Origin: Candidatus Obscuribacterales bacterium
Lineage (GTDB): Bacteria; Cyanobacteriota; Vampirovibrionia; Obscuribacterales; Obscuribacteraceae
Length of the DNA: 64,000 nucleotides
Direction: 5' to 3'
Assembly: GCA_020050685.1 (NCBI GenBank)
Contig: JAGVKG010000041.1
Span: 1 to 64,000 of the forward strand
Below, in pieces: positions 1 to 64,000 of the stretch (its first letter is position 1; each line of letters starts with the position of its first letter). The position numbers and the translations under genes were made by a program. The notes beneath the pieces were generated by a model. That model was not told the origin of the DNA. It worked only from the letters and a program-made list of their open reading frames with translations, and did not search any database.

Positions 1-1043
1 GTCGCCTTGCCTGGGAGCAAGGCTTAATGAACACCCATATCCCCGAAGAATATGGTGGCATCGGTTTAGGAGTATTTGAAGGCTGCTTAATAGCCGAAGA
101 AATTGCCGGCGGTTGCACCGGTATTGGTACAGCTATGGAAGCCAACAACCTCGCTTTGGCACCAATTATTCTTGCTGGCGATGCAGTCCAGAAAAAAGAA
201 TTCCTCACGCCAATGACCAAGGAACTTACCTTCGCTGCCTATTGTGTAACGGAGCCAGCCGCCGGTTCCGATGTAGCCGGAATCAAAACAAAAGCAGAGC
301 GCAAAAATGGCGAATATATTCTCAATGGCGAGAAGATGTGGATTACCAACGCCGGTGTAGCAAGTTGGTATTACGTGCTTGCCTACACGGATCCGGACAA
401 GGGTAATAAAGGTATGTCCGCCTTTGTTATACCAAAAGATACGGATGGAATTATCGTTGGCAAGAAGGAGAAAAACCTCGGACAACGAGCAAGTGATACC
501 AGAGCCATTTCCTTTCAAGATGTAATAGTGCCGAGAAAATATTTGCTTGGCAGCGAAGGCGACGGATTCCGGATCTCCATGGGGGCCTTTGACCACACCC
601 GTCCGTTAGTTGCCAGTGCAGCAGTAGGCCTAGCCAAATCCGCTCTAGAAAATGCACTACGTTATGCCACTGAGCGAAAGTCCTTTGGACAAGCAATTGC
701 CAATCACCAAGCTATTGCATTTACATTAGCTGATATGGATAAAGACATCCAGGCAGCAAGGCTTTTGTGCTGGCATGCAGCTTGGCTGATTGACACAGGC
801 GCAAGGAACACTCGCGAAGCAGCAATCGCCAAAGCATTTGCTGCTGACATAGCAATGCGCGTTGCTACAGATGCTGTGCAAATCTTTGGCGGTTATGGCT
901 ATTCTCAGGAATATCCAGTTGAAAAGCTAATGCGCGACGCCAAAATATTCCAGATTTACGAGGGTACCAGTCAAATTCAGCGCCTGATAATTGCCCGTCA
1001 TCTACTTGCCACTGCTAAAGAATCGACCTCTTCTACAAACTAA
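1..1043 (+). CDS. acyl-CoA dehydrogenase, 5' end outside window
   Basis: FAD-dependent acyl-CoA dehydrogenase, which catalyses the first oxidation of beta-oxidation in the cytosol and passes electrons to ETF. The frame is open from base 3. The residues before the ATG at 27 (RLAWEQGL) run straight into [10 protein letters not shown] as in medium-chain enzymes, so the gene starts left of the window and about 40 residues are missing. Visible motifs are [11 protein letters not shown] and [10 protein letters not shown] (flavin and substrate binding), ATERKSFGQ, and near the C-terminus [10 protein letters not shown] and YEGTSQIQ, whose Glu is the catalytic base in medium-chain enzymes. The chain-length preference cannot be read from this. 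The next gene is 112 bases downstream and has its own ribosome site, so it is probably a separate unit. Confidence 0.93.
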
Positions 1044-1155
1044 ATTGAATTGATCGTTCTTACGGAAGTCTAACTATCGAAAAAAATACTTACTTCGGAC
1101 GATTTTTAAAAGGCCGAAAACTGTCAAAATGGAAAATTGACAAAGGAGAAGCCAT

Positions 1156-1887
1156 ATGGACAATGTAAAAACACATGCATCCATCGCCAACTTGGTAACC
1201 GAACGACATAGTCGTGCTCACGTGTTCGAAAGTCTCGGTATTGATTTTTGCTGCGGTGGAAAGAAGTCGCTGGAGGAAGTTTGCGCTGAGAAGAGACTGG
1301 ACCTTCAGCTAGTGATCAACGAGCTAAAAAAATCCGATCAAGAGTCCGATACCAGGAAAGAAGGCAATGAGAAAGATTGGTCCAAGTGCTCAATTACAGA
1401 GCTTGCCGATCATATTGAACAAACTCATCACGTTTTTCTGAGAGAAAAGCTGCCATTTTTGGAAAAATTGGCGGACAAAGTAGCAAAAGTTCATGGCGAC
1501 CGCCAACCGAGTTTGAGTGCCCTTAGCGCCCTCTTTCACAGTTTCAAACAAAATCTTGATATGCACTCCATGAAAGAAGAACAAATTTTGTTCCCCATGC
1601 TCAAGAGCTTAGACAAGTCTCACACCCGTCCCAGTTTTCATTGTGGCTCGATTAGAAATCCGATTGTCGTAATGGGATTTGAGCATGACGACGCTGGCGC
1701 TTGCCTAAAGAAATTTAGAGAATTCACCAATGATTACAGCATTCCCGACTGGGCTTGTAATAGTTATCGTACCTTAATGGAAGGCTTAAAGGAATTAGAA
1801 CAAGACTTGCACATACACGTTCACAAAGAAAATCACATACTTTTCCCCAAGGCTCAGGAAACTGAAGCAAATCTTCCGCTAGGCTGA
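1156..1887 (+). CDS. ytfE: RIC/YtfE/ScdA-type iron-sulfur centre repair protein
   Basis: Di-iron hemerythrin-like protein that restores Fe-S clusters damaged by NO or oxidants and acts in the cytosol. The N-terminal ScdA_N domain (about residues 5-55) carries the hallmark CCGG. The C-terminal hemerythrin-type helical bundle supplies His/Glu ligands in DHIEQTHH, DMHSMKEEQILFP, GFEHDD and HVHKENHILFP. At 243 residues it matches the usual length. The start is the ATG behind AAAGGAG. NnrS, a NO dismutase/NO reductase homologue and the nitrate reductase genes nearby support a role in nitrosative stress. A weak copy of the window's recurring dyad lies at about 1053-1070. Confidence 0.93.
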   Translation: MDNVKTHASIANLVTERHSRAHVFESLGIDFCCGGKKSLEEVCAEKRLDLQLVINELKKSDQESDTRKEGNEKDWSKCSITELADHIEQTHHVFLREKLPFLEKLADKVAKVHGDRQPSLSALSALFHSFKQNLDMHSMKEEQILFPMLKSLDKSHTRPSFHCGSIRNPIVVMGFEHDDAGACLKKFREFTNDYSIPDWACNSYRTLMEGLKELEQDLHIHVHKENHILFPKAQETEANLPLG

Positions 1888-1895
1888 CAGCTTTC

Positions 1896-3281
1896 TCACG
1901 AATCTGCGATTGGCTCAAAAAATGCATTGAAATGCCTGAGCTGTTGCGGTTGGCTAACGATTTTCATGCCGACAATTTTTTCACGTCGTCGATAAACATT
2001 TACCAAGGCTTCGGCGACATAATCATAGTGGCTTTGTGAATATACCCGCCTAGGCAGTGCCAAACGTACCAACTCCTTTTGCGCCGTAGTTTCCTTTCCC
2101 GTTTCTCGATTATATTTACCAAACATGACTGAGCCAACTTCACAGCTGCGAATACCGGCCTCCACATAGAGCTCACAAGCCAGCGCTTGTCCTGGAAATT
2201 GCAATGCCGGGATATGAGGAAGAAATTTCGCAGCATCAATATATAGAGCATGGAGTCCCGGTGGAGCGACAAAGGGAATACCATGTACCATCAATTTCTC
2301 CGCCACATACATGCTAGAAGCTTGCCGATAATGAAGATAATCTTCATTGATAGATTCCTCAATACCGACGGCGATTACTTCCAAGTCACGCCCAGAAAGG
2401 CCGCCATAAGTCGGGAAGCCTTCTGTAAGAACTAGCGCATCTTTCAATCTTCTAGCAAGGCTTCGATCACGGATGGCAATAAATCCTCCTATATTGGCCA
2501 AACAATCCTTTTTGGCTGAAACCAAGCAACCGTTTGCACCAATAAAGATTTTTTTCACTATCTCACTTACAGATAGACCACTGCAGTCCGGCGCACGCTG
2601 CTTGATTAACCAAGCATTTTCGGCAAAGCGTGCTGCATCAATATAAAAGGGGATTTCATGCTTACGCAATAATTTACTCATACCCTGGATATTAGCAAGA
2701 GATGCCGGTTGCCCACCTGCGGAATTATTGGTGATTGTTAACATGGCAAATGGCATTGCTTTAGCACCACGGGTGGTGATTAGTCTTTCCAATTTCCCTA
2801 GATCTATATTGCCCTTGAAAGGATAGCTGGAATTACTGTCTTTAGCTTCAGGAGTCGGTAAATCAATCGCTTCTGCACCACAAGCTTCCAGATTCGCACG
2901 CGTTGTATCAAAGTGAGTATTACTTGGAACGACATCTCCCGGTTTAACCAGCGCGGCAAAGAGAATCTTTTCGCCGGCACGTCCCTGATGCACAGGAATC
3001 ACTTCCGGAAATCCAAATGTATTGGTGACAATCTCGCCTAAGCGATAAAAACTTGAACATCCCGCATAGGATTCATCGCCACGCATCAGGGCTGACCACT
3101 GTTGACTCGACATAGCCGCCATACCACTGTCGGTGAGCAAGTCAATAATTACATCCTGAGCACGCAATTGGAACAAATTGTATTTTGCTCGACAAAGCAG
3201 CTGTTTACGCTCGGCTCTTGTCGTAAAGCAAATGGACTCTACCATCTTGGCACGGAAAGGCTCAATGATCGTCTTCATCAT
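1896..3281 (-). CDS. tnaA: tryptophanase (tryptophan indole-lyase)
   Basis: PLP enzyme splitting tryptophan into indole, pyruvate and ammonia. It belongs to the beta-eliminating lyase family together with tyrosine phenol-lyase; both are in this window and can be told apart by active-site residues. This protein has Asp125 (FDTT), Val382 at the position of the phenol-lyase Arg, and His450 (LRHF), which are the tryptophanase-type choices. The PLP lysine is in SAKKD (Lys258), and PVHQGR and EGFPTYGG are present. Its 461 residues are normal for the family. It starts at one of two adjacent ATGs with only a weak ribosome site. It is divergent from nnrS across a 234-base region with a perfect 22-base dyad, so it is probably induced with the anaerobic genes. 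Confidence 0.88.
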   Translation of the reverse strand: MMKTIIEPFRAKMVESICFTTRAERKQLLCRAKYNLFQLRAQDVIIDLLTDSGMAAMSSQQWSALMRGDESYAGCSSFYRLGEIVTNTFGFPEVIPVHQGRAGEKILFAALVKPGDVVPSNTHFDTTRANLEACGAEAIDLPTPEAKDSNSSYPFKGNIDLGKLERLITTRGAKAMPFAMLTITNNSAGGQPASLANIQGMSKLLRKHEIPFYIDAARFAENAWLIKQRAPDCSGLSVSEIVKKIFIGANGCLVSAKKDCLANIGGFIAIRDRSLARRLKDALVLTEGFPTYGGLSGRDLEVIAVGIEESINEDYLHYRQASSMYVAEKLMVHGIPFVAPPGLHALYIDAAKFLPHIPALQFPGQALACELYVEAGIRSCEVGSVMFGKYNRETGKETTAQKELVRLALPRRVYSQSHYDYVAEALVNVYRRREKIVGMKIVSQPQQLRHFNAFFEPIADS

Positions 3282-3346
3282 TTACAAGCGTTACTCTCGC
3301 TAAGTTCTCTCATAAGATTCAAGTTTCTCGTAGAAGTGGTGATTAG

Positions 3347-3368
3347 TAATCATCCAAAAGGATGATTA
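3347..3368. promoter_or_regulatory. perfect dyad TAATCATCC-AAAA-GGATGATTA
   Basis: Nine-base perfect inverted arms around AAAA. It lies 66 bases upstream of tryptophanase and 148 bases upstream of nnrS. It is one of about ten related sites in the window (core ATCATCC-4-GGATGAT) and is a likely operator for a dimeric regulator. Confidence 0.7.
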
Positions 3369-3424
3369 GATAAAGAACGCCACAGGACAAAAAATGTCGT
3401 CGAGAAATCATGTTCGGAATTAAT

Positions 3425-3449
3425 ATCATCGTTCAGCCTGAATGATGAT
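3425..3449. promoter_or_regulatory. second inverted repeat before nnrS
   Basis: Arms ATCATCGTTCAG and CTGAATGATGAT flank a single C and pair with one mismatch. The outer ATCATC/GATGAT ends resemble the recurring dyad, but the spacing differs. It lies about 67 bases before the nnrS start. Confidence 0.45.
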
Positions 3450-3515
3450 GCGAAAACAAACCACTCTTATCTAAAATACACGGTAACTACTAATGACAAT
3501 ACGGGACATGGGCAT

Positions 3516-4817
3516 ATGGCCGCAAGTACATCTTTGACTGAATCAGGAACCAGCCTCAGTCGTGAGCAGGCATTGATTCAGCTTCTGCTGGCCTATTTGC
3601 TCTGCGGACTTTTGTTTATGCTTCTTCCGGGCACATTTTTCGGTGTCTGGAACTTATTTGCCATCAGTATTGCCAAATCAGCAACTTCGGTATCACCGGC
3701 TTGGGTGCAAGCACACGGACATGCGCAGTTATTCGGCTGGATTGGCTGCTTCATCATGGGCATTGGTTTTTATTCAATCCCCAACTTACGCCGTGTCTCG
3801 ACGTGGTCATTTTGGGAAGGTTGGCTTTGTCTGTTATTTTGGACAGGGGGCATATCCCTGCGTTGGTTTGCCAACGTTTATCAATGGCAATGGGAAATTC
3901 TTTTGCCCTTATCTGCCAATCTTGAGCTGGCAGCAACCTTGCTCTTCTTCTTTCGCTCAATTCAAGGTCATCGGGTACAAGGTGGATTAAGACATAAAAT
4001 AGAATCTTGGGCCGTACTAGTGATTGTCGGTACCATCGGTTTAATTGCTACGATGGGCCTAAATGTTTTCGAAACTTTTAGATTAGCTATATCTGGTGCT
4101 TCGCCGGTTTTTCCAGCTAGCTTCAACAATAAATTCCTGACATTTTCTCTTTGGAGCTTTGTTCTTCCCATTGCTTGGGGCTTTAGTGCACACTGGCTGC
4201 CAATTTTCCTTGGCTTGAAACCAGTCAAATCCAAGTATTTAAATTTTGCAATTATAGCTAATTGTCTTGGACTAATTGCTCTATTCTCGCCAAGTTTGCT
4301 TGTATCCACAATTTTATTTCTCGCAGCTGCCATTTCAATTGTTCTTGCAATCCGTCTGTTTGAAGCGGGTGATAGAGCGCCAAAAACGCAAGGCGTACAC
4401 GAAAGTTTTCCAGTCTTCATTCGCATTGCGTATACGTGGCTGGTAATCGCAAGCCTGCTTGCTGTCTGGGCTCAATTGTCAGCAAACTCGCATGGGATAA
4501 GTGGTGCCGGACGCCACGCACTTACGGTAGGTTTCCTGATGACAATGGTTTTTACGATCGGCCCGCGTGTACTGCCGGCCTTTCTTGGGCGAGAGAAGCT
4601 CTACAGTAAGATTTTGATGTTTCTTGCGCTGTTAACTATTAACACTGGCTGTTTGCTCCGTGTAATTTCGGAAATTTTAGCTTATCAAAACTATGCCGCC
4701 TGGGCATGGCTCATGCTCCCCCTCTCCGCCACCTTAGAACTTGCCGGCGTGGTTATTTTCACAATAAACATGCTTGGCACCTTCGTGCAGCCAACCATGT
4801 TACCACCACAACGATAG
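3516..4817 (+). CDS. nnrS: NnrS family heme/copper membrane protein
   Basis: Polytopic inner-membrane protein of the NnrS family, whose members bind heme and copper and protect against NO and nitrosylated iron-dinitrosyl species in denitrifiers. About 12 hydrophobic segments fill the 433 residues. Conserved features are the early VQAHGHAQLFGW, the SAHWLP segment, and the C-terminal GRHALTVGFLMTMVF followed by GPRVLPAFLGR. The start ATG has a poor ribosome site. The stop codon overlaps the GGAG ribosome site of the following hemY, so the two genes are probably co-transcribed. The precise molecular activity of the family is still unsettled. Confidence 0.85.
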   Translation: MAASTSLTESGTSLSREQALIQLLLAYLLCGLLFMLLPGTFFGVWNLFAISIAKSATSVSPAWVQAHGHAQLFGWIGCFIMGIGFYSIPNLRRVSTWSFWEGWLCLLFWTGGISLRWFANVYQWQWEILLPLSANLELAATLLFFFRSIQGHRVQGGLRHKIESWAVLVIVGTIGLIATMGLNVFETFRLAISGASPVFPASFNNKFLTFSLWSFVLPIAWGFSAHWLPIFLGLKPVKSKYLNFAIIANCLGLIALFSPSLLVSTILFLAAAISIVLAIRLFEAGDRAPKTQGVHESFPVFIRIAYTWLVIASLLAVWAQLSANSHGISGAGRHALTVGFLMTMVFTIGPRVLPAFLGREKLYSKILMFLALLTINTGCLLRVISEILAYQNYAAWAWLMLPLSATLELAGVVIFTINMLGTFVQPTMLPPQR

Positions 4818-4828
4818 GAGCATTTCTT

Positions 4829-6322
4829 GTGATTACTAAAGAACACGACACCGATTCTTCTACCAAGAGGAGAATCATCGTCATTGGTGCGGGTATTTCC
4901 GGCTTGGCTGCCGCTTATAAACTCGTTTGCAACAAAATCGATCTTGAAGTAATTCTATTGGAAGCTAATGCAAAAGCAGGTGGTGTCATTGGAACACTTA
5001 ATCAGACCGAAGCAATTATTGAATGTGGTCCGGAGGCTTTCACAACAGCAAAGCCGGCTATTGTAGATTTGGCAGAAAGTCTGGGAATATCCGATCGAAT
5101 CATCGGCACAAGTGACCAACATAGAACAACCTTCGTTGCATTTGACAAAAAACTTCATCCATTGCCGGATGGGTTTGTCCTGCTGGCACCGACCAAATTT
5201 TTTCCCTTCATTATGTCCAGGTTATTTAGCCTTTGCGGTAAGCTCAGAATGGCTCTGGACTTAGTGATTCCGCGTCGCATACCGACTGAAGAGGAGGACG
5301 AGACTTTAGCCGGTTTTGTCAACCGCCGGCTTGGCCGGGAGGCTCTAGAGCGAGTAGCACAACCCATGGTGGCAGGCATCCAAACTGCTCATCCGGAGAA
5401 TCTGAGCGTCAAGTCAGCCATGCCGCAGCTTTTGGAATTTGAAAAAAAGCACGGTAGCATAATCCTCGGACTTCTATCCGAGCGATTCAAGCTAAACAAG
5501 ACCAATGGCACTGTAGAAGGTAACTCGCGAGGAGCTCGATACGGCACATTTGCGACTTTTGACAAAGGTATGAGCGTGCTGGTAAGCGAGTTAGTAAAAG
5601 CATTGCCGGCTGGCTGTCTCAAGACAAATCATCAAGTAACTTTTCTAGTACCAGGGACCGAGCGGCGTTTTGACGTTCACCTCAAAGACGGAACCAAACT
5701 ACCGGCCGACGGGGTAATTTTGGCATTGCCTGCTCCGCAAGCTGCACGCATTGTCTTTGATGCTTATACTCAATTGGCTTCATTGCTAAACAAAATACCC
5801 TTTGCTTCATCTGTTGTAGTCAGCCGCCTTTATCAACGCTCCGCCATCCCACATCCGCTCAGAGGTTTCGGTTTTGTCGTACCACGGAGCGAAGAACGTA
5901 CGATACTGGCTTGTACCTTCAGTAGTGTCAAATTTGTCAATCGTGCTCCCCAAGACAAAGTTCTTTTGCGCATATTTGCTGGTGGTGCCCTTCAACCTGG
6001 CATCTATGCGCTTGCCGATCAAAAACTGGAAGAGCTAATCACAAGAGATCTTAGTCTATACCTAGGGATAACCAGTAAACCCTTACGCAGTATTATCAGT
6101 CGACACTTAAATCGTACACCACAATATCATGTCGGGCACACGAAAATAATCAAGGAAATTCAAACTGTCTTAGCTGGATTTCCAGGTCTAGCGCTAGCCG
6201 GAAATGCCTACGCTGGTGCTGGTCTTGCTGATTGTGTGGCCAGTGGTAACAAAGCAGCAGAAAGCGTTCTTCTCTCTCTTGCCAATTCCCTGACTATCCG
6301 CAACCCAGTTATCCACAAATAG
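4829..6322 (+). CDS. hemY: protoporphyrinogen oxidase, HemY type
   Basis: FAD-dependent oxidase converting protoporphyrinogen IX to protoporphyrin IX, the penultimate step of protoheme synthesis. The N-terminus has the Rossmann motif VIGAGISGLAAAYKL, then GGVIGTL and ECGPEAF. The C-terminus has GNAYAGAGLADCVASG, the second FAD contact. I chose the GTG at 4829, which follows GATAGGAG, because an upstream in-frame ATG at 4706 lies inside nnrS and would add a non-homologous leader. This gives 497 residues, slightly longer than usual. HemY normally uses O2, which is notable beside a possible O2-forming NO dismutase. The 3' end overlaps the convergent nrdJ by 14 bases. Confidence 0.9.
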   Translation: MITKEHDTDSSTKRRIIVIGAGISGLAAAYKLVCNKIDLEVILLEANAKAGGVIGTLNQTEAIIECGPEAFTTAKPAIVDLAESLGISDRIIGTSDQHRTTFVAFDKKLHPLPDGFVLLAPTKFFPFIMSRLFSLCGKLRMALDLVIPRRIPTEEEDETLAGFVNRRLGREALERVAQPMVAGIQTAHPENLSVKSAMPQLLEFEKKHGSIILGLLSERFKLNKTNGTVEGNSRGARYGTFATFDKGMSVLVSELVKALPAGCLKTNHQVTFLVPGTERRFDVHLKDGTKLPADGVILALPAPQAARIVFDAYTQLASLLNKIPFASSVVVSRLYQRSAIPHPLRGFGFVVPRSEERTILACTFSSVKFVNRAPQDKVLLRIFAGGALQPGIYALADQKLEELITRDLSLYLGITSKPLRSIISRHLNRTPQYHVGHTKIIKEIQTVLAGFPGLALAGNAYAGAGLADCVASGNKAAESVLLSLANSLTIRNPVIHK

Positions 6323-9300
6323 AGTAGCCGCAACCTTGGCAAACATAGCAGCCATCGATTGCTAGCCATTCATTGCTACCACATTTATCACAAACTGACC
6401 TGAGCTCTTCCTTTGATTGTTGCCTCTGCTTAGCATTCACCGTGCTTACGCCCAATTGCCCCTGTGAGTGACCAGGCATACCAGGAGCATCAAACCAACG
6501 TCTGTAATGCTGAATAGCCTTAGCCAATCCATCGCAAGGCGATTGAATTACGGCTGCCTTATCAGAATCACTGAATGTGAAAAAGGCTGGATAACCGGAC
6601 TGAATGTTGACCAACTGCTTAACAATTATTTCCTCTGCGGAGGCACGTTCTTCCTCGCCAAATTGTGCAGAATACTGCAGAAACGCCGAGGCTAAGCGAC
6701 CCACCGCTTCGAACAAACCGGACTCAATTGCACCCGGCTTACCCATTCTAGCGTAAACCTCAATTAATTCACCTGGCGCTGATGATTGATGATTGAGGGT
6801 CACATGCAAAGTTGAGCCTCCATAAGGTGTACCGACACGCACTTTATACGTAAGACCGGTTGTCTCCTCAATTGCCAAATTTCGCCGGATTGGCTTACCT
6901 AAGGTGCTAAGCAGATCATCTTTGGCTGCCGACAATTGCGCGGCAATTGTCTCAACTGGTTGACTAAGCCTTGAGCCATCCGGGTAGAAGGTAATACTTT
7001 TTACACCTAGATTGTAGGTGAGCATAAGTGCATCGGCTATGGCATTCTCATCTAGATCCATGGGAATTGAACAAGTATTCGAAACGGAGTTGAAAGCTTC
7101 AGGATATTCACTTGCTCCTTCGTACACAGCAGCAAGATGTCGCACATATGCCTCCGGTGTTACCTCGACACGAACCGGAAAGGCCTTTTGCACGGGTTCG
7201 GGAATTTCTGAAAGGCCTCGACACGATTTATGATTTTCGCGGATTTTCTGCATGAGTGCTTGTTGAGCATCTTCACTTTCCGGCCAAGCGTTGTGTTTGT
7301 ACATCACCTCGCGAAAGCCTGGTGCAACAAAATCAACTTGGCGCGAACGTACCTTGCGCGAAAAAACAATGCCATTATGAGGATCAACACCCCAGCTTGT
7401 CTGTAATGCCTGAGCAAGAGTTCCTGTCGGAGCATTGTTGGCCACGCAACTGTTACGCATGCGCAAACCCTTCTGATAAAAACGACTACCTTCCCAGAGC
7501 GGATAAACTCCGCGCTCTTCCGCCAATTGACCGGATGCTTGCACGGATGCTGCAATATAATGACGATATAGATCAGCTGTGGCTTTCAAAGCCTCATCTT
7601 GGCCAAATTCCAACTCCAAACGCGAAAGGTACTCCGCCAGTCCGGCAAATCCCCCCCCATTCCGCCTTTCTCTCCGTGAAGTCAAATTTTGCTGTGCAAT
7701 TGGATACCAAGAAACATCTGTAACATTGTCCATAAAACGTTGTTGCAATCTTGCTACGGCTTGCATTACCTGTACATTGTAAGTGCCATCTTCCTTCCAG
7801 AAATCACGATGTGCAGCATGCATGGAAGACAAATTACAGACTCCCATGAAGAGAGTGCCATCGTGAGCTACTCCGGCTGGTAAGAATTGCTCACCACATG
7901 GATTACAGGTTGTCAGATCATATAGATGATTATTGGCATTGGTATCATTAATCAGGTCATAAAATGCAATACCAGGTTCGCCGGATGTACTCATTCCCTG
8001 AACAATTCGCTTGAACACATCCGGAGCATAGAAATGTCCACGTACCCGCGCTTTCTTGTCCAGCAACATTACTTCCGCACCGCGCACGGCACGAGCTGCC
8101 TCCATGGCTTCGGGAAATTCTTCTATATCAACGCAATATTCCTCGTAAAGTTGCTCTTTGGTCAATCGATTGATCTTGGCTAATCCAGTCTGATCGTCAA
8201 TTACCGGTCTGCGCGGATCGTACACTGCTTGCGTCCAGATTTGCTTGTTGAATGTAGCCGGATAGAAACGCCTATTTCTCACGGCCTCCATAAATCCAGG
8301 CATGGCTAGGACGGAAATATTGGTATTGCTCAAATAGTTCTGACGCTGAAGAAATTGCACATACTGTTTGCCAAATTCACGCTCAGCCTTGGCCCATACC
8401 TGCTTGCGATAATCTTCTTCGGACTGGCCAGGCTGTTGCTTGTTCCCGGCAAGAAGTCGTTTGAATACCTGGCTTAATTTTGGTTCTGGTAAAAGCTTTT
8501 TCTTTTCGATGAAAAAGAGAATGTCGGGATGATCCGAGTTACGAATTTCCATCAGTGCGCCGCCTCGGCGACCTCCTTGGGCAACGGCTTCCACTGCTTT
8601 TGCTATGCTCATTTCATAAAAACGATCTGGTCCGGAGGCTGCCGCACCATTAGAAATAACTGATGACCAAGGACGCAATGAAGATGTATTCAACCCCATG
8701 CCCATAGCTGCCTTTGCTGCCATCGCCTCCATCTTCGCTGCTCGTTGAATACTTTCCAGACTATCTAAAACATAGGCCACACCACAAGCTGCTAGGCAGC
8801 CTTTGCCGCGTATCTGAGAGGCAATTCGTCCCATACTTATTTCATGTACACTGTGATCATCTGTATTGTCAGCTTCGAAACGCTCTCTCAGCTCATCGGT
8901 CTTTAGCCAGATTTCCTCGTCACTGAGGTTAGCTAGCACACCATGTGCCCAATACTTGAGCACCATCAACGATACTGCCGGATCAGCATTGATGTTGGCC
9001 GGCGTGTTGGCCCAAAATCTTTGATTGCCGATATTATCTGCAAACACTGCTGCCCAATAGGCAACCTTGGGATGAGCAAGAGCATCATCAAGTTCGATAT
9101 TAATGATTTCAGAGGCAGGCAATACATATTTTAGTTCGGCAATTGCGACTGCTTTTGCAACCCGGTGAATAATTTCATTCAAATCCTCGATGGGTTGACC
9201 GGTGAGAAGATCACGCTTGGCATACAGTTCCACCAAGGTCTGCTTAGTAGATTCCCAATATAGATCCGTGTAGTCCCTTTCCGACATCTCTAACAACTCA

Positions 9301-9452
9301 TCTTTTAGAAACTCGACAAATTGGCTAATCTCTTCACTATTAACCAGCGTTTCCATATTGTGCATTAGCACTTCGTTATCTCTATCCACCTCCCCTGCCG
9401 CTCCTGTTACTGTACCCATATCCGTACCTGTATCTGCCACTGATTCACGCAT
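6309..9452 (-). CDS. nrdJ: adenosylcobalamin-dependent (class II) ribonucleotide reductase
   Basis: Makes deoxyribonucleotides with a cobalamin radical and needs no oxygen, so it works with or without air. Visible features are an N-terminal redox Cys region (KGCLAACGVAYVLDS), the thiyl-radical loop TCNPCGEQ, the partner Cys in GVCNLSSM, the NAPTGT loop, and a C-terminal zinc-ribbon tail (CDKCG ... CYVCQGCGYSICG) that regenerates the active site. At 1047 residues it is longer than the roughly 800-residue core type. I start at the ATG at 9452 (MRESVAD); the frame extends 24 codons further upstream without family resemblance. A recurring-dyad site lies about 100 bases upstream. No cobalamin riboswitch was seen. 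Confidence 0.92.
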   Translation of the reverse strand: MRESVADTGTDMGTVTGAAGEVDRDNEVLMHNMETLVNSEEISQFVEFLKDELLEMSERDYTDLYWESTKQTLVELYAKRDLLTGQPIEDLNEIIHRVAKAVAIAELKYVLPASEIINIELDDALAHPKVAYWAAVFADNIGNQRFWANTPANINADPAVSLMVLKYWAHGVLANLSDEEIWLKTDELRERFEADNTDDHSVHEISMGRIASQIRGKGCLAACGVAYVLDSLESIQRAAKMEAMAAKAAMGMGLNTSSLRPWSSVISNGAAASGPDRFYEMSIAKAVEAVAQGGRRGGALMEIRNSDHPDILFFIEKKKLLPEPKLSQVFKRLLAGNKQQPGQSEEDYRKQVWAKAEREFGKQYVQFLQRQNYLSNTNISVLAMPGFMEAVRNRRFYPATFNKQIWTQAVYDPRRPVIDDQTGLAKINRLTKEQLYEEYCVDIEEFPEAMEAARAVRGAEVMLLDKKARVRGHFYAPDVFKRIVQGMSTSGEPGIAFYDLINDTNANNHLYDLTTCNPCGEQFLPAGVAHDGTLFMGVCNLSSMHAAHRDFWKEDGTYNVQVMQAVARLQQRFMDNVTDVSWYPIAQQNLTSRRERRNGGGFAGLAEYLSRLELEFGQDEALKATADLYRHYIAASVQASGQLAEERGVYPLWEGSRFYQKGLRMRNSCVANNAPTGTLAQALQTSWGVDPHNGIVFSRKVRSRQVDFVAPGFREVMYKHNAWPESEDAQQALMQKIRENHKSCRGLSEIPEPVQKAFPVRVEVTPEAYVRHLAAVYEGASEYPEAFNSVSNTCSIPMDLDENAIADALMLTYNLGVKSITFYPDGSRLSQPVETIAAQLSAAKDDLLSTLGKPIRRNLAIEETTGLTYKVRVGTPYGGSTLHVTLNHQSSAPGELIEVYARMGKPGAIESGLFEAVGRLASAFLQYSAQFGEEERASAEEIIVKQLVNIQSGYPAFFTFSDSDKAAVIQSPCDGLAKAIQHYRRWFDAPGMPGHSQGQLGVSTVNAKQRQQSKEELRSVCDKCGSNEWLAIDGCYVCQGCGYSICG

Positions 9453-9550
9453 TTCCGCCCCCTTTCTTGCCGTTGATATATACGAAGTGCACAGCTTGAG
9501 AATTGAACCCGAGTTGTGATGCAATTTATCTCATTGTTTTTTGTCCGATG

Positions 9551-9570
9551 CATACTCCGAAAGGATGATC
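9551..9570. promoter_or_regulatory. degenerate dyad site before nrdJ
   Basis: ATACTCC-GAAA-GGATGAT: the right arm is perfect and the left matches 5 of 7 consensus bases. It is centred about 110 bases upstream of the nrdJ ATG. Confidence 0.45.
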
Positions 9571-9706
9571 GCGAAGAAGCTTTAATCTGGGCCTGCCAAG
9601 AAAGTTTAGGCAGAGACAAATAAGAAGATTGCACCATTTGGGATATGCAAAAGCCGCTAGCTATGCGATCTATGCCATTTATATAGATTTTGGGTTGACT
9701 TTTAGC

Positions 9707-9724
9707 CTCGTCTCTTAGGATGAG
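9707..9724. promoter_or_regulatory. degenerate dyad site before the mini-protein
   Basis: CTCGTCT-CTTA-GGATGAG, arms complementary at 5 of 7 positions, about 120 bases upstream of the ATG at 9841. Confidence 0.38.
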
Positions 9725-9840
9725 AACCTGAAAGTAACAAGAGATTTTTTAGTCAATCAGGTTGATGCTTGAGCCAAATCGAGGTGAAACAATAGCCCTG
9801 TTTCAATCAGATTTATCCTAGTCAGACAAAGGAGATAAAA

Positions 9841-10041
9841 ATGGCCCAAGCAATAAAAATGGGTTTGTACGGTTGGTACTTGCAGACCGCGGAGGAAGCT
9901 TGCAAAGATGGCAACTACGAAAGAGTAAAACAAATTCTTATACCAACATTGAATGAATTAGAAAAACATCTTGAGGAGATACGAGCATCCATTGTTAGAG
10001 CAACTGATTGCCTGGCACGAGCAGAGCAGCACAGTTCCTGA
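9841..10041 (+). CDS. 66-residue helical protein resembling the N-terminus of the nearby TPR protein
   Basis: Small soluble protein behind a strong ribosome site (AAAGGAGATAAAA-ATG). It is predicted to be all-helical and has no Cys. Its sequence parallels the first 60 residues of the TPR protein encoded at 12444-13406: GLYGWYLQTAEEACKDGNYE versus GLWESYIGAAKSAYKNGEFE, then similar helix lengths (ILIPTLNELEKHLEEI versus MLGSALAEMEGNIHNV). It therefore looks like a stand-alone N-terminal cap of that protein. The function is unknown; binding to the TPR protein or its partner is a guess. It stands 131 bases before narK, with a dyad site between them. Confidence 0.75.
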   Translation: MAQAIKMGLYGWYLQTAEEACKDGNYERVKQILIPTLNELEKHLEEIRASIVRATDCLARAEQHSS

Positions 10042-10046
10042 AACAA

Positions 10047-10064
10047 TTCAGCCAAAAGGATGAG
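10047..10064. promoter_or_regulatory. dyad site upstream of narK
   Basis: TTCAGCC-AAAA-GGATGAG, with the AAAA spacer shared with the tnaA/nnrS and nar-operon sites. It lies 109 bases before the narK ATG. Confidence 0.5.
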
Positions 10065-10172
10065 CTAATCCAGGCCAAAGAAGGTTGGAAAGCTATTCCA
10101 GACACACCATAATGTTAAGGGTATGGCTATTGGCGGCAAGACCGAACAAAGGATACGGAAAGCGAGAAAAAT

Positions 10173-11363
10173 ATGAAAGCAAAAGCAGAAACGAAATCAC
10201 TTATCCTGGGTACTTTAGCCTTTACCGTCGCATTCGCGATTTGGGGGCTGCTGGCCGGGCTAATGCCAATCTTGAAAAAGGAACTGGCCTTGACGGCTCA
10301 ACAAGCCAGCCTGCTTGTCGCCTTGCCAGTGGTCCTGGGATCTCTGGGCAGAATACCAGTTGGTATTCTTGCTGATCGCTTCGGCGGTAAGCGAATTTTT
10401 TCCATTCTGCTTTTTGCAATAGCACTGCCGGCAATTGCTCTGGGATTTGTCCATAGTTATCAGGGATTTTTGATCACCGCTTTGTTTCTGGGAATAGCTG
10501 GTACCAGTTTTGCTATCGGAATTACTTTTGTTTCACGCTGGTTTCCCTCAGAAAAGCAAGGAACCGTACTAGGTATTTACGGCATCGGAAATATTGGACA
10601 GTCTATTGCTGTCTTTGGCGCTCCGGCGCTTGCTCTTGCCATTGGCTTAAAGGGCGCTGTTTGGGCATTTGCGGCTTTCGCCTTGATCTATGCAATTTAC
10701 TTTGCCACAAACGCAGAAGATGCCGAATGGAAATTGCCTGCCAAAACTCTCTCGCAGTCTATGCGCATCTTTCTTGAAAAACCAATGTGTTGGGTATTGA
10801 GCCTCTTGTACTTTCAAACATTTGGTGGCTTTGTTGCATTATCAATTTATATGCCTATGTTACTTAAGGAACTCTTTGGACTTAGCCCTGCCGATGCGGG
10901 TTTACGTACCGCCCTATTTGTTGTGCTGGCCACAGCAACACGTCCACTAGGCGGTTGGCTGTCCGACTCATTTGGCGGCAGCAAAGTTATAGCAATTTCT
11001 CTTTTTGGCTTAATTCCCTGTGGGCTATTGTTGGCTTCTTCTGACTTAGGCTATTTTACTGTTGGTGCACTGGGAGCCGCATTTCTGGTCGGTTTAGGAA
11101 ATGGCGGCGTTTTTAAATTAGTGCCGCACTATTTCCCCAAGGACGCAGGAACAGTCACTGGTCTTGTTGGTGCTGCTGGTGGCATGGGCGGATTCTTTCC
11201 GCCGCTTGTGCTTGGCTGGTGCAAAGACCATATGGGTTCATTCAATCCTGGTTTTTATATGCTTGCGGTGTTTGCCGCACTATGCCTGATTACGCTTTAC
11301 CTCACGATAATCAAGCCCTCTCGCCACGAGCTTGCCCGAGAACACAAATTCTCGTCCGTATAA
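10173..11363 (+). CDS. narK: NarK-type nitrate/nitrite transporter
   Basis: Twelve-helix major facilitator protein moving nitrate in and/or nitrite out across the inner membrane. The first half has the MFS loop GILADRFGGKR. The second half has GNGGVFKLVPHYFP and GLVGAAGGMGGFFPP, the nitrate-signature segments of the NarK/NasA family. Its 396 residues match the NarK1-like short form. The ATG follows GCGAGAAAAAT, a modest ribosome site. It probably feeds the cytoplasmic nitrate site of NarG encoded 16 kb away. The downstream SLAC1-type channel begins 40 bases later and is probably co-transcribed. Confidence 0.93.
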   Translation: MKAKAETKSLILGTLAFTVAFAIWGLLAGLMPILKKELALTAQQASLLVALPVVLGSLGRIPVGILADRFGGKRIFSILLFAIALPAIALGFVHSYQGFLITALFLGIAGTSFAIGITFVSRWFPSEKQGTVLGIYGIGNIGQSIAVFGAPALALAIGLKGAVWAFAAFALIYAIYFATNAEDAEWKLPAKTLSQSMRIFLEKPMCWVLSLLYFQTFGGFVALSIYMPMLLKELFGLSPADAGLRTALFVVLATATRPLGGWLSDSFGGSKVIAISLFGLIPCGLLLASSDLGYFTVGALGAAFLVGLGNGGVFKLVPHYFPKDAGTVTGLVGAAGGMGGFFPPLVLGWCKDHMGSFNPGFYMLAVFAALCLITLYLTIIKPSRHELAREHKFSSV

Positions 11364-11403
11364 TTGGCGATACAGCGCAGGTCGTGACACCAGATCCGAA
11401 GGT

Positions 11404-12447
11404 ATGAATTCCCCTCTCATGATTCCTGCAAGAAAAATAATAGAGCGCCTGCACCCTGCCTATTTTGCCATGGTAATGGCCACTGGCGTTGTCTCCATAA
11501 ACATCTACCTGGAACACTGGCAGTTTTTGGCCCATGCTCTTTTATGGCTCAATGTCACAGTCTTCTTGATTTTGGTCACATTGACTTGCCTCCGCATTAT
11601 CTGGTTTCCTTCGTTCTTCTTAGCTGATCTCACCGACCACAATCGCTCGATTGGTTTTTTTAGTGCAGTAGCTGCCAGTTGTGTTCTTGGTAGACAATTC
11701 ATCGTTGTCACGGAAGACTATCAGCTGGCCAAGTTGCTCTGGTTTGCGGGGTTAATTTTGTGGCTGTTCCTTACCTACACAATTTTTACTGCCCTAACAG
11801 TTAAGGAATCTAAACCGACTTTAGATCAAGGTATTAACGGCGGCTGGCTCCTTTCCGTTGTCGCCACACAGGCAGTCTCTGTTCTGGGCTCAATGCTTGC
11901 CCAACAATTTGGCCCTTATGAGCAACCGGTGTTATTTTTTTCCTTATCACTCTGGCTCTGTGGTGGCATGCTTTATATTTGGATGATCTCGCTTATCTTT
12001 TACCGATATACGTTTTTCAAATTTTCGCCCTCCGACCTTGCCCCTCCTTATTGGATCAACATGGGCGCCATGGCCATATCAACCTTGGCCGGTACGACGT
12101 TGATTCAAAATGCAGACCAGTTTGTTTTCCTGCAAGAAATACTTCCTTTTATAAAAGGTTTCACTATGTTCTTTTGGGCTACGGCAACCTGGTGGTTTCC
12201 AATGCTATTATTTTTAGCCCTTTGGAGACATTTTTATAAGCGCTTTCCCTGGGTGTACGATCCATTATACTGGGGACTGGTCTTTCCTTTGGCCATGTAT
12301 GCCGCCTGCACTTTTCAGCTGGCCGGTATTATCGGCCTGCCCATCTTGCTTACCCTTTCTCGGTGCTTTGTCTATATATCCCTAATTGCTTGGCTAATCG
12401 TATTTGCCGGGTTTTTGTCAAGGCTATACAGAAGTGATCCACCTTAG
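11404..12447 (+). CDS. SLAC1/TehA family anion channel-like membrane protein
   Basis: Ten-helix membrane protein of the TehA/SLAC1/Mae1 family (tellurite resistance, C4-dicarboxylate and nitrate/chloride channels). Evidence is the N-terminal LHPAYFAMVMATGVVS, typical of the family, and evenly spaced hydrophobic helices through 347 residues with the late WWFPMLLFLALWRHF segment. I start at the ATG at 11404; an upstream TTG in frame lies within narK. Directly following narK, it may pass nitrate, nitrite or another small anion, but the substrate is not readable from the sequence. Its 3' end overlaps the convergent TPR gene by 4 bases. Confidence 0.82.
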   Translation: MNSPLMIPARKIIERLHPAYFAMVMATGVVSINIYLEHWQFLAHALLWLNVTVFLILVTLTCLRIIWFPSFFLADLTDHNRSIGFFSAVAASCVLGRQFIVVTEDYQLAKLLWFAGLILWLFLTYTIFTALTVKESKPTLDQGINGGWLLSVVATQAVSVLGSMLAQQFGPYEQPVLFFSLSLWLCGGMLYIWMISLIFYRYTFFKFSPSDLAPPYWINMGAMAISTLAGTTLIQNADQFVFLQEILPFIKGFTMFFWATATWWFPMLLFLALWRHFYKRFPWVYDPLYWGLVFPLAMYAACTFQLAGIIGLPILLTLSRCFVYISLIAWLIVFAGFLSRLYRSDPP

Positions 12448-13406
12448 GCATTTGTACCACGTCGTTTCTCCTTCACTGACAAAAGCCGTGTGCCTATAGA
12501 AGAGAACATGCAGGCCAACTTTTCGCAGAGATTTGCTTTGTCGATTTCAAATGACTGGTGGCAAAGTTCACTTGCTTGGGCAAATTTCTTCTGGGAACAA
12601 AACACATCTGACATCTCACACAGCTTCGCGCCAATCTCTCCGGCAGATGCGGTATCCCTTATCTCCAGTGCGGCCTTGCAAAGTGGCTGTGCATCAGCAT
12701 TTTTGCCTTGCTCGCATAATACCAGTCCCAAAGCATTGAGATTCTCTGCCAATTCCTCTTGATCCGCATCCGGCAAGCTTTCGCGTATGGACAGAGAGCG
12801 TCTGAAAAAATCTTCTGCTTCGCTCAATTTGCCTTGAGCATGGCAAAGAAGTCCCAAGAAAGATAATGTCTGCGCCAGGTCCTTATTTTTAGGTAGGCCA
12901 GATAATTTAAAAATATGCACAATTCTCCGATAAAGATTCTCTGCATCAGCAAATTTTTCCTCAGCATAGCAAACTATTGCCAGACTATTCAGACATGGAA
13001 TTACAGTCGGATGATTCGGTCCGATAATTTGTTCTGTAATTCTCAGCGATTGCCTTAGCAAAGGTTCTGCCTTGGCAAATTCCCCTTGCTGGCAATACAA
13101 CTTGGCCAGTTCCGCTAAGACCATTGTCAAAGCCGGATCGTTGGCACCAAATGTTTCCTTTCGTATAGAAAGAGCCCTCAAATAGAGAGGCTCAGCCTCA
13201 GCATATTTACCTTGCTCCCGATAAGCATTTGCTAGTCCGCAAAGCACCTCCGGCAAAATGGATTGAACATTATGAATGTTACCTTCCATTTCGGCCAAAG
13301 CCGATCCGAGCATTTTTTTGCATCTTTCAAATTCACCGTTTTTATATGCGCTTTTAGCTGCTCCAATATAGGACTCCCATAAGCCTTGTTGTGTTTCATC
13401 GATCAT
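12444..13406 (-). CDS. TPR repeat protein (kinesin-light-chain type)
   Basis: Cytosolic scaffold protein of 320 residues. About five 42-residue TPR units run from residue about 50, with repeat cores such as LANAYREQGKYAEAEPLYLRAL, LAKLYCQQGEFAKAEPLLRQSL and LGLLCHAQGKLSEAEDFFRRSL, the kinesin-light-chain spacing. The N-terminal 50 residues resemble the separate 66-residue protein at 9841. The ATG is preceded by AGAGGT. No enzymatic domain is visible and a protein-interaction role is assumed. A 43-codon frame sits directly upstream on the same strand. Confidence 0.85.
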   Translation of the reverse strand: MIDETQQGLWESYIGAAKSAYKNGEFERCKKMLGSALAEMEGNIHNVQSILPEVLCGLANAYREQGKYAEAEPLYLRALSIRKETFGANDPALTMVLAELAKLYCQQGEFAKAEPLLRQSLRITEQIIGPNHPTVIPCLNSLAIVCYAEEKFADAENLYRRIVHIFKLSGLPKNKDLAQTLSFLGLLCHAQGKLSEAEDFFRRSLSIRESLPDADQEELAENLNALGLVLCEQGKNADAQPLCKAALEIRDTASAGEIGAKLCEMSDVFCSQKKFAQASELCHQSFEIDKANLCEKLACMFSSIGTRLLSVKEKRRGTNA

Positions 13407-13420
13407 AATTCTTACCTCTC

Positions 13421-13552
13421 TTAATGTCCCTTTTGGAGTACGAAATCCACAAATAAGATCGTATTCTTATTCTTGTTGACCGAGAAGCAATTCACATCAG
13501 TCTTGGTGCTTATTTGGTATCGGTGATTATCAAAAAACAGGATGGTTACCAT
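13421..13552 (-). CDS. possible 43-residue protein upstream of the TPR gene
   Basis: Open frame on the minus strand starting at the ATG at 13552 behind GAGG, with its stop 14 bases before the TPR gene start. The product begins MVTILFFDNHRYQI and ends LFVDFVLQKGH, an alternating hydrophobic/polar pattern that could form a small beta-sheet. No family is recognised. It could be a leader peptide or chance; base composition alone does not decide. Confidence 0.3.
   Translation of the reverse strand: MVTILFFDNHRYQISTKTDVNCFSVNKNKNTILFVDFVLQKGH
13529..13546. promoter_or_regulatory. weak dyad-like site upstream of the NOD-like gene
   Basis: ATCAAAA-AACA-GGATGGT matches the recurring dyad at 10 of 14 arm positions. 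It lies about 184 bases before the start at 13730, farther than the better sites, so it is tentative. Confidence 0.25.
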
Positions 13553-13620
13553 TTTGTGCTCATCCTCATAGTGGATGCAAGCTAAGCAAAATCAAATAAA
13601 ATGGATATTAGCTCATTAGT

Positions 13621-13685
13621 CTTCCGCAAAGTTCAAAATCAACCATTTATCCTACCCCCAAGTGTTAAATGGAACTTTGCGGAAG
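13621..13685. repeat. long inverted repeat before the NOD-like gene
   Basis: A perfect 14-base inverted pair, CTTCCGCAAAGTTC (13621-13634) and GAACTTTGCGGAAG (13672-13685), continues inward as CCATTTA/TAAATGG after an 8-base bulge on the left side. As RNA it would form a stem of about 21 pairs ending 44 bases before the start codon. No T-run follows, so it is not a standard terminator. It could be a 5' leader structure or an operator. Confidence 0.75.
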
Positions 13686-13729
13686 CTCCTATTTTAAAGT
13701 TGCAATTTCAGTCACGGAACTATTGACTC

Positions 13730-16054
13730 ATGAATAAGAAATACTGGTGGCAACCGCTATTTATTGTCCTGGCAGCGGGAATAGCCGGTGTCTTATTTAT
13801 GGGCGTTCGTACATATCAGGACGCACCGCCAATTCCCAACTATTTAACTAAATCCGGCCTGACGGTCATATCACATCAGAACATTATTGATGGGCAGCAG
13901 GTTTTCCAGAAATATGCGCTTATGGATTATGGCAGCATGTTTGGCGATGGCGCCGGCCGCGGCCCTGATTACACTGCTGATGCACTGCACAATATTGTTG
14001 TTTCCATGAAGGAGTTTTATCACAAGCAACAGTCGGATGCTTCAAATCCAAGTTTAGCTTTGGCATTAGATGCTATAACAATAAATGAAATCAAGAGCAA
14101 TTTTTATAATCCGGCAAGTGGTGAAGTCTTGCTTTCTGATGCACAAGTTTATGCCTATGAAAAGCTAGTCACCCATTACAAAAGCTTGTTTTCCACGGGC
14201 GAGCATGAATCGATGCGTCCCAGACACTACATCGTTAGTTCAGAGGACTTGCGCAATCTCAGTTCTTTCTTTTTTTGGGGAGCCTGGGTATGCAGTAGCA
14301 AACGCCCTGGCTTCACCTACAGCTATACGCACAACTGGCCCTATGATGAGCAGGCAGGCAATTTGCCTACAGCGCCAGTCATCTTCTGGAGTTTCGTCGG
14401 CTGTCTGGGGCTATTGGTCGGACTGGGGGCTGTTCTTTATATGCGCGGGCGATTAGACAAACTAATTAGTCTTTCAACCTCGGCAGACCCAGCTCTTGAA
14501 CCTCCTCCTACCATAACATCAGTGGCCGAATTTTTACCTTCACCTACACAAGTTGTTTCATACTGGTTTTTTGCCGCCGCCGCAATCGTTTTTCTCTTGC
14601 AGATATTTGCCGGCGTGCTGACAATCCATGATTTTGTCGGCCTAACCAAATATTTTGGATTTGACACAGCTCCTCTATTGCCGGTGACAATCACCCGCAG
14701 CTGGCACCTCCAACTTTCCCTTTTCTGGATCACGGCTTGCTGGATGGGTGCTTCAATTTTTGTTCTTCCTATGATGGCCGGCTACGAGCCCAAAGCACAG
14801 CTTGCCTGGGTAAAAGGATTGTTCATTCTGCTTGTCGTCACGGTAATTGGCTCCACGGTCGGCATTTTTGCCGGTCCGAAAAATTGGCTTGGACAATGGT
14901 GGCACTTGTTGGGTAATCAGGGATGGGAATTTGTTGAATTAGGTAAGCTCTGGCAATATCTTTTGTTTGCCTGCTTCATCCTTTGGGGAATTATTGTTTG
15001 GCGCGGCATTAGGCCATTGTTTGCCAATCGAGAGCCGCTGGACTTGCCAAAGTGGTTATTCTACACAATCGTATCAATTAATGTACTCTTTTTATCCGGT
15101 TTTGTTGCCACTCCCAACACAAATTTTGTGATCGCTGATTTTTGGCGTTGGTGTGTCATACACATGTGGGTGGAGGCATTCTTTGAGGTTTTTACTACGG
15201 CAATTATTGCTTACTTCTTGTATCACATGGGACTTGTAGCTAAGGGATCTGCGTGTCGAATCGTCTATTTGTCATGCATTTTATTTCTTGGCTCCGGACT
15301 TTTAGGTATTGCTCACAACTTTTATTGGAATGCAAAACCTGTCGTAACACTAGCGGTGGGCAGTGTATTCTCTACACTACAGGTGGTGCCTCTCGTACTG
15401 TTGTCGCTCGAAGCCTGGCGTTTTCGTCAACTACCAAGTCTGACCTTCAAAAAGCATGGGAAGCCTGACAATTTTGGTCAAACACAGTCATTTTTATTTC
15501 TGCTTGCTGTCAATTTCTGGAACTTCATGGGTGCTGGTGTCTTTGGCTTCATCATCAATTTACCAATCATCAATTACTTTGAGCATGGAACTTACTTGAC
15601 GGTCAACCATGGGCACGCAGCCCTTATGGGCGTCTATGGTAATCTCTCGCTGGCAGCACTGCTCTTTTGCAGTCGCTACCTGATTATGCAAGGCCGTTGG
15701 AATGAAAAAATACTCAACTGTGCATTTTGGTCTCTCAATATTGGACTTGCTTTGATGGTAGCGCTAGATCTTTTTCCGGCAGGAATAATGCAATTTCAAG
15801 CCGTCCTTGATCACGGACTATGGTATGCACGCTCGCAAGAGTTTATTCTCGGCATACCCTTTCAAACCCTAACCTGGATGCGTGCAATTGGTGGCTACAT
15901 ATTCGCGTTGGGAGGAGTGATACCACTTGTTTGGTTTGTTTTAAGCCGAAGCCTATCTATTAAGCAAGCCGGATTACAAACTATGCCGGCTGAAGACGGC
16001 TTCGAATGCAAGCCTATGGCCTGCGGTCTTGTGGTCGAGCCGGACAATTCATAG
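13730..16054 (+). CDS. nod: nitric oxide dismutase (NOD)-like member of the quinol NO reductase family
   Basis: Heme-copper superfamily membrane protein of 774 residues with the qNOR layout. It has an N-terminal helix, then a periplasmic heme-less cytochrome-c-like domain to about residue 210 (including SAFF/KRPG-type segments and YSYTHNWPYD), then the helices of the catalytic unit. The heme-ligand segment VNHGHAALMG (His627, His629) and HMWVE (His478, Glu482) are intact. Canonical NO reductases then have a His-His pair at the FeB iron; here it is His529-Asn530 (AHNFYW). The Glu of the usual ALEPLP segment is Gln551 (TLQVVP). The quinol-site Glu and Phe four and eight residues after His326 appear to be Ser330 and Ile334. 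From memory of the family, these substitutions mark the NO dismutase candidates of Methylomirabilis (2 NO to N2 + O2). Plain NO reduction remains possible. It overlaps hxlR by 41 bases at the 3' end. Confidence 0.78.
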   Translation: MNKKYWWQPLFIVLAAGIAGVLFMGVRTYQDAPPIPNYLTKSGLTVISHQNIIDGQQVFQKYALMDYGSMFGDGAGRGPDYTADALHNIVVSMKEFYHKQQSDASNPSLALALDAITINEIKSNFYNPASGEVLLSDAQVYAYEKLVTHYKSLFSTGEHESMRPRHYIVSSEDLRNLSSFFFWGAWVCSSKRPGFTYSYTHNWPYDEQAGNLPTAPVIFWSFVGCLGLLVGLGAVLYMRGRLDKLISLSTSADPALEPPPTITSVAEFLPSPTQVVSYWFFAAAAIVFLLQIFAGVLTIHDFVGLTKYFGFDTAPLLPVTITRSWHLQLSLFWITACWMGASIFVLPMMAGYEPKAQLAWVKGLFILLVVTVIGSTVGIFAGPKNWLGQWWHLLGNQGWEFVELGKLWQYLLFACFILWGIIVWRGIRPLFANREPLDLPKWLFYTIVSINVLFLSGFVATPNTNFVIADFWRWCVIHMWVEAFFEVFTTAIIAYFLYHMGLVAKGSACRIVYLSCILFLGSGLLGIAHNFYWNAKPVVTLAVGSVFSTLQVVPLVLLSLEAWRFRQLPSLTFKKHGKPDNFGQTQSFLFLLAVNFWNFMGAGVFGFIINLPIINYFEHGTYLTVNHGHAALMGVYGNLSLAALLFCSRYLIMQGRWNEKILNCAFWSLNIGLALMVALDLFPAGIMQFQAVLDHGLWYARSQEFILGIPFQTLTWMRAIGGYIFALGGVIPLVWFVLSRSLSIKQAGLQTMPAEDGFECKPMACGLVVEPDNS

Positions 16055-16439
16055 CCTCGTCCGAGCCGGGGCAGTCAAATGAGCAAATGCAATCAGTATG
16101 TAGCCAGTCTTCGGCAACTTTTTTAATTGCCGCCAACAATTGAGGCAGCTGTCGTCCTTTTTCTGTAAGAAAATATTCCACCTTCTTTGGACCGCTGGTA
16201 GTGACGTTACGATCAATCAAGTGGTGCTGCTCCAGCATGTGCAAACGCTCTTGCAAGACCTTCATACTCAGGCCTGGAACCCGTGCTAAAAATTGCCTGG
16301 TTCGGGTGGGCTGAATCGATAACTCACGCAAGATTTCTATAGACCATTTGCAACTCAAAATCTCAAGCAAAAAGGCTATCGGACATACGGATTTATCTAT
16401 CGTTGTCTTTTTTTCTACAGGGGTATTGATTTCATCCAT
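16014..16439 (-). CDS. HxlR family transcription regulator with Cys-rich tail
   Basis: Winged-helix DNA-binding protein of 141 residues. The N-terminal CPIAFLLEILSCKWSIEILREL matches the family opening (CPxxxxLxxxxGKW), followed by the wing MLEQHHLIDRNV and FLTEKGRQLPQLL. HxlR proteins usually sense thiol-reactive or aromatic compounds through the N-terminal Cys. This one also carries four Cys in its last 25 residues (DCICSFDC ... NC), an unusual tail that could bind metal or react with NO. It is transcribed away from tyrosine phenol-lyase and is the obvious candidate to control it. Its 3' end overlaps the NOD-like gene antisense. Confidence 0.88.
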   Translation of the reverse strand: MDEINTPVEKKTTIDKSVCPIAFLLEILSCKWSIEILRELSIQPTRTRQFLARVPGLSMKVLQERLHMLEQHHLIDRNVTTSGPKKVEYFLTEKGRQLPQLLAAIKKVAEDWLHTDCICSFDCPGSDEAMNCPARPQDRRP

Positions 16440-16543
16440 ATAAAAGCTCTTGTTCCACTAAGTATTCCATACGCATAGAATGAACTTATCTAATTCGAGC
16501 AACCATTCATCAGATTAAGTTTCGCTGATTGGTTACCTTTTGG

Positions 16544-16563
16544 TATCCACCCTAAGGATGATA
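16544..16563. promoter_or_regulatory. dyad site upstream of tyrosine phenol-lyase
   Basis: TATCCACC-CTAA-GGATGATA, arms complementary at 6 of 8 positions, 53 bases before the start codon. Another small dyad, TACC-TTTT-GGTA, lies directly to its left at about 16534-16545 and could be the HxlR operator. Confidence 0.5.
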
Positions 16564-16615
16564 AACACAGGCCTTAATTGCGAGAAACTAGACCAAATAG
16601 GAAGGAGGGCTGTCA

Positions 16616-18076
16616 ATGAGTAGAGAACAAAGATCTTGGGCTGAGCCTTATAAGATAAAGGTTGTTGAGCCAATTAGGATGACCACACGCGAAAGGCGCA
16701 ACAAAGCCCTAGAAGAAGCCCATTTCAATTCCTTTCTTCTTCGCTCGGAAGACATTTATATAGATCTTTTGACCGATAGTGGCACGTCAGCAATGTCCGA
16801 CTATCAATGGGCCGGCATGATGATGGGCGATGAAGCCTACGCTGGTTCCAAAAATTTCTATAATCTTCAGGACAAAATAGAAAAATATTATGGCTATCCT
16901 TATGTAGTGCCGACGCATCAAGGACGAGGTGCTGAGCACCTTTTGGCCCAATTGCTGATTAAGCCAGGAGATGTAATTCCCGGAAACATGTACTTTACGA
17001 CAACCAAGGTACATCAAGAGCTTGCTGGTGGAACATTCGTCGATGTAATTATTGAACAAGCCCATGATCCTACCAGCCTGCATCCTTTTAAGGGAAATAT
17101 TGATATCGGCAAACTCAAGGATTTGATTTACAAGGTCGGAGCGGCCAGGATTCCTTATGTCAATCTCCAAGCTTGCGTGAATATGGCAGGTGGTCAACCC
17201 TTTTCCTTAGCTAACCTCAAAGAATTACGACAATTGTGCGGACAGTTTGGCATAAAAATAATTCTTGATGCCACTCGAGCCATGGAAAATGCTTGGTTCA
17301 TAAAGAGACGAGAACCAGGGCAATCAAAGCGCTCTTGCGCTGAGATTCTCTATGAGATTTGCTCTCTCACGGATGGTTGTATCATGTCCGGCAAAAAGGA
17401 CTTGCTGGTGAACATGGGCGGCTTTCTTGCCTTGCGAGATGAAAAGATTTACGGGAAAGCCTGCGAGCTGGTTGTAATTTATGAAGGACTGCACACTTAT
17501 GGTGGCATGTCCGGACGCGATATGGAAGCTATGGCTCGCGGCATTGAAGAAGCAATCCAAGACGATCATTTGAGAGCTCGAATTGGGCAGGTACAGTATT
17601 TAGGACAGAAGCTGTTAGATGCGAACATTCCCATTGTTGAACCAATTGGTGGTCACGCAGTTTATCTTGATGCCAACCGCTTTCTTTCGCATATTCCTCA
17701 AAATGAATTTCCAGCCCAAGCATTAACTTGCGCACTGTATCTTGATTTCGGCATAAGAACAATGGAAAGAGGCCTGGTTTCAGCAGGGCGCAATAGCAAA
17801 ACTGGACAACATCATCCTAGTCAGCTCGAACTTGTCAGGCTAACCATTCCTCGCCGAGTCTACACGCAAGCACATATGGATGTCGTAGCGGAAACAACCA
17901 TTGCCTGCCATCACGCCCGTAAATCAATCGCTGGGCTCCGTATGACATATGAGCCCGACAAACTGCGTTTCTTTCAAGCTCACTTTCAACCAATTGGTTC
18001 TTGGACCAATTCGTTTTCTTCTGAATATCCGATCTTGCAAGACCCGTTGTTAGAGCTCGCAAACACTATTTTCTAA
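16616..18076 (+). CDS. tpl: tyrosine phenol-lyase
   Basis: PLP enzyme cleaving tyrosine to phenol, pyruvate and ammonia. Discriminating residues are all of the phenol-lyase type: Thr128 (FTTT), Met383 and Arg385 (TMERG) and Phe452 (LRFF), matching Thr124, Met379, Arg381 and Phe448 of the Citrobacter enzyme with a constant offset of 4. The PLP lysine is in MSGKKD. The 486 residues include a tail of about 25 residues not seen in the family. The ATG follows AGGAAGGAGGG, the best ribosome site in the region. It is divergent from hxlR, and the TSUP transporter gene starts 16 bases after its stop. Confidence 0.95.
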   Translation: MSREQRSWAEPYKIKVVEPIRMTTRERRNKALEEAHFNSFLLRSEDIYIDLLTDSGTSAMSDYQWAGMMMGDEAYAGSKNFYNLQDKIEKYYGYPYVVPTHQGRGAEHLLAQLLIKPGDVIPGNMYFTTTKVHQELAGGTFVDVIIEQAHDPTSLHPFKGNIDIGKLKDLIYKVGAARIPYVNLQACVNMAGGQPFSLANLKELRQLCGQFGIKIILDATRAMENAWFIKRREPGQSKRSCAEILYEICSLTDGCIMSGKKDLLVNMGGFLALRDEKIYGKACELVVIYEGLHTYGGMSGRDMEAMARGIEEAIQDDHLRARIGQVQYLGQKLLDANIPIVEPIGGHAVYLDANRFLSHIPQNEFPAQALTCALYLDFGIRTMERGLVSAGRNSKTGQHHPSQLELVRLTIPRRVYTQAHMDVVAETTIACHHARKSIAGLRMTYEPDKLRFFQAHFQPIGSWTNSFSSEYPILQDPLLELANTIF

Positions 18077-18092
18077 GGGGTGGTCCATAAAA

Positions 18093-18881
18093 ATGGACGG
18101 GCTTAATAACAACATCATGCTTTTTGTGCTTGCCGGTTTTTTTGCACAAATCGTCAATGGTTCACTGGGTATGGCATATGGTGTTCTTTCCAGTGCCTTA
18201 TTACTCTCACTCGGCTTAGCGCCCAGTGCAGCCAGTGCCAGCGTGCATCTGTCAGAATTATTCACACAGGCAGCCTCAGGCTATTGCCACAAACGTTTGG
18301 GCAATGTCGATCCACAACTTGCGAGGAGACTGATTCTACCCGGAATAATTGGCGGTATAACTGGTGCCTATCTCTTAACAAAAGTTCCTGGACACGAGAT
18401 CAAGCCATTCATATCTTTATATCTTTTGTTCATAGGTTTGCGCATTTTTCTGCGAGCCTTCAATCGAGAGAGCTTTCGGCAAAGAAAAAGCACACCTCGG
18501 TCCTTGGGCTTGGTGGCAGGTTTCTTAGATGCCATAGGCGGGGGCGGCTGGGGTTCGATTGTCACTTCAAACCTTGTCGCCCATGGAAATAATCCTCGAT
18601 ATGCCATTGGTTCGACTAATTTTGCCCGTTTCTTCGTCACTCTTGCGACTGCGGTAGTATTCGTTGCCACCTTGGGGCTTGTCCACATTCAAATCATCAT
18701 AGGATTGTCACTAGGCGGCATAATTGCCGCTCCAATAGCAGCGCCCATTTGCAAATATCTCAAGCCAAGACCTCTAATAGTTGCTGTCTCAACCCTAATC
18801 ATCGGCTTATCCATCCGCAATCTCTGGCAACTGCCGATAGTGACACAAATTGCCACAAGCACTCAACGACTATTCTTTTAA
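18093..18881 (+). CDS. TSUP (TauE/SafE) family transporter
   Basis: Membrane protein of 262 residues with about eight helices and the two-fold pseudo-repeat of the TSUP family, which exports sulfite, sulfoacetate or other small organic anions. Family features are NGSLGMAYGVLSS near the start and GFLDAIGGGGWGSIVTSNL in the second half. It begins 16 bases after the phenol-lyase stop and so is probably in the same transcript; export of a product of tyrosine breakdown or a sulfur anion is possible. The substrate is unknown. It converges with a second TSUP gene 28 bases downstream. Confidence 0.85.
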   Translation: MDGLNNNIMLFVLAGFFAQIVNGSLGMAYGVLSSALLLSLGLAPSAASASVHLSELFTQAASGYCHKRLGNVDPQLARRLILPGIIGGITGAYLLTKVPGHEIKPFISLYLLFIGLRIFLRAFNRESFRQRKSTPRSLGLVAGFLDAIGGGGWGSIVTSNLVAHGNNPRYAIGSTNFARFFVTLATAVVFVATLGLVHIQIIIGLSLGGIIAAPIAAPICKYLKPRPLIVAVSTLIIGLSIRNLWQLPIVTQIATSTQRLFF

Positions 18882-18909
18882 GACTGAAAGAACGTCCGGA
18901 AACTTTGGG

Positions 18910-19668
18910 CTAAAATACCTTCAGCAGGAGTTTGCAAGCCGCCACCACCAAGGCTACCGCTAACAGCCGGCGCAACAGTGTGTTGGAAGCGTAATTGGCA
19001 CCAAAAAATGAACCAAGTAAGCCACCAATCAGACCGGCTGTCAGTAAGGGCAAGAGATCACCAATGAATATGCTATGCCTTGCTGCTCTACCGAATAATC
19101 CTGCTAATGCATTGACGATGATAAAACAGGCAGAAGTTGCACCGGTTTTCTTTGCATCTGCCCAATTCATGAGCAGTAGAAGTGGGCTAAGAAAAATGCC
19201 GCCACCAACACCGACGATGCCAGAAATCAAACCAATTGCTGCGCCGGCACAAGCTGTGATTGTCCAACTTGGAACGGCAATCGATCGAATAAGGCCGGAT
19301 GGTGCAGTCAGGATTGCCAGTCGCATAGCTGCAACCAAAAGAGTGATTGCTAGCAACAATTCGTATACCTGGGTTGGTACAACCAACAAGCCACCAAGAA
19401 AAGCGCAAGGAATTGAGGGAATAATAAATGGCAGAGTTAGCTTGGCGGAAAAATGCCCAGCGCGTGCATAAAAGAAAAACGCCAAACCAGCAACAAGTAA
19501 ATTAAGGATGAGGGCGGTTGTTGCGGCCTCATCCGGTTTCGTACCAACATAAGACAAAATAGCTAAATAACCGGAAGCACCACCGTGCCCAACTGCTGAA
19601 TACAGAAATGCAACCAAAAGCGTTGTCGCCGGCAACAAGAATTTACTAGACAATGATAAATCAATCAT
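18910..19668 (-). CDS. TSUP (TauE/SafE) family transporter, last gene of the nar operon
   Basis: Eight-helix TSUP protein of 252 residues with the paired motifs SAVGHGGASGYLAIL (first half) and GIVGVGGGIFLSPLLLL (second half). Its ATG overlaps the stop of the KAS III-like gene (ATGA), so it is translationally coupled to the nar operon. Its sequence is quite different from the convergent TSUP neighbour, so this is not a recent duplication. Anion export, perhaps sulfite or nitrite, is an inference from family and location. Confidence 0.85.
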   Translation of the reverse strand: MIDLSLSSKFLLPATTLLVAFLYSAVGHGGASGYLAILSYVGTKPDEAATTALILNLLVAGLAFFFYARAGHFSAKLTLPFIIPSIPCAFLGGLLVVPTQVYELLLAITLLVAAMRLAILTAPSGLIRSIAVPSWTITACAGAAIGLISGIVGVGGGIFLSPLLLLMNWADAKKTGATSACFIIVNALAGLFGRAARHSIFIGDLLPLLTAGLIGGLLGSFFGANYASNTLLRRLLAVALVVAACKLLLKVF

Positions 19669-20903
19669 GCAATCGAAAGATGCTCAGGCACAGAATCAGT
19701 AAAATGCATACCGGTAACTGAGTTAACCAACTCGGGTGTAATTTTTTCCACCAGCCCTATATGATTCTCACCAGCACCGGATGAGGCCATAAGCACTCGA
19801 TTACCGGCATTAATTAATTGAAGCTCAATTGCCTCATATAAATTAGCCGCTGCACTACAGTTAGCAATGTTACCGTACTTTGCAAACGATTCATAGAATT
19901 TGCTTGGGGCAAATCCCAGTGCTTCTCTCCAGGCAGGAGAGGCCCACTGAACAGGCTGATGCGTAACCAAAAAGTCCAAATCACTTACCGTCAAACTGAT
20001 TTTCTCAAGGGCCTTGCCTACTACTTCCACCATGTCCTTTTGCGAATTGGCTGCAATTTCCTTAGTGGCTTGCGGATTGTAAAAGGTAACAAATTCTTGT
20101 TCATAACGAGAACGGGATCCGCTTTGTTTGATCAGTTGGGGAGATCTTCTTTGCAGGATAATACCATTGTGTCGGCTGCCGTGACTTGTGGAATGGGAAG
20201 TGATGAATCCATACCCCTCCTCTACTCTAGCAACAACACCGGCAACAGCAGCATCTCCGGTGTTTACAGAAAAATAATCCGACTTATCTGTAACCATGGA
20301 ATCGATGTAACTAGCTACAATCAATACCTTGTTTTTTATTCCAGCCCGAACCAGTGCTTCAGCAACTTCCAAAGCCGTGATGAACGATGAGCAACAAGAG
20401 TCTACCTCAAAAGCACCGGCGTTTTGCAGTTGTAATTTATGTTGTACAAGGGATGCGTTAGGAGGCAGGGGTAAATCTGGAACCTGCGAGCTGGTAATCA
20501 GAAGGTCAATCTCACTCTTGTCAATCTTTCCGTTAACTAGGGCTAAAGCCCCAGCCAAAGTCTCTGCATCAGATGGCAGCATTGGGTGCGGAACGATTGA
20601 TTGAGCCTGTGATTCAGGATCGATTGGTACACGCCGACGTTCTTTTGTGCCTTGAAATGGATCCGCTTGTTTGCTTGTCGGCAAATTTGCTATCCAAGTT
20701 TTAAACCAAGGCTGCCGCTCCCAACCATCAAAGTTGCTTTCTATGCTTCCTGGTAATTGTTCATATTGATCAATGAGATCGATGTATGCCTTGGGCAATA
20801 ATGTTTCCTGCAAAAATCCAGTCAGGGCTTGCTTACGCTTGCCGGCAATTGGCTTTGCCGGCAAATAGAGGCCCATACTAATTAATCCTGCCGGTACACA
20901 CAT
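19665..20903 (-). CDS. KAS III-like (FabH-type) ketoacyl synthase
   Basis: Thiolase-fold condensing enzyme of 412 residues with the FabH catalytic triad: Cys171 in DSCCSSF, His315 in VTHQP and Asn345 in YGNIANCSAA. It is longer than housekeeping FabH (about 320), with extra N-terminal sequence to about residue 110, as in specialised family members (HMG-CoA-synthase-like or secondary-metabolite starters). I start at the ATG at 20903, behind AAAGGA, rather than the TTG two codons earlier. It sits 2 bases after a radical SAM gene and overlaps a TSUP gene. Its substrate and its reason for being in a nitrate reductase operon are unknown. Confidence 0.82.
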   Translation of the reverse strand: MCVPAGLISMGLYLPAKPIAGKRKQALTGFLQETLLPKAYIDLIDQYEQLPGSIESNFDGWERQPWFKTWIANLPTSKQADPFQGTKERRRVPIDPESQAQSIVPHPMLPSDAETLAGALALVNGKIDKSEIDLLITSSQVPDLPLPPNASLVQHKLQLQNAGAFEVDSCCSSFITALEVAEALVRAGIKNKVLIVASYIDSMVTDKSDYFSVNTGDAAVAGVVARVEEGYGFITSHSTSHGSRHNGIILQRRSPQLIKQSGSRSRYEQEFVTFYNPQATKEIAANSQKDMVEVVGKALEKISLTVSDLDFLVTHQPVQWASPAWREALGFAPSKFYESFAKYGNIANCSAAANLYEAIELQLINAGNRVLMASSGAGENHIGLVEKITPELVNSVTGMHFTDSVPEHLSIA

Positions 20904-20905
20904 GA

Positions 20906-22045
20906 TCAATTTCCTTTTTTGCCATCGCTTTGTCCAGCCTCGCTCATCGATGGATCAAAATAACTACAAAGAGTATCTTCGGCCAGATAATCACCAGACT
21001 CGCCGTAAGCCCTCGCCCGCGAACCACCACAGACAGACTTATAGCGGCAGGCACCACATTTACCTGTTAAAAGTCGTGGATCTCTTAAAGACTTAAACAA
21101 TTCATGTTCTCGATAAATTGATACCACATTGTCTTGGCGAACATTACCTGCCTTTAGTGGCAGGAAACCGCTTGGATAAATATCACCTGTGTCCGAAATG
21201 AATATTAGGCCCTTGCCGTCATTTACCGACTGATAAGAGCGCAATGCCCCTATGCTCATAGAGGGATTGACTGACAACAAAGGCTGATTGCCATTTGTCA
21301 TGTTGCCTTCAGCATATTGTTCAATTAAGACTCGCCGAAAATGTGGTGCGGCTGTTGATTTGACATCAAAAAGTCCACGTTCTGCCAAAAGTGTCATCTT
21401 TTTCAGCACCGACTCGGCCTGATTAGCTGTTATTTGCATGTCTTTGCTGGCACGACCGGTTACCACAAGGAAAAAGACACCCCAAAGCACGGCACCGAGT
21501 CTTTCCACCAACAAAGCCATATCGTCAAAGCGGTCAATATTATTGCGACAAATTGTTGTATTAATCTGCACTGGCAAATCATACTTTTTCGCCCAGCCAA
21601 CTATATTCAGACTCCAAGCAAAAGACCCTTGTACTCGCCGAAAATCATCATGCATTTGAGCATCTGGTCCGTCTAAACTAATTGCTAAACGGGCGATGCC
21701 TGCTTCTTTTAGTTGCCGGACTATATCTTCATTGACAGAGGGCGTACCACTTGGCGTCATTGCCACCGTCAGTCCAAGCTCTCGTGCGCAAGAAATTATT
21801 TCAAAGATGTCTTTCCGCTGTATCGGATCGCCACCGGTTAAAACAATTAATGGCTTGCCGAAAGCTCGTAGCTGATTGAGTAGCACTCTGGCCTCATCGG
21901 TGGACAATTCATCCGAATTTGGCCTTCTAATGGCCTTTGCCCGACAGTGCCTGCAAGCTAACGGGCATGCTTTTGTCAATTCCCAAAGCACCAAATATGG
22001 TGCTTGGTTAAAATCGAGCTTAGGAATAGGAGGGCAGACAGACAT
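20906..22045 (-). CDS. radical SAM / SPASM protein in the nar operon
   Basis: Radical SAM enzyme of 379 residues. The 4Fe-4S motif is CPLACRHC (Cys27, 31, 34), followed by LTGGDPIQR and a C-terminal SPASM region with CGACRYKSVCGG and DTLCSYF for auxiliary clusters. The opening LVLWELTKACPLACRHC resembles heme-modifying (NirJ/AhbC/AhbD-like) and peptide-maturing branches, and I cannot choose between them. It starts exactly at the base after the preceding cytochrome gene's stop and is part of the nar transcript. A role in maturing a heme or cofactor for the respiratory module is an inference. Confidence 0.85.
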   Translation of the reverse strand: MSVCPPIPKLDFNQAPYLVLWELTKACPLACRHCRAKAIRRPNSDELSTDEARVLLNQLRAFGKPLIVLTGGDPIQRKDIFEIISCARELGLTVAMTPSGTPSVNEDIVRQLKEAGIARLAISLDGPDAQMHDDFRRVQGSFAWSLNIVGWAKKYDLPVQINTTICRNNIDRFDDMALLVERLGAVLWGVFFLVVTGRASKDMQITANQAESVLKKMTLLAERGLFDVKSTAAPHFRRVLIEQYAEGNMTNGNQPLLSVNPSMSIGALRSYQSVNDGKGLIFISDTGDIYPSGFLPLKAGNVRQDNVVSIYREHELFKSLRDPRLLTGKCGACRYKSVCGGSRARAYGESGDYLAEDTLCSYFDPSMSEAGQSDGKKGN

Positions 22046-22660
22046 TTACTTTTTCTTTTCCATACTACTAGACAGAGCGGCAATCACTTTATTGAATCCA
22101 TAAAGTAATAAACCAATAGACAATACAGCAAGTGCTATGTGCACTCTATAGCGTGAGAAATTATGCACAAATAAGAGCCAAGGATCACCATGAGAGGCAT
22201 TGAGTGGATCGGTGCCATCCAGAAATTCACGCGAATCAGCAATGCCGTCGCCATCAAGATCGTCTTTGCCGCCCAGCGCTGTGGCAAGCTTTTCTGGGTC
22301 GCTGCGATACTGCAATACATTCTTCATGCCAATTTTTTTTACAATTGCATTGCCAAATTTATTGAGAATCGGATTATCTACATCCTGACCAGGTTCAAAA
22401 GCAGCTCGCGCTTCATTTAATTGTTTAAGTTTTGCTTCAGTTAATGACCCGATTTGGCCGGCATCATTGCCTGTTGGCCCAGAGTCGTTTGTATGGCACA
22501 TCGAACAATTGGCAGTACGTCCTGAATGTTTCTCGACAAACTGCTGGTACTCAGGAAATGCCATTGCACCTGAGCCTGAGAAAAGCGCCATTGAAGCTGT
22601 CGCTATCAAGGCAGTTGCTAGAAAAACGTTCTTTGATTGTAGACTTAGCGGCAAACTCAT
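22046..22660 (-). CDS. membrane-anchored monoheme cytochrome c with calcium-binding repeat
   Basis: 204-residue exported protein: N-terminal signal/anchor (VFLATALIATASMALFSGSG), one c-heme motif CSMCH at 52-56, an EF-hand/thrombospondin-type calcium loop DLDGDGIADSREF at about 134-146, and a C-terminal membrane helix at about 173-195. It lies directly behind the cytochrome b gene and is the probable electron acceptor of the Rieske/cytochrome b unit. The combination of a c-heme with a calcium loop is unusual. Confidence 0.85.
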   Translation of the reverse strand: MSLPLSLQSKNVFLATALIATASMALFSGSGAMAFPEYQQFVEKHSGRTANCSMCHTNDSGPTGNDAGQIGSLTEAKLKQLNEARAAFEPGQDVDNPILNKFGNAIVKKIGMKNVLQYRSDPEKLATALGGKDDLDGDGIADSREFLDGTDPLNASHGDPWLLFVHNFSRYRVHIALAVLSIGLLLYGFNKVIAALSSSMEKKK

Positions 22661-23767
22661 TTAGCCTCCACCTTTGAAAATCTCGTAAATGTTATGTCCG
22701 AATATTGTCATAATTATTAGATAAAGTGTGCCAAGCAAAGCAAGAAACCCTAAAGTTGTACGGCTTGTATCTCTAAAAATCCAAGGCGTTAAGAACAAGC
22801 CAGCCACCAATAGGTTGGAAAGAAGTAGTATCAACCAAAATGGTAGAAGCTCGAGCGGATAATAAATAAAGTAAAAATACCACTCTGGCTTTATGCCTGG
22901 CGGGGTAGCACCAAGCGCGTTATAGGGCTCAAGCAAAGGGAAGGAAACAAACGAATCGAAAGGCAAACACAAAGCTAAAACAAATAAAATTAAAAATGCA
23001 ACGCCCCAAACTGAGAGATCTCGAAGAATAAATAAAGGAAAAAACTTTTCGCTTTTCTGTGCTGCCCGATCAATCCCCTGGCTCATACCATGGAGCTGCA
23101 CTTGCAATAGATGAATGCCAAGCACGGCAAATAGTGCAAGCGGCAATAGAACAACGTGCATTGCGTAAAATCGCCCAAGAGTTGCTTGACCGACACTAGC
23201 CTCTCCTTGGAATGTCTCTTTTAAAATACGAGGCAGATCCGCTATAGCTCCAGGCAAATATGTACCGATTAATTCCACTGATTGCAGACCGACTTTGGTG
23301 GCATTAACAGCAATTTGATTCCAGGGAAGAAGATAACCAGTAAAGCCGAACCCATAAGTTATTAAAAGCAAGCAAACACCAGCCACCCAGGTAATTTCCC
23401 GTGGACGGTCAAAGGCCTTCATGGCAAATGTGGTCAAAAGGTGCACAACAGTAAAAAAGATCATCAAAGACGACGACCAGGCGTGCATATTCCTAATCAA
23501 AGCGCCACAGCTGACATATTTTGTTATGTACTCAACCGACAAGTTGGCATCACTGACGGTCGGTTGATAGTAAAACAAAAGAAAGAGGCCGGTAACAACT
23601 TGAACAAAAAGAAACAATAAGGCCAGTCCACCTGTGTAATATCCCCAGGTCATCTTATGAATCGGCACTTCCTTCTTTTCAATCATCGAATGAAAGTTAA
23701 GCTTGTCAACGGGAAAGCGCTCGGATACAAAAGCAACTACATCGTTTAACCCGGATATGGGACTCAT
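22661..23767 (-). CDS. cytochrome b of a b6f-like quinol complex
   Basis: Membrane cytochrome b of 368 residues oxidising quinol together with the Rieske domain encoded upstream. The heme ligands are His95/His109 and His204/His219. The 15-residue spacing of the second pair is the b6f-type spacing (14 in mitochondrial bc1). KPEWYFYF at about 293-300 is the quinol-site PEWY, so this one chain covers b6 plus most of subunit IV. The Cys that binds the extra heme in true b6 (YCLGG) is Tyr-Tyr-Thr here, so that heme is probably absent. It overlaps the NarI-Rieske gene by 4 bases. Confidence 0.92.
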   Translation of the reverse strand: MSPISGLNDVVAFVSERFPVDKLNFHSMIEKKEVPIHKMTWGYYTGGLALLFLFVQVVTGLFLLFYYQPTVSDANLSVEYITKYVSCGALIRNMHAWSSSLMIFFTVVHLLTTFAMKAFDRPREITWVAGVCLLLITYGFGFTGYLLPWNQIAVNATKVGLQSVELIGTYLPGAIADLPRILKETFQGEASVGQATLGRFYAMHVVLLPLALFAVLGIHLLQVQLHGMSQGIDRAAQKSEKFFPLFILRDLSVWGVAFLILFVLALCLPFDSFVSFPLLEPYNALGATPPGIKPEWYFYFIYYPLELLPFWLILLLSNLLVAGLFLTPWIFRDTSRTTLGFLALLGTLYLIIMTIFGHNIYEIFKGGG

Positions 23768-25083
23768 GCTTTGCTCTCCTCTGCCAGGTGCTTAGCCAAA
23801 AATACCGAATAACTTTCCGCATTACCAGCAGGGGCCGTACCGATTATCTTGCCATTGGCACTCTTATGTGCCACCATTTTGCCGCTTTCATCCATGACTG
23901 CCCAAGGCAAATGAGGCAATGGCTCTTTTGCTGGTGCACCAGCGTTTGGCACCCCGGTTGCAATGTCAAAATAAGAAAGGTGGCAGGGGCACAGAATTCT
24001 GCCTTGGCTATCAACTTGATTGAGCACAGTACAACCTAAATGCGTGCACTTGGCAGAAATTAAATTAGGCAGATTGTTGCCATCCAGAAAAGCCAAGGCC
24101 GGACACATGGCAAAGTCAATAAAATACTTGCCCTCTTTTGCTTGCAACTCGGAAAGCTTGGCCACAAAAATATAGTCACTAGTCTGTCTTTCCAGCTCAA
24201 GTTTCTTTTCATTAGCAGTTGCCTCCAAGCGCTTCACCCTCGTTCCCATAATTTCTGCTTCCTCTTTTGGGCTTAAGCGTGGACCAAAGAAAAAACGAAA
24301 CACTTTATCAAGCGCACCGACGGAAAGCAAAGCTCCACCGACAAATAATGCGGCCATTCCTTTTATAAAATCACGTCTGGCTTCATCATCAGAGAGAAAT
24401 GCGGTGGCCTCATGGTGGCGCGGATTAGTCCAAACAACTTTCTGTGGTGGGCGGAATAAATATTCCAATGGCACGGTAAAAATGTGAATCAAGCGTGAAA
24501 ATGGGATAAGCAAGATCAAAAGCCAAGCGCCAACAATGTGTGCCTTCATCAGTGGTGGCAAATCAGCAACAAAGGAAACATCCGGCTGCAGCGTCGCAAG
24601 ACTCCAAACATAAGGAGTTGCCGTTGTAGTTGCCCAAACGGCGCCCCAATGATATTGCAGAGCCACAATCATGCCAATCACAATCTGTCCAAGCAAAAGA
24701 GTAAGCACCACTAGATCCATGACGGACGTTACTGCTTGAATCCGGGCAGAGGTTAAGCGTCGCCAAAAAAGTACCATGAGGCCGACGACGCTCAGACAAG
24801 CCAAGCCGATTCCGGCTGACTCAATTACTAAAAGAATAGTCGGGTTTGCTAGCAAGCTCCGCCAAAGCTCCGGACAAAACAAGGCTATTAAGTGTCCGGC
24901 CAAAATCAGGCCGATGCCAATATGCCAGGGAAGCGAGCCCCAGAGGAGTTTTCTGCTTTCTAAAAACTGTGACGATAGTGCCGATAAACCAAAAGCCTGA
25001 GTTCTGATGCGCCAGACTGAACCAACAATGCAGACGACAATTGCCACATAAGGCAATGCAATTAGTAACAACGAATCAATCAT
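23764..25083 (-). CDS. narI: NarI-Rieske fusion (nitrate reductase gamma subunit plus Rieske Fe-S domain)
   Basis: A single 439-residue chain. Residues 1-210 are a NarI-like diheme membrane subunit with His54, His64, His182 and His200 in the positions of the E. coli ligands (56, 66, 187, 205). Then comes a linker with RRDFIKG and a sixth helix (about 240-263), a coiled stretch, and a C-terminal Rieske domain with CTHLGC (Cys346, His348, Cys351) and CPCH (Cys365, His368). I start at the ATG at 25083; the frame runs 7 codons further upstream from a TTG. The fusion puts the quinol oxidase of Nar and the Rieske centre of the bc module in one protein. Confidence 0.9.
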   Translation of the reverse strand: MIDSLLLIALPYVAIVVCIVGSVWRIRTQAFGLSALSSQFLESRKLLWGSLPWHIGIGLILAGHLIALFCPELWRSLLANPTILLVIESAGIGLACLSVVGLMVLFWRRLTSARIQAVTSVMDLVVLTLLLGQIVIGMIVALQYHWGAVWATTTATPYVWSLATLQPDVSFVADLPPLMKAHIVGAWLLILLIPFSRLIHIFTVPLEYLFRPPQKVVWTNPRHHEATAFLSDDEARRDFIKGMAALFVGGALLSVGALDKVFRFFFGPRLSPKEEAEIMGTRVKRLEATANEKKLELERQTSDYIFVAKLSELQAKEGKYFIDFAMCPALAFLDGNNLPNLISAKCTHLGCTVLNQVDSQGRILCPCHLSYFDIATGVPNAGAPAKEPLPHLPWAVMDESGKMVAHKSANGKIIGTAPAGNAESYSVFLAKHLAEESKA

Positions 25084-25112
25084 TCTCCAATCCCCTTGCA
25101 ACAATCCCCTTA

Positions 25113-25658
25113 TCAGTACCGTCCTTCAATATCCGTTTGTAGCACCACGTAAATTGCTTGCATCAAATGAGAAAATGGATTGGCTCTATCCTTCATACTC
25201 TCGGCCATTTGTTGAACAGGCTCAAGCAAACAAAAGCGGACAAAATCAGTCCTCTCATCGCCGTTCAACGACGAAGCAAAACGCAATAGTACAGCTAAAT
25301 GATCAGGAAGCTCACCTTCAACCTTGAAATTGTATTTGTCATATAGATCGACAAGCTTGGCCATGAAGTCACCACGATCGTAACTTTCATTGCCATGCAC
25401 GTAAGAGCTCACGTAAGGCAAGCAAACAGGAGCAAGATCAAATGTACGGGTGAATGTTTCTTCCATTTCAGCCTGAGAGAATTTTGTCACTGCCTCTCGA
25501 AATTCTTCCACGAGCTTAGAAGCCGGTAGACATTCTGCTTGCAAGAGTCGGCAGCCCGTGTCAATGTCGTTGAGCCACTTAGTGCCGGCTTGGGGATATT
25601 CAAGCAGCTTGGAAAGAGATGAGTAAACAATATTGCTAATGTGAGTTTGATTAGTCAT
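25113..25658 (-). CDS. narJ: nitrate reductase assembly chaperone NarJ
   Basis: Cytosolic chaperone of the TorD/NarJ family that inserts the molybdenum cofactor into NarG and holds NarGH until membrane docking. 181 residues, all-helical, with the family core FTRTFDLAPVCLPYVSSYVHG and YDRGDFMAKLVDLY. The ATG overlaps the narH stop (ATGA), so it is translationally coupled. Confidence 0.9.
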   Translation of the reverse strand: MTNQTHISNIVYSSLSKLLEYPQAGTKWLNDIDTGCRLLQAECLPASKLVEEFREAVTKFSQAEMEETFTRTFDLAPVCLPYVSSYVHGNESYDRGDFMAKLVDLYDKYNFKVEGELPDHLAVLLRFASSLNGDERTDFVRFCLLEPVQQMAESMKDRANPFSHLMQAIYVVLQTDIEGRY

Positions 25659-27160
25659 GGTCCCCTGTGTGGTACCTCATCACAACCAAAACCTTCGCAA
25701 CCTTTGCAGACTTCCGGACTGCAGGTCGGGGACATTGCCTCTTCCCTTTGAATCGGTGGCAAAACAAATCGTTCGTAAGGTGTTGCCAGAGTGGTCAAGG
25801 AATAAATTTCTTCTGCTTGTGTCGGACTCAAATCGGCCTCGCGCATTATCTTGTTCACCAGCTTAATATCAAAATCACCAAGTTCCAATGACCTCTTGTA
25901 ATGACGCACCGCCATAATTTTCTTTAGAGATGCCTCTATCAGCTCCACATTGCCGGCGCTGAACAGTTTGGCCAAATATTTTACCGGCACGCGTGCATTT
26001 TCTAAACCGGAAAAGAAATTTTCGCTCAGATGTTCATACTTGCCATTTTCAGATTTCCCCATGACAGGCAAGAGCGGTGGTACATAAAAAAGCATGGGCA
26101 TGGTGCGATATTCAATATGCAATGGTAGGGCAAGCTTCCATTCCATGACATACTTCCAAACTGGTGACTTCTGGGCAGCAAATATGAACTCATCCGATAC
26201 ACCATTTTTCTTGGCTGCGGCAATTACCTTCTCATCAAATGGATTGCAAATCGCTCCTCTTTGCGCCTCAACCAGTGCTTCGTCCGGTACCTTCATGGCG
26301 TCAGCTACACGCTCTGCATCATAAAGCAATACACCCAAATAACGAATTCTGCCTACGCAAGATTGAAAACAAGCAGGTGGCTGACCGGTTTCAAGCCGTG
26401 GATAGCAAAGTATGCACTTTTCCGATTTTCCCGTTTTCCAGTTGTAGTATATTTTTTTATACGGACAGGCAGCCACACAGGCTCTCCAGCCCCGGCACAG
26501 ATCCTGGTTGATAAGCACAATGCCGTCTTCACCACGCTTATAGAGGGCACCGGACGGACAAGAGGCAACACAACTGGGATTAGCACAATGGTTGCACATA
26601 CGCGGCAAATAAAACATGGAGATTTGCTCAATTTCAAACAATTGCGCGCGTTCTTCATCGCTTAGCGCATCAAGGTTTATGTCATTAGCTGCATACTGAT
26701 TGGATCCGGAAAGATCATCGTCCCAGTTTGGTCCGGCCTGAATATCCATCGGCTCGCCGGTTATTTGTGAAACAGGTATGGCCGTCGGTTGATCATTGCC
26801 TGCCGGTGAGTCAAACAAATCCTGATACTTATATGTCCATGGTTCATAGTAATCTTCCAGACCCGGTTGATTAGGATTGTAAAAAAGTTTGATAAAGGCG
26901 TCCCATTTGTTTTGACTTAAAAGCTCCAGATCTTTCTTGCCATTACCATTGCCGTTGACTTTCCAACCGCCCTTATAATGTTTTTGATCTTCCCAGAGCA
27001 CAGGGAAACCTGTACCGGGCTTGGTTTCAACATTGTTCCACCACATGTATTCGGTACCTTGGCGATCGGTCCAGATATTTTTACAAGCAATAGAGCAAGT
27101 GTGGCAGCCAATACACTTATCCAGGTGAAAAACCATTGAAACTTGAGCTCTAACGTCCAT
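25655..27160 (-). CDS. narH: nitrate reductase beta subunit NarH
   Basis: Iron-sulfur subunit of 501 residues carrying three 4Fe-4S clusters and one 3Fe-4S cluster between NarI and NarG. Cys groups: CIGCHTCSIACKNIW near the N-terminus, MCNHCANPSCVASCPSGAL, CRGWRACVAACPYKK (Trp replacing a Cys, the mark of the 3Fe-4S site) and CILCYPR followed by CFQSCVGRIRYLG. The C-terminus adds another Cys-rich end (CSPEVCKGCEGFGCDEV) that is not part of the cluster set. The start follows GGAGGT. Confidence 0.96.
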   Translation of the reverse strand: MDVRAQVSMVFHLDKCIGCHTCSIACKNIWTDRQGTEYMWWNNVETKPGTGFPVLWEDQKHYKGGWKVNGNGNGKKDLELLSQNKWDAFIKLFYNPNQPGLEDYYEPWTYKYQDLFDSPAGNDQPTAIPVSQITGEPMDIQAGPNWDDDLSGSNQYAANDINLDALSDEERAQLFEIEQISMFYLPRMCNHCANPSCVASCPSGALYKRGEDGIVLINQDLCRGWRACVAACPYKKIYYNWKTGKSEKCILCYPRLETGQPPACFQSCVGRIRYLGVLLYDAERVADAMKVPDEALVEAQRGAICNPFDEKVIAAAKKNGVSDEFIFAAQKSPVWKYVMEWKLALPLHIEYRTMPMLFYVPPLLPVMGKSENGKYEHLSENFFSGLENARVPVKYLAKLFSAGNVELIEASLKKIMAVRHYKRSLELGDFDIKLVNKIMREADLSPTQAEEIYSLTTLATPYERFVLPPIQREEAMSPTCSPEVCKGCEGFGCDEVPHRGP

Positions 27161-27181
27161 CTCTGCATACCTCCAGGCCCA

Positions 27182-30100
27182 TCACCAAACAAGCTTGTTC
27201 AGCTTCTTTACCAAAACATAGGTGTCGCGATTTACACCGGTCGGACCCCAATAGTTAAAGCCGTAGGAAAACTGCCCATAGCCGCCAATCATCAATAACG
27301 GCTTTAGGCGCACTCGCGTTAGGCTATTATGTCCGCCGGCCCGCCGCATATTTCGCTCGGGTGACTTAGGAACGGACAAGGTACGTTCAGGCGAGTGATA
27401 AATAAAGCAACTGCCCCGGGGGATGCGAGCGCTAACATTAGCACGCGTACAGACCACGCCATGATCGTTATATATCTCCAACCAGTCATTGTCGGCAATG
27501 CCGATCAGGTCGGCATCCTTATCATTGATCCAAATCGGATCCACACCACGAGACATGGTCTTCATGCGTAGTGTATCGCCAAAAGTTGAGTGAATCTGCC
27601 ATTTTCCATGTGGTGTCAAGTAATTAAGCACGAGTCCATTACCATCGGCTTCAGTTTGTACCAGGTCGCCTGTCGTTTGCGCATCCGGACGTGGTTTAAA
27701 AGTTGGCAGGTGCTCACCATAGGCAATATAAGCTTCATGATCGAAATAAAGATGTTGGCGCCCAGTTAAGGTTCGCCAAGGAATATTTTCCTCCACATTT
27801 TGACAGTAGGCCGAATAGGTCCTGCCATTTTCCGTGATACCAGTCCAAAACGGCGACGTGAGCACCCGACGTGGCTGAGCCACCAAGTCGCCGAAACGAT
27901 AACGCACCGAACGGTTGCCACAAGCCAGATGAGTATGATCGAGGCCGGTCTTCACCGATTCGGCCGCGAAGGCTCGGTAGGCCATTTCACCATTTGTTTC
28001 TGCCGCAAAGGCCAAAATTACTTCCGCCACTTGCTTGTCTTCTGCCAATGACGGATAAGTGCCACCACCCCATTCCTCACGAGGCTGCTCCTTTAAGAAC
28101 TGGTCATAGGCATCATCTACATCATAATGCGTGCCATGCACAGCCAGTCCGTTGTTGCGGAAGTTGGGACCAAGCGAAATAAAACGATTGTACAAATTGA
28201 CGTAATCTCGGGCCACCACCTTCATGTTAGCCATGGTCTTACCCGGAATTGGCTCACATTCTCCCCTAGACCAATCTTTAACGCTTGGCTGGGCAATTTC
28301 GCCCGGGGTGTCGTGCATCAAAGGCGAAGTAACAATGTCCTTAACCGGAGTCGGCAAATGCTTTTCGGCCAGACGCGATGTCCTGAGAGCAATACCCTTA
28401 AAAATATCCCAATCGCTTTTCGCCTCCCAACATGGTGTAACGGCTGCCTGCAAGGGGTGAATAAAAGTATGCAAATCGGTGCTGCTTAAGTCGTTCTTTT
28501 CATAGTAGGTAGCTGCGGGTAAAACGATATCGGAATAAAGTGCCGAAGTATCCATGCGGAAATTTAGATCGACAATCAAATCCAGCTTGCCTAAATCAAC
28601 TTTGTCATGCCAGGTAATTTCTTTTACGGCATCGGAGGCAACCTCCTCGGAAATCGTATTGTTATGTGTACCAAGGTAATGCTTGAGAAAGTATTCATGC
28701 CCCTTGGCTGATGACATCAGGGCATTTCCTCGCCAGATATACCAAATGCGAGGAAAACATTCTGGCGCATCCGGATCCTCCATTGAGAATTTCAGTTTCT
28801 TGTCTTTCAGTTGCTGAACGATATGTGAGACAACCTTTTCGTCCGTGTTTGCCCCATCTCCCTCTGCTTGGCGCACCACCTCCAGGTTGTTTTGATTGAA
28901 CTGCGGATAACAAGGCAGCCAGCCGTTACGCACTGCCATGACTTGCTTATCTGCCGTATGGCCGGAAGACATTTTATGGCTGTCATCGGATACGGGACAC
29001 ATTTCGGCAAATTGCGGATCGTAACGCCACTGATCAGAATGAATATAGTGAAACGATGGTGCATTTTGCAATCTCGGTGGTCCACCCCAATCACCGCCGA
29101 AAGCAATGGGGGCCCATGAAGCAATTGGCGCTAATTTCTCTTGGCCGACATAGTGATTCAAACCGCCACCATTAACACCAACGCAACCACAAAATATCAG
29201 CGCGTTAATCGCTGCTCTGTAAATTAAATTATTGTGATACCAGTGATTAACGCCAGCACCAATAATGATTGAGCATTTCCCGTTAGTAGAAATGGCTGTT
29301 TGGGCCCACTCCCTAGCAAAATCAAGAACCACAGATGCTTTAATGCCGGTAAACTTTTCCTGCCAGGCCGGCGTAAACGGCATTGTGTCGTCATCATAAC
29401 CTGCCGGCCATTCACCAGCCAATCCATTGTTGACACCATACTGCGCCAACAAAAGCTCCATAGCTGTTGTCACCAGTTGCGGTCCATTTACGGTTTGAAT
29501 TGTGCGCACCGGAATCGAGCGAACCAAAAGTTTCTCGCCTGTCCCCTCCGAAAAATCATTGAATTCAACTTTGGCCGTTTCATCCGATCTATCAGCAAGA
29601 AACAAGACGGGATCAATAGGTTCGTTATTAATACTTTCATTGAGGACAAGATTCCATTCTCCCTTTTTGCTTTGCCAGCGGTGTCCGATGGTGCCCTTGG
29701 GCATCTTCAGTTGATTGGACCGAGAGTCAATAACGAACATTTTCCATTCAGCGTTTTCAATGTCTTTTGTCTCTTTTATATCACTTGCTCTCAACAGCTT
29801 GCCCGGCCGTAAATTGCCATTTTCCAGTTTGTCCAGTGCGACCACAAATGGTGCATCACTGTATTTTTTCATGTACTCGACAAAGTATGGTACTTGTTTG
29901 TCCTTATGGAATTCCTTCAAAATCACGTGTCCAACAGACATCCAGAAGGCACCATCTTGCCCTTGATTAATTGGCACCCATTCATCTGCAATCTTTGAGG
30001 CCTGGGAAAAGTCAGGCGAAAATACGACGACCTTGGTACCGCGATGCCGAGCTTCGACGAGAAAGTGCGCATCAGGCGTACGTGTCATCAGTACATTTGA

Positions 30101-30814
30101 GCCAACCACGGCTACATATTTTGAATAGTACCAATCAGCACTTTCAGCTACATCGGTTTGCTCACCCCATACTTCCGGCGATGCTGGTGGCAAGTCGCAA
30201 TACCAATCATAGAAGGAGAGACAGACTCCACCCATCAAAGACAAAAATCGCGCGCCCGATGCATAGCTAACCATGGACATGGCAGGAATTGGTGAGAATC
30301 CCACAATTCGATCCGGTCCGTACTTTTGAATCGTATGAATATTGGAAGCAGCCATAAGCTCATTAACTTCATCCCAGGAGGCTCGGCGGAACCCACCCTT
30401 GCCGCGCGCCAGCTGATACTGTTTACGCTTTTCCGGATCATTGACTATCGATTTCCAAGCCGACACGGGATCGTTGCCATTTGTTATTTTAGCTTGACGC
30501 CACAAATCAATAAGTGTCCCCCTTACATACGGGTACTTAACCCTCAGTGGACTATATACATACCAAGAACAGGAAATACCACGTTGGCAGCCACGTGGTT
30601 CATGTGGAGGAATTTCCTTATTGAAGATTGGATAATCGAGAGCCTGCATTTCCCAGGTGATAATGCCCTTCTTAACGTAGACATTCCAACTACACGAGCC
30701 TGTACAGTTGACACCATGGGTAGAGCGCACAATCTTGTCTGACGACCATCGGTTACGATAGAAGTCTTCCCATTGACGTTGCTTGGGCGCAAATATGTCC
30801 TTAATCCACGACAT
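27182..30814 (-). CDS. narG: respiratory nitrate reductase alpha subunit NarG
   Basis: Molybdenum bis-MGD catalytic subunit, 1210 residues, reducing nitrate to nitrite. The FS0 cluster ligands His33, Cys37, Cys41 and Cys76 have exactly the E. coli spacing (4, 4, 35), and the Mo ligand Asp207 lies in [12 protein letters not shown]. There is no twin-arginine signal, so it faces the cytoplasm as in E. coli. The start follows GAGGAGG. It is the second gene of the operon, 4 bases after the cytochrome c gene. Reduction of nitrite to NO as a side reaction is known for this enzyme class and could be an NO source here. Confidence 0.97.
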
Positions 30815-30818
30815 CTTG

Positions 30819-31631
30819 CTACCTCCTCTTCAGTTTGGCGCGTACGCCCCTATTCCGATTTCTATAGAAAAACCCGATTGCCGCCAAGGAAAGCAAGGCT
30901 CCGACAAATCCCAGTTCACCTACCGGTGGATTATTGGAAACGCTTTTTTCTTTCTTGCTCTCCTTAAAGTATGCAACCAGATCAAGCGCCTCTTGACGAG
31001 TGACCGGTTGATCCTTATAAACCGCTTGCATAACCTTAAAATTCGTTTGTTCACAAGCAGACGTCAGCGAAGCTTGCCCCATCTTGTCGTAAATATTTGT
31101 CAAGTCTGGTGCAAGAGTTCCCCCACTGCCACCAACCTGGTGGCAGGACATACAAGCCATACCACCATTTTTAAATTGCTCTTGCCCCCAAAACAATTTC
31201 TTGCCAAGTTCAGAAGAGGCAATCTCGACTTTTCCACCTTGTGGAGCCTTTATTTCCTCTAGGGCCTTGAGCCTATCCGGCGCTTTCTGATCCTTGAGAA
31301 ACTGGACCAGTCCTTTAATATCATTCTCTTTCAGCTCACCAACATACTTCTGCATGCGGCCCACTGCTTGGCTAATATCGCTAGTCTCCCAAGGTAAAAC
31401 TTCAACAAGATCCGGGCCAACCATTTTGCCCTTGCCAATTGAATGGCAGCCACTACATTTTTCACTAAATAATTTGGCTACATGATCAGGCTTGTCCTGG
31501 CTGGCTCCAGGTGTGATTTTGCTTTCTTCCGCCCAGGCCGGCAAATGCAATACTGAGATAAAAGCTAAGAGGCAAGCACTTGTGCTTAGCTGCCAAATCT
31601 TGGTCCGACAAAAATAATATGCAGTAGACAT
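30819..31631 (-). CDS. membrane-anchored diheme cytochrome c, first gene of the nar operon
   Basis: 270-residue exported protein with an N-terminal signal, two c-heme motifs (CSGCH at 59-63 and CMSCH at 160-164) in two cytochrome-c domains, and a C-terminal helix (about 241-257) followed by a basic tail. It resembles the NarC-type cytochromes that head nar operons in some non-proteobacteria. It probably carries electrons between the Rieske/cytochrome b unit and oxidases or the NO enzyme. The recurring dyad lies 155 bases upstream. Confidence 0.9.
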
Positions 31632-31725
31632 TTCTTAACCATTTAATCATCCGTCGACAGCTTAATTCTTTCATGTTTCAGACTTGAGGGAATCCTCCGC
31701 CAGACTGAATTAATCACGATGCTGT

Positions 31726-31740
31726 TGGCAGAAACTGCCA
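31726..31740. repeat. small perfect hairpin TGGCAG-AAA-CTGCCA
   Basis: Six-base perfect arms with an AAA loop, about 95 bases upstream of the nar operon's first start codon. It could be a protein site or part of a leader RNA. Confidence 0.45.
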
Positions 31741-31776
31741 GTTGCTCCATCCAGTGGTTACTTATTGGATGGCAAC
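31741..31776. repeat. imperfect inverted repeat GTTGCTCCATCC / GGATGGCAAC
   Basis: Arms of 10-12 bases with a 2-base bulge and a 14-base loop. The inner ends CCATCC/GGATGG resemble the dyad half-site at a wider spacing. Confidence 0.4.
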
Positions 31777-31785
31777 AAGTTGAAT

Positions 31786-31807
31786 CGATCAACCAAAAGG
31801 ATGATTG
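31786..31807. promoter_or_regulatory. dyad site of the nar operon
   Basis: CGATCAACC-AAAA-GGATGATTG, arms complementary at 7 of 9 positions, with the same AAAA spacer as the tnaA/nnrS and narK sites. It lies 155 bases upstream of the cytochrome c gene and about 220 bases before the gene at 32026. Confidence 0.6.
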
Positions 31808-32025
31808 ACCAGACACTCTTGCCAAGTGCCTTGCCGCATTTATCGCCAAGCCGGAACGCCTTTGCCGGCCCGATCATGCTTTGGCAGAATCCAGCTAATC
31901 AGAGCAAAATCGAAAGTACTTGGAAACAATCCGAAGGCAATCTACCTATTTTGGCTGAGAAACTCTGTTATCCAATCTGCGATAATGCCACCTAATTTGG
32001 AGACTCTACAAAGGAATGGTTGCAT

Positions 32026-33552
32026 ATGCATTCCGACAAAAAACTTGTAACGAAAAGGCTGTTAGTCCTCCTATCAATATTCATTGTTAGTTTGCAATTC
32101 AGCATCTTGCCTGCCCTTTCGGAAACAAATAGCTTAGAAGCGCACGCAACTTTTGAGAATCAAACAGCCCGGAGGCTTGAAGAGCTAAGTACTCAAATTG
32201 GCAAAAAGGAAAATGAGCTTCTGCGCTTAAACACTAACTTTCGTACTGAATGCACAAAAGTAAGCAAGTGGAAACCTTGGCGTCTATTCGTCTACAACCT
32301 CGGTGCATCTGGTTGTTCCAATGCAGGCATCACAAGCATTTCAGCCACACGTTGGCACTATTGGACTCACCCCAAGGACATGCCCCGATCTACTGCAGCC
32401 GCAGGTCCTATTTTGCTGCTTATTGGGCACTGCATAACACTAGGCGGGGCAGTGGCGGAAAGTACGCTTGACGTGGTCAATGATTACAAAGTGCGAAAAA
32501 AAGGATTAGACATAAAGACAACCCACAAAAAGGTCCTTGAGTTGAAACTCGATCTAGACAAATTGCTTGCCGAGCGTGAAACGATCTTGGCCAATGCCCA
32601 GGATCTAACGCCGCAACAAAAAGAACTGGCGAGGGCTGAGGGCCTGGTCCTAAAAGATGTACGTGATTTATCACTGGCCGAATATGCACAATTTTATGTG
32701 CGAGCAAACAAATATTTTGCCAGTCGTGATGCTAATGCGCTCATGGCCATTGCTAGTGCTTCAACCGGGGGCTTTCAAGGTTCGCTCTTGGGTATAATTT
32801 CCGCCTTTCAAAGGAGACCGCGGCTGGTTGGTCCAGGCGGTTTGGGCTTCGTTATCTCCGGAGCTACAATTGTCGCCACGCCACCAACAGCCAAATTAGC
32901 TGCAACAATCAAGGGGCGTTTTGCTCGCAAGCAAATGATCGCGGAACTAGATAACTTAACTACCAAGTCTGTTGCCCAGCTTGATGCCGACAGGTTGAAG
33001 CTCGAGCAGTTGCTTGCTAGTACAAGTATGACCGATCGTGCCGCTCTTGCGAATATGGAAAGACGCTCAGCGGCCTATGGAAAGCATAGCGCCTTATTCA
33101 CTGCCCAAAATCAGATCAATGTTAAAGAAAAGGCCCTCGCCAATAAGGAATTTTTAGAAAGGATGCTTTTTGCCACATCAATTGGTGGTACCAAAATGAG
33201 CTGGGGCATAAATTTAGCCAATGCTGGATTTCTCTATCGACCAAAATATTATTTCAAAGGCAGTACAAGTAAAGTTACAACCATAGTGGCGGGCAAATCA
33301 GTAACAAAAGTAGTCGGAAAGCTCTCACTTGCTTCCAATCCTCAACCGGCAATGGATTTCACGAGAAGAGTTGCGGTTGGTGCAACTACTTATATTCCCG
33401 GCACCGGTTTGTGGATTTTTGATACTCTACAAAACCGTGTGCGTGGTATACGGCGCAGCCGGGCTCTTGCCACTCAAGGTCAATTACCTACAGCACTTTT
33501 ACAAGAGCGTTTTGACAGGGTGCAAGAAATTGATGATGTCTTCAATTATTAG
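32026..33552 (+). CDS. exported/membrane protein of unknown function
   Basis: 508 residues, not recognised. It has an N-terminal signal (LLVLLSIFIVSLQFSILPA), a coiled-coil stretch (about 40-70), a first hydrophobic segment at about 120-150 (AAAGPILLLIGHCITLGGAVA), a long helical region with many Lys/Leu heptads (about 150-205), a Gly-rich hydrophobic segment (about 235-285), another coiled coil (about 300-370) and a basic C-terminus. I start at the ATG at 32026, 10 bases after AAGGA; a TTG two codons earlier is less well spaced. A structural or envelope role is possible. No catalytic motif is visible. Confidence 0.7.
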   Translation: MHSDKKLVTKRLLVLLSIFIVSLQFSILPALSETNSLEAHATFENQTARRLEELSTQIGKKENELLRLNTNFRTECTKVSKWKPWRLFVYNLGASGCSNAGITSISATRWHYWTHPKDMPRSTAAAGPILLLIGHCITLGGAVAESTLDVVNDYKVRKKGLDIKTTHKKVLELKLDLDKLLAERETILANAQDLTPQQKELARAEGLVLKDVRDLSLAEYAQFYVRANKYFASRDANALMAIASASTGGFQGSLLGIISAFQRRPRLVGPGGLGFVISGATIVATPPTAKLAATIKGRFARKQMIAELDNLTTKSVAQLDADRLKLEQLLASTSMTDRAALANMERRSAAYGKHSALFTAQNQINVKEKALANKEFLERMLFATSIGGTKMSWGINLANAGFLYRPKYYFKGSTSKVTTIVAGKSVTKVVGKLSLASNPQPAMDFTRRVAVGATTYIPGTGLWIFDTLQNRVRGIRRSRALATQGQLPTALLQERFDRVQEIDDVFNY

Positions 33553-33586
33553 ATGAAGATTGCTCGTAGACGCCAAATAGCTAGGA

Positions 33587-33739
33587 CTATTTTTTATGCG
33601 CCTGATCTTTACACTCAGCCTGGTGGCCTAAAATCTGGTCTAGTTTTTTCTGATTGTCTAAAATCTGATCCAATTTTTTCTGATTTTCTATGATCTGAAT
33701 CTGGTTATTTAGGATTGTCTTTTGATTTGCCATTAACAT
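33587..33739 (-). CDS. 50-residue coiled-coil protein with repeated NQKKLDQIL units
   Basis: A short gene on the minus strand. It starts at the ATG at 33739 behind AGAGGT and runs 50 codons to TAG. The product is almost entirely a repeated motif: NNQIQIIE, NQKKLDQILD, NQKKLDQILG, then a short tail with one Cys and HKK. The hydrophobic spacing predicts an amphipathic helix forming a coiled coil. The DNA shows the same repeat as near-identical 30-base units, which explains the repetitive look of this stretch. Similar tiny NQxxI-repeat proteins occur in several phyla without known function. It is antisense-free and fills the gap before the stress protein pair. Confidence 0.65.
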   Translation of the reverse strand: MLMANQKTILNNQIQIIENQKKLDQILDNQKKLDQILGHQAECKDQAHKK

Positions 33740-33784
33740 TCAATCGCCAGACCTCTTTTGTCCTGAATGGCTGATATTGCTTGC

Positions 33785-33802
33785 CTCATCCTTAAGACTG
33801 AC
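33785..33802. promoter_or_regulatory. dyad-like site before the stress protein pair
   Basis: CTCATCC-TTAA-GACTGAC: the left arm and TTAA spacer match the perfect site at 39452, while the right arm is degenerate. It lies 109 bases before the ATG at 33911. Confidence 0.4.
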
Positions 33803-33910
33803 TTGTCTTGAAATAGCCCATTTGGTCGATAACACAAGCCAAGCAAAGAGCAATAATGATGAGGTCAAGCTCGAGAATCATCTCCCATGCAAACATTAGA
33901 AGGAGTCGTA

Positions 33911-34414
33911 ATGAAAATTCTTATTGCCATAGATGATAGCCCATTTTCCTTTGAGGCTATTAAATCCGTAAGCGAACGAACCTGGCCGGAGCAAACAGAA
34001 TTTCGCTTCATTTCAGTAGTTGAACCACCATTTGCGCAGTATGCCGAACCAAACATCTATGTAGTTGAATCAATCTTACAGGCTCAGCAAGCCGCTCTCA
34101 CAAATACAATGCAATTAGTGGCAGACGAAGTTGAGAAGTTAAAGACAAAACTTGAGCGAGAAGTCGAAGGCACGGTTAAGGAAGGTGACATTGCCTCGGC
34201 TATTGTTCAGGAAGCAAAAAGCTGGCAGGCAGACTTAATTGTGCTTGGTTCACACGGAAGAAAGGGACTTTCCCGACTTTTCCTTGGCAGCGTAGCAAAT
34301 AAAGTAGCCCAGGAAGCACCTTGCTCAGTCGAAATTGTTAAGCAAAAGCAAGTCATGGACACTGAAGAGGTGGAGTCTCTTCATACAGCCTCATTTTTGC
34401 AATCCAGACTTTAG
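33911..34414 (+). CDS. universal stress protein (single UspA domain)
   Basis: 167-residue cytosolic nucleotide-binding UspA protein with beta-strand MKILIAIDDS and the ATP-binding signature GSHGRKGLSRLFLGS followed by APCSVEIVK. The ATG at 33911 follows AGAAGGAGTCGTA; the open frame continues 8 codons further upstream without homology. The next gene is a second UspA protein 30 bases on. Proteins of this family cluster in hypoxia/dormancy regulons, consistent with the dyad site upstream. Confidence 0.9.
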   Translation: MKILIAIDDSPFSFEAIKSVSERTWPEQTEFRFISVVEPPFAQYAEPNIYVVESILQAQQAALTNTMQLVADEVEKLKTKLEREVEGTVKEGDIASAIVQEAKSWQADLIVLGSHGRKGLSRLFLGSVANKVAQEAPCSVEIVKQKQVMDTEEVESLHTASFLQSRL

Positions 34415-34444
34415 CTATTTGAAATATCGTTTGAGGTAATCACC

Positions 34445-34900
34445 ATGAAAGTCCTTATTGCTCTTGATAGTTCAAATTTTGCCCAGGAAATCCTGAAACA
34501 AGTTGCTGATCGCACTTGGTCAAAAGACGTGGAGTTTCATTTAATTGCCGCGGTAGAAACTTTTCCAGATTGGGAAGCCGAGCAAGCCTTTGTCCATCAA
34601 GCACAAGTAATTTTAAATGATCGCCTAGCATATCTGCAAAAGCGCCTGCCTGGAATTCAAATGAATGCACAGGCAGTTGCAGGAGAGGCCGCTAACGTTA
34701 TCAATGACTATGCCCAAGACTGGGGGACAGAGCTGATCATCATTGGCTCGCACGGCAGCACGGGGTTGCGAAAGTCTGGGATTGGCAGTGTAGCCGCAAA
34801 GGTAGTAAATAATGCACCATGCTCTGTCGAGGTAGTTAAAATCAACAATCGAACAAATGCTGAATCCTCAGCTAATATCGAGCAAAGTGCAGTTAAGTAA
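34445..34900 (+). CDS. universal stress protein (single UspA domain)
   Basis: 151-residue UspA paralogue of its neighbour, with MKVLIALDSS and GSHGSTGLRKSGIGS plus APCSVEVVK, so an intact ATP-binding signature. It starts at the ATG behind TTGAGG and is probably in one transcript with the preceding stress protein and the zinc-ribbon gene that follows 41 bases later. Confidence 0.9.
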   Translation: MKVLIALDSSNFAQEILKQVADRTWSKDVEFHLIAAVETFPDWEAEQAFVHQAQVILNDRLAYLQKRLPGIQMNAQAVAGEAANVINDYAQDWGTELIIIGSHGSTGLRKSGIGSVAAKVVNNAPCSVEVVKINNRTNAESSANIEQSAVK

Positions 34901-34941
34901 AGCTGATCATTTCATACAGCAAAGAGTAAAGGAGGCTGAAA

Positions 34942-35154
34942 GTGAGTACTTTCCCCAACAACAATGATAAAGCCGAACAAATGGAAGTCTATTGTTTGCG
35001 GTGTGATGAAACGTTCTTTGCATTTGCTGAAGAAGAGCCCACTTGTCCCAAGTGTGGAGCCAAGGACGATGAATGGCTCACCGTCTTGCCTACCCAAGTA
35101 GATGAACATGAAGGCAAAGGACAAGAGGCAGTTTCTCAACCAATAGCTCCATGA
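34942..35154 (+). CDS. small zinc-ribbon protein
   Basis: 70-residue protein with one zinc ribbon, CLRCDETFFAF...PTCPKCGAKD (two CxxC knuckles 17 residues apart), and acidic flanks. The GTG start has a strong ribosome site (AAAGGAGGCTGAAA). It follows the two stress proteins and probably shares their transcript. The function is unknown; similar short ribbons act in regulation or assembly. Confidence 0.75.
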   Translation: MSTFPNNNDKAEQMEVYCLRCDETFFAFAEEEPTCPKCGAKDDEWLTVLPTQVDEHEGKGQEAVSQPIAP

Positions 35155-35166
35155 GGAACGTTCCTC
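35153..35166. repeat. perfect 14-base palindrome GAGGAACGTTCCTC
   Basis: Overlaps the stop codon of the zinc-ribbon gene and lies 118 bases before ppsA. It has no T-run, so it is more likely a protein site or mRNA-end structure than an intrinsic terminator. Confidence 0.4.
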
Positions 35167-35283
35167 GTTACTGCTTGATTAGGTCAAAATTAGTGACAAT
35201 GATTACATAGATCGATTCCAATTGCCGTGCATGGAGCCATACTTAGTTATAGATAGAGCTGACGAAAGGACAATCCATTTTCT

Positions 35284-37713
35284 ATGAGCACTGCAAATTC
35301 TTGGCGATACATTTGTAAGTTTACTGATGTCGGTCTTGGCGATATAGCCAAAGTCGGCGGCAAAAATGCATCGTTAGGTCAGATGATGCAAAACATGACA
35401 AAGCATAATATTCTCGTCCCAGATGGCTTTGTGATTACGGCTGATGCTTACACGCAATTGATCACAGAATCACACATCAAGGCTAAACTGGAAAAGCTGC
35501 TCCAAAATATAGACAAGAACGATGTAGACAAGCTATCTAAAGTCGCCAAGCAAGCCCGTGAACTGGTAGTTCAAGCTGGATTGCCGGATAGTTTGAGCCA
35601 AGAAATTTGCCAAGCCTATGAAGTAATGAACAAACAGTATGGTGGGCAAACGGCAGTAGCTGTCAGATCCAGTGCCACAGCTGAAGATTTGCCGGAGGCA
35701 TCATTTGCCGGTCAACAAGAATCGTTTCTCAATGTTTCAGGAGAGAGCTCCCTACTTGATGCCTGTCTCAAGTGCTTTGCTTCTTTGTTTACCGATAGAG
35801 CAATTGCTTATCGTATCGACAATGGTTTTGATCATATGAGTGTGCGCCTTTCTATAGGCGTGCAAAAAATGATTCGTTCCGATCTAGCGGCCTCCGGCGT
35901 TATTTTCACACTCGATCCGGAAAGTGGATTTACTGATGTCGTTTTAATAACTTCGGCCTTTGGACTGGGCGAGAATATCGTTAAGGGCAGAGTTGAGCCA
36001 GATGAGTTTCTCGTCTTCAAGCCAACTCTCAATCAAGGCTATGAGGCTGTCATGCGTCATAAGACAGGCTCAAAAGAGTGGAAATTGATTTATTCCCAGG
36101 CGTCAGAGTCAAAGCCGCTGGAGGAAGCGACGGTAAATATTGAGACCAGTGCCCTTGAGAGAAGAAGTTTCAGTCTAACCGATCCTGAAATTATTACTTT
36201 AGCCAAATGGGCATGCTTAATTGAAGAACAATATTCAAACTATCATGGTCACAGAGTGCCGATGGACATTGAATGGGCAAAAGACGGTTTAGATGGTCAG
36301 CTTTACATAGTGCAAGCTCGACCAGAAACCATACATCGTGCTCAAAAGGCCACGACTTATAAAACATACATCTTAGATCAAAGCGGCCCTAAGCTGCTGA
36401 CTGGTCAAGCTGTCGGGCAAGCAATAGCAAGTGGTCCAGCCAAGCTAATTTCCTCAGTAGAAGATTTAAATCTTTTCCAAGATGGGGATATCTTGGTTGC
36501 CGATCTTACCGATCCCGACTGGGAACCAATCATGAAACGAGCATCGGCAATTATCACCAACCGTGGTGGCAGAACCTGTCATGCCGCGATTGTCAGCCGT
36601 GAACTTGGCATACCATGCATTGTCGGTACTGTTTCCGCCACTAAAGCCCTGACGACAGGCAATCCGATAACAGTCTCTTGTGCCGAAGGCGAAATAGGCT
36701 CTGTTTACCAGGGACATCTTGCCTTTCACGAACAAGTAATTGGCGTCAATGAAATTCCGGCAATCAAAACCAAAATCATGCTCAATTTAGCCAATCCCTC
36801 GCAGGCATTTTCCCTTGCCAATTTGCCGGTTGCCGGCGTCGGTCTGGCGCGAGAAGAGTTTATCATTGCCAACGAGGTACGTGTACATCCTCTGGCCCTG
36901 ACCCGTTATGACGCATTAACTGATCCAACGGTCAAAACCACAATTGACGAATTAACAGCGGGATTTGCTCCGCGTGAAAATTATTTTGTCACCAAATTAG
37001 CCGAAGGTATCGCCTTGATTGCTTCTGCCTTTTATCCTCGACCAGTAATCGTGCGCCTTTCCGATTTCAAAACCAACGAATATGCAAATCTTATCGGTGG
37101 ACGTCAATTTGAAGAGAGAGAAGAAAATCCCATGCTTGGCTTTCGGGGAGCTTCCCGCTACTACCATGAAAAATACCAAGATGGATTTGCCCTTGAATGT
37201 CAGGCCCTCATAAAAGCTCGGGAAGAATTTGGCTTACTTAACATCAAAGTGATGGTGCCGTTTTGTCGAACACCGGAGGAAGGCAAACGAGTGATAGCGG
37301 AGATGACCAAAAATGGCCTAGTGCAAAACCAAGATGGTTTAGAAGTTTATGTCATGTGTGAAGTTCCCGCCAACGTAATTTTGGCAAAAGAGTTTCTCGC
37401 AGTATTTGATGGATTTTCGATTGGCTCAAACGATCTAACACAATTGACCTTAGGTCTGGACCGAGACTCAGCACTGCTTGCACCACTTTTTGATGAACGC
37501 AATCCTGCAGTTAAAAATGCTATCGCCCATGTAATTGCTCAAGCCAAAAAAGCAGGCAAACCAATTGGCATTTGCGGCCAAGCGCCAAGCGATTACCCGG
37601 AATTTGCTCAATTTCTAGTTGAACATGGAATCGACAGCATATCCCTTAGCTCAGATGCTGTATTCCCAACCATCTTCAAGTTAGCTCAAGTGGAAAACAA
37701 AATCCAATTGTAA
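35284..37713 (+). CDS. ppsA: phosphoenolpyruvate synthase
   Basis: Converts pyruvate + ATP to PEP + AMP + Pi, driving gluconeogenesis from pyruvate. 809 residues in three domains: N-terminal ATP grasp (VGGKNASLGQM, AVRSSATAEDLPEASFAGQQ), the swivelling phospho-His domain with GGRTCHAAIVSRELGIP (His433), and a C-terminal PEP/pyruvate barrel (MLGFRGASRY, GSNDLTQLTLGLDRDS, GICGQAPSD). The pyruvate released by tryptophanase and tyrosine phenol-lyase would be a substrate. The ribosome site is weak and distant. Confidence 0.95.
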   Translation: MSTANSWRYICKFTDVGLGDIAKVGGKNASLGQMMQNMTKHNILVPDGFVITADAYTQLITESHIKAKLEKLLQNIDKNDVDKLSKVAKQARELVVQAGLPDSLSQEICQAYEVMNKQYGGQTAVAVRSSATAEDLPEASFAGQQESFLNVSGESSLLDACLKCFASLFTDRAIAYRIDNGFDHMSVRLSIGVQKMIRSDLAASGVIFTLDPESGFTDVVLITSAFGLGENIVKGRVEPDEFLVFKPTLNQGYEAVMRHKTGSKEWKLIYSQASESKPLEEATVNIETSALERRSFSLTDPEIITLAKWACLIEEQYSNYHGHRVPMDIEWAKDGLDGQLYIVQARPETIHRAQKATTYKTYILDQSGPKLLTGQAVGQAIASGPAKLISSVEDLNLFQDGDILVADLTDPDWEPIMKRASAIITNRGGRTCHAAIVSRELGIPCIVGTVSATKALTTGNPITVSCAEGEIGSVYQGHLAFHEQVIGVNEIPAIKTKIMLNLANPSQAFSLANLPVAGVGLAREEFIIANEVRVHPLALTRYDALTDPTVKTTIDELTAGFAPRENYFVTKLAEGIALIASAFYPRPVIVRLSDFKTNEYANLIGGRQFEEREENPMLGFRGASRYYHEKYQDGFALECQALIKAREEFGLLNIKVMVPFCRTPEEGKRVIAEMTKNGLVQNQDGLEVYVMCEVPANVILAKEFLAVFDGFSIGSNDLTQLTLGLDRDSALLAPLFDERNPAVKNAIAHVIAQAKKAGKPIGICGQAPSDYPEFAQFLVEHGIDSISLSSDAVFPTIFKLAQVENKIQL

Positions 37714-37762
37714 ATCGAATGTAGATCTTCTAACTTGGTCAGTTTGATGCTCATCGAGACAA

Positions 37763-38344
37763 TCATTTGCCCCCCATACTAACTTCAGACTTAGCTTTTG
37801 AGGCACAAGAGCCGGAGCAAGATCTGTTCCAGGGCATATTCGATAAAAGCATGGCCATGCCGCAAGTGTACGTTATAGCAGACACAATCATTCCTAAGGC
37901 AACGAAAGCTGAGAGTATAATCCAAGTTGGAGATACCGTGTAAGCCAAACTAATACCGATAAGAATCAAAATTGCTGCCGTAAAGCGTACCTGTCTATCC
38001 ATCGACCAGGAACTGCCCTTGCCGCGTTCAACCGCAAGACCCGAGGCAAGCCAGGCTTTCATTCCACCATCGAGAACAAAAAGATTTTCTCTTCCTAAAG
38101 CAAGTAATTTATTACAAGCTTGTTTAGCTCTCATCCCCGAACCGCAGACGATGTAGACAGGTCTATCTGTCCTTACTAATGCCAAATTATCTTCTAACTC
38201 TCCTAAAGGCAGAAGAGTTGCATTAGCTATATGTACTGTTTGATATTCGTGTAAATCGCGCACATCTAAAATTTGATTTGTCTCGCCCTCATTAAGCCGC
38301 CTTTCCAGCTCTTGAGCTTGCATCATTTTGATTTGACTTTCCAT
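37763..38344 (-). CDS. rhodanese with membrane C-terminus (YgaP-like)
   Basis: 193 residues: a rhodanese domain (residues about 8-108) with the active-site loop VCGSGMRAKQA, catalytic Cys first, then a C-terminal DUF2892-type pair of membrane helices (about 120-165). The tail adds three more Cys (SCSGSCAS). YgaP-type proteins transfer sulfane sulfur and can denitrosate, a role that fits the NO setting. The start follows AAAGGAG. Confidence 0.88.
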   Translation of the reverse strand: MESQIKMMQAQELERRLNEGETNQILDVRDLHEYQTVHIANATLLPLGELEDNLALVRTDRPVYIVCGSGMRAKQACNKLLALGRENLFVLDGGMKAWLASGLAVERGKGSSWSMDRQVRFTAAILILIGISLAYTVSPTWIILSAFVALGMIVSAITYTCGMAMLLSNMPWNRSCSGSCASKAKSEVSMGGK

Positions 38345-38499
38345 TTACAATTGCTCCTTTCATCTGTGAAAAATGCTTTCACTTTCGTGACCTCCTCTGG
38401 AAATTAGTCTAAATCAAGCAGCGCTATTTCCAAAGCTTGTACCACCCTGATTACACCATAGTTGATTGTCTTGCACATCATTCTCAAGCTGGTAAATTT

Positions 38500-38519
38500 G
38501 CTCGTCCGTCTGGATGATC
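38500..38519. promoter_or_regulatory. dyad site before the orphan kinase-like gene
   Basis: GCTCGTCC-GTCT-GGATGATC, arms complementary at 6 of 8 positions, 103 bases before the ATG at 38622. Confidence 0.5.
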
Positions 38520-38541
38520 TGCTCGCATTTCCATTCAGCAT

Positions 38542-38564
38542 AAATGCTCAATTAGCATGATGCA
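38542..38564. promoter_or_regulatory. 23-base element shared with the kinase-like gene at 51687
   Basis: Identical at 20 of 23 positions to 51634-51656, including the block TTAGCATGATG. It lies 57 bases before the start codon, against 30 bases at the other locus. It could be a second regulator site or a shared promoter. Confidence 0.5.
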
Positions 38565-38621
38565 ACTGGCCGGACTATCTCATAAGCTAGAACCAGTACG
38601 GACTTCAAACAGGTACACCCC

Positions 38622-38921
38622 ATGCAATACCACAAACCAAATCAACAAGGTGAAGATTCAAGCAATACGCCTGAGTCAGCCTTATCCAGAGAGAGAGAAG
38701 AATTTGCTTCCATTGTTAGCAATGAATTGAGAGTACCTGTGCTTGCCACGATTAGAATGCTCGATCTCTTCCTAGAAAACGTCTTTGGCAAACTAACTGC
38801 CAAGCAAAGAGAGATGCTCAAATTAGTAGCCGACAATGAAAGAGATCTTGATCGATCACTTACCAGTCTCGTAGACACGTATCGTCTTCAAACTAAGACA
38901 GCAGATCGAGAAACAAATTAG
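38622..38921 (+). CDS. orphan HisKA-like domain lacking the phospho-acceptor His
   Basis: 99-residue cytosolic protein that is only a dimerisation/phospho-acceptor domain of a histidine kinase, with no sensor and no ATPase domain. The H-box reads SNELRVPV where kinases have SHELRTPL, so the phosphorylated His is Asn34. It is closely similar to residues 31-100 of the kinase-like protein at 51687 (EEFAS, QRE, LVD-YR-KT blocks shared). It may titrate or heterodimerise with that protein. It is preceded by a dyad site and the shared 23-base element. Confidence 0.72.
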   Translation: MQYHKPNQQGEDSSNTPESALSREREEFASIVSNELRVPVLATIRMLDLFLENVFGKLTAKQREMLKLVADNERDLDRSLTSLVDTYRLQTKTADRETN

Positions 38922-38963
38922 AGAAGCTGCAATTAATAGATAGATGCTCACTAACCTGATTGT

Positions 38964-39410
38964 CTAGAGATACCGATTCAAGTGCTGCAGCAATATATCC
39001 ATGACAACAGGGGCCATATTCCCACATTCCATGGGATCCATCAGACCGTCATCTGGCAGTTCATGTACTAAATTGGTTCTTTTTTGATAACAATGCAAGT
39101 CGTTGGCAATTTCTGACCAGAGCTCATCAACTTTGACTTGCTTTTCGCCATCCGAACTTGCCACATCACGCTGGTCGAAAAATTTTTCCAGTATCTTTCG
39201 GGCAGCAAATGCCGAACCACAAGAATCACCGGGCAGCTCAAGATCATCTAGGCAGCCTTGACTAATCAGACCATTCTCGTACGCTTCTTCTACCAGAGCT
39301 CGCACGCAGCTAATCCGCTTCGTTAGAAGCCGGTTGTAAACAGATAATCGTGCATTTGGAAACTTCAATAGCATCACATGAATTGGGACTCCTTCTCTCC
39401 ATTCTTTCAA
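38964..39410 (-). CDS. hypothetical 148-residue protein
   Basis: Acidic cytosolic protein, not recognised, mostly helical with scattered Cys and no motif. The open frame begins with TTG at 39410 just behind GAGG; a GTG 11 codons in is an alternative start. Support for being real comes from normal amino-acid composition along its length and a position 42 bases downstream of the perfect 30-base palindrome, which would serve as its control region as well as that of hypF. Confidence 0.5.
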   Translation of the reverse strand: MKEWREGVPIHVMLLKFPNARLSVYNRLLTKRISCVRALVEEAYENGLISQGCLDDLELPGDSCGSAFAARKILEKFFDQRDVASSDGEKQVKVDELWSEIANDLHCYQKRTNLVHELPDDGLMDPMECGNMAPVVMDILLQHLNRYL

Positions 39411-39451
39411 AACCTCACCAAGACCAAATCAGTCTCCCGGCTGATTAGGAG

Positions 39452-39481
39452 CAATTGATCATCCTTAAGGATGATCAATTG
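39452..39481. promoter_or_regulatory. perfect 30-base palindrome before hypF
   Basis: Arms CAATTGATCATCC and GGATGATCAATTG are perfectly complementary around TTAA, itself palindromic. It is the strongest member of the recurring dyad family, 83 bases before hypF and 42 bases before the divergent hypothetical gene. Symmetry over 13 bases per arm implies a tightly bound dimeric regulator. Confidence 0.8.
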
Positions 39482-39563
39482 GCTTTCAGGGTAAATGACA
39501 GATAAAATTGACTTCTCTGCCAAACCAAATCTCCCATTTCCTATCCATAAGCGTGCCTGAGCC

Positions 39564-41933
39564 ATGCCAGAACCACAGAACCAATCTCGGCTAAAGATTC
39601 TTGTCACCGGTACCGTCCAAGGTGTGGGATTTAGGCCGTTTATCTACAATTTGGCTTGCAAGCAACAATTATCTGGACACGTAAAAAACCTAGGCGGCAG
39701 CGTCGAAATTGAGATACAAGGCAAAAATGCGCAGATCAAAAGCTTTTTGATTCAGTTAGAGGCAAATTCGCCACCGCTTGCGGCAATCGCAAGTGTCTCT
39801 TGCCAAAGCCTGCCTTTAGAAAGTCACCAGTCCCAGGACTTTCGCATTCTTTCAAGCTCGGTTGAACAAAGCGCATGGCAAACAGTGCCAGCTGATACGG
39901 CTACCTGCCGCGATTGCTTAGAAGAACTATTTGATCCAAACAATAGGCGCTTCGGTTATCCATTTATCAATTGCACAAACTGCGGACCGCGCTTCACAAT
40001 AATCAAGCGTTTGCCTTATGATCGAAACGAAACAACTATGTCCGAATTTCCCATGTGTCAACTGTGCAATGGTGAATATAACGATCCAAGCAATCGGCGA
40101 TTCCATGCTCAACCAAACGCCTGCTGGGACTGCGGTCCAACCTTAGTTCTCAAATTAAGCGCAACTGGTTTTATGGACAATGGTATCACTGGTAGTGCTG
40201 CCTTGCATCAGGCAATTGACGCTCTAAGGCAAGGAAAGATTATTGCTTTAAAAGGCCTTGGCGGTTTTCACCTGGTTTGTGACGCAACCAATCACAATGC
40301 CGTCAGCACTTTGCGGCTGCGGAAACAACGATATGGAAAGCCGTTGGCTGTGATGTTTTCTCACCTGGAAATGTTGGATGCTTATTGTTGCTACTCTGAA
40401 GCAGAAAAGTCTCTAATTTCCAGTCATACAACACCAATTGTCTTATTAAAAAAACGCCTTCCAGAGCGAATTGCCGATTCAGTGGCACCCAATATGAACG
40501 TCTTGGGTTGTATGCTTCCTTATACGCCCTTGCATCACTTACTACTTCACAATTTCAATGGTCCTCTAGTAATGACTAGTGGCAACATCAGCGAGAATCC
40601 TATCGCCATAACCAACGAGGAAGCGGAAAACGAATTATCTTCAATAGCTGATCTACTACTTCTGCATAATCGTAAAATCATATCTCGCTATGATGATTCC
40701 GTCATCCGTGTCACTCTCAATAGACCTTTGATGATCAGACGCTCCCGTGGTTACGCACCGGAGTCAATCAAGCTTCCATTTAAGAGCCAAGCACAAATCC
40801 TTGCTTTTGGTGCCCACTTAAAAAATACTTTCTGCCTAATCAAAAATGACCGTGCCTACTTAAGCCAGCACATTGGTGATCTAGAAAATCTGGAAACCCT
40901 GGAGCATTTTCAGTCTGCGCTAAAAAATTACCAGAGCCTCTTCAATCTCGCGCCCGAGATCCTTGCAGCAGACTGCCATCCCAATTATCTGGCAACCGAG
41001 CTAGCTGAACAATATAGTCGCGAGAATCATTTGCCACTCGTTTCTATTCAGCATCACCATGCCCACATAGCAAGCTGTGCAATTGAACACGGACTAAGCG
41101 AACCAGTAATTGGTATTGTTTTTGACGGACTCGGCTTGGGTATGGATGGGAATTTATGGGGAGGCGAATTTTTAGTTGCTGATTTAGTAGGTTTCCAACG
41201 CTTTGCTTGTTTTAAACCAGTACCAATGCCTGGCGCGCAAGCAGCAATTAAACAACCATGGCGCATGTCCCTGGGATATATCTTGACTGCTCAAGATGCA
41301 GACAAAGAATTGTTTGAACCTTATATTGAACGACTGTCTAAGTCTTATGGCAAGCAATCTATAAGAATAATTGAACAACTTGTATCCGGGAGACTTAATT
41401 CACCCCTCACCACAAGTTGCGGAAGACTATTTGATGCGATGGCCAGCTTGCTTGGCGTCTGTGATATCGCTTCCTTTGAAGCACAAGCGGCAATGGAGTT
41501 GGAGGCTCTGGCAGCTTCCGTCAATGACGATAATGCTCCGCAAACTCACTATGAGCCAATGCAGCAGCCGGAAAGAAACAATTTACAAGCCGATGCCAAA
41601 TACCAAATTGATGCTCTTGAGATTCTCAAAGATGCCTATTCAGAATATCTGGCTACGGCAAATAAGGCTCAAGTTGCTTGGAACTTTCATCGCACAATTG
41701 CGCAAATTATCCTCGACGTCTGCCTTTTAGCCAGAAAAGAGCACGAATTATCCAGAGTATGTTTGGCAGGAGGGGTCTTTCAGAATTCGCTTCTTTTGGA
41801 ACTGACAGAAAGCCTGCTCAGTTCTCACGGATTTAGTGTATTCTTTCCTCAGAAGATTCCATCAGGTGATGGCGGCATTTCGCTCGGACAAGCGGTAATT
41901 GCCATGGCCCAATTGGCAGCAATCAAGGACTAG
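39564..41933 (+). CDS. hypF: HypF carbamoyltransferase for NiFe hydrogenase maturation
   Basis: Makes the cyanide precursor of the NiFe cofactor from carbamoyl phosphate. 789 residues in the usual order: N-terminal acylphosphatase-like domain (TVQGVGFRPFIYN), zinc-finger pairs (CRDCLEEL, CTNCGPRFT, CQLCNGEY, CWDCGP), a YrdC-like domain (KGLGGFHLVCDA, KPLAVMF) and the Kae1-like C-terminal domain (VSIQHHHAHIASC, GLGLGMDGNLWGGE, AGGVFQN). It heads the hyp cluster. No strong ribosome site is seen. Confidence 0.95.
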   Translation: MPEPQNQSRLKILVTGTVQGVGFRPFIYNLACKQQLSGHVKNLGGSVEIEIQGKNAQIKSFLIQLEANSPPLAAIASVSCQSLPLESHQSQDFRILSSSVEQSAWQTVPADTATCRDCLEELFDPNNRRFGYPFINCTNCGPRFTIIKRLPYDRNETTMSEFPMCQLCNGEYNDPSNRRFHAQPNACWDCGPTLVLKLSATGFMDNGITGSAALHQAIDALRQGKIIALKGLGGFHLVCDATNHNAVSTLRLRKQRYGKPLAVMFSHLEMLDAYCCYSEAEKSLISSHTTPIVLLKKRLPERIADSVAPNMNVLGCMLPYTPLHHLLLHNFNGPLVMTSGNISENPIAITNEEAENELSSIADLLLLHNRKIISRYDDSVIRVTLNRPLMIRRSRGYAPESIKLPFKSQAQILAFGAHLKNTFCLIKNDRAYLSQHIGDLENLETLEHFQSALKNYQSLFNLAPEILAADCHPNYLATELAEQYSRENHLPLVSIQHHHAHIASCAIEHGLSEPVIGIVFDGLGLGMDGNLWGGEFLVADLVGFQRFACFKPVPMPGAQAAIKQPWRMSLGYILTAQDADKELFEPYIERLSKSYGKQSIRIIEQLVSGRLNSPLTTSCGRLFDAMASLLGVCDIASFEAQAAMELEALAASVNDDNAPQTHYEPMQQPERNNLQADAKYQIDALEILKDAYSEYLATANKAQVAWNFHRTIAQIILDVCLLARKEHELSRVCLAGGVFQNSLLLELTESLLSSHGFSVFFPQKIPSGDGGISLGQAVIAMAQLAAIKD

Positions 41934-41982
41934 CGAACATTTACCGGAAACTCAGATCAATCGATATAAATTGAGGCGTAAA

Positions 41983-42270
41983 ATGTGCTTGGCAATCCCC
42001 GGACAAGTCGAACAACTCTTTCAAAAAGACAATTTAAAAATGGCCAAAGTTAATTTTGGTGGCATCAAACAAAATGTCTGTATTGAATACACGCCAAACG
42101 TTGAAGTCAGCGAATTTGTTTTGGTCCACGTCGGATTTGCCCTCAGCATAATCGATGAGGCAGAGGCAAAGCGCTCCTATGAAGCCTTAAGCTTATCCGG
42201 CGAACTAAATGAATTTACTGAATCTATTGCTTCCTCCGGAAAAGTAGGAGTGCTCGATGAAGTTTCTTGA
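41983..42270 (+). CDS. hypC: HypC hydrogenase maturation chaperone
   Basis: 95-residue chaperone that carries the Fe(CN)2CO unit with HypD and binds the hydrogenase large subunit. The N-terminal MCLAIPGQ with Cys2 is diagnostic. I start at the ATG at 41983 behind TTGAGG; the frame is open 28 codons further upstream into hypF with no homology. It overlaps hypD by 14 bases. Confidence 0.93.
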
Positions 42271-43357
42271 TGAATATCGAAATCAAGCTCTGGCTGCCGA
42301 TCTGGTATCAAAGATCAATCAAGCAGCGACCAAGAAGTGGACGATTATGGAGGTCTGCGGCGGTCAGACTCATACAATTTTGCAATATGGAATCGACGAG
42401 CTTCTGCCAGCAAATATTCACTTAGTCCATGGCCCGGGCTGCCCAGTCTGTGTGACACCACTTGAACAAATTGACAAAGCCATTGCCATTGCTTCTCAGC
42501 CATCGACTATATTTTGTTCTTTTGGTGACATGTTACGTATACCGGGCAGCAAATATGATCTCTTAGAAGTTAAGGCGATGGGTCATGATGTTCGGACAGT
42601 TTTGTCGCCGCTTGAATGTTTGACTTTAGCTCAAGCCAATCCGGACAAATTGGTGGTCTTCTTTGCGGTTGGCTTTGAGACAACAGCACCAGCTAATGCC
42701 ATGGCAATTTGGCAAGCCAACATGCTTGGTTTAAAAAACTTTTTTGTTCTCTGCTCGCATGTAACGGTACCACCTGTAGTCGCAGCGATACTCCAATCAC
42801 CGCACAATCAGGTCCAAGCATTTATTGGTCCCGGTCATGTTTGCTCAGTCATGGGACTAAAGGAATATGAAAGTTTGTCACGCCATTTTCGCGTACCCAT
42901 TGTTGTCTCAGGCTTCGAACCGCTGGATCTTTTAGAGGGAATTTTGCGTGCCGTAATTCAACTGGAAAACGGAGAAGCCAAAGTTGAGAATCAATATGCG
43001 CGCGCAGTCAACAACAAGGGCAATGACCAAGCGCAAACAATTTTGCAAGACGTATTTGTTCTAGCAGACAGAGCCTGGCGAGGCATTGGTACCATTCCCA
43101 AAAGCGGCTACAAGCTTGCTCACAAATATCGCCAATTCGATGCAGAGTATCATTTTGCCATTGATTCATTGAAAGCAGAAGAACCAGCCGAGTGCATCGC
43201 AGGAAAGATCTTGCGTGGCTTAGCCAAACCTTATGAATGTTCGGCCTTTGCTAAAACCTGTACCCCGGAAAAGCCGCTTGGTGCCACCATGGTATCTGCG
43301 GAAGGAACTTGCGCTGCATATTATAAGTTTGCAAAATTTAGCCTAGCGCAAAATTAA
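42257..43357 (+). CDS. hypD: HypD Fe-S hydrogenase maturation protein
   Basis: Scaffold for assembly of the iron-cyanide-carbonyl unit, 366 residues. Conserved motifs: [20 protein letters not shown], the GFETTAPA segment, [10 protein letters not shown], and the C-terminal Cys set of its 4Fe-4S cluster ([22 protein letters not shown]...GTCAAYYK). The ATG follows AGTAGGAG inside hypC. Confidence 0.95.
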
Positions 43358-43368
43358 TTGGGAGAGAA

Positions 43369-43980
43369 ATGATGACCACTACCACTAAAGATTCCAGCTT
43401 CGATCAAGCTATATTACGCAAGCTAGAGGAAAGCGCGAAAGCAAGCAAAAGTTTTTTCCAAAGCAATTTGCCGATAGTTTCTGAACTTGCTCAAGTAATG
43501 GCAGAACATTTTAGCCAAGGGGGCAAATTATTTGTTGCCGGCAACGGTGGCTCATCTTGTGATGCTGAACATATCGTTGTCGAATTCATGCATCCAATAT
43601 TCGAGAAACGCAAGCCATTGCCGGCAATTTCCTTGTGCACCCAAAATGCTCTTGTTACAGCCATTGCCAACGATATTGATTTTTCCCAGATCTTTTCCTT
43701 GCAAATAGAAAAGCTGGGCAGTCCAGGCGATATGCTCTTGGTTTTAAGCACAAGCGGCATGTCGGCCAATCTAATTGCCGCCTGCAAGCAAGCTGGCAAA
43801 CAAAATATGCTAACTATTGCTTTTGGCGGCAAGGACGGTGGTCGCCTGCAAGAGTTAGCCGATTACAGTTTGGTAGTACCAAGCTATAGCATCCATCGCA
43901 TACAAGAGGCCCACGTTTTACTCCTACATATTCTTTGGGATCTAGTTCATCTGGCTTTAGGTGAAGAGGACATACAATGA
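43369..43980 (+). CDS. SIS-domain sugar-phosphate isomerase (GmhA-like) inside the hyp cluster
   Basis: 203 residues with the phosphoheptose isomerase fold: AGNGGSSCDAEHIVVEF (phosphate loop plus His and Glu), STSGMSANLIAA (second Ser-rich loop) and RIQEAHVLLLHILWDLVHL (Gln and His). The zinc ligands of GmhA are therefore conserved. It lies 11 bases after hypD and its stop overlaps the hypE start (ATGA), so it is embedded in the maturation operon. A lipopolysaccharide-heptose role is the default reading, but the location argues for a link to hydrogenase maturation. Confidence 0.85.
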   Translation: MMTTTTKDSSFDQAILRKLEESAKASKSFFQSNLPIVSELAQVMAEHFSQGGKLFVAGNGGSSCDAEHIVVEFMHPIFEKRKPLPAISLCTQNALVTAIANDIDFSQIFSLQIEKLGSPGDMLLVLSTSGMSANLIAACKQAGKQNMLTIAFGGKDGGRLQELADYSLVVPSYSIHRIQEAHVLLLHILWDLVHLALGEEDIQ

Positions 43981-45056
43981 CAACATTTCAGAAAAGCACG
44001 CTATCTCCAACAAATGACCTGCAAGTGTCTTGTCCGTTACCATTTAGTCGATCAAATCTTATTCGGCTAGGACATGGTTCAGGTGGCAAATTAAGTGCCG
44101 ACTTAATTGAAAACATTTTTTTACCGGCATTAGGAAATCCAATTCTTAATCAGATGGATGACGCAGCCCTACTAACTTTAGCTGACCACAAATTAGCTTT
44201 TACTTGCGATTCTTATGTAGTTAACCCAATATTTTTTCCTGGTGGCAACATTGGTTCTTTGGCAGTGCATGGAACAGTCAATGATCTGGCTATGTTTGGA
44301 GCAAAGCCACTTTGGCTTTCTTGCGCATTCATTTTAGAAGAAGGACTGCCAATTGACGATTTACAAAGTATCGTGGCCTCTATGCGCGATGCCTGCCAAC
44401 AAATTGGCGTGCAATTTGTTGCCGGTGATACCAAAGTCGTAAATAGAGGGCAAGCCGACAAGATTTTTATTTCTACTTCCGGCATTGGTGTAATTACCGG
44501 TCAACAAATTCCAAAAGCCAATCAAGCCAAACCTGGTGACACCGTCATAGTTTCAGGCGATCTCGGTCTGCATGGTATGGCGATTATGTGCGCTCGAGAA
44601 GAAATTGAATTGGAAACAGAAATTGAAAGTGACAGCGCGCCTTTGCATGAGCTTGTCCAGTCGTTGCTTGCAGCCACGCAATCACTTCACTGCTTGCGTG
44701 ACATTACCCGCGGTGGATTGGCCAGTGTAACAAATGAGCTGGCAGTGGCATCCGGTGTTGGCATTGAACTTGATGAATGTTTAATACCAATTCATCCGCA
44801 AGTAAAAGCAGCTTGCGAACTACTTGGACTGGACCCACTATATGTTGCTTGCGAAGGAAGGCTGCTGGCAATAGCTGAGGCAAATGATTGTGAAACCATT
44901 CTAGAGGCTCTCAGGCAAAATCCTCTTGGGCAAAAAGCTGCCCGGATTGGCAGAGTAGTCGAAGATCACAAAGGACGAGTTGTCCTACGTTCACAAATTG
45001 GTGGCAAGCGAATTTTAGACAAACTTTCCGGCGAACAACTGCCGCGCATTTGTTAG
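43977..45056 (+). CDS. hypE: HypE hydrogenase maturation dehydratase
   Basis: PurM-like ATPase that dehydrates the thiocarboxamide made by HypF to a thiocyanate on its C-terminal Cys. 359 residues. The conserved LGHGSGGKLSADLIENIF opening and the terminal PRIC with the essential last Cys are present, as are GDTKVV and GGLASVTNELA. It ends the hyp operon. No hydrogenase structural genes, hypA or hypB are in the window. Confidence 0.95.
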   Translation: MTTFQKSTLSPTNDLQVSCPLPFSRSNLIRLGHGSGGKLSADLIENIFLPALGNPILNQMDDAALLTLADHKLAFTCDSYVVNPIFFPGGNIGSLAVHGTVNDLAMFGAKPLWLSCAFILEEGLPIDDLQSIVASMRDACQQIGVQFVAGDTKVVNRGQADKIFISTSGIGVITGQQIPKANQAKPGDTVIVSGDLGLHGMAIMCAREEIELETEIESDSAPLHELVQSLLAATQSLHCLRDITRGGLASVTNELAVASGVGIELDECLIPIHPQVKAACELLGLDPLYVACEGRLLAIAEANDCETILEALRQNPLGQKAARIGRVVEDHKGRVVLRSQIGGKRILDKLSGEQLPRIC

Positions 45057-45057
45057 T

Positions 45058-45345
45058 TTATTTAGCAAGCAGGGCACTCTGACTGGACATTTCTGCCAGT
45101 GGTATCACTTCATAGGTCGCCAAATTATATACTGGTGACAGTGCTAAAAGCCGATCCAATTCTTCATTGCTTTCCACATCATAAATCCAGGCTCCGCCGT
45201 GGCGGCCAACAATGTGATAGCGTTTTTCCAATTTCTTCTCTTGCGACAATTTTTCAGCATAGGCAGGCATAGCAAAAACTGCTTTTACCGCGGCAGGCCC
45301 GAGCTTCGAGACTTCAAGCGACCACAAAACCAAAAATTTGGACAT
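45058..45345 (-). CDS. muconolactone-isomerase-like small protein
   Basis: 95 residues of the ferredoxin-like MIase/YCII-type fold: MSKFLVLWSLEV, a central helix, GRHGGAWIYDVESNEELDRLL and LATYEVIPL. The ATG at 45345 follows ACAAGGAG; the frame is open 57 codons further upstream but without homology. It converges with hypE, separated by one base. Such proteins are often detoxifying or regulatory; the substrate is unknown. Confidence 0.75.
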   Translation of the reverse strand: MSKFLVLWSLEVSKLGPAAVKAVFAMPAYAEKLSQEKKLEKRYHIVGRHGGAWIYDVESNEELDRLLALSPVYNLATYEVIPLAEMSSQSALLAK

Positions 45346-45421
45346 CAATTTCTCCTTGTCAATCTCGCAGGCAAGAAAAATAATAACTTGCTTGAACAAC
45401 ATATACAAATAGCTTATATGT

Positions 45422-46315
45422 TTAAGCGGATTGCAAAGAGAACTCTTCCGGCCAGAGCACAAGCGACTTACCAGGGAAATAACGTACCAGCTTGTCGGCA
45501 GGGCAACCAAAAGCACTTTCTCTTATGGCTGAACCATTTTTCGTCGGCATGAGCATAAGCGTATCTTCCATCAGGCAATTTTTCGGCCACATACTGGAAC
45601 CACCATTATGCAATTCCTCTTCCACACAAATTTCGGCAGTTCTTGCTTGATCATCTTGAAGGGCATAGATTTCGATTTGAAGTTCGATTTGAGCTAAATC
45701 CATTTCTGCCTGAGGCCAAAAGTAAATTCTCAAATCACAAGAAATTGAATCAGCTAATGCCCTCGCTCCAGCCAGTGCATTAGGGAATAAATGTTGACAC
45801 GGAAGTATAACGGTTACAGACTTTATATTCGCTAACTGCTCTTGTACAAGCAGAAGCGGCCTTTCCGAAATACTGGCTAGAGCTTCGGTAATGGACAAGC
45901 GTGGCCAGTGGCGACGATCATCAGTCTCACATTGTATACCAGAGGCTTTATGTCCCAACGCAATTAGATCATAAGAATCACCACGCTTGCGAATTTCAGC
46001 TATGGGATGTCCTTGATCTAAAAATTGTTCACCAACAATACCACGAGGAGAAGCGTGGACTTCATAAGCTTCCAATAGTTCTTCTCCCAGCTTCTGCAAA
46101 TTTTTTAGCATCTCTTCATAAGCAAACAAGAATGGTCCACTGCCGACAAAGCCGGCCAGTTGAAAACCAAGCAGTTCCAAGAGTCCATTAGCGTTAACTA
46201 CATGCTGAGCCGAGACAGTCACATCTTGCTTAACGGCAAATTGCCAACATAGCTCTGCTGCCCATTGAGATTGCGCAGAACCATCAAGCCCTACCAATAT
46301 TGACCGAATGCTCAT
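45422..46315 (-). CDS. tandem universal stress protein, degenerate
   Basis: 297 residues built from two UspA folds. The first has the clear opening MSIRSILVGLDGSAQSQWAAEL and LIALGHKASG. The ATP signature is lost: the GS loop is replaced by an acidic/basic stretch (TDDRRHWPRLS). The second domain is weakly conserved. Starts at the ATG behind AGGTAAGTAATT. It is divergent from the CoA-transferase gene across a 180-base region with a dyad-like site. Confidence 0.8.
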   Translation of the reverse strand: MSIRSILVGLDGSAQSQWAAELCWQFAVKQDVTVSAQHVVNANGLLELLGFQLAGFVGSGPFLFAYEEMLKNLQKLGEELLEAYEVHASPRGIVGEQFLDQGHPIAEIRKRGDSYDLIALGHKASGIQCETDDRRHWPRLSITEALASISERPLLLVQEQLANIKSVTVILPCQHLFPNALAGARALADSISCDLRIYFWPQAEMDLAQIELQIEIYALQDDQARTAEICVEEELHNGGSSMWPKNCLMEDTLMLMPTKNGSAIRESAFGCPADKLVRYFPGKSLVLWPEEFSLQSA

Positions 46316-46384
46316 AATTACTTACCTGCAAAATGGACGTCTGCGCACTCTGATTCTATTGTCCTCTGCCTGCCATATAGATAC

Positions 46385-46404
46385 ATCCGTCTTAGTGACG
46401 ATTG
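46385..46404. promoter_or_regulatory. variant dyad between stress protein and CoA-transferase
   Basis: ATCCGTC-TTAGT-GACGATT: CGTC/GACG arms around TTAGT, with outer bases resembling the recurring site but 5-base spacing. About 92 bases before the CoA-transferase ATG. Confidence 0.3.
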
Positions 46405-46495
46405 ATCAATGCACAAATCAGCATTTAGATTGATCACAAAAGCTAACCCACAAAGTAGGCTTAGCATAGGAACAAACCAGAAGGAAGAATTTGCT

Positions 46496-47851
46496 ATGCT
46501 ACTATCTCCTCAGACTGCACAGGCAACCGAACAAATGCAAAGAGAAAATCAGCCATCCTGGCTTGAGCAATACAGAAAGAAAGTAACCAGCCCCGAGCTT
46601 GCCGTCAAGGCAGTTAGGTCGGGCGATGCGGTCTACATTCATTCAAATGCTGCCGCGCCAGAATGCCTGATTTCAGCCTTGGTCGGTCGTGCCAATGAAT
46701 TAGAAGGTGTAAAAATCTATCATCTCCTAACCCTTGGCAAAGCAGAATATGCCAAAGCAGAGTATGCAAATTCATTTCGCGTGCAGGCCTTATTTATCGG
46801 TGCAAATGTTCGTGATGCCGTTAATTGTGGGCGAGCCGACTATATACCTGTCTTTCTCAGCGAGATTCCTGGTCTGTTTACCAATGGACAATTACCCTTG
46901 GATGTTTGCATAGTGCAAGTCTCACCACCAGACAAACACGGATTTTGTAGTTACGGCGTATCTGTTGATTGCACTATTGCCGCTCGCAAGCAAGCCAAAT
47001 GTGTAATCGCCGAAATCAACAAACAAATGCCCCGCACACTTGGTCGTTCGCTTGTACACATCAGTCGATTTGATCACATTGTTGAAACTGATCACCCTTT
47101 GCCCGAACTTATACCTGACGAACCCTCGCCCGTAGAAAATGCAATTGGACGACACGTAGCCTCGCTTGTGGAAGACGGCGCAACTTTGCAGCTTGGTATT
47201 GGCGCCATACCTAATGCAGTTTTGCGCTATCTCACAGACAAAAAAGATCTAGGTATTCACAGCGAGATGTTGTCCGATGGTATTATCGATCTGATTGATG
47301 CCGGCGTAATTACAAATGATTGCAAGACCTTGCTACCAGGACAAGTTGCAGTTAGCTTTGTTATGGGCACCAAACGTCTATATGATTTCGTGGATAACAA
47401 TCCGATGATTGAATTTCAACCTTCCGATTTCATTAACGATCCGATTATCATTGCTAAAAACAATAAGATGACCGCAATTAATTCAGCCTTGCAAATTGAT
47501 CTGACAGGACAAATATCGGCAGATTCCATTGGCACACATCTCTATAGTGGTGTCGGCGGGCAAGTTGATTTTATCCGAGGGGCAAACAAAGCATTGGGCG
47601 GTAAAGCAATAATTGCCATTCCTTCCACGGCAAAGTCCGGCAAAGTCTCACGCATAGTGGCAAAATTAAGCCCAGGCGCTGGTATTGTCACAACCAGAGC
47701 TGATGTCCGTTATATCGTCACTGAATTCGGCATTTGCGATTTGCACGGCAAGAACATGAGGCAAAGAGCCGAGGCTCTAATAAATATTGCTCATCCAGAC
47801 TTTCGCGCTAAACTACTGGAAGAGTCAAAAGAGATTTCCTGGTTACGGTGA
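46496..47851 (+). CDS. acetyl-CoA hydrolase/CoA-transferase family protein
   Basis: Family I CoA-transferase of 451 residues (acetate/succinate or 4-hydroxybutyrate CoA-transferase type) that moves CoA between carboxylic acids in fermentation. Features are GDAVYIHSNAAAPE near the start, GIGAIPNAV, and IHSEMLSDGI with the catalytic Glu that forms the CoA thioester, then GVGGQVDFIRGA. I start at the ATG at 46496 behind GAAGGAAG; the frame extends 29 codons further upstream. The exact acid partner is not readable. The 3' end overlaps the convergent P-type ATPase by 61 bases. Confidence 0.88.
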   Translation: MLLSPQTAQATEQMQRENQPSWLEQYRKKVTSPELAVKAVRSGDAVYIHSNAAAPECLISALVGRANELEGVKIYHLLTLGKAEYAKAEYANSFRVQALFIGANVRDAVNCGRADYIPVFLSEIPGLFTNGQLPLDVCIVQVSPPDKHGFCSYGVSVDCTIAARKQAKCVIAEINKQMPRTLGRSLVHISRFDHIVETDHPLPELIPDEPSPVENAIGRHVASLVEDGATLQLGIGAIPNAVLRYLTDKKDLGIHSEMLSDGIIDLIDAGVITNDCKTLLPGQVAVSFVMGTKRLYDFVDNNPMIEFQPSDFINDPIIIAKNNKMTAINSALQIDLTGQISADSIGTHLYSGVGGQVDFIRGANKALGGKAIIAIPSTAKSGKVSRIVAKLSPGAGIVTTRADVRYIVTEFGICDLHGKNMRQRAEALINIAHPDFRAKLLEESKEISWLR

Positions 47852-50583
47852 TTGCCAATTTTGGCAAGCGCAAACGAAGCAATTAAGGAGAGGCTTGATG
47901 CAAAGACGACAATCAAAGCTCCGTTTATGCCTAACGCCTCCGTCTTCAAAATCGCCTCCATAACTGGCATGTAAATACCTGCCAATAACAATCCATAGGC
48001 AATCGACATATTTAAGTACATTGTCCATTTAAGCGAAAAGAATTCAGAAAAAGAGCGTAACTTTAAGCGGCCGACATCCAACCATGACCAAGCTTGGAAA
48101 AGCAGTGCCAAGCCAAGCGTGGCATATCCACAGGTGGTCGTACCAGTAATCACAAATCGCTTATTCAATTCCAATGCCATCAAAACAGCTACCATGACAA
48201 ACAAGCTACGTACAACAATCTGGACAAGTTCATTTTTCCCGAGAATTTTTCTTGCTTGATCACGTGGCGCCAGTTTCATCACATGAGGATCGCCACTTTC
48301 TAAGACGATTCCTAGCCCTGGGAAAATGTGGACAATTAAGTTAAGCCACAATATTTGCAGAGGCAAAAGAGCGAGCCCCGTATCAAAAATAACGCTAATG
48401 AAAACGCTCAATATCGCTGACAAACTTGCAGTCAAAAGATAACCAATTGCCCGCTGGATATTAGCATAAATAATTCGCGCCTGTTCAATGGCCTCAACGA
48501 TGGTGGCAAAGTTATCGTCAGTTATCACCATTTGTGCTGATTCACAAGCCAAATCAGACCCTCTTTCACCCATGGCCACACCGATATTTGCTTGTTTGAG
48601 GGCCGGCGCATCGTTGACACCATCGCCGGTCATCGCCACGACTTGACCAGTTGATTGAAGAGCCTTAACGATTTCATACTTCAGCTTCGGTGTTGCCTGA
48701 GCAATCACAGTCGCATGTCGCAACGCGTGCTCCAATTCCAGTTCATTCATGCGTTCCAGTTCAGATCCGGTATAGACTTGTTTGTCCGTGTACTCTTGAT
48801 CATACACACCAAGATTATGACCAACCGCGCGAGCCGTAGCACGTTGATCACCAGTCAACATAACTATGCGTATGCCTGCTTTCTTGCACTTGGCGATTGC
48901 TTGCTCAACTCCTGCCTTCGTTTGATCACGCATGCCCACAAGACCGACAACGGTCAGATCACGTTCAACTTCCGTCTCCGATTGTTCGGCAAAATTGCTT
49001 TCCAGTTTTTTCTGGGCAATTGCCAGCACTCTCAGACCTTGCTTGGCGAGATGCTCATTTTGTTCAAGGAAATAATGACGCATTCTGTCATCTAGAGCTA
49101 TGATTTTATTTTTGCTCAAGTAGGAGGAAGCCAGTTTGATAATTACTTCTGGAGCCCCTTTAACATAGGCAATGGAATGATTTTTATCCAGCCTATGCAC
49201 TGTCGTCATACGCTTGCGACTCAAGTCAAAGGCGAATTCGGCCAGGCGTGGTTCAGTCTTAACTAACTCCTCATGCCTCAAGCCCGCCCTTTCTGCCAGT
49301 ACAACTAAAGCACCTTCTGTCGGATCGCCATGCACATGCCACTTCAATTCACCCTCGTGACATTCCAAAATCGCATTATTACAAAGAGCGGAGGCTTTGA
49401 TTAGATGAGTGCAGTCTGGTTCAATTGTCCAAGCAATTTCATCGCTTCCCCGGAAAAGCTTACCAAATGGTTCATATCCTTTACCTTCAACAGACAAATG
49501 TGTACTGGACAATATGAGGTCCGTCACTGCCAATTCATTTTCAGTCAGAGTGCCGGTTTTATCCGTACAGATTATTGTCGTGCAGCCTAATGTTTCCGCA
49601 CAGGTCAGATGCTTGATTATGGTGCGTAACTTCACAAGTCTTTGAGCACCATAGGCCAGCGCCAGCGAAGCTAAAACCGGCAGTCCTTCCGGAATTGCAG
49701 CAACAGCTAATGCCACTCCTGTTTCCAACATCACCAGAGGATTTTCCCGATGCATAATGCCGATTGCCGTGACAATCACACAAACAAGCGCACACATTAT
49801 ACTCAGTTGTCTTCCCAGGAGTTCTAATTCCTGAGCCAAAGGTGTTTGACCACTATGAATACCAGAAACGACTTTACCTAGGGCTCCTAACTCTGTATTT
49901 GTTCCAGTTGCTACCACGATACCGCTTACACGTCCACCAACAATTGCGGTGCCTTGGAAAAGCGTACATTCATCAAGATCAAGCGGCTTAAGATCAAAAT
50001 CACTAGCCTGCTTATGCACAGGTATACTTTCTCCAGTCATAGTCGACTGATCAAGGGTCAAATTTGCGGACTGCAAGATGCGTATATCAGCAGGTACACG
50101 TGAACCATGTTCAAGCAGGACCAGATCGCCAATCACTAAGTCGCGCACGGGAATATCCGCTTCGCGCCCGCCCCTGCGCGTACGCACTGATGCTCCAGCT
50201 AAATGCCGAAGTGAGGCAAGTGAAGTTTCAGCTTTCAGTTCCGTAAAAAATCCCACACAGGCATTGATAATCAGCGCAGCCACTATGGCGAGAGCCTGTA
50301 TATATTCCTTCAATGCTAACGAGACGAAAGTTGCAACTAAAAGCAATATAACCACGGAAGATAGGAACTGGCGCCCAAACAGTACCAGCCAATTTGGTTT
50401 TGCTTGATCGGCAATCTGATTGGGCCCATATTTTGCCAATCTCTGTTTGGCCAGCTCCACGTCCAACCCATTTTCCCTATCTGTTGCAAGCAATGAGATT
50501 AATTCTCTGGTAGACAGAGATTTAAGTTCATTGGCTGGCAAGCTCTTCGGGCTCACTAACATATTCGCATCCACGGTAAGCAC
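47791..50583 (-). CDS. P2-type cation ATPase with unusual ion site
   Basis: 930-residue membrane ATPase. Actuator TMTGES, phosphorylation DKTGTLTEN, nucleotide-domain KGAPE and hinge TGDGVNDAPALKQANIG are intact. M4 reads VAAIPEGLPV as in calcium pumps. M6 reads WLNLIVHIFPGLGI where calcium pumps have NLxTDxLPA: the ion-binding Asp is His, so the transported ion is uncertain. Related pumps occur in mycobacterial and archaeal genomes. The GTG start at 50583 follows TAGGA. It lies downstream of the response regulator on the same strand. Confidence 0.9.
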   Translation of the reverse strand: MLTVDANMLVSPKSLPANELKSLSTRELISLLATDRENGLDVELAKQRLAKYGPNQIADQAKPNWLVLFGRQFLSSVVILLLVATFVSLALKEYIQALAIVAALIINACVGFFTELKAETSLASLRHLAGASVRTRRGGREADIPVRDLVIGDLVLLEHGSRVPADIRILQSANLTLDQSTMTGESIPVHKQASDFDLKPLDLDECTLFQGTAIVGGRVSGIVVATGTNTELGALGKVVSGIHSGQTPLAQELELLGRQLSIMCALVCVIVTAIGIMHRENPLVMLETGVALAVAAIPEGLPVLASLALAYGAQRLVKLRTIIKHLTCAETLGCTTIICTDKTGTLTENELAVTDLILSSTHLSVEGKGYEPFGKLFRGSDEIAWTIEPDCTHLIKASALCNNAILECHEGELKWHVHGDPTEGALVVLAERAGLRHEELVKTEPRLAEFAFDLSRKRMTTVHRLDKNHSIAYVKGAPEVIIKLASSYLSKNKIIALDDRMRHYFLEQNEHLAKQGLRVLAIAQKKLESNFAEQSETEVERDLTVVGLVGMRDQTKAGVEQAIAKCKKAGIRIVMLTGDQRATARAVGHNLGVYDQEYTDKQVYTGSELERMNELELEHALRHATVIAQATPKLKYEIVKALQSTGQVVAMTGDGVNDAPALKQANIGVAMGERGSDLACESAQMVITDDNFATIVEAIEQARIIYANIQRAIGYLLTASLSAILSVFISVIFDTGLALLPLQILWLNLIVHIFPGLGIVLESGDPHVMKLAPRDQARKILGKNELVQIVVRSLFVMVAVLMALELNKRFVITGTTTCGYATLGLALLFQAWSWLDVGRLKLRSFSEFFSLKWTMYLNMSIAYGLLLAGIYMPVMEAILKTEALGINGALIVVFASSLSLIASFALAKIGNHRNQEISFDSSSSLARKSG

Positions 50584-50686
50584 TTGATTATTCCTACTGA
50601 ATTTTATGTCTGGCTATCATGCTTATTATCTGTATTTGGCCAAAGCTTAGTATCAGTCTTAGGGCCGGTTTTCTCTAACTGAGACT

Positions 50687-50717
50687 GTTCTTTGTGCTGA
50701 AAGTTGCCACAAAGAAC
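50687..50717. repeat. perfect 10-base inverted repeat between regulator and ATPase
   Basis: GTTCTTTGTG and CACAAAGAAC with an 11-base loop, immediately followed by a second palindrome (50718-50731). It lies in the 187-base gap 3' of the regulator gene. No T-run follows on the minus strand, so it is not a clear terminator. Confidence 0.5.
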
Positions 50718-50731
50718 AAGTTCAAGAACTT
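50718..50731. repeat. palindrome AAGTTC-AA-GAACTT
   Basis: Six-base perfect arms, abutting the larger inverted repeat on its right. The two together may be a regulatory RNA structure or paired protein sites upstream of the ATPase. Confidence 0.4.
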
Positions 50732-50770
50732 GACTAACTTTATTAGGATCTATCCGGGCCAATCTACGAA

Positions 50771-51442
50771 TCAGACTAGGCCATGTCGCATAGCATTAAC
50801 TGCTGCCTGCGTCCGATCATCAACAGCCAATTTGTTCAAAATACTGCGAACATGCGTTTTGGCCGTCGCCAAAGAAATAACCAACGTATTGGCTATTTCC
50901 TGATTGGAAGCTCCATTCACTAATAAGTTAAGCACTTCAAGTTCTCTTGGCGAAAGTGGATCAGGAAGGCTTGCCACACGCTTATTGTTGATCCCTGGTT
51001 GCAAGCCATATTCTCGAATCACCTTTTGAGCAATCGAAGCATCCAGCCAAATATCGCCGTTATAGGCAGATTTAATAGCTGTGAAAAGACGATCTGGACT
51101 TACATCCTTCAAACAATAACCGGAGGCACCAACGCATAAAGAAGCAAATATGTCTCGGTCGCTATCGCTAGCCGTAAGCATGACGATTTTCATAGCCGGG
51201 TGCGTTTCGCGAATAATTCGGGCGGCTTCAATGCCATCCATTACTGGCATGCCGACATCCATGAGAATCACATCCGGCAAAAGTTCACTAACTTTTGCTA
51301 TGGCTTCTTCGCCGTTCTGAGCCTCGCCAATTATTGCAATTTCTGGATCACGATCAATGATTGCTTTGAGCCCAGTTCGAGTAAGGAGATAATCCTCAAC
51401 CAGAAGCACCTTTATAGGCCGCGCTGAGTTTCCCTGTGACAT
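50771..51442 (-). CDS. NarL/LuxR-type response regulator
   Basis: 223 residues: receiver domain (1-120) with VEDYLLTRTG, phospho-Asp62 in LMDVGMPVMDG, the conserved Thr (MLTASD) and Lys (CLKDV), then a LuxR-type helix-turn-helix (about 155-223) with LSPRELEVLNLLVNGASNQEIA and TAKTHVRSILNKL. I start at the ATG at 51442; the open frame continues 28 codons further upstream from a TTG. It is divergent from a kinase-like gene across a region with a dyad site. It is the only two-component regulator in the window and the leading candidate to bind the recurring dyad. Confidence 0.92.
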   Translation of the reverse strand: MSQGNSARPIKVLLVEDYLLTRTGLKAIIDRDPEIAIIGEAQNGEEAIAKVSELLPDVILMDVGMPVMDGIEAARIIRETHPAMKIVMLTASDSDRDIFASLCVGASGYCLKDVSPDRLFTAIKSAYNGDIWLDASIAQKVIREYGLQPGINNKRVASLPDPLSPRELEVLNLLVNGASNQEIANTLVISLATAKTHVRSILNKLAVDDRTQAAVNAMRHGLV

Positions 51443-51556
51443 AGAAATAAATTTTCTTACAAAACCAACCCTGTATTTAATAAGTTGACACATGATCTGC
51501 AAAAAAGCGATATCTAAGCTGATCAACTGTTAAGAAACTTGCACATTTGAGCCAAG

Positions 51557-51574
51557 ATCAGTCCAAAGGACGAA
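51557..51574. promoter_or_regulatory. dyad-like site between regulator and kinase-like gene
   Basis: ATCAGTC-CAAA-GGACGAA, each arm matching 5 of 7 consensus bases. It lies 115 bases upstream of the regulator and 113 bases upstream of the kinase-like gene, a position that would allow autoregulation. Confidence 0.4.
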
Positions 51575-51633
51575 GGCATCCCTCAACTGGCTCGCTCAAA
51601 TGGCCAGGACCGAATCGACCAGCTGGCTGGCAA

Positions 51634-51656
51634 AAATGATCACTTAGCATGATGTA
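51634..51656. promoter_or_regulatory. 23-base element shared with the gene at 38622
   Basis: Matches 38542-38564 at 20 of 23 positions. A hairpin with 8-base arms (TAGAGCTT/AAGCTCTA, 51655-51676) follows directly and ends 10 bases before the start codon, where it could affect translation. Confidence 0.5.
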
Positions 51657-51686
51657 GAGCTTATGCAGAAGCTCTAGACTGGGTGC

Positions 51687-52454
51687 ATGAGAGACGAAAC
51701 GAAGCAGGACTTCCAACCCGGAAGTCCTGATATCACCTTGAGAGCAGTTGATAAGCTTGTGCAGGTGGCCATTGCCCGACAACAAGAAGAATTTGCTTCG
51801 GTCATCCTCAATCATTTAAGAACCCCGGTGATTGCCGGCAAGAGAATGCTCAATCTACTCATGGATAATGCATTCGGTCCAATACCGGAGCCTCAGCGGG
51901 AAGTACTGGAAATGCTTTTGGTCAACGAGCAAGACTTAGAGCAACTGATGCTGACGCTCGTAGATATCTACCGGTATAAAACTAAAACCAAAAAGCTCGA
52001 AATGCGCTCTTACAACTTAAATGCCTTAATTTCTGCCTGCACCAAGGCATTATCAGTCAGTGTGCTCAAAGATGATGTTGCTTTGGAAAGCTCTCTTACC
52101 GAGGAGCAATTAACAGCCTATTGCGATCAAGGTGAGATCAGCAAATTGTTGATGCAACTTTTGACCAGTTCATTACACTCAGCCAAAAGTTTGGTGCAAA
52201 TTGCTGCCTCAAAAAACGCCAAATTTGTTCACATCACAATCAAGCATAATGGCCCACCTATCGACAAAGAAAATCTGGAACACATTTTCAATTTCTTCTC
52301 GCAAGATCAAAAGTCGAATAACTATTCATATGGCTTAAGCGCCAGCTTAGGACTTTGCAAAGAAATCGCCCAAGCACATGGCGGCACGATCAGCTGCAAA
52401 TGCGATAGCAACCAGGGAACGGAGTTTGAAATTTCTCTACCCATCGAGCCCTAA
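51687..52454 (+). CDS. histidine-kinase-like protein with degenerate catalytic motifs
   Basis: 255 residues, cytosolic, no sensor domain. A HisKA-like domain (about 31-100) reads LNHLRTPV, placing Asn42 where the phosphorylated His should be, with a His one position later. A HATPase-like domain follows (about 105-255): the N-box lacks its Asn (QLLTSSLHSA), the G1 box reads KHNGPPI instead of DxGxG, while the final HGGTI...GTEFEISLP is well kept. It may be a pseudo-kinase acting by binding. Divergent from the response regulator; paralogous to the orphan domain at 38622. It overlaps its convergent neighbour by 4 bases. Confidence 0.8.
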   Translation: MRDETKQDFQPGSPDITLRAVDKLVQVAIARQQEEFASVILNHLRTPVIAGKRMLNLLMDNAFGPIPEPQREVLEMLLVNEQDLEQLMLTLVDIYRYKTKTKKLEMRSYNLNALISACTKALSVSVLKDDVALESSLTEEQLTAYCDQGEISKLLMQLLTSSLHSAKSLVQIAASKNAKFVHITIKHNGPPIDKENLEHIFNFFSQDQKSNNYSYGLSASLGLCKEIAQAHGGTISCKCDSNQGTEFEISLPIEP

Positions 52455-53623
52455 TTTCCACCCAATCCTTGCAAAATGGAATTGAGTGCATTTGGGTCCA
52501 TGCCGCCCATTTGTTTCATCAGCTCATTGAGATCAACGTTTTCCAAACCCTGAGTCGACGATCCATTTGATCCGCTCAGTCCGGACAAGCCGCCCAAGTC
52601 TCCCAGTTCACCTACATTGGGAGAAGACGACTGAGCATTGCCAGAATTTCCCTGACCCGAGCCCCCGCCCAAAGCACCAGCGATTCCACCAAGTGAACCT
52701 AACATCTTCATCAAATCAGAAATAGAAGGTCCACTGGCGCCCGAACCCGAACTATCGGAGCCACCCAAACCACCCATTAGCCCGGCCAGTCCGCCGAGTT
52801 TGCCCTGCATCAGTTCGTCTTTGGCATTATTTATTGCCGAGGCAACATTTGTATCTTGATTCTCACCACCAAACGGATCAAGATCTGAGCTCAAATCATA
52901 ATAAGCAATGCACTCTTTCACGCCTGCATGATAACGAGACAGCGTCGTGTTCAGCTGCTCTAATACTGGTGCAACATTGTTTATCGCATCAAATCCATGT
53001 CCCGCCAAGCTCGGATTATGTACATATTCGCTGACAATGCCCAAAGTTGAAGCAAGCTCGTTGTGCTCCCTTTTTAAATCATTGGGAGGAATTGTCGTGC
53101 GAATGCGATTGATCATTGCCAGTGTTTCTTGGCGCAGCGATTCTACGTTCTGAGCCGCACCTAAAAGTCCACCTTCCCCAAGTATTTGCTGAATCGCCAA
53201 AGTTCTATAACGTTGAAGAATAGCCCGCATCTTGATCAAATATTTGGTCACACCTTCTGGCGTGTATGGAACGTTTTCTACCACACCTCCTTGCAAAGGC
53301 ATTTTCAGTTTATATGTCGGTCGATGTGCGGCAGCCGCACTGCCCGATTGAATATTTGGGTAATGCAAAGCCGGCGTCGGACGGGCATGTGCCGCAGCAT
53401 TTGTTGTAGGAGTTACCTGTGTGCGTCTGGCAGTCTCATTTGTAACATTGGTGCCATCGTCCATCACACCAGCTTGCCTAATTAGTTTAGGTTTTGCTTT
53501 TGAAACAGCGTGCTTGTCTTGCGTGGGATTGGCTTGAGCCAAAGTGCCCGCTATAGGAGTGCAAGCCATTGATACGGCCAAGAGAACCACGAAATTCTTC
53601 CAATACTGATTGAATTTGCTCAT
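52451..53623 (-). CDS. exported Gly/Ser-rich protein of unknown function
   Basis: 390 residues, not recognised. Signal peptide (FVVLLAVSMACTPIAGTLAQA), a low-complexity Thr/Ala/Pro/His linker to about 105, a helical domain (about 115-265) and a long Gly/Ser/Asn-rich segment with repeated LGGLxG units, ending in helical DLNELMKQMGG and NSILQGLGGN. Starts at the ATG two codons inside the longest frame. Probably periplasmic or surface-exposed. The next gene is divergent. Confidence 0.7.
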   Translation of the reverse strand: MSKFNQYWKNFVVLLAVSMACTPIAGTLAQANPTQDKHAVSKAKPKLIRQAGVMDDGTNVTNETARRTQVTPTTNAAAHARPTPALHYPNIQSGSAAAAHRPTYKLKMPLQGGVVENVPYTPEGVTKYLIKMRAILQRYRTLAIQQILGEGGLLGAAQNVESLRQETLAMINRIRTTIPPNDLKREHNELASTLGIVSEYVHNPSLAGHGFDAINNVAPVLEQLNTTLSRYHAGVKECIAYYDLSSDLDPFGGENQDTNVASAINNAKDELMQGKLGGLAGLMGGLGGSDSSGSGASGPSISDLMKMLGSLGGIAGALGGGSGQGNSGNAQSSSPNVGELGDLGGLSGLSGSNGSSTQGLENVDLNELMKQMGGMDPNALNSILQGLGGN

Positions 53624-53735
53624 CGTCAATCTCAGCTTGTCTCAGATAAATTCCCAAATAACGCCCATATAAAATCTGGCAGGGCTCCACCTAATATCAT
53701 CATGCCCCAAAATGCCCGAATTAGCCTTGTAATTT

Positions 53736-53748
53736 TGGTCTAAGACCA
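53736..53748. promoter_or_regulatory. palindrome TGGTCT-A-AGACCA
   Basis: Six-base perfect arms around one A in the 293-base divergent region between the exported Gly/Ser-rich protein and the tandem stress protein. It is unrelated to the recurring dyad. The rest of the gap shows nothing else I can support. Confidence 0.35.
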
Positions 53749-53916
53749 GATATAAGCAAAAAGTTATCAAGCAAACCAAATTAGAGGTCAAGGACGACTA
53801 ACTTTAGCGAAGCTTTTCGCCAGCGGTTCAATTATCGCTCCGGATTTATTGACCACAAGTGTCGCCTCCTCCGCTACAATAGCTGAGATAATTTGGTTTG
53901 ATCTTAAGTAGTCAGG

Positions 53917-54807
53917 ATGATTGCCGTGAAAGTACTTTTTGCCGTAGATATTGTTCATCCCTATAAACCCGTAGCCGAACAAATGCTCGAGCTTTTGCCT
54001 CTCAAAGATGCAGAGCTCAAACTTTTGTACGTTAAAGAAGAGCTGCCTTCCTACGAAGTCCGAGTTGAGGCAATGGCCGAATTCGATGAAGATTACGGTC
54101 ATATTTTGGAAGAAAAAGCTCAATCAGTCTTGAAAGAAATTGAAGAGTTCTTCAAACCGCATGTGGCAAAAGTGGCATCCGAAATTGTCTCCGGACCAGC
54201 TGCTTATATGATTGAGACGGTTGCACGTGATGAAGCGATGGACATTACTGTTCTGGCTGCCGGTCACCATTCAAAAGTACAAGTTTTTCTCTTGGGTTCC
54301 GTATCAACAAATGTAATGAAGCATGGACCAAATAGTGTTTTGATTTGTCATGCTGATGAAAAGCCCAAAGGCAAATTGTCAAAGGTAGTTATTGGCGTTG
54401 ATGGCTCTGCTCAGTCCAAGAATGCTGTGGCTAAAGCTGCCAAGCAATTCAATTTGAAAAACGCAGAAATATCCCTGATCCACGTGGTATCAGTAGCTGA
54501 TGTACTAAAGATGATTTCGCCAGTGGAGTACATTTCGTTTGTGGAGAACAATTTGCTTTTGGAAGGCGAAACATTTTTAGCCGATGCCCAAGAGCAATTG
54601 TCCAAAGCCGGTGTAACCAATGTTTCTTGCGTCTTAAAAGAAGGCGACCCGGCAACTGAAGTATTGAATCTGGCGAAATCCGAAAAGGCCGATTTAGTGA
54701 TTATCGGCGCTAAAGGAAAAACGGCCATTCAGCATTTCCTCCTGGGGAGCGTTTCGCATCGTATTGCTACACACACGCCTTGCGCTTGCGCGGTAATTAA
54801 ACAATGA
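53917..54807 (+). CDS. tandem universal stress protein
   Basis: 296 residues, two UspA domains. The first (1-148) has VKVLFAVDIVHP and a partly preserved signature GHHSKVQVFLLGS; the second (about 150-296) has VVIGVDGSAQSKNA and GAKGKTAIQHFLLGS with TPCACAVIK, an intact ATP site. Start at the ATG at 53917 or the GTG at 53926; GTCAGGA precedes both. Its stop overlaps the next start (ATGA), coupling it to the exported cupredoxin protein, an odd pairing of a cytosolic and an exported product. Confidence 0.9.
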   Translation: MIAVKVLFAVDIVHPYKPVAEQMLELLPLKDAELKLLYVKEELPSYEVRVEAMAEFDEDYGHILEEKAQSVLKEIEEFFKPHVAKVASEIVSGPAAYMIETVARDEAMDITVLAAGHHSKVQVFLLGSVSTNVMKHGPNSVLICHADEKPKGKLSKVVIGVDGSAQSKNAVAKAAKQFNLKNAEISLIHVVSVADVLKMISPVEYISFVENNLLLEGETFLADAQEQLSKAGVTNVSCVLKEGDPATEVLNLAKSEKADLVIIGAKGKTAIQHFLLGSVSHRIATHTPCACAVIKQ

Positions 54808-55844
54808 ACAAGAAGCTTTTAGTTTTTTCGCTTATCGCTTTTGCCTTGCAAACACAAACCATCTCGCATCCCCAAGCAAGCACTGCTCAGGGTGGTCTCG
54901 ATGGAATTGAAAGTTTGGGGCAAGAACAAATCAACGAAAAAAACGAGCTTCAGTCCATGCGTGATGAGATGCGAGCCTTGAAGCAAGATATGTCCAGCTC
55001 GATGCAAGCAATGACGGATTTCCAGAAGGACGTAGAAAACGCCAAGGAATTACATATTTTCGCGCGCGAAGCTAATTGGGAAATTGCTCCTGGATTAGAA
55101 GCCACCTCACTCACCTATAACGGACAAGTACCTGGCCCACAATTAAGAGTAAAAGAAGGCGGGCTTGTCCGGATTGTCTTGCACAATCAAATGAAAGTAC
55201 CAACCAGCCTTTACTTCCATGGCATGAATAATTTGCCCTTCCGCATCAATGGTCTGGCTAAGCAAGATGCCGGTCTGGTTTATCCAGGACAAGAGCAGGC
55301 TTATGAGTTCAAAGTCGGCAAGGCTGGTACATATTGGTATCACCCACAAATCGTCAACGCCGAGCAAAAAAATCATGCCTTATATGGAGCAATAATCGTT
55401 GAACCAAAAGCGGAAGCTGAATCATTCGACAAACAATTCGTCTTCATTCTAGGCCAAGTATCCACAGTCAAAAACACCAAGACCGGCAACGCACTACCTG
55501 TGGTGCCTTATTTCATTGCCAACGGCAAGACAGCACCAGCTACATCGCCAATTGAAGTGCAAAAAGGTGATCGTGTCAGGCTGTCGCTTATCAACGCTGG
55601 TAACCAAGTGATACCACTTTGCCTGACCGGACATAGTTTTGACGTGATTGCTGAAAATGGTGGCATGCGTAATCCGCCGTTTACTTGCGACACTTATGCG
55701 CTCAACCCGGCTTGCCGAGTCGATCTGGAATTCTCTGCTAATAATCCCGGTGTCTGGTCATTAGCATCTGAGTTAACCGCACAAACCACGACTAACGGAA
55801 AGTTTCCTGGCGGCATTGCCATTCCAGTCAAGTACATAAAGTAA
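54804..55844 (+). CDS. exported multicopper-oxidase-fold protein lacking copper ligands
   Basis: 346 residues: signal peptide, a coiled-coil segment (about 40-85), then two cupredoxin domains laid out like a multicopper oxidase. The copper motifs are eroded: HWHG is YFHG (His139 kept), WYHSH is WYHPQ (His180 kept, second lost), HPxHLHGH is IPLCLTGH, and the type 1 HCHxxxH region after PGVW is replaced by SLASELTAQ. It probably cannot perform oxidase chemistry; a binding or structural role is more likely. Not a NirK nitrite reductase, whose ligand pattern it lacks. Confidence 0.8.
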   Translation: MNKKLLVFSLIAFALQTQTISHPQASTAQGGLDGIESLGQEQINEKNELQSMRDEMRALKQDMSSSMQAMTDFQKDVENAKELHIFAREANWEIAPGLEATSLTYNGQVPGPQLRVKEGGLVRIVLHNQMKVPTSLYFHGMNNLPFRINGLAKQDAGLVYPGQEQAYEFKVGKAGTYWYHPQIVNAEQKNHALYGAIIVEPKAEAESFDKQFVFILGQVSTVKNTKTGNALPVVPYFIANGKTAPATSPIEVQKGDRVRLSLINAGNQVIPLCLTGHSFDVIAENGGMRNPPFTCDTYALNPACRVDLEFSANNPGVWSLASELTAQTTTNGKFPGGIAIPVKYIK

Positions 55845-55884
55845 ACGCGCAGACTAATTGCTGCTAGCTTTGACAGAGTTCAAA

Positions 55885-56190
55885 CTAATGTGCTTCGCTG
55901 AGATACTTGAGCTTGATTGCAACCTTTTCAATTGGCAGTCCGGTGTGCTCGCAGAAAACTTGCCAGCCAACTTTCACAACTTCTTCCCAGTTGTTGTAAT
56001 AAACATCCGTATCCAAATAGCCCTTACCAATTTCTTCTGAGTAATCGGAAATGATTGCTTTCGCCATGTCGTGCTGCACCATGTGCCTTAAATCGAACCA
56101 CTGTTCTTCCAAAGCCAAATCAAAAAGAGCAGCCAGAAATTCTTTTTGCCTATAACGAGTCTCTGCCATTTCGCGTAAGCGGTCATCCAT
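55885..56190 (-). CDS. hypothetical 101-residue protein
   Basis: Acidic helical cytosolic protein, not recognised; rich in aromatic residues (YYNNWEEVVKVGW). The ATG at 56190 follows AAGGCAAATGTG. A lone dyad half-site (ATCATCC, 56260-56266) lies about 70 bases upstream. No function can be assigned. Confidence 0.6.
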   Translation of the reverse strand: MDDRLREMAETRYRQKEFLAALFDLALEEQWFDLRHMVQHDMAKAIISDYSEEIGKGYLDTDVYYNNWEEVVKVGWQVFCEHTGLPIEKVAIKLKYLSEAH

Positions 56191-56337
56191 CACATTTGCC
56201 TTATTTCCATTTATGTTGCAGGCCTTGTCATTAAATTATCATAAGTTTTGTAAACATGCATCATCCAGGGCAAAGAATTCATCTTGGCAGGCAAATAAGG
56301 TACTTAGTCACTTAAATTGCCAGTGGATTATTCTCCC

Positions 56338-57249
56338 GTGAAAGCCAAATTTCTTCCCCTCATCTCTTACTTCGTTCTGCCTGTATTTCTCCTGGGAATT
56401 TGGTCTATGGCTTGGCTGCCTGCACAGGTCTTTGCTCAAGAGTCTCATGCCCCAGACGACGTACCGGTGAGCGAATCTTTGACTCATTTGGAAAGCGCAC
56501 TGGACTTAAGCAATAGCACGCCTGAGACTCTGGTTCTGCGTTTGGCACATTTGGAGACCAAGGTATTTGGCACGCCGCAATCGGGAAGTTTGAAAGAACG
56601 CATTGCCAAACTCAACCAGAAAGTATTTGCTTCCGACAACTATTTCCCCACTGTCATGCATGCCACCAACAATAAGGTAATGCGCTTCCGCCAACTGCCC
56701 ATACCGGTTTTGATTAGTCCAATTGCAAACCAGAATTATATGCAAGCTTGCATTGCCGGCTTTGAGCGCTGGGAAAGAGCTACCGAAGGCTTGGTTCGCT
56801 TTACGCAAGTCGATGATCCAAACACTGCCAGAATAAAAGTTACCTGGTCGCACTTGGGTGGTGATACGGATGCCACTGGCTGTACGCTCGGCGCGCACAC
56901 AATCACCAAATGGCAAAAGAAACCAAAGGCAAATCTCGGTGCCGTTTCGCTTGCCCAGATGCCAATACCAATTGTCGTCCCTCGCTTAGGCACAAAGTAT
57001 TCCGTGCCACCACAAATAATTGAAGTCAATTTGGACTTAATTGACGCCCGCGATCCTAAGACTCGCTATCAACTTTTAGAAAACGTCGTAGCTCATGAAC
57101 TTGGGCATGCCTTGGGATTGCTTGGTCACAGCCCCAACAAGAACGATATGATGTATAGCCAAACAGATGAAAACTCAAAACTTACACAACGTGATATCAA
57201 CACAATTCAAAAGCTCTATCAACAAACACATATTGATATTGCGTTATGA
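56338..57249 (+). CDS. exported matrixin-like zinc metalloprotease
   Basis: 303 residues: signal peptide (FLPLISYFVLPVFLLGIW), a short N-terminal module with the repeated LAHLETKVFG / IAKLNQKVFA heptad units, and a C-terminal matrixin-type domain with the zinc site HELGHALGLLGH (His253 first) followed by the Met-turn residue in NDMMYS. It probably acts in the periplasm or outside. The start is uncertain: GTG at 56338 gives a good signal peptide, and a TTG 7 codons earlier is possible. Confidence 0.82.
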   Translation: MKAKFLPLISYFVLPVFLLGIWSMAWLPAQVFAQESHAPDDVPVSESLTHLESALDLSNSTPETLVLRLAHLETKVFGTPQSGSLKERIAKLNQKVFASDNYFPTVMHATNNKVMRFRQLPIPVLISPIANQNYMQACIAGFERWERATEGLVRFTQVDDPNTARIKVTWSHLGGDTDATGCTLGAHTITKWQKKPKANLGAVSLAQMPIPIVVPRLGTKYSVPPQIIEVNLDLIDARDPKTRYQLLENVVAHELGHALGLLGHSPNKNDMMYSQTDENSKLTQRDINTIQKLYQQTHIDIAL

Positions 57250-57258
57250 AATAGCGAT

Positions 57259-57915
57259 TTACTGATAGTGATAAGCAGAAACACCATGCTTAGTACGCAA
57301 TTGTCCATCCAGTCCCTGAATCGATTGATTGAGTGATTCCAATCCTTGTTTGCGATCCATAAGTTTGGTAGCTATTGGTGTACCAGCACCATCTTGAGCA
57401 AAAATATCGTCTTGTACTTTCAAATAGTCGCTGAATAATTGGCCAGCAGTGGCAAAATATTGATAATAGCCTTGATGCAAAGCTTGGGTTTCAGCAATCA
57501 CTGGCAGCTGCTGCATTTGTTGTTGCGCATGAACATAACGATTAACCAGTCTCGTCAATAACATTTGGGCTTGATTCTTTTGCTCACCTGGTACAAGACA
57601 AGAAAATCCCATGGCCAACAGTCCATCGGCTTGTTGTCTTTCTACCGGTGTCATTTGAGCCTGGCGACGAATTTGGTCATAAGCAGCAAACCATTGCTTT
57701 GGTGTAATCGCCTGTTGAGCCCTCTGAGCAGTTTGCTGAGGATTGCCTTGTGCATAGCCCTGCTGTCCATAACCTTGCTGCCCATAAGGATTTTGTTGGT
57801 AGTTGCCGCCATAACCTTGGCTCAAGGCTGGCGATTGATTAAGCGCGAGCAGGCTAAGCATGAGCAAGCCACTATTTGCGAGAAGAGGGACGAAAGCTTT
57901 TGTCGGACGAATCAT
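57259..57915 (-). CDS. exported Gln/Tyr/Gly-rich protein of unknown function
   Basis: 218 residues, not recognised. Signal peptide ending at about residue 34 (LNQSPALSQ), a low-complexity QGYGGNYQQNPYGQQGYGQQ-type region to about 65, then a helical domain (ITPKQWFAAYDQIRRQAQM ...) with one Cys. I take the ATG at 57915, which puts the signal at the N-terminus; the longest frame begins 35 codons earlier with no ribosome site. It converges with the metalloprotease gene. Confidence 0.7.
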   Translation of the reverse strand: MIRPTKAFVPLLANSGLLMLSLLALNQSPALSQGYGGNYQQNPYGQQGYGQQGYAQGNPQQTAQRAQQAITPKQWFAAYDQIRRQAQMTPVERQQADGLLAMGFSCLVPGEQKNQAQMLLTRLVNRYVHAQQQMQQLPVIAETQALHQGYYQYFATAGQLFSDYLKVQDDIFAQDGAGTPIATKLMDRKQGLESLNQSIQGLDGQLRTKHGVSAYHYQ

Positions 57916-58058
57916 AATTACTGTTTGTTCTTTCTCTGGTATGTAGACACTTTGTAAGACGCGGGTTACAGTCCTATTTTTACTAAGAGAAGAGACGAGC
58001 TGCAACGAGCATTGTTTCATGTTAAAGCATAATAAGATCAGTTGCCAATAGCCGCCGT

Positions 58059-59369
58059 TTATGGACCGACCGTCAGTTTAGCCAAATCAGCCAAAAATCC
58101 CGGATAAGAAATACGCACGCAATCAGAATCATCCACGTGCACTTTACGATCAGAAACCAGGCTGGCAATTGCGCCAGTCATGGCTAAACGGTGATCGCCC
58201 ATGCTTTGCCATTTGCTCCCGCCTGGCAAATGATCTTTGCCCTCAATCGTAAATCCGTCTTTCGTTTCGGCAATTTCAGCACCACAGGCGCGCAAATTTT
58301 GCACAATGGCCGAAAGTCTGTCTGATTCTTTGACTCGCAGTTCAGAGGCCCCTTCCACCGAAAAAACGCCATCGGCAAGTGCGCCAGCTAAAGCCAAAAT
58401 TGGAATTTCATCAATACCACGTGGCAGCTCCGATGCCAAAATATTTGCGCCACGCAAGCGACCAGCATATTTGACGACAATATCGGCTACCGGTTCACCA
58501 GAAATTTCCCGTTGATTCTCAAGAGAAATATCAGCACCCATTTCCTGCAAGACATCAACAATTAAGGTGCGGCCCGGATTGACACCACAATCAGAGAGTT
58601 TGATTTCCGCACCAGGTATTAGTGCAGCTGCCACCATAAAAAATGCCGCTGAAGAAATATCGGCAGGCACATTTACTTCATAGGCGGCAATTGGCGCTTC
58701 CAGACGGCTAACTGAAACCTTGCAAGCCCCATCTCTTTCACCCCCTCTTTCACAAGGTATACCAATGTGCCGCAAAAGCCTCTCTGTATGATCGCGCACC
58801 TGATGAGGCACGCTAACCGTGGTTGTCCCACTCGCTACTAGTCCAGCTAAAAGCAAGGAGGTTTGTACTTGCGCCGACGCCTTCGGTAAATGAAATTGGC
58901 GTCCATGCAAAATTCCCCCTTTAATTTCAAAGGGAGCATAACCTTGCTTCTCCAAATAAGTTACATGCGCACCCATTTGACAAAGGTGCTCCAAAACCCG
59001 TGACATGGGTCTTTGGCTGAGCGAATCATCACCATCAAACACAGTGGCAAAAGGTAATCCGGCACCAATGCCGGCCATCAAGCGCATTGTCGTGCCTGAG
59101 TTACCACAAAAAAAAGAACTTACCGGTTTGTGTAAATGTGCCCAGCCAGGACTTTTCACGGAAAACGCGTTGTCAACCGCTGTCATTTCAAGCTTGGCTA
59201 TTTCAATTCCCAATAGTTTCAAACAAGAAATTGTACTTTGACAATCGGCAGCCGGGGAAAGTCCCTCAATCCGGCAGTCCCCTTGGGCAAAAATGGAGAA
59301 CAAAAGAGCACGGTGAGAGATTGATTTATCTCCCGGAACCCTTAATTGTCCCTGCAAGCGTACACGCAT
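58059..59369 (-). CDS. aroA: 3-phosphoshikimate 1-carboxyvinyltransferase (EPSP synthase)
   Basis: Sixth step of the shikimate pathway, joining PEP to shikimate-3-phosphate. 436 residues with GDKSISHRALLFS near the N-terminus, FCGNSGTTMRLMAG (the NSGT loop), LRVKESDRLSAI and GDHRLAMTGA near the end, all active-site segments. The Gly of GNSGT and the Ala residues are of the usual sensitive type. It is divergent from aroC across 94 bases. Confidence 0.96.
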   Translation of the reverse strand: MRVRLQGQLRVPGDKSISHRALLFSIFAQGDCRIEGLSPAADCQSTISCLKLLGIEIAKLEMTAVDNAFSVKSPGWAHLHKPVSSFFCGNSGTTMRLMAGIGAGLPFATVFDGDDSLSQRPMSRVLEHLCQMGAHVTYLEKQGYAPFEIKGGILHGRQFHLPKASAQVQTSLLLAGLVASGTTTVSVPHQVRDHTERLLRHIGIPCERGGERDGACKVSVSRLEAPIAAYEVNVPADISSAAFFMVAAALIPGAEIKLSDCGVNPGRTLIVDVLQEMGADISLENQREISGEPVADIVVKYAGRLRGANILASELPRGIDEIPILALAGALADGVFSVEGASELRVKESDRLSAIVQNLRACGAEIAETKDGFTIEGKDHLPGGSKWQSMGDHRLAMTGAIASLVSDRKVHVDDSDCVRISYPGFLADLAKLTVGP

Positions 59370-59463
59370 TATGACTAGCTCTGGTAGTGTTACCCCTCGG
59401 TCTAATATTGTATGATTTTGTCAGCATTTTGGGGAAACAGTTTCAAGGCTTGGGGTAAATTCA

Positions 59464-60738
59464 ATGTTGCGTTTTCTCACAGCAGGAGAATCTCACGGAC
59501 AAGGCTTGATGGCCATTTTAGATGGCGTGCCTGCCGGACTTGTCATTGACTTTGATAAAATTCAGCACGAAATGGCATGCCGCCAAAAAGGTTATGGTCG
59601 AGGAGCGCGGCAAAAAATTGAAGTTGACCAAATTGAAATAATTGGTGGCGTCCGGCATGGTATTACATCTGGTGCACCGCTGGCATTGTCAATTCAAAAT
59701 CGTGATTGGGACAATTGGCAACATGTCATGTCCGTACAAGCACCAGATAAATCACGCCCAGAAGTTGCTGAGCAAATCGAGAAAAAATCGATTAGCCGTT
59801 TTCGTCCCGGGCATGCCGATCTAGCTGGCACGTTTAAATTTCGTCAACGCGATGTCAGAGACGTTTTAGAACGCTCAAGTGCAAGAGAAACTGCCGCTCG
59901 TGTTGCAGTTGGTGCCGTCTGCCAAACACTCTTGCGAGAATTGGACATTAAGATGGTGGCACAAGTCGTACAAGTCGGCAATATTAAGATGGATGATGTG
60001 CACGATGATACCAATCTTGCCGATCTGGAAAAATCCGTATTAGCATCAGAGATGTTTTGTCCTTGTCCGGAAACCACGGAAAAGATGAAGGCCCTAATTA
60101 AAGAAAAGTGGCAAGAGGGCGATAGCCTCGGTGGTGTTGTCGAAGTTTTAGTTGATGGTCTACCGATTGGTCTTGGCAGTTACACACAATGGGACAAAAA
60201 ACTTGATGGTCAATTGGCTCAAGCAATCATGAGCATTCAAGCAATCAAGGCAGTGGAAATTGGTGACGGCGTTGCCGCAGCATCGCTTTCCGGTTCTTCT
60301 GTGCATGATCCGCTTTATCCGGCAGAAGGGCAAGATAGTGCTTTCCCATTTGTACGTACAACTAATCGTGCCGGTGGCATTGAAGGTGGAATGTCTAATG
60401 GCTCGCGTTTGCGAGTCCGTGCTTACATGAAGCCTTTGCCCACGCTGCGCAAAGGCTTGCCATCAGTTTCACATCCGGACTTCAAAGCCGACACGGCTCA
60501 CTTTGAGCGATCGGATGTTTGTGCAATTTCGGCTGCCTCGATTGTGGCCAAAGCCATGGTCTCCTTTATTTTGGCCAAGGCAATACTGGATAAATTTGGT
60601 GGTGATACCATGTTCGACTTAACTGAAGCACTATCGGCTTATCGCATTGACTGCAAGACTCCCATGCCAGCGGAGGTAATTTTGCCAAGCAGCTCACATC
60701 TGCCAGAGCCCATCGTCGACGAGGCTGAATTGGAATGA
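59464..60738 (+). CDS. aroC: chorismate synthase
   Basis: Converts EPSP to chorismate with reduced FMN. 424 residues; LTAGESHGQGL opens the protein, then RQKGYGRGARQ, FRPGHADLAGTFKF, SSARETAARVAVGA and GGIEGGMSNG. Longer than the minimal enzyme (about 360) by internal insertions. Its stop overlaps the aroB start (ATGA), so the gene leads an aroC-aroB-pheA operon. Confidence 0.96.
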   Translation: MLRFLTAGESHGQGLMAILDGVPAGLVIDFDKIQHEMACRQKGYGRGARQKIEVDQIEIIGGVRHGITSGAPLALSIQNRDWDNWQHVMSVQAPDKSRPEVAEQIEKKSISRFRPGHADLAGTFKFRQRDVRDVLERSSARETAARVAVGAVCQTLLRELDIKMVAQVVQVGNIKMDDVHDDTNLADLEKSVLASEMFCPCPETTEKMKALIKEKWQEGDSLGGVVEVLVDGLPIGLGSYTQWDKKLDGQLAQAIMSIQAIKAVEIGDGVAAASLSGSSVHDPLYPAEGQDSAFPFVRTTNRAGGIEGGMSNGSRLRVRAYMKPLPTLRKGLPSVSHPDFKADTAHFERSDVCAISAASIVAKAMVSFILAKAILDKFGGDTMFDLTEALSAYRIDCKTPMPAEVILPSSSHLPEPIVDEAELE

Positions 60739-61898
60739 GCCTGGCATTTCACAAGTTCCACGAAGGACCGATTATTAGGTTGCGCTGGACAACGCAAACC
60801 GATTTGCAATCGCGCGTTGCCGTCGGTGTTGGTGCGCGTCAACATTTAGTTGAATGTTTGGCTCAATTAAAAGTGGGCAAACGTGTTTTGCTTTTATATC
60901 CCAGCGCCTTAGCTGCCACATGGGGCGAAGAAATTGAAAAATTACTCGACCAATCGGACTATCAAGTAAGCGTTTTACAAATGCCTGATGGCGAAATTGG
61001 TAAGAGTCTGGAATGTTTGTCTGAAATTTGGGACACATTGCAATTGCACTGCCTCGATCGCACCGACACGATTGTTGCGTTAGGTGGTGGAGCACTAACA
61101 GATTTGGCCGGCTTTGCTGCCTCAACATATTTAAGAGGCATAAATCTTGTTTTGCTACCAACCACATTGCTTGCCCAAGTCGATGCAGCCATTGGTGGCA
61201 AAACTGGTATCAACCTTATATCCGGCAAAAACTTAGCTGGCACCATTTACACACCACAAGCAGTAATTGTCGATCCTGCCTATCTAAGTACTTTACCCAC
61301 ACGTGATTTCACATCCGGTCTGGCCGAAGTAATTAAATACGCGCTTTTGGAAAATACCATTGCGGGAGCGAGCGAATATAAAATCGGACCACGTAGATTC
61401 TTCGACATTCTTTCTGAGTCTTTACCGAACATAAACGAAGAAGACTCAGTCGAACATATTCATCCACTCTTACCAGGAATCATCACCAGCTGCATTAAGA
61501 TGAAGCTGGCAACAGTGGCTGCTGATTTACGAGAAGCTAATTTGCGTCGCTGCCTAAATTTGGGTCATACCCTTGGTCATGCCTTAGAGAAAGTATCCGA
61601 TTACAAACTTGCTCATGGCGAAGCTGTCGCAATTGGTCTGGTTTTTGCCACGCGTTTAGCCGTAAAAAAGAATTTAATTGGTGAAGAGGCTCTCAATCGT
61701 TTGACCACACTTTTAGAAGACGTCAGTCTACCTTTGGAAATTCCTGGCGAATACGACAAGCAGGCAATTTCCCAATCTATGCTGCACGATAAAAAGCGCG
61801 CAGGTGAAAAGATCAAACTGATATTGCCAAAAGGGGAAATTGGCTCTGTTGATTATAGTTACGAGATCCCAACCTCTGAGATAGCACACTGCTTATGA
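60735..61898 (+). CDS. aroB: 3-dehydroquinate synthase
   Basis: Second shikimate-pathway step: NAD- and zinc-dependent cyclisation of DAHP. 387 residues with LGGGALTDLAGFAAS (NAD), PTTLLAQVDAAIGGKTGIN, zinc ligands Glu in SGLAEVIKY and His in LNLGHTLGHALE and HGEAVAIG. Overlaps both neighbours by 4 bases, so translation is coupled along the operon. Confidence 0.96.
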   Translation: MSLAFHKFHEGPIIRLRWTTQTDLQSRVAVGVGARQHLVECLAQLKVGKRVLLLYPSALAATWGEEIEKLLDQSDYQVSVLQMPDGEIGKSLECLSEIWDTLQLHCLDRTDTIVALGGGALTDLAGFAASTYLRGINLVLLPTTLLAQVDAAIGGKTGINLISGKNLAGTIYTPQAVIVDPAYLSTLPTRDFTSGLAEVIKYALLENTIAGASEYKIGPRRFFDILSESLPNINEEDSVEHIHPLLPGIITSCIKMKLATVAADLREANLRRCLNLGHTLGHALEKVSDYKLAHGEAVAIGLVFATRLAVKKNLIGEEALNRLTTLLEDVSLPLEIPGEYDKQAISQSMLHDKKRAGEKIKLILPKGEIGSVDYSYEIPTSEIAHCL

Positions 61899-62782
61899 CC
61901 ACAGCAAGTTTCACGATGATTGCCTTTCAAGGTGCCCTGGGCGCATTTAGCCACCAGGCCGGCAAGATGTTTTATGAATCGACACATAAACAATCTGCTA
62001 GTGCAGAAGAATTGTTTATTGCCTGCAAAACTTTTGAAGATGTTTTTGAGCGTGTGGAGAACGGCCGCTGCCGATATGGAGTCATACCACTGGAGAACTC
62101 TTCCATTGGTTCAATTACCCTCAATTATGACTTATTAGCTAGAGGCACAGCTTACATCATTGCCGAAGTCTTGGTCGATGTCCGTCATCAGTTGATGGCG
62201 CTTCCGGAAGCCAATTTAGAAGAAATTACCAAAGTCTATTCTCATCCGGCAGCCCTTGGCCAATGCCGCAAATTTTTTGCTCATCTTGCCCAAACCGGAT
62301 CTCCTGCAGTGCCGACAGAGTTTTGGGACACCAGCGGGGCTGCTCAATACGTGAGCCAAAGCCAAGATCCAAACATTGCCGCCATAGCCAGCGAATTTGC
62401 CGCCAAGCAATACGACCTGGAAATTTTGGCAAGCAATATCGAAGATTTCCAAGGCAACAGCACAAGGTTTGGCATTGTCATTCCATATCCAAGTGAAGGC
62501 ACATCACCACCGGTCGTCAACCAAGCACCATATAAATTATCTTGCGCAGTTGAGCTTCCCCACAAGCCTGCTGCCCTTGCTCACCTGCTTGGACCAATTG
62601 CCGATCAAGCCGTCAACCTAACTAAAATAGAATCTAGACCAATACCAGAATCACCCTGGCATTATCGTTTCTTTCTTGATATGCAAATCACAAATCCAGA
62701 GCGCGAGCCAATAGTCTTGAATGTACTGGCGAACCACACAGAAAAGTACAAAGTATTAGGACGTTATTTGCCCTGGACTTAA
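61895..62782 (+). CDS. pheA: prephenate dehydratase
   Basis: Makes phenylpyruvate from prephenate. 295 residues: catalytic domain with FQGALGAFSHQAG, VIPLENSSIGSI and the TRF motif in NSTRFGIV; C-terminal ACT domain with ESRPIPESPWHYRFFLD, which binds phenylalanine for feedback control. No chorismate mutase domain here; that function is supplied by the fused tyrA. It converges with tyrA over 46 bases. Confidence 0.94.
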   Translation: MTTASFTMIAFQGALGAFSHQAGKMFYESTHKQSASAEELFIACKTFEDVFERVENGRCRYGVIPLENSSIGSITLNYDLLARGTAYIIAEVLVDVRHQLMALPEANLEEITKVYSHPAALGQCRKFFAHLAQTGSPAVPTEFWDTSGAAQYVSQSQDPNIAAIASEFAAKQYDLEILASNIEDFQGNSTRFGIVIPYPSEGTSPPVVNQAPYKLSCAVELPHKPAALAHLLGPIADQAVNLTKIESRPIPESPWHYRFFLDMQITNPEREPIVLNVLANHTEKYKVLGRYLPWT

Positions 62783-62828
62783 TACCTATTGTCTTTTGAT
62801 CATTCATTTACGCTAGATCGAAAATAGT

Positions 62829-64000
62829 TTAGCCCTTTGCCCGCTTTACGCTTCTAGCTTGAGCAAATAATTCAGTTATTTCCGTCCTAATTGAAGCTTC
62901 ATCTCCAGCAGCAATTGCCCGGAGCAATTCTTCAATCTTCAACTTGTATTTCTCAAGGGCAGCCAAAATCATATCCCGATTTTGGAAAACGATTTCAGCC
63001 CAAAGATCCGGTGGGCTATCAGCCAGCCGCAAAATTTGATTGAAGCCTGTGCCAGATACGGAAAGTAATTTCGAAAGCCGAGACAAATCATTTGCGGAAT
63101 TGTCACTTCCTTCCACCAAACTAGCAACCATGCAAGTAATAATCAACTGCAAGACATGACTAAGCGATGCCATAGCTTGATCATGCGTGGTGACATCGAT
63201 TGTCTCGACCTGAAAGTTCAGACTTGTAAGCCAGTCATTAAGTCGCTTAAGCGATATGTCCGATGATTTGCTTGTCGGAACAATCGCAAAGACTCGACCA
63301 TCTGGATTTATTTCACCAGAGGCGGCAAAGCCTGATTTCTCACTGCCAAAACATGGATGACCACCAATAAATTCTGCTTCTTGCAAATCTAATTGATTGG
63401 CGAGATTACAAATGGGCGTCTTGGTTGATGTAACATCAATTACCAATTGTCCCTTTGTCAGCCCTTTGGCTATTTGCTGCAACAAATCAATATTATTCTT
63501 CGGACTAGCAGCCAAAATAACTAACGATGCTTGATTTAAAAGTTCGCTGCCATTTATGCCACCACTGTCAATTACACCTGCCTTCAGCGCTTGATCAACA
63601 ATTTCCTTCTGATCAATTCCAATAACATGCGTGTTCGGAGATAGTCTCTTAATCTGTCTGGCAAGTGCGCCACCAATTAAACCAAGCCCAATTATCAAGA
63701 CTCGTGGAAATGGTGAGACTTTCGTTGCCTCCGGGTATCGAGCAATTTGCAAGTCACGACTTTGTGCCATTATGCTTTGATAGACAGAAAGTATTGCTTT
63801 TGCAATTTGCGGATTATTGGAAGCCTCTTGCACACGACTGAGTACAACTTGCTCTCTTTGCGCATCCTGAGTTGGTACACCGAGCTCGCGTTTCACACCA
63901 GAGAGCTTTGAGGCAAGCTCCAAGCGTTCGCCAAGCAATTTAGCAATCTGCAGATCCAGACTGTCTATTTGACTTCTTATATGGATAAGCTCATCGCCAG
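62829..64000 (-). CDS. tyrA: AroQ chorismate mutase-prephenate dehydrogenase fusion, 5' end outside window
   Basis: T-protein-like fusion. The C-terminal part (from the VLIIGLGLIGGALAR dinucleotide motif) is prephenate dehydrogenase with GGHPCFGSEKSG and DQAMASLSHVLQL. The start of the open frame is a TTG at 63938, but the reading frame continues to the window edge as DELIHIRSQIDSLDLQIAKLL, the chorismate mutase helix, so the real start lies outside. The protein supplies the tyrosine that tyrosine phenol-lyase can later degrade. Confidence 0.9.
   Translation of the reverse strand, partial: GDELIHIRSQIDSLDLQIAKLLGERLELASKLSGVKRELGVPTQDAQREQVVLSRVQEASNNPQIAKAILSVYQSIMAQSRDLQIARYPEATKVSPFPRVLIIGLGLIGGALARQIKRLSPNTHVIGIDQKEIVDQALKAGVIDSGGINGSELLNQASLVILAASPKNNIDLLQQIAKGLTKGQLVIDVTSTKTPICNLANQLDLQEAEFIGGHPCFGSEKSGFAASGEINPDGRVFAIVPTSKSSDISLKRLNDWLTSLNFQVETIDVTTHDQAMASLSHVLQLIITCMVASLVEGSDNSANDLSRLSKLLSVSGTGFNQILRLADSPPDLWAEIVFQNRDMILAALEKYKLKIEELLRAIAAGDEASIRTEITELFAQARSVKRAKG

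Follow-up and report, generated by a model that had tools for sequence, protein, structure and literature searches.

A qNOR-like protein of the putative NO dismutase family in a nitrate/NO gene island of Obscuribacterales

The NO dismutases (Nod) proposed for Methylomirabilis oxyfera (DAMO_2434/2437), strain HdN1 and Muricauda ruestringensis (Ettwig 2012, PMC3413370) share the fold of the quinol-dependent NO reductases (qNOR) and form a clade apart from them. As published, Nods are recognised by a His-to-Asn replacement at the metal site, a Glu-to-Gln replacement near the catalytic centre and the loss of the quinol site (PMC3413370, PMC10286720). The nod gene has already been published for the genera Muricauda, Scalindua and Algoriphagus (PMC3413370, PMC10359470, PMC10264387). 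As of mid-2026, none of these enzymes had yet been isolated and characterised, and the activity results stand both for and against dismutation (PMC13386854). The gene described here lies at 13730..16054 (+) of a 64-kb stretch of Obscuribacterales DNA, hereafter the window. Its product displays the His-to-Asn and Glu-to-Gln replacements, the altered quinol site, the qNOR fold and the separate clade of the first Nods, the likeness to the DAMO proteins being drawn from their published description. In contrast to the hosts of those Nods, the window host respires nitrate and is a non-photosynthetic relative of Cyanobacteria, and its nod is accompanied by NarGHJI, NnrS and RIC genes rather than by an adjoining methane monooxygenase. 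The Nod family is known from several phyla and the Obscuribacterales appear to be a new host group, no published Nod from Melainabacteria or Obscuribacterales having been found in a literature search whose scope left the broad survey Ruff 2024 outside.

Fold and diagnostic residues of the window Nod

The nod reading frame starts with ATG and encodes 774 residues with zero internal stops, as the preliminary description had delimited it. The closest PDB match is the Geobacillus qNOR 3AYF (E 1e-159, residues 21-738, 36% identity), spanning the full length, and Pfam assigns an N-terminal, fused NorB_cytochrome_c-like domain followed by the heme-copper oxidase core (COX1), in agreement with the qNOR homology claimed earlier. 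No NCBIfam model named the protein. The AlphaFold model (pLDDT 84, pTM 0.87) again returned 3AYF as the top PDB match in a structure comparison, with a TM of 0.89. The gene is under purifying selection, with dN of 0.18-0.33 and dS saturated, and its GC content (0.461) matches that of the window (0.456). With the host genome (4.2 Mb, 98.7% complete) in 70 draft contigs, there is some room for decay of the gene or for misbinning of its contig. This explanation is, however, extremely unlikely given the intact reading frame, the purifying selection and matching GC, the nod orthologues with shared neighbours in five other genomes of the family, and a contig that carries narG and further family genes besides nod.

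Residues are numbered here after the Geobacillus qNOR (3AYF), and the window positions were read from the alignment. Canonical qNORs, including a second homologue encoded by the host (L002), share with the window Nod the fold, the length, the heme ligands and the residues H508, E512 and H559, which are retained as H478, E482 and H529. The heme-ligand histidines H355, H651 and H653 are similarly retained as H326, H627 and H629. In contrast, H560 of the metal site is replaced by N530 and E581, near the catalytic centre, by Q551. The quinol-site columns H328/E332/F336/D746 correspond to H300/G304/Y308/G722, and the site is thus altered by E332G, F336Y and D746G with H328 kept as H300; two thirds of the Nods compared also retain this His. 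The window protein therefore displays every residue change by which Nods are recognised, with N, Q, G and G at the positions where canonical qNORs carry H560, E581, E332 (or D) and D746. These assignments confirm the His529-Asn530 pair, Gln551 and the retained His478, Glu482 and heme-ligand histidines of the preliminary description. Its altered quinol site also stands in so far as E332 and D746 are lost, but the site had been placed at H326/S330/I334 and is to be found at H300/G304/Y308/G722. Window H326 (in SWHLQL) aligns instead with Geobacillus H355, is invariant in the Nod-type and the canonical class alike, and is a heme b ligand.

The columns were counted across 84 Nod-type proteins and 28 canonical qNORs. 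N560 and Q581 occur together in 84/84 of the former and in 0/28 of the latter, a distribution that is not due to chance. Further class-specific columns are H90D, N234H, G371S, F483L, L509M and A579T. The common fold, the 36% identity to 3AYF and the largely kept heme and metal ligands would suit an ordinary quinol-dependent NO reductase in which the substitutions are neutral. The invariance of the class-specific residues in the 84 and 28 sequences makes this very improbable, as does the placement of the protein in a separate clade with 100/100 support after removal of the diagnostic columns.

Relatives and phylogenetic placement

A genome-wide scan identified 209 relatives, the best 80 of which were retained, at 51-61% identity to the window Nod. 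These best 80 of 209 come from Bacteroidota, Planctomycetota including Scalindua, Pseudomonadota and others, and all of them carry the N560/Q581 signature. The M. oxyfera sequences are absent from the best 80 of 209 loci, and the comparison with them was made through the published residue description and the other published Nod members. A quick tree of 112 proteins gathered the Nod-type proteins on one side of a branch with an SH-aLRT of 100, and a careful tree of 70 proteins, calculated with the diagnostic columns removed, gave the Nod clade a support of 100/100. One Nod clade holds the window protein in the trees with and without the diagnostic columns and includes the proteins of Muricauda, Scalindua and Algoriphagus. 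What would have spoken against the preliminary description, by its own account, was a firm position among ordinary qNORs that share its residues; the window protein fell instead within the Nod clade. Residues and tree taken together, the protein almost certainly belongs to the putative Nod family, as had been claimed for it.

Within the careful tree of 70 proteins the window Nod groups with L003 (99/89), with the full set of five orthologues from its family (98/87) and, as part of the Obscuribacterales Nods, with one contig labelled Acidobacteria (97/91). The Nods of Algoriphagus, Scalindua and the Planctomycetota, Bacteroidota and Pseudomonadota MAGs (PMC10264387, PMC10359470, PMC13386854) resemble the window Nod in identity, diagnostic residues, clade and frequent NO-stress neighbours, whereas the Obscuribacterales Nods form their own subclade together with the Acidobacteria-labelled contig. 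Either transfer or misbinning would account for that contig (L034, JAJVID010000016.1). Among its genes are DUF1501/DUF1800 genes, and ten further nod loci, most of them from planctomycetes, have homologues of these nearby. Plasmid relatives of the window Nod were set aside: all are below 60% identity, and the six examined fall with canonical qNORs in the tree.

Neighbourhood of nod in the window and beyond

The nod gene sits in a nitrate/NO island that comprises NarGHJI, a NarK-family transporter, NnrS and RIC. A RIC/YtfE/ScdA-type di-iron protein for the repair of NO-damaged Fe-S clusters is encoded at 1156..1887 (+) (TIGR03652, 241.8 bits, cut-off 204.7), an NnrS-family NO-response heme protein at 3516..4817 (+), the O2-dependent protoporphyrinogen oxidase HemY at 4706..6322 (+) (TIGR00562, over cut-off) and a NarK-type nitrate/nitrite transporter at 10173..11363 (+), whose 243 bits do not reach the curated cut-off of 312 bits. 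Downstream of nod the nitrate reductase operon occupies the opposite strand, with a cytochrome b at 22661..23767 (-), NarI fused to a Rieske domain at 23764..25104 (-), a NarJ-like chaperone at 25113..25658 (-) (51 bits, just under the 59-bit cut-off), NarH at 25655..27160 (-), the catalytic subunit NarG of the respiratory nitrate reductase at 27182..30814 (-) and a c-type cytochrome at 30819..31631 (-). The Rieske domain of this NarI is C-terminal, and with the cytochromes b and c of the operon the nitrate reductase has bc1-like parts. A radical SAM protein (20906-22045; TIGR04053), related to the AhbD/NirJ heme enzymes, is encoded beside the nar operon, and a B12-dependent ribonucleotide reductase at 6309-9524 is unusually long (1071 aa) and scores below its family cut-offs. 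An O2-dependent hydrocarbon pathway adjoining nod was not found in a search covering the window and a few families.

The 3' end of nod is overlapped by 41 bp by a convergent HxlR-family regulator gene (16014..16439, -). Upstream, a perfect inverted repeat (13621..13685, no strand assigned; 14-nt arms, CTTCCGCAAAGTTC/GAACTTTGCGGAAG; 37-nt loop) ends 44 bp before the nod start codon and separates nod from a divergent TPR gene. It contains a nested second stem, has a fold z of -2.4 and is unique in the genome, and it is possibly a leader hairpin or a regulator site; it was not seen upstream of the five nod orthologues. Rfam gave no match above chance in the region upstream of nod. An FNR-type box there was set aside, since its best site has 2 mismatches and the window holds 72 sites of this kind against 53 expected.

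Among 50 genomes of the family, 7 carry Nod, one of them (G017) as a nod fragment only, and 43 do not. NarG exceeded its cut-off in 14/50, made up of 7/7 genomes with Nod and 7/43 without (p 3e-5, kinship not corrected). Similarly, NnrS was found in 10/50, that is in 6/7 with Nod and 4/43 without (p 9e-5, kinship not corrected). At other loci of the family, RIC homologues occur close to nod three times and an NnrS homologue once. In 78 loci of other phyla (1.18 Mb of flanks, loci not mutually independent) an Rrf2-family regulator is found near nod in 28/78 and RIC in 20/78, in agreement with the nod neighbours reported in PMC13386854. Genes for a tyrosine phenol-lyase and a second tryptophanase/TPL-like lyase also lie near nod in Obscuribacterales (window 16616-18076 and 1896-3281; locus L105 3962-9240; locus L107 12694-15552), and tyrosine phenol-lyase/TPL-like lyases occur in some Bacteroidota nod loci. 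The tyrosine phenol-lyase was rejected as a Nod partner, being present in nod-free genomes too, there sometimes on narG contigs.

The NO-stress neighbours fit O2 formation and plain detoxification alike. A Nod-family protein could detoxify NO under NO-responsive regulators with no release of free O2, either by reducing NO, to N2O or some other product, with a non-quinol electron partner or by binding and scavenging it. Such a function would fit the RIC and NnrS genes of the window as well as the Rrf2 regulators and RIC that accompany nod in other phyla; PMC13386854 raises NO detoxification for NOD while noting the conflicting activity data, and foraminiferal nor genes with Nod features occur in N2O-forming organisms (PMC6636425). 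The loss of E332, D746 and the catalytic Glu is, however, hard to square with reduction, the strict conservation of N560/Q581 throughout the 84 proteins points to a specific chemistry, and the genome already has a canonical qNOR. Detoxification of this kind is accordingly regarded as possible but on balance doubtful. The recurrent link of nod to RIC and Rrf2 regulators across phyla makes the choice between detoxification and O2 supply testable.

NO and O2 enzymes of the host and a proposed dark O2 route

The gene content of the host genome was checked family by family. The canonical qNOR L002 is encoded at G000:C43:3286-5493, carries the HH pair, E581, E332 and D746, and is 43-45% identical to Nod. 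Nod thus does not stand in place of a NO reductase, as the preliminary description had it, and the separate canonical qNOR leaves less need for Nod to act as another ordinary NO reductase. The genome keeps an ordinary qNOR, whereas Nod has lost the quinol site and the catalytic Glu, and for this reason dismutation is judged the more likely activity; the window Nod may well dismutate NO. Points against dismutation are the opposing activity results for the family (PMC13386854), the failure to recognise a NirK or NirS in the genome, the retained quinol His (H300) and the fact that the search of the window and a few families turned up no O2-dependent hydrocarbon pathway beside nod.

A further heme-copper oxidase subunit of the host (C47) is cbb3-like by length and score, and O2 use does not need Nod because this subunit is present. 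Both cbb3 respiration and nitrate respiration have been predicted for Obscuribacter (PMC4040986). HemY, 7 kb away from nod, had been given a special meaning as a user of Nod-made O2, which did not hold: HemY exceeds its cut-off in 46/50 family genomes, is not specific to those with Nod and was rejected as a sign of Nod-made O2.

Possession of an own NO-forming nitrite reductase (NirK/NirS) marks oxygenic denitrifiers, and none was recognised in the host. NirK reached its cut-off in 0/50 family genomes, and the matches to the NirS model in the host genome are weak and partial, none of them convincing. The NirK candidate at 54804-55844 was rejected, with 71 bits against a cut-off of 296 and the usual type 1 copper Cys seemingly absent; it is a two-domain multicopper oxidase-like protein, and weak matches to the NirK model occur in 48/50 family genomes. 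NosZ was not found in the host genome and exceeded its cut-off only in G017 among the 50. With no NirK or NirS recognised, candidate NO sources for the host are neighbouring organisms, a nitrite reductase that escaped recognition, and a side activity of the nitrate reductase. In family genome G015 an HAO-like multiheme cytochrome is encoded directly upstream of nod (L113 6466-8199) together with ResB/CcsA-type genes, and it is a candidate NO-forming nitrite reductase. Such cytochromes are found in 3/7 genomes with Nod and 0/43 without; the three are other genomes than the host, from which the cytochrome is absent, and it was rejected as the host's NO source.

The window Nod is a membrane enzyme of the putative NO dismutase branch of the quinol-dependent NO reductases; by its sequence it keeps two hemes and a non-heme metal site (H478, H529, E482), with Asn530 in the place of a metal-binding His and Gln551 in that of the catalytic Glu. 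In the mechanism considered most likely, two NO would bind at the heme b3/metal site and, with no outside electrons from quinol, would be disproportionated to N2 and O2, as proposed for the family. The NO removed by Nod may arise around the Nar system or from neighbouring denitrifiers, with Nod acting alongside the ordinary qNOR, and the O2 might be fed to the cbb3-type oxidase and to O2-requiring enzymes. We tentatively propose, at a confidence that falls a little short of an even balance, that a non-photosynthetic relative of Cyanobacteria makes O2 in the dark via NO dismutation. The process would be linked to nitrate respiration and make use of the cbb3-type oxidase of the organism, and Nod would form a separate NO branch beside the ordinary qNOR.

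If this is true, a non-photosynthetic group related to the only known photosynthetic O2 makers would have a second, light-independent route to O2. Dark O2 would then be formed in a metabolism other than the oxidation of methane or hydrocarbons, and the range of settings for dark O2 would be widened. The host genome offers a direct comparison of Nod and canonical qNOR within one genome.

Follow-up and report, generated by a model that had tools for sequence, protein, structure and literature searches.

A NarI-Rieske fusion in the nar operon of Obscuribacterales and the nitrate reductase-bc supercomplex that it suggests

Why should the membrane subunit of a nitrate reductase be made as one chain with a Rieske protein, the iron-sulphur component of bc complexes? 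The question is raised by a gene on contig JAGVKG010000041.1 of a Candidatus Obscuribacterales bacterium (assembly GCA_020050685.1; 4.2 Mb in 70 contigs), which we analysed within a window of 64,000 nucleotides (the whole stretch of DNA studied, positions 1 to 64,000 of the contig) and across related genomes. The evidence base is genome sequences, mostly metagenome assemblies.

The fused gene and its distribution

The narI::Rieske gene runs from 25083 to 23764 on the minus strand, coordinates that the initial annotation had right while leaving the strand unstated, and encodes a single 439-residue chain from an ATG, with an alternative TTG start possible 21 bases further upstream. The chain starts with a five-helix NarI; a cytoplasmic linker of 17 residues then leads to a twin-arginine signal-anchor, after which comes a whole Rieske domain:

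23764 to 25083, minus strand: narI::Rieske fusion, 439 aa (Pfam, NCBIfam; carried by 17 further genomes)
24430 to 25083, minus strand: NarI half, residues 1-218, five helices, haem ligands His54, His64, His182 and His200 (PF02665)
24379 to 24429, minus strand: predicted cytoplasmic linker, residues 219-235 (length conservation, positive-inside counts)
24289 to 24378, minus strand: twin-arginine motif RRDFIKG and sixth transmembrane helix, residues 236-265, predicted Tat-inserted signal-anchor (alignment, hydropathy)
23869 to 24168, minus strand: Rieske [2Fe-2S] core, residues 306-405, with CTHLGC at 346-351 and CPCH at 365-368 (PF00355)

Both halves exceed the curated Pfam cut-offs, Nitrate_red_gam (PF02665) matching residues 4-218 (E 1.3e-60, 205 bits) and Rieske (PF00355) residues 307-391 (E 3.6e-6), and the score for the NCBIfam narI equivalog TIGR00351 is 114, above its cut-off of 106. 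The first half has the features of a NarI, namely a match to the whole-domain family model, four histidines for two b haems, and narG, narH and narJ alongside. The second has those of a Rieske protein, with the CxHxGC...CPCH pattern supplying two Cys and two His ligands, a disulphide pair and a preceding membrane anchor with a Tat motif, which in the fusion is internal and not N-terminal. Thus the claim that NarI haem ligands, RRDFIKG, CTHLGC and CPCH share one chain holds, each at the residue first assigned to it. Structure databases agree: the NarI half matches E. coli NarI in the PDB by sequence (E 4e-19), the Rieske half matches the Thermus Rieske protein 1nyk and actinobacterial QcrA, and a PDB fold search with a model of the fusion returned NarI as its best match (E. 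coli 1q16_C, TMt 0.76) and recovered several Rieske proteins. That AlphaFold model, made from 11 alignment rows (mean pLDDT 69, pTM 0.41), is too weak for haem-to-[2Fe-2S] cluster geometry and has no bearing on complexes.

The fusion is present in 18 distinct genomes, 15 of them in the source's own family and three in a different family (f7) within its class. A full-length copy was found in 12 of 60 relatives searched with the fusion protein (own genome included). Among 53 genomes of the order, a NarI family search gave a match in 16, 15 of which have a fused copy; two (G032 and G015) carry an unfused NarI in addition, and one (G061), in which a contig end truncates NarI to a 210-aa frame, was left out of both the fused and the unfused count. 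A sample of 386 genomes drawn from the phylum yielded fused copies in the source genome and in three genomes of the other family (G043, G305 and G417), unfused NarI in G119, G197 and G085, and otherwise partial matches. In the source genome the NarI search gave a single match, the fused copy. Beyond the phylum, a contig scan with six 8-residue patterns from one protein returned only close relatives (11 loci), a scan that overlooked the 46-50% identical f7 copies and cannot show absence elsewhere, and a tblastn search of 72,556 plasmids matched 146 records, none over 80% of the fusion chain. The suspicion that the fusion is rare therefore needs qualifying: it is not a singleton but a fixed trait of two families, within a scope of essentially one phylum. 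We found no description of a NarI-Rieske fusion in the accessible literature, most subscription papers lying outside that scope. Database records list relatives of the source as MAGs of Candidatus Obscuribacterales, Melainabacteria or Cyanobacteria, among them that of Candidatus Obscuribacter phosphatis EBPR_351; Soo et al. (2014; PMC4040986, available in part) predicted nitrate respiration for O. phosphatis, and the word 'Rieske' is absent from the main text as available.

The pattern of conservation indicates that both halves are under constraint. In the alignment of all 18 fused proteins the haem ligands His54, His64, His182 and His200 are invariant, as are the Rieske ligands Cys346, His348, Cys365 and His368 and the disulphide cysteines Cys351 and Cys367. 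Mean pairwise identity is 61% in the NarI core and 64% in the Rieske core but 29% in the linker, the length of which stays within 17-20 residues throughout (18 residues in 16 of 18). A sequencing error that had removed a stop codon between the halves, which the initial annotation had named as the way in which its reading could fail, is excluded, for the fusion occurs in 18 genomes, each time in one open frame with no internal stop. The rarity of the architecture is all that speaks for a chimeric artefact or read-through of a lost stop codon; given the retained linker length and the constraint on both halves, we regard this explanation as refuted, with a negligible residual probability. An assembly artefact was rejected on the same grounds of open frames and invariant ligands, and the retention of all haem ligands led us to reject the idea that the NarI half is a pseudodomain.

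An operon that continues into a bc module

The neighbours of the fusion in the window are as follows:

10173 to 11363, plus strand: MFS transporter, taken as NarK-like from homologues beside other nar loci (PF07690)
13730 to 16054, plus strand: qNOR-type nitric oxide reductase, NorB with a cytochrome c-like domain (PF00115, PF22085)
After the TIGR04053 gene in the same run, minus strand: KAS-III-like gene, then TauE-family gene
20906 to 22045, minus strand: radical SAM/SPASM protein TIGR04053, near AhbD haem b synthase, next in the tight run after the monohaem c gene
22046 to 22660, minus strand: membrane-anchored monohaem cytochrome c, one CxxCH, C-terminal helix, predicted c1/f-like subunit
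22661 to 23767, minus strand: cytochrome b, 368 aa, four bis-His ligands, PEWY Qo motif (PF00033, PF13631)
25113 to 25658, minus strand: narJ chaperone (PF02613)
25655 to 27160, minus strand: narH (TIGR01660, 626 bits)
27182 to 30814, minus strand: narG, N-terminus without a visible twin-arginine signal (TIGR01580, 1555 bits)
30819 to 31631, minus strand: NarC-like dihaem cytochrome c, two CxxCH, C-terminal helix (PF00034, PF13442)

The minus-strand run is nearly gapless from the dihaem c gene through cytochrome b, monohaem c and the TIGR04053, KAS-III-like and TauE-family genes, and the start of cytochrome b overlaps the stop of the fusion by 4 bases. The order dihaem c, narG, narH, narJ, narI::Rieske, cytochrome b, monohaem c is constant in the fused loci. 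Cytochrome b follows the fusion immediately in all 18 (two copies being cut by a contig end); it keeps its haem histidines (95/109 and 204/219), and PEWY is present in 17, the eighteenth gene being cut by a contig end. Monohaem c is found in 16, the other two contigs ending before it; and dihaem c lies upstream of narG in 14, the remaining four sequences starting within or after narG.

Two known arrangements meet in this operon. With the E. coli-type and Thermus narCGHJI operons it shares the narG-H-J-I order, a cytoplasmic-type NarG and the four NarI haem histidines, and with Thermus also the upstream NarC, a homologue of the dihaem c gene opening the Thermus nar operon, and a NarI of the same tree group. 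The fusion differs from these in that NarI gains a Tat helix and a Rieske domain and the operon runs on into cytochrome b and monohaem c. With menaquinol:cytochrome c reductases and b6f-like complexes it shares the Rieske ligands, four cytochrome b histidines, PEWY and an anchored c subunit, but here the Rieske part forms the C-terminal end of the NarI chain. In the alignment, the source cytochrome b also lacks a cysteine at the position of b6 Cys35. A Thermus plasmid operon (L062) has the same order of cytochrome c, narG, narH, narJ and narI and ends at narI, while the Rieske-cytochrome b-monohaem c trio, with monohaem c again as third gene, occurs as a separate module twice in the source genome (contigs C34 and C27) and also in relatives. 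The fusion thus joins the terminal gene of a Thermus-type narCGHJI operon to the opening gene of a bc module.

In line with this, and with the Thermus-type background first proposed for the locus, the fused NarI copies form one clade (97/99) inside a group with the NarI of Thermus, G059, G119 and G197 (23 rows, support 96/96), whereas the unfused NarI of G032 and G015 are of the conventional proteobacterial type and lie elsewhere in the tree. In the Rieske and cytochrome b trees, standalone copies of the order (G021b, G031b, C34, G004b and G036-38) nest among the fused ones, and the f7 fused copies fall outside that nest (99/97 in both trees), although the data do not reject one clade of all fused copies (p-AU 0.14 for Rieske and 0.07 for cytochrome b). 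The 12 standalone Rieske rows are the better matches and not all of them, and the cytochrome b of G068, cut to 135 aa, was left out of the tree. If the nesting is true, the stand-alone bc modules would be derived from the fused one.

A second fusion was found in a relative of the same class (G059, locus L069). Here the order is a small Rieske gene, a gene for a 637-aa protein, narG, narH, narJ and an unfused narI, and the 637-aa protein is a cytochrome b with PEWY that carries a C-terminal dihaem c. This dihaem part aligns with the NarC-like protein of the source (residues 331-624 against 14-267, E 1.9e-26). That two different fusions link the same Nar and bc subunits is strong indirect evidence for one working complex. 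Taken with the covalent link itself and the strict synteny in 18 genomes, it makes a NarCGHI-bc supercomplex, as the initial annotation had suggested, well supported at the level of gene sequence.

Predicted topology and insertion by Sec and Tat

How such a chain might be assembled is suggested by its charges and helices. The mean number of Lys and Arg residues is 2.7 and 3.2 in the inner loops, 0.4 and 0.9 in the outer loops, and 6.2 in the segment between NarI and helix 6, so that NarI is predicted to be N-out and to end in the cytoplasm, where the RR motif would also lie. The twin-arginine motif has RR in 17 of the 18 fused proteins and KR in one, and F239 is present in all. Among the six helices, helix 6 ranks lowest in hydropathy in 14 proteins, helix 2 does so in three and helix 5 in one, a ranking by Kyte-Doolittle hydropathy only, crude free-energy values having been set aside; 2-4 positive charges follow helix 6.

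According to the available part of PMC5449189, the same features let the last helix of actinobacterial QcrA leave Sec for Tat. The fusion resembles such dual Sec/Tat proteins in its internal RR before a weakly hydrophobic last helix, its positive charges and its cofactor domain, but QcrA is N-in with two preceding helices and the fusion N-out with five. That study screened N-out proteins of completed genomes, and the family named from the screen, in the portion available, is YkuE-like. The source genome contains a TatC gene. We infer that helix 6 is inserted by Tat, and the fusion would then be a candidate for a new Sec/Tat co-assembly topology, in which five Sec helices are followed by a Tat helix with a cofactor domain.

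Proposed electron flow and its alternatives

As we envisage the assembled machine, NarGHI and the dihaem NarC would be joined via NarI::Rieske to a menaquinol:cytochrome c complex of Rieske, cytochrome b and monohaem c. Sec would insert NarI and leave its C-terminus in the cytoplasm, RR-x-F in the linker would then direct helix 6, along with the already folded Rieske domain, into the Tat pathway, and the [2Fe-2S] cluster would come to lie on the outer side, next to the Qo site of the cytochrome b whose gene follows and overlaps that of the fusion. With the Rieske protein tethered to NarI, its simplest use would be menaquinol oxidation at Qo, with the NarI haems fed directly or via the NarC-like or monohaem c. 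One electron would pass via bL-bH in a Q-cycle, and the other from the Rieske centre through c haems to the outer b haem of NarI, the inner b haem, NarH and NarG. Nitrate would be reduced in the cytoplasm, with a net yield of about 4 H+ per 2 electrons rather than 2. No Tat signal is visible on NarG, which is expected inside. With the four haem histidines and PEWY kept in cytochrome b, reactions at both Qo and Qi are plausible. The source genome carries two PF02621 genes (MqnA/MqnD-type, futalosine menaquinone pathway). We consider electron flow from Rieske to NarI likely, its route and stoichiometry being read from sequence, and give a probability of roughly 0.58 to an obligate NarCGHI-bc nitrate respirasome in which menaquinol is oxidised at Qo, Rieske and c haems feed NarI, and a Q-cycle is added.

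There is partial precedent for this route. For Streptomyces Nar1 the same path, involving QcrC and a yield of 4 rather than 2 H+ for every 2 electrons, was proposed by Falke et al. (PMC7931247, available in part), and Nar1 co-purifies with parts of bcc-aa3. Both cases thus involve a proposed Q-cycle-coupled nitrate reduction via NarI haems, but in Streptomyces the link is non-covalent, known from co-purification of the two complexes and made to a housekeeping bcc-aa3, whereas in the fusion it is covalent, encoded in the nar operon and known from genes. Periplasmic nitrate reduction in Campylobacter is described as Qcr-dependent in an excerpt of PMC6195509. In haloarchaea and Methanoperedens, nar genes are co-encoded or functionally linked with Rieske and cytochrome b, and antimycin A sensitivity of the haloarchaeal nitrate reductase is cited (PMC4683180); there the nitrate reductase faces outward, and a NarI fusion goes unmentioned in the text available.

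The tether could instead serve co-assembly only, and this counts against our preferred reading. The fusion would then merely set the stoichiometry and co-localise two quinol oxidases, NarI oxidising menaquinol itself and Rieske, cytochrome b and c forming a separate path to periplasmic acceptors. The retention of all four NarI haem ligands would fit, and so would the Thermus NarC-like cytochrome, which in the available part of PMC7694296 is regarded as an outlet to nitrite and NO reduction, carrying electrons away from NarI and so in the opposite direction.

The residues of the quinol site speak to both sides. Lys86 of E. coli NarI is one of them (PDB entries titled K86A and Q-site inhibitor complex of E. 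coli NarI are among the fold-search matches), and its position is occupied in the 18 fused proteins by Leu (8, including the source), Tyr (5, including all three of f7), Met (2), Ala (2) and Gln (1), and by Tyr (9), Lys (7) and Glu (1) in 17 unfused NarI, a convenience set of 11 of the 146 plasmid matches and six from the phylum. At the Gly65 position, 15 of the 17 unfused proteins have Gly, and the fused ones Ala (11), Gly (6) or Trp (1). Unlike in NarGHI, Lys or Tyr at the Lys86 position has therefore been lost in 13 of 18, a drift that argues against quinol oxidation by NarI and suggests that its quinol site is relaxed in the source's family, though not in all fused proteins. The Tyr in the other five and His66, also a haem ligand, in all 18 would still allow direct oxidation, the role in which the initial annotation had cast the NarI half. 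Further points weigh against a separate periplasmic path: the nearby NO reductase is of the quinol type and needs no cytochrome c; a search of the genome for cytochrome cd1 gave weak partial matches only (one passed the cut-off only once the scores of adjacent matches in a 6972-aa frame were added to its own); and a third Rieske/cytochrome b/c module in the nar operon would be redundant with the two standalone ones. On balance we hold a tether of this kind to be possible, with something over a one-in-four chance in its favour.

A reversal of the whole path, with NarGH oxidising nitrite, electrons leaving outward via NarI to c haems and an oxidase, and the bc complex running backwards, appears improbable to us. 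It has parallels in the available text of Matheus Carnevali et al. (2019; PMC6349859), where Melainabacteria nxr-like genes, followed by petB and narK, are annotated as a cytoplasmic NXR, and in Nitrobacter, which uses a Thermus-like cluster in the nitrite-oxidising direction (PMC7694296, in part); haem-copper oxidase superfamily genes are also present in the source genome, outside the 64-kb window. The NO reductase and MFS transporter nearby are instead a denitrification context, and the nitrate respiration predicted for O. phosphatis (PMC4040986, in part) points the same way. There is in addition an energetic objection. At about +420 mV, nitrite would need an input of energy to reduce a Rieske centre or bc complex of the menaquinol type.

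Returning to the nitrate respirasome, a bolder form of it would make NarI a point of electron entry, supplied by the Rieske domain on the same chain, and no longer a quinol oxidase, with obligatory Q-cycle coupling in a C2-symmetric (NarCGHI)2-(bc)2 machine and with the order's stand-alone complex III modules possibly split off from the fused one. As a whole, we advance this version tentatively and rate it well below even odds, at a little over one in four.

Since Nar1 of Streptomyces was described as dependent on bcc-aa3, the question has been whether cytoplasm-facing nitrate reductases can run through a bc complex and so double their energy yield. Unlike that link, which is loose and difficult to probe, a covalent NarI-Rieske junction means a fixed stoichiometry and makes bc-driven nitrate reduction directly testable. 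The finding also bears on the origin of aerobic and nitrate respiration in the non-photosynthetic sister lineages of cyanobacteria, and suggests that in one group of these the two respiratory machines are made as a single unit, possibly conserving more of the energy of nitrate than the textbook enzyme.

Genes in and around the nar operon

Besides the genes for nitrate reduction, the window encodes:
16616-18073, beta-eliminating lyase (tryptophanase/tyrosine phenol-lyase-like)
20906-22045, radical SAM protein (TIGR04053) similar to the haem b synthase AhbD
32020-33552, 510-aa protein
39564-45056, HypF, HypD and HypE-like (AIRS) genes

A Pfam search matched no family to the 510-aa protein, and several relatives (loci L033, L034, L036, L037, L038, L040, L041 and L075) have homologues, 34-62% identical, close to their fused nar operons. 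The radical SAM gene forms the tail end of the nar-bc operon, and its product could have a role in haem supply; L072 and L037 carry homologues close to nar. The lyase gene adjoins the nar region, and its homologues occur near nar in L072 and L034. The Hyp genes form a cluster for hydrogenase maturation; nitrate respiration might draw electrons from H2.

Further bc modules and a second fusion

L066 (contig C34 of the window's genome), 8061-10427, Rieske-cytochrome b-monohaem c module
L067 (contig C27, same genome), 7590-9930, Rieske-cytochrome b-monohaem c module
L069 (G059, a class relative with unfused narI), 3462-5375, cytochrome b::NarC-like dihaem cytochrome c, one chain

The window's genome carries two such modules besides the nar-linked one, and trees placed the C34 type within the nar-linked copies. 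The G059 chain, within a cluster ordered Rieske-cytb::c-narG-H-J-I, is a Nar/bc fusion of an independent kind.

Two NarI forms in one genome

Two genomes of the window's order that have the fused NarI, G032 (contig C17, L070) and G015 (contig C30, L071), encode an additional, conventional narGHJI-type NarI, each with Lys at the position of the E. coli quinol-site residue Lys86. Together, the fused and conventional proteins provide a natural control inside one genome.
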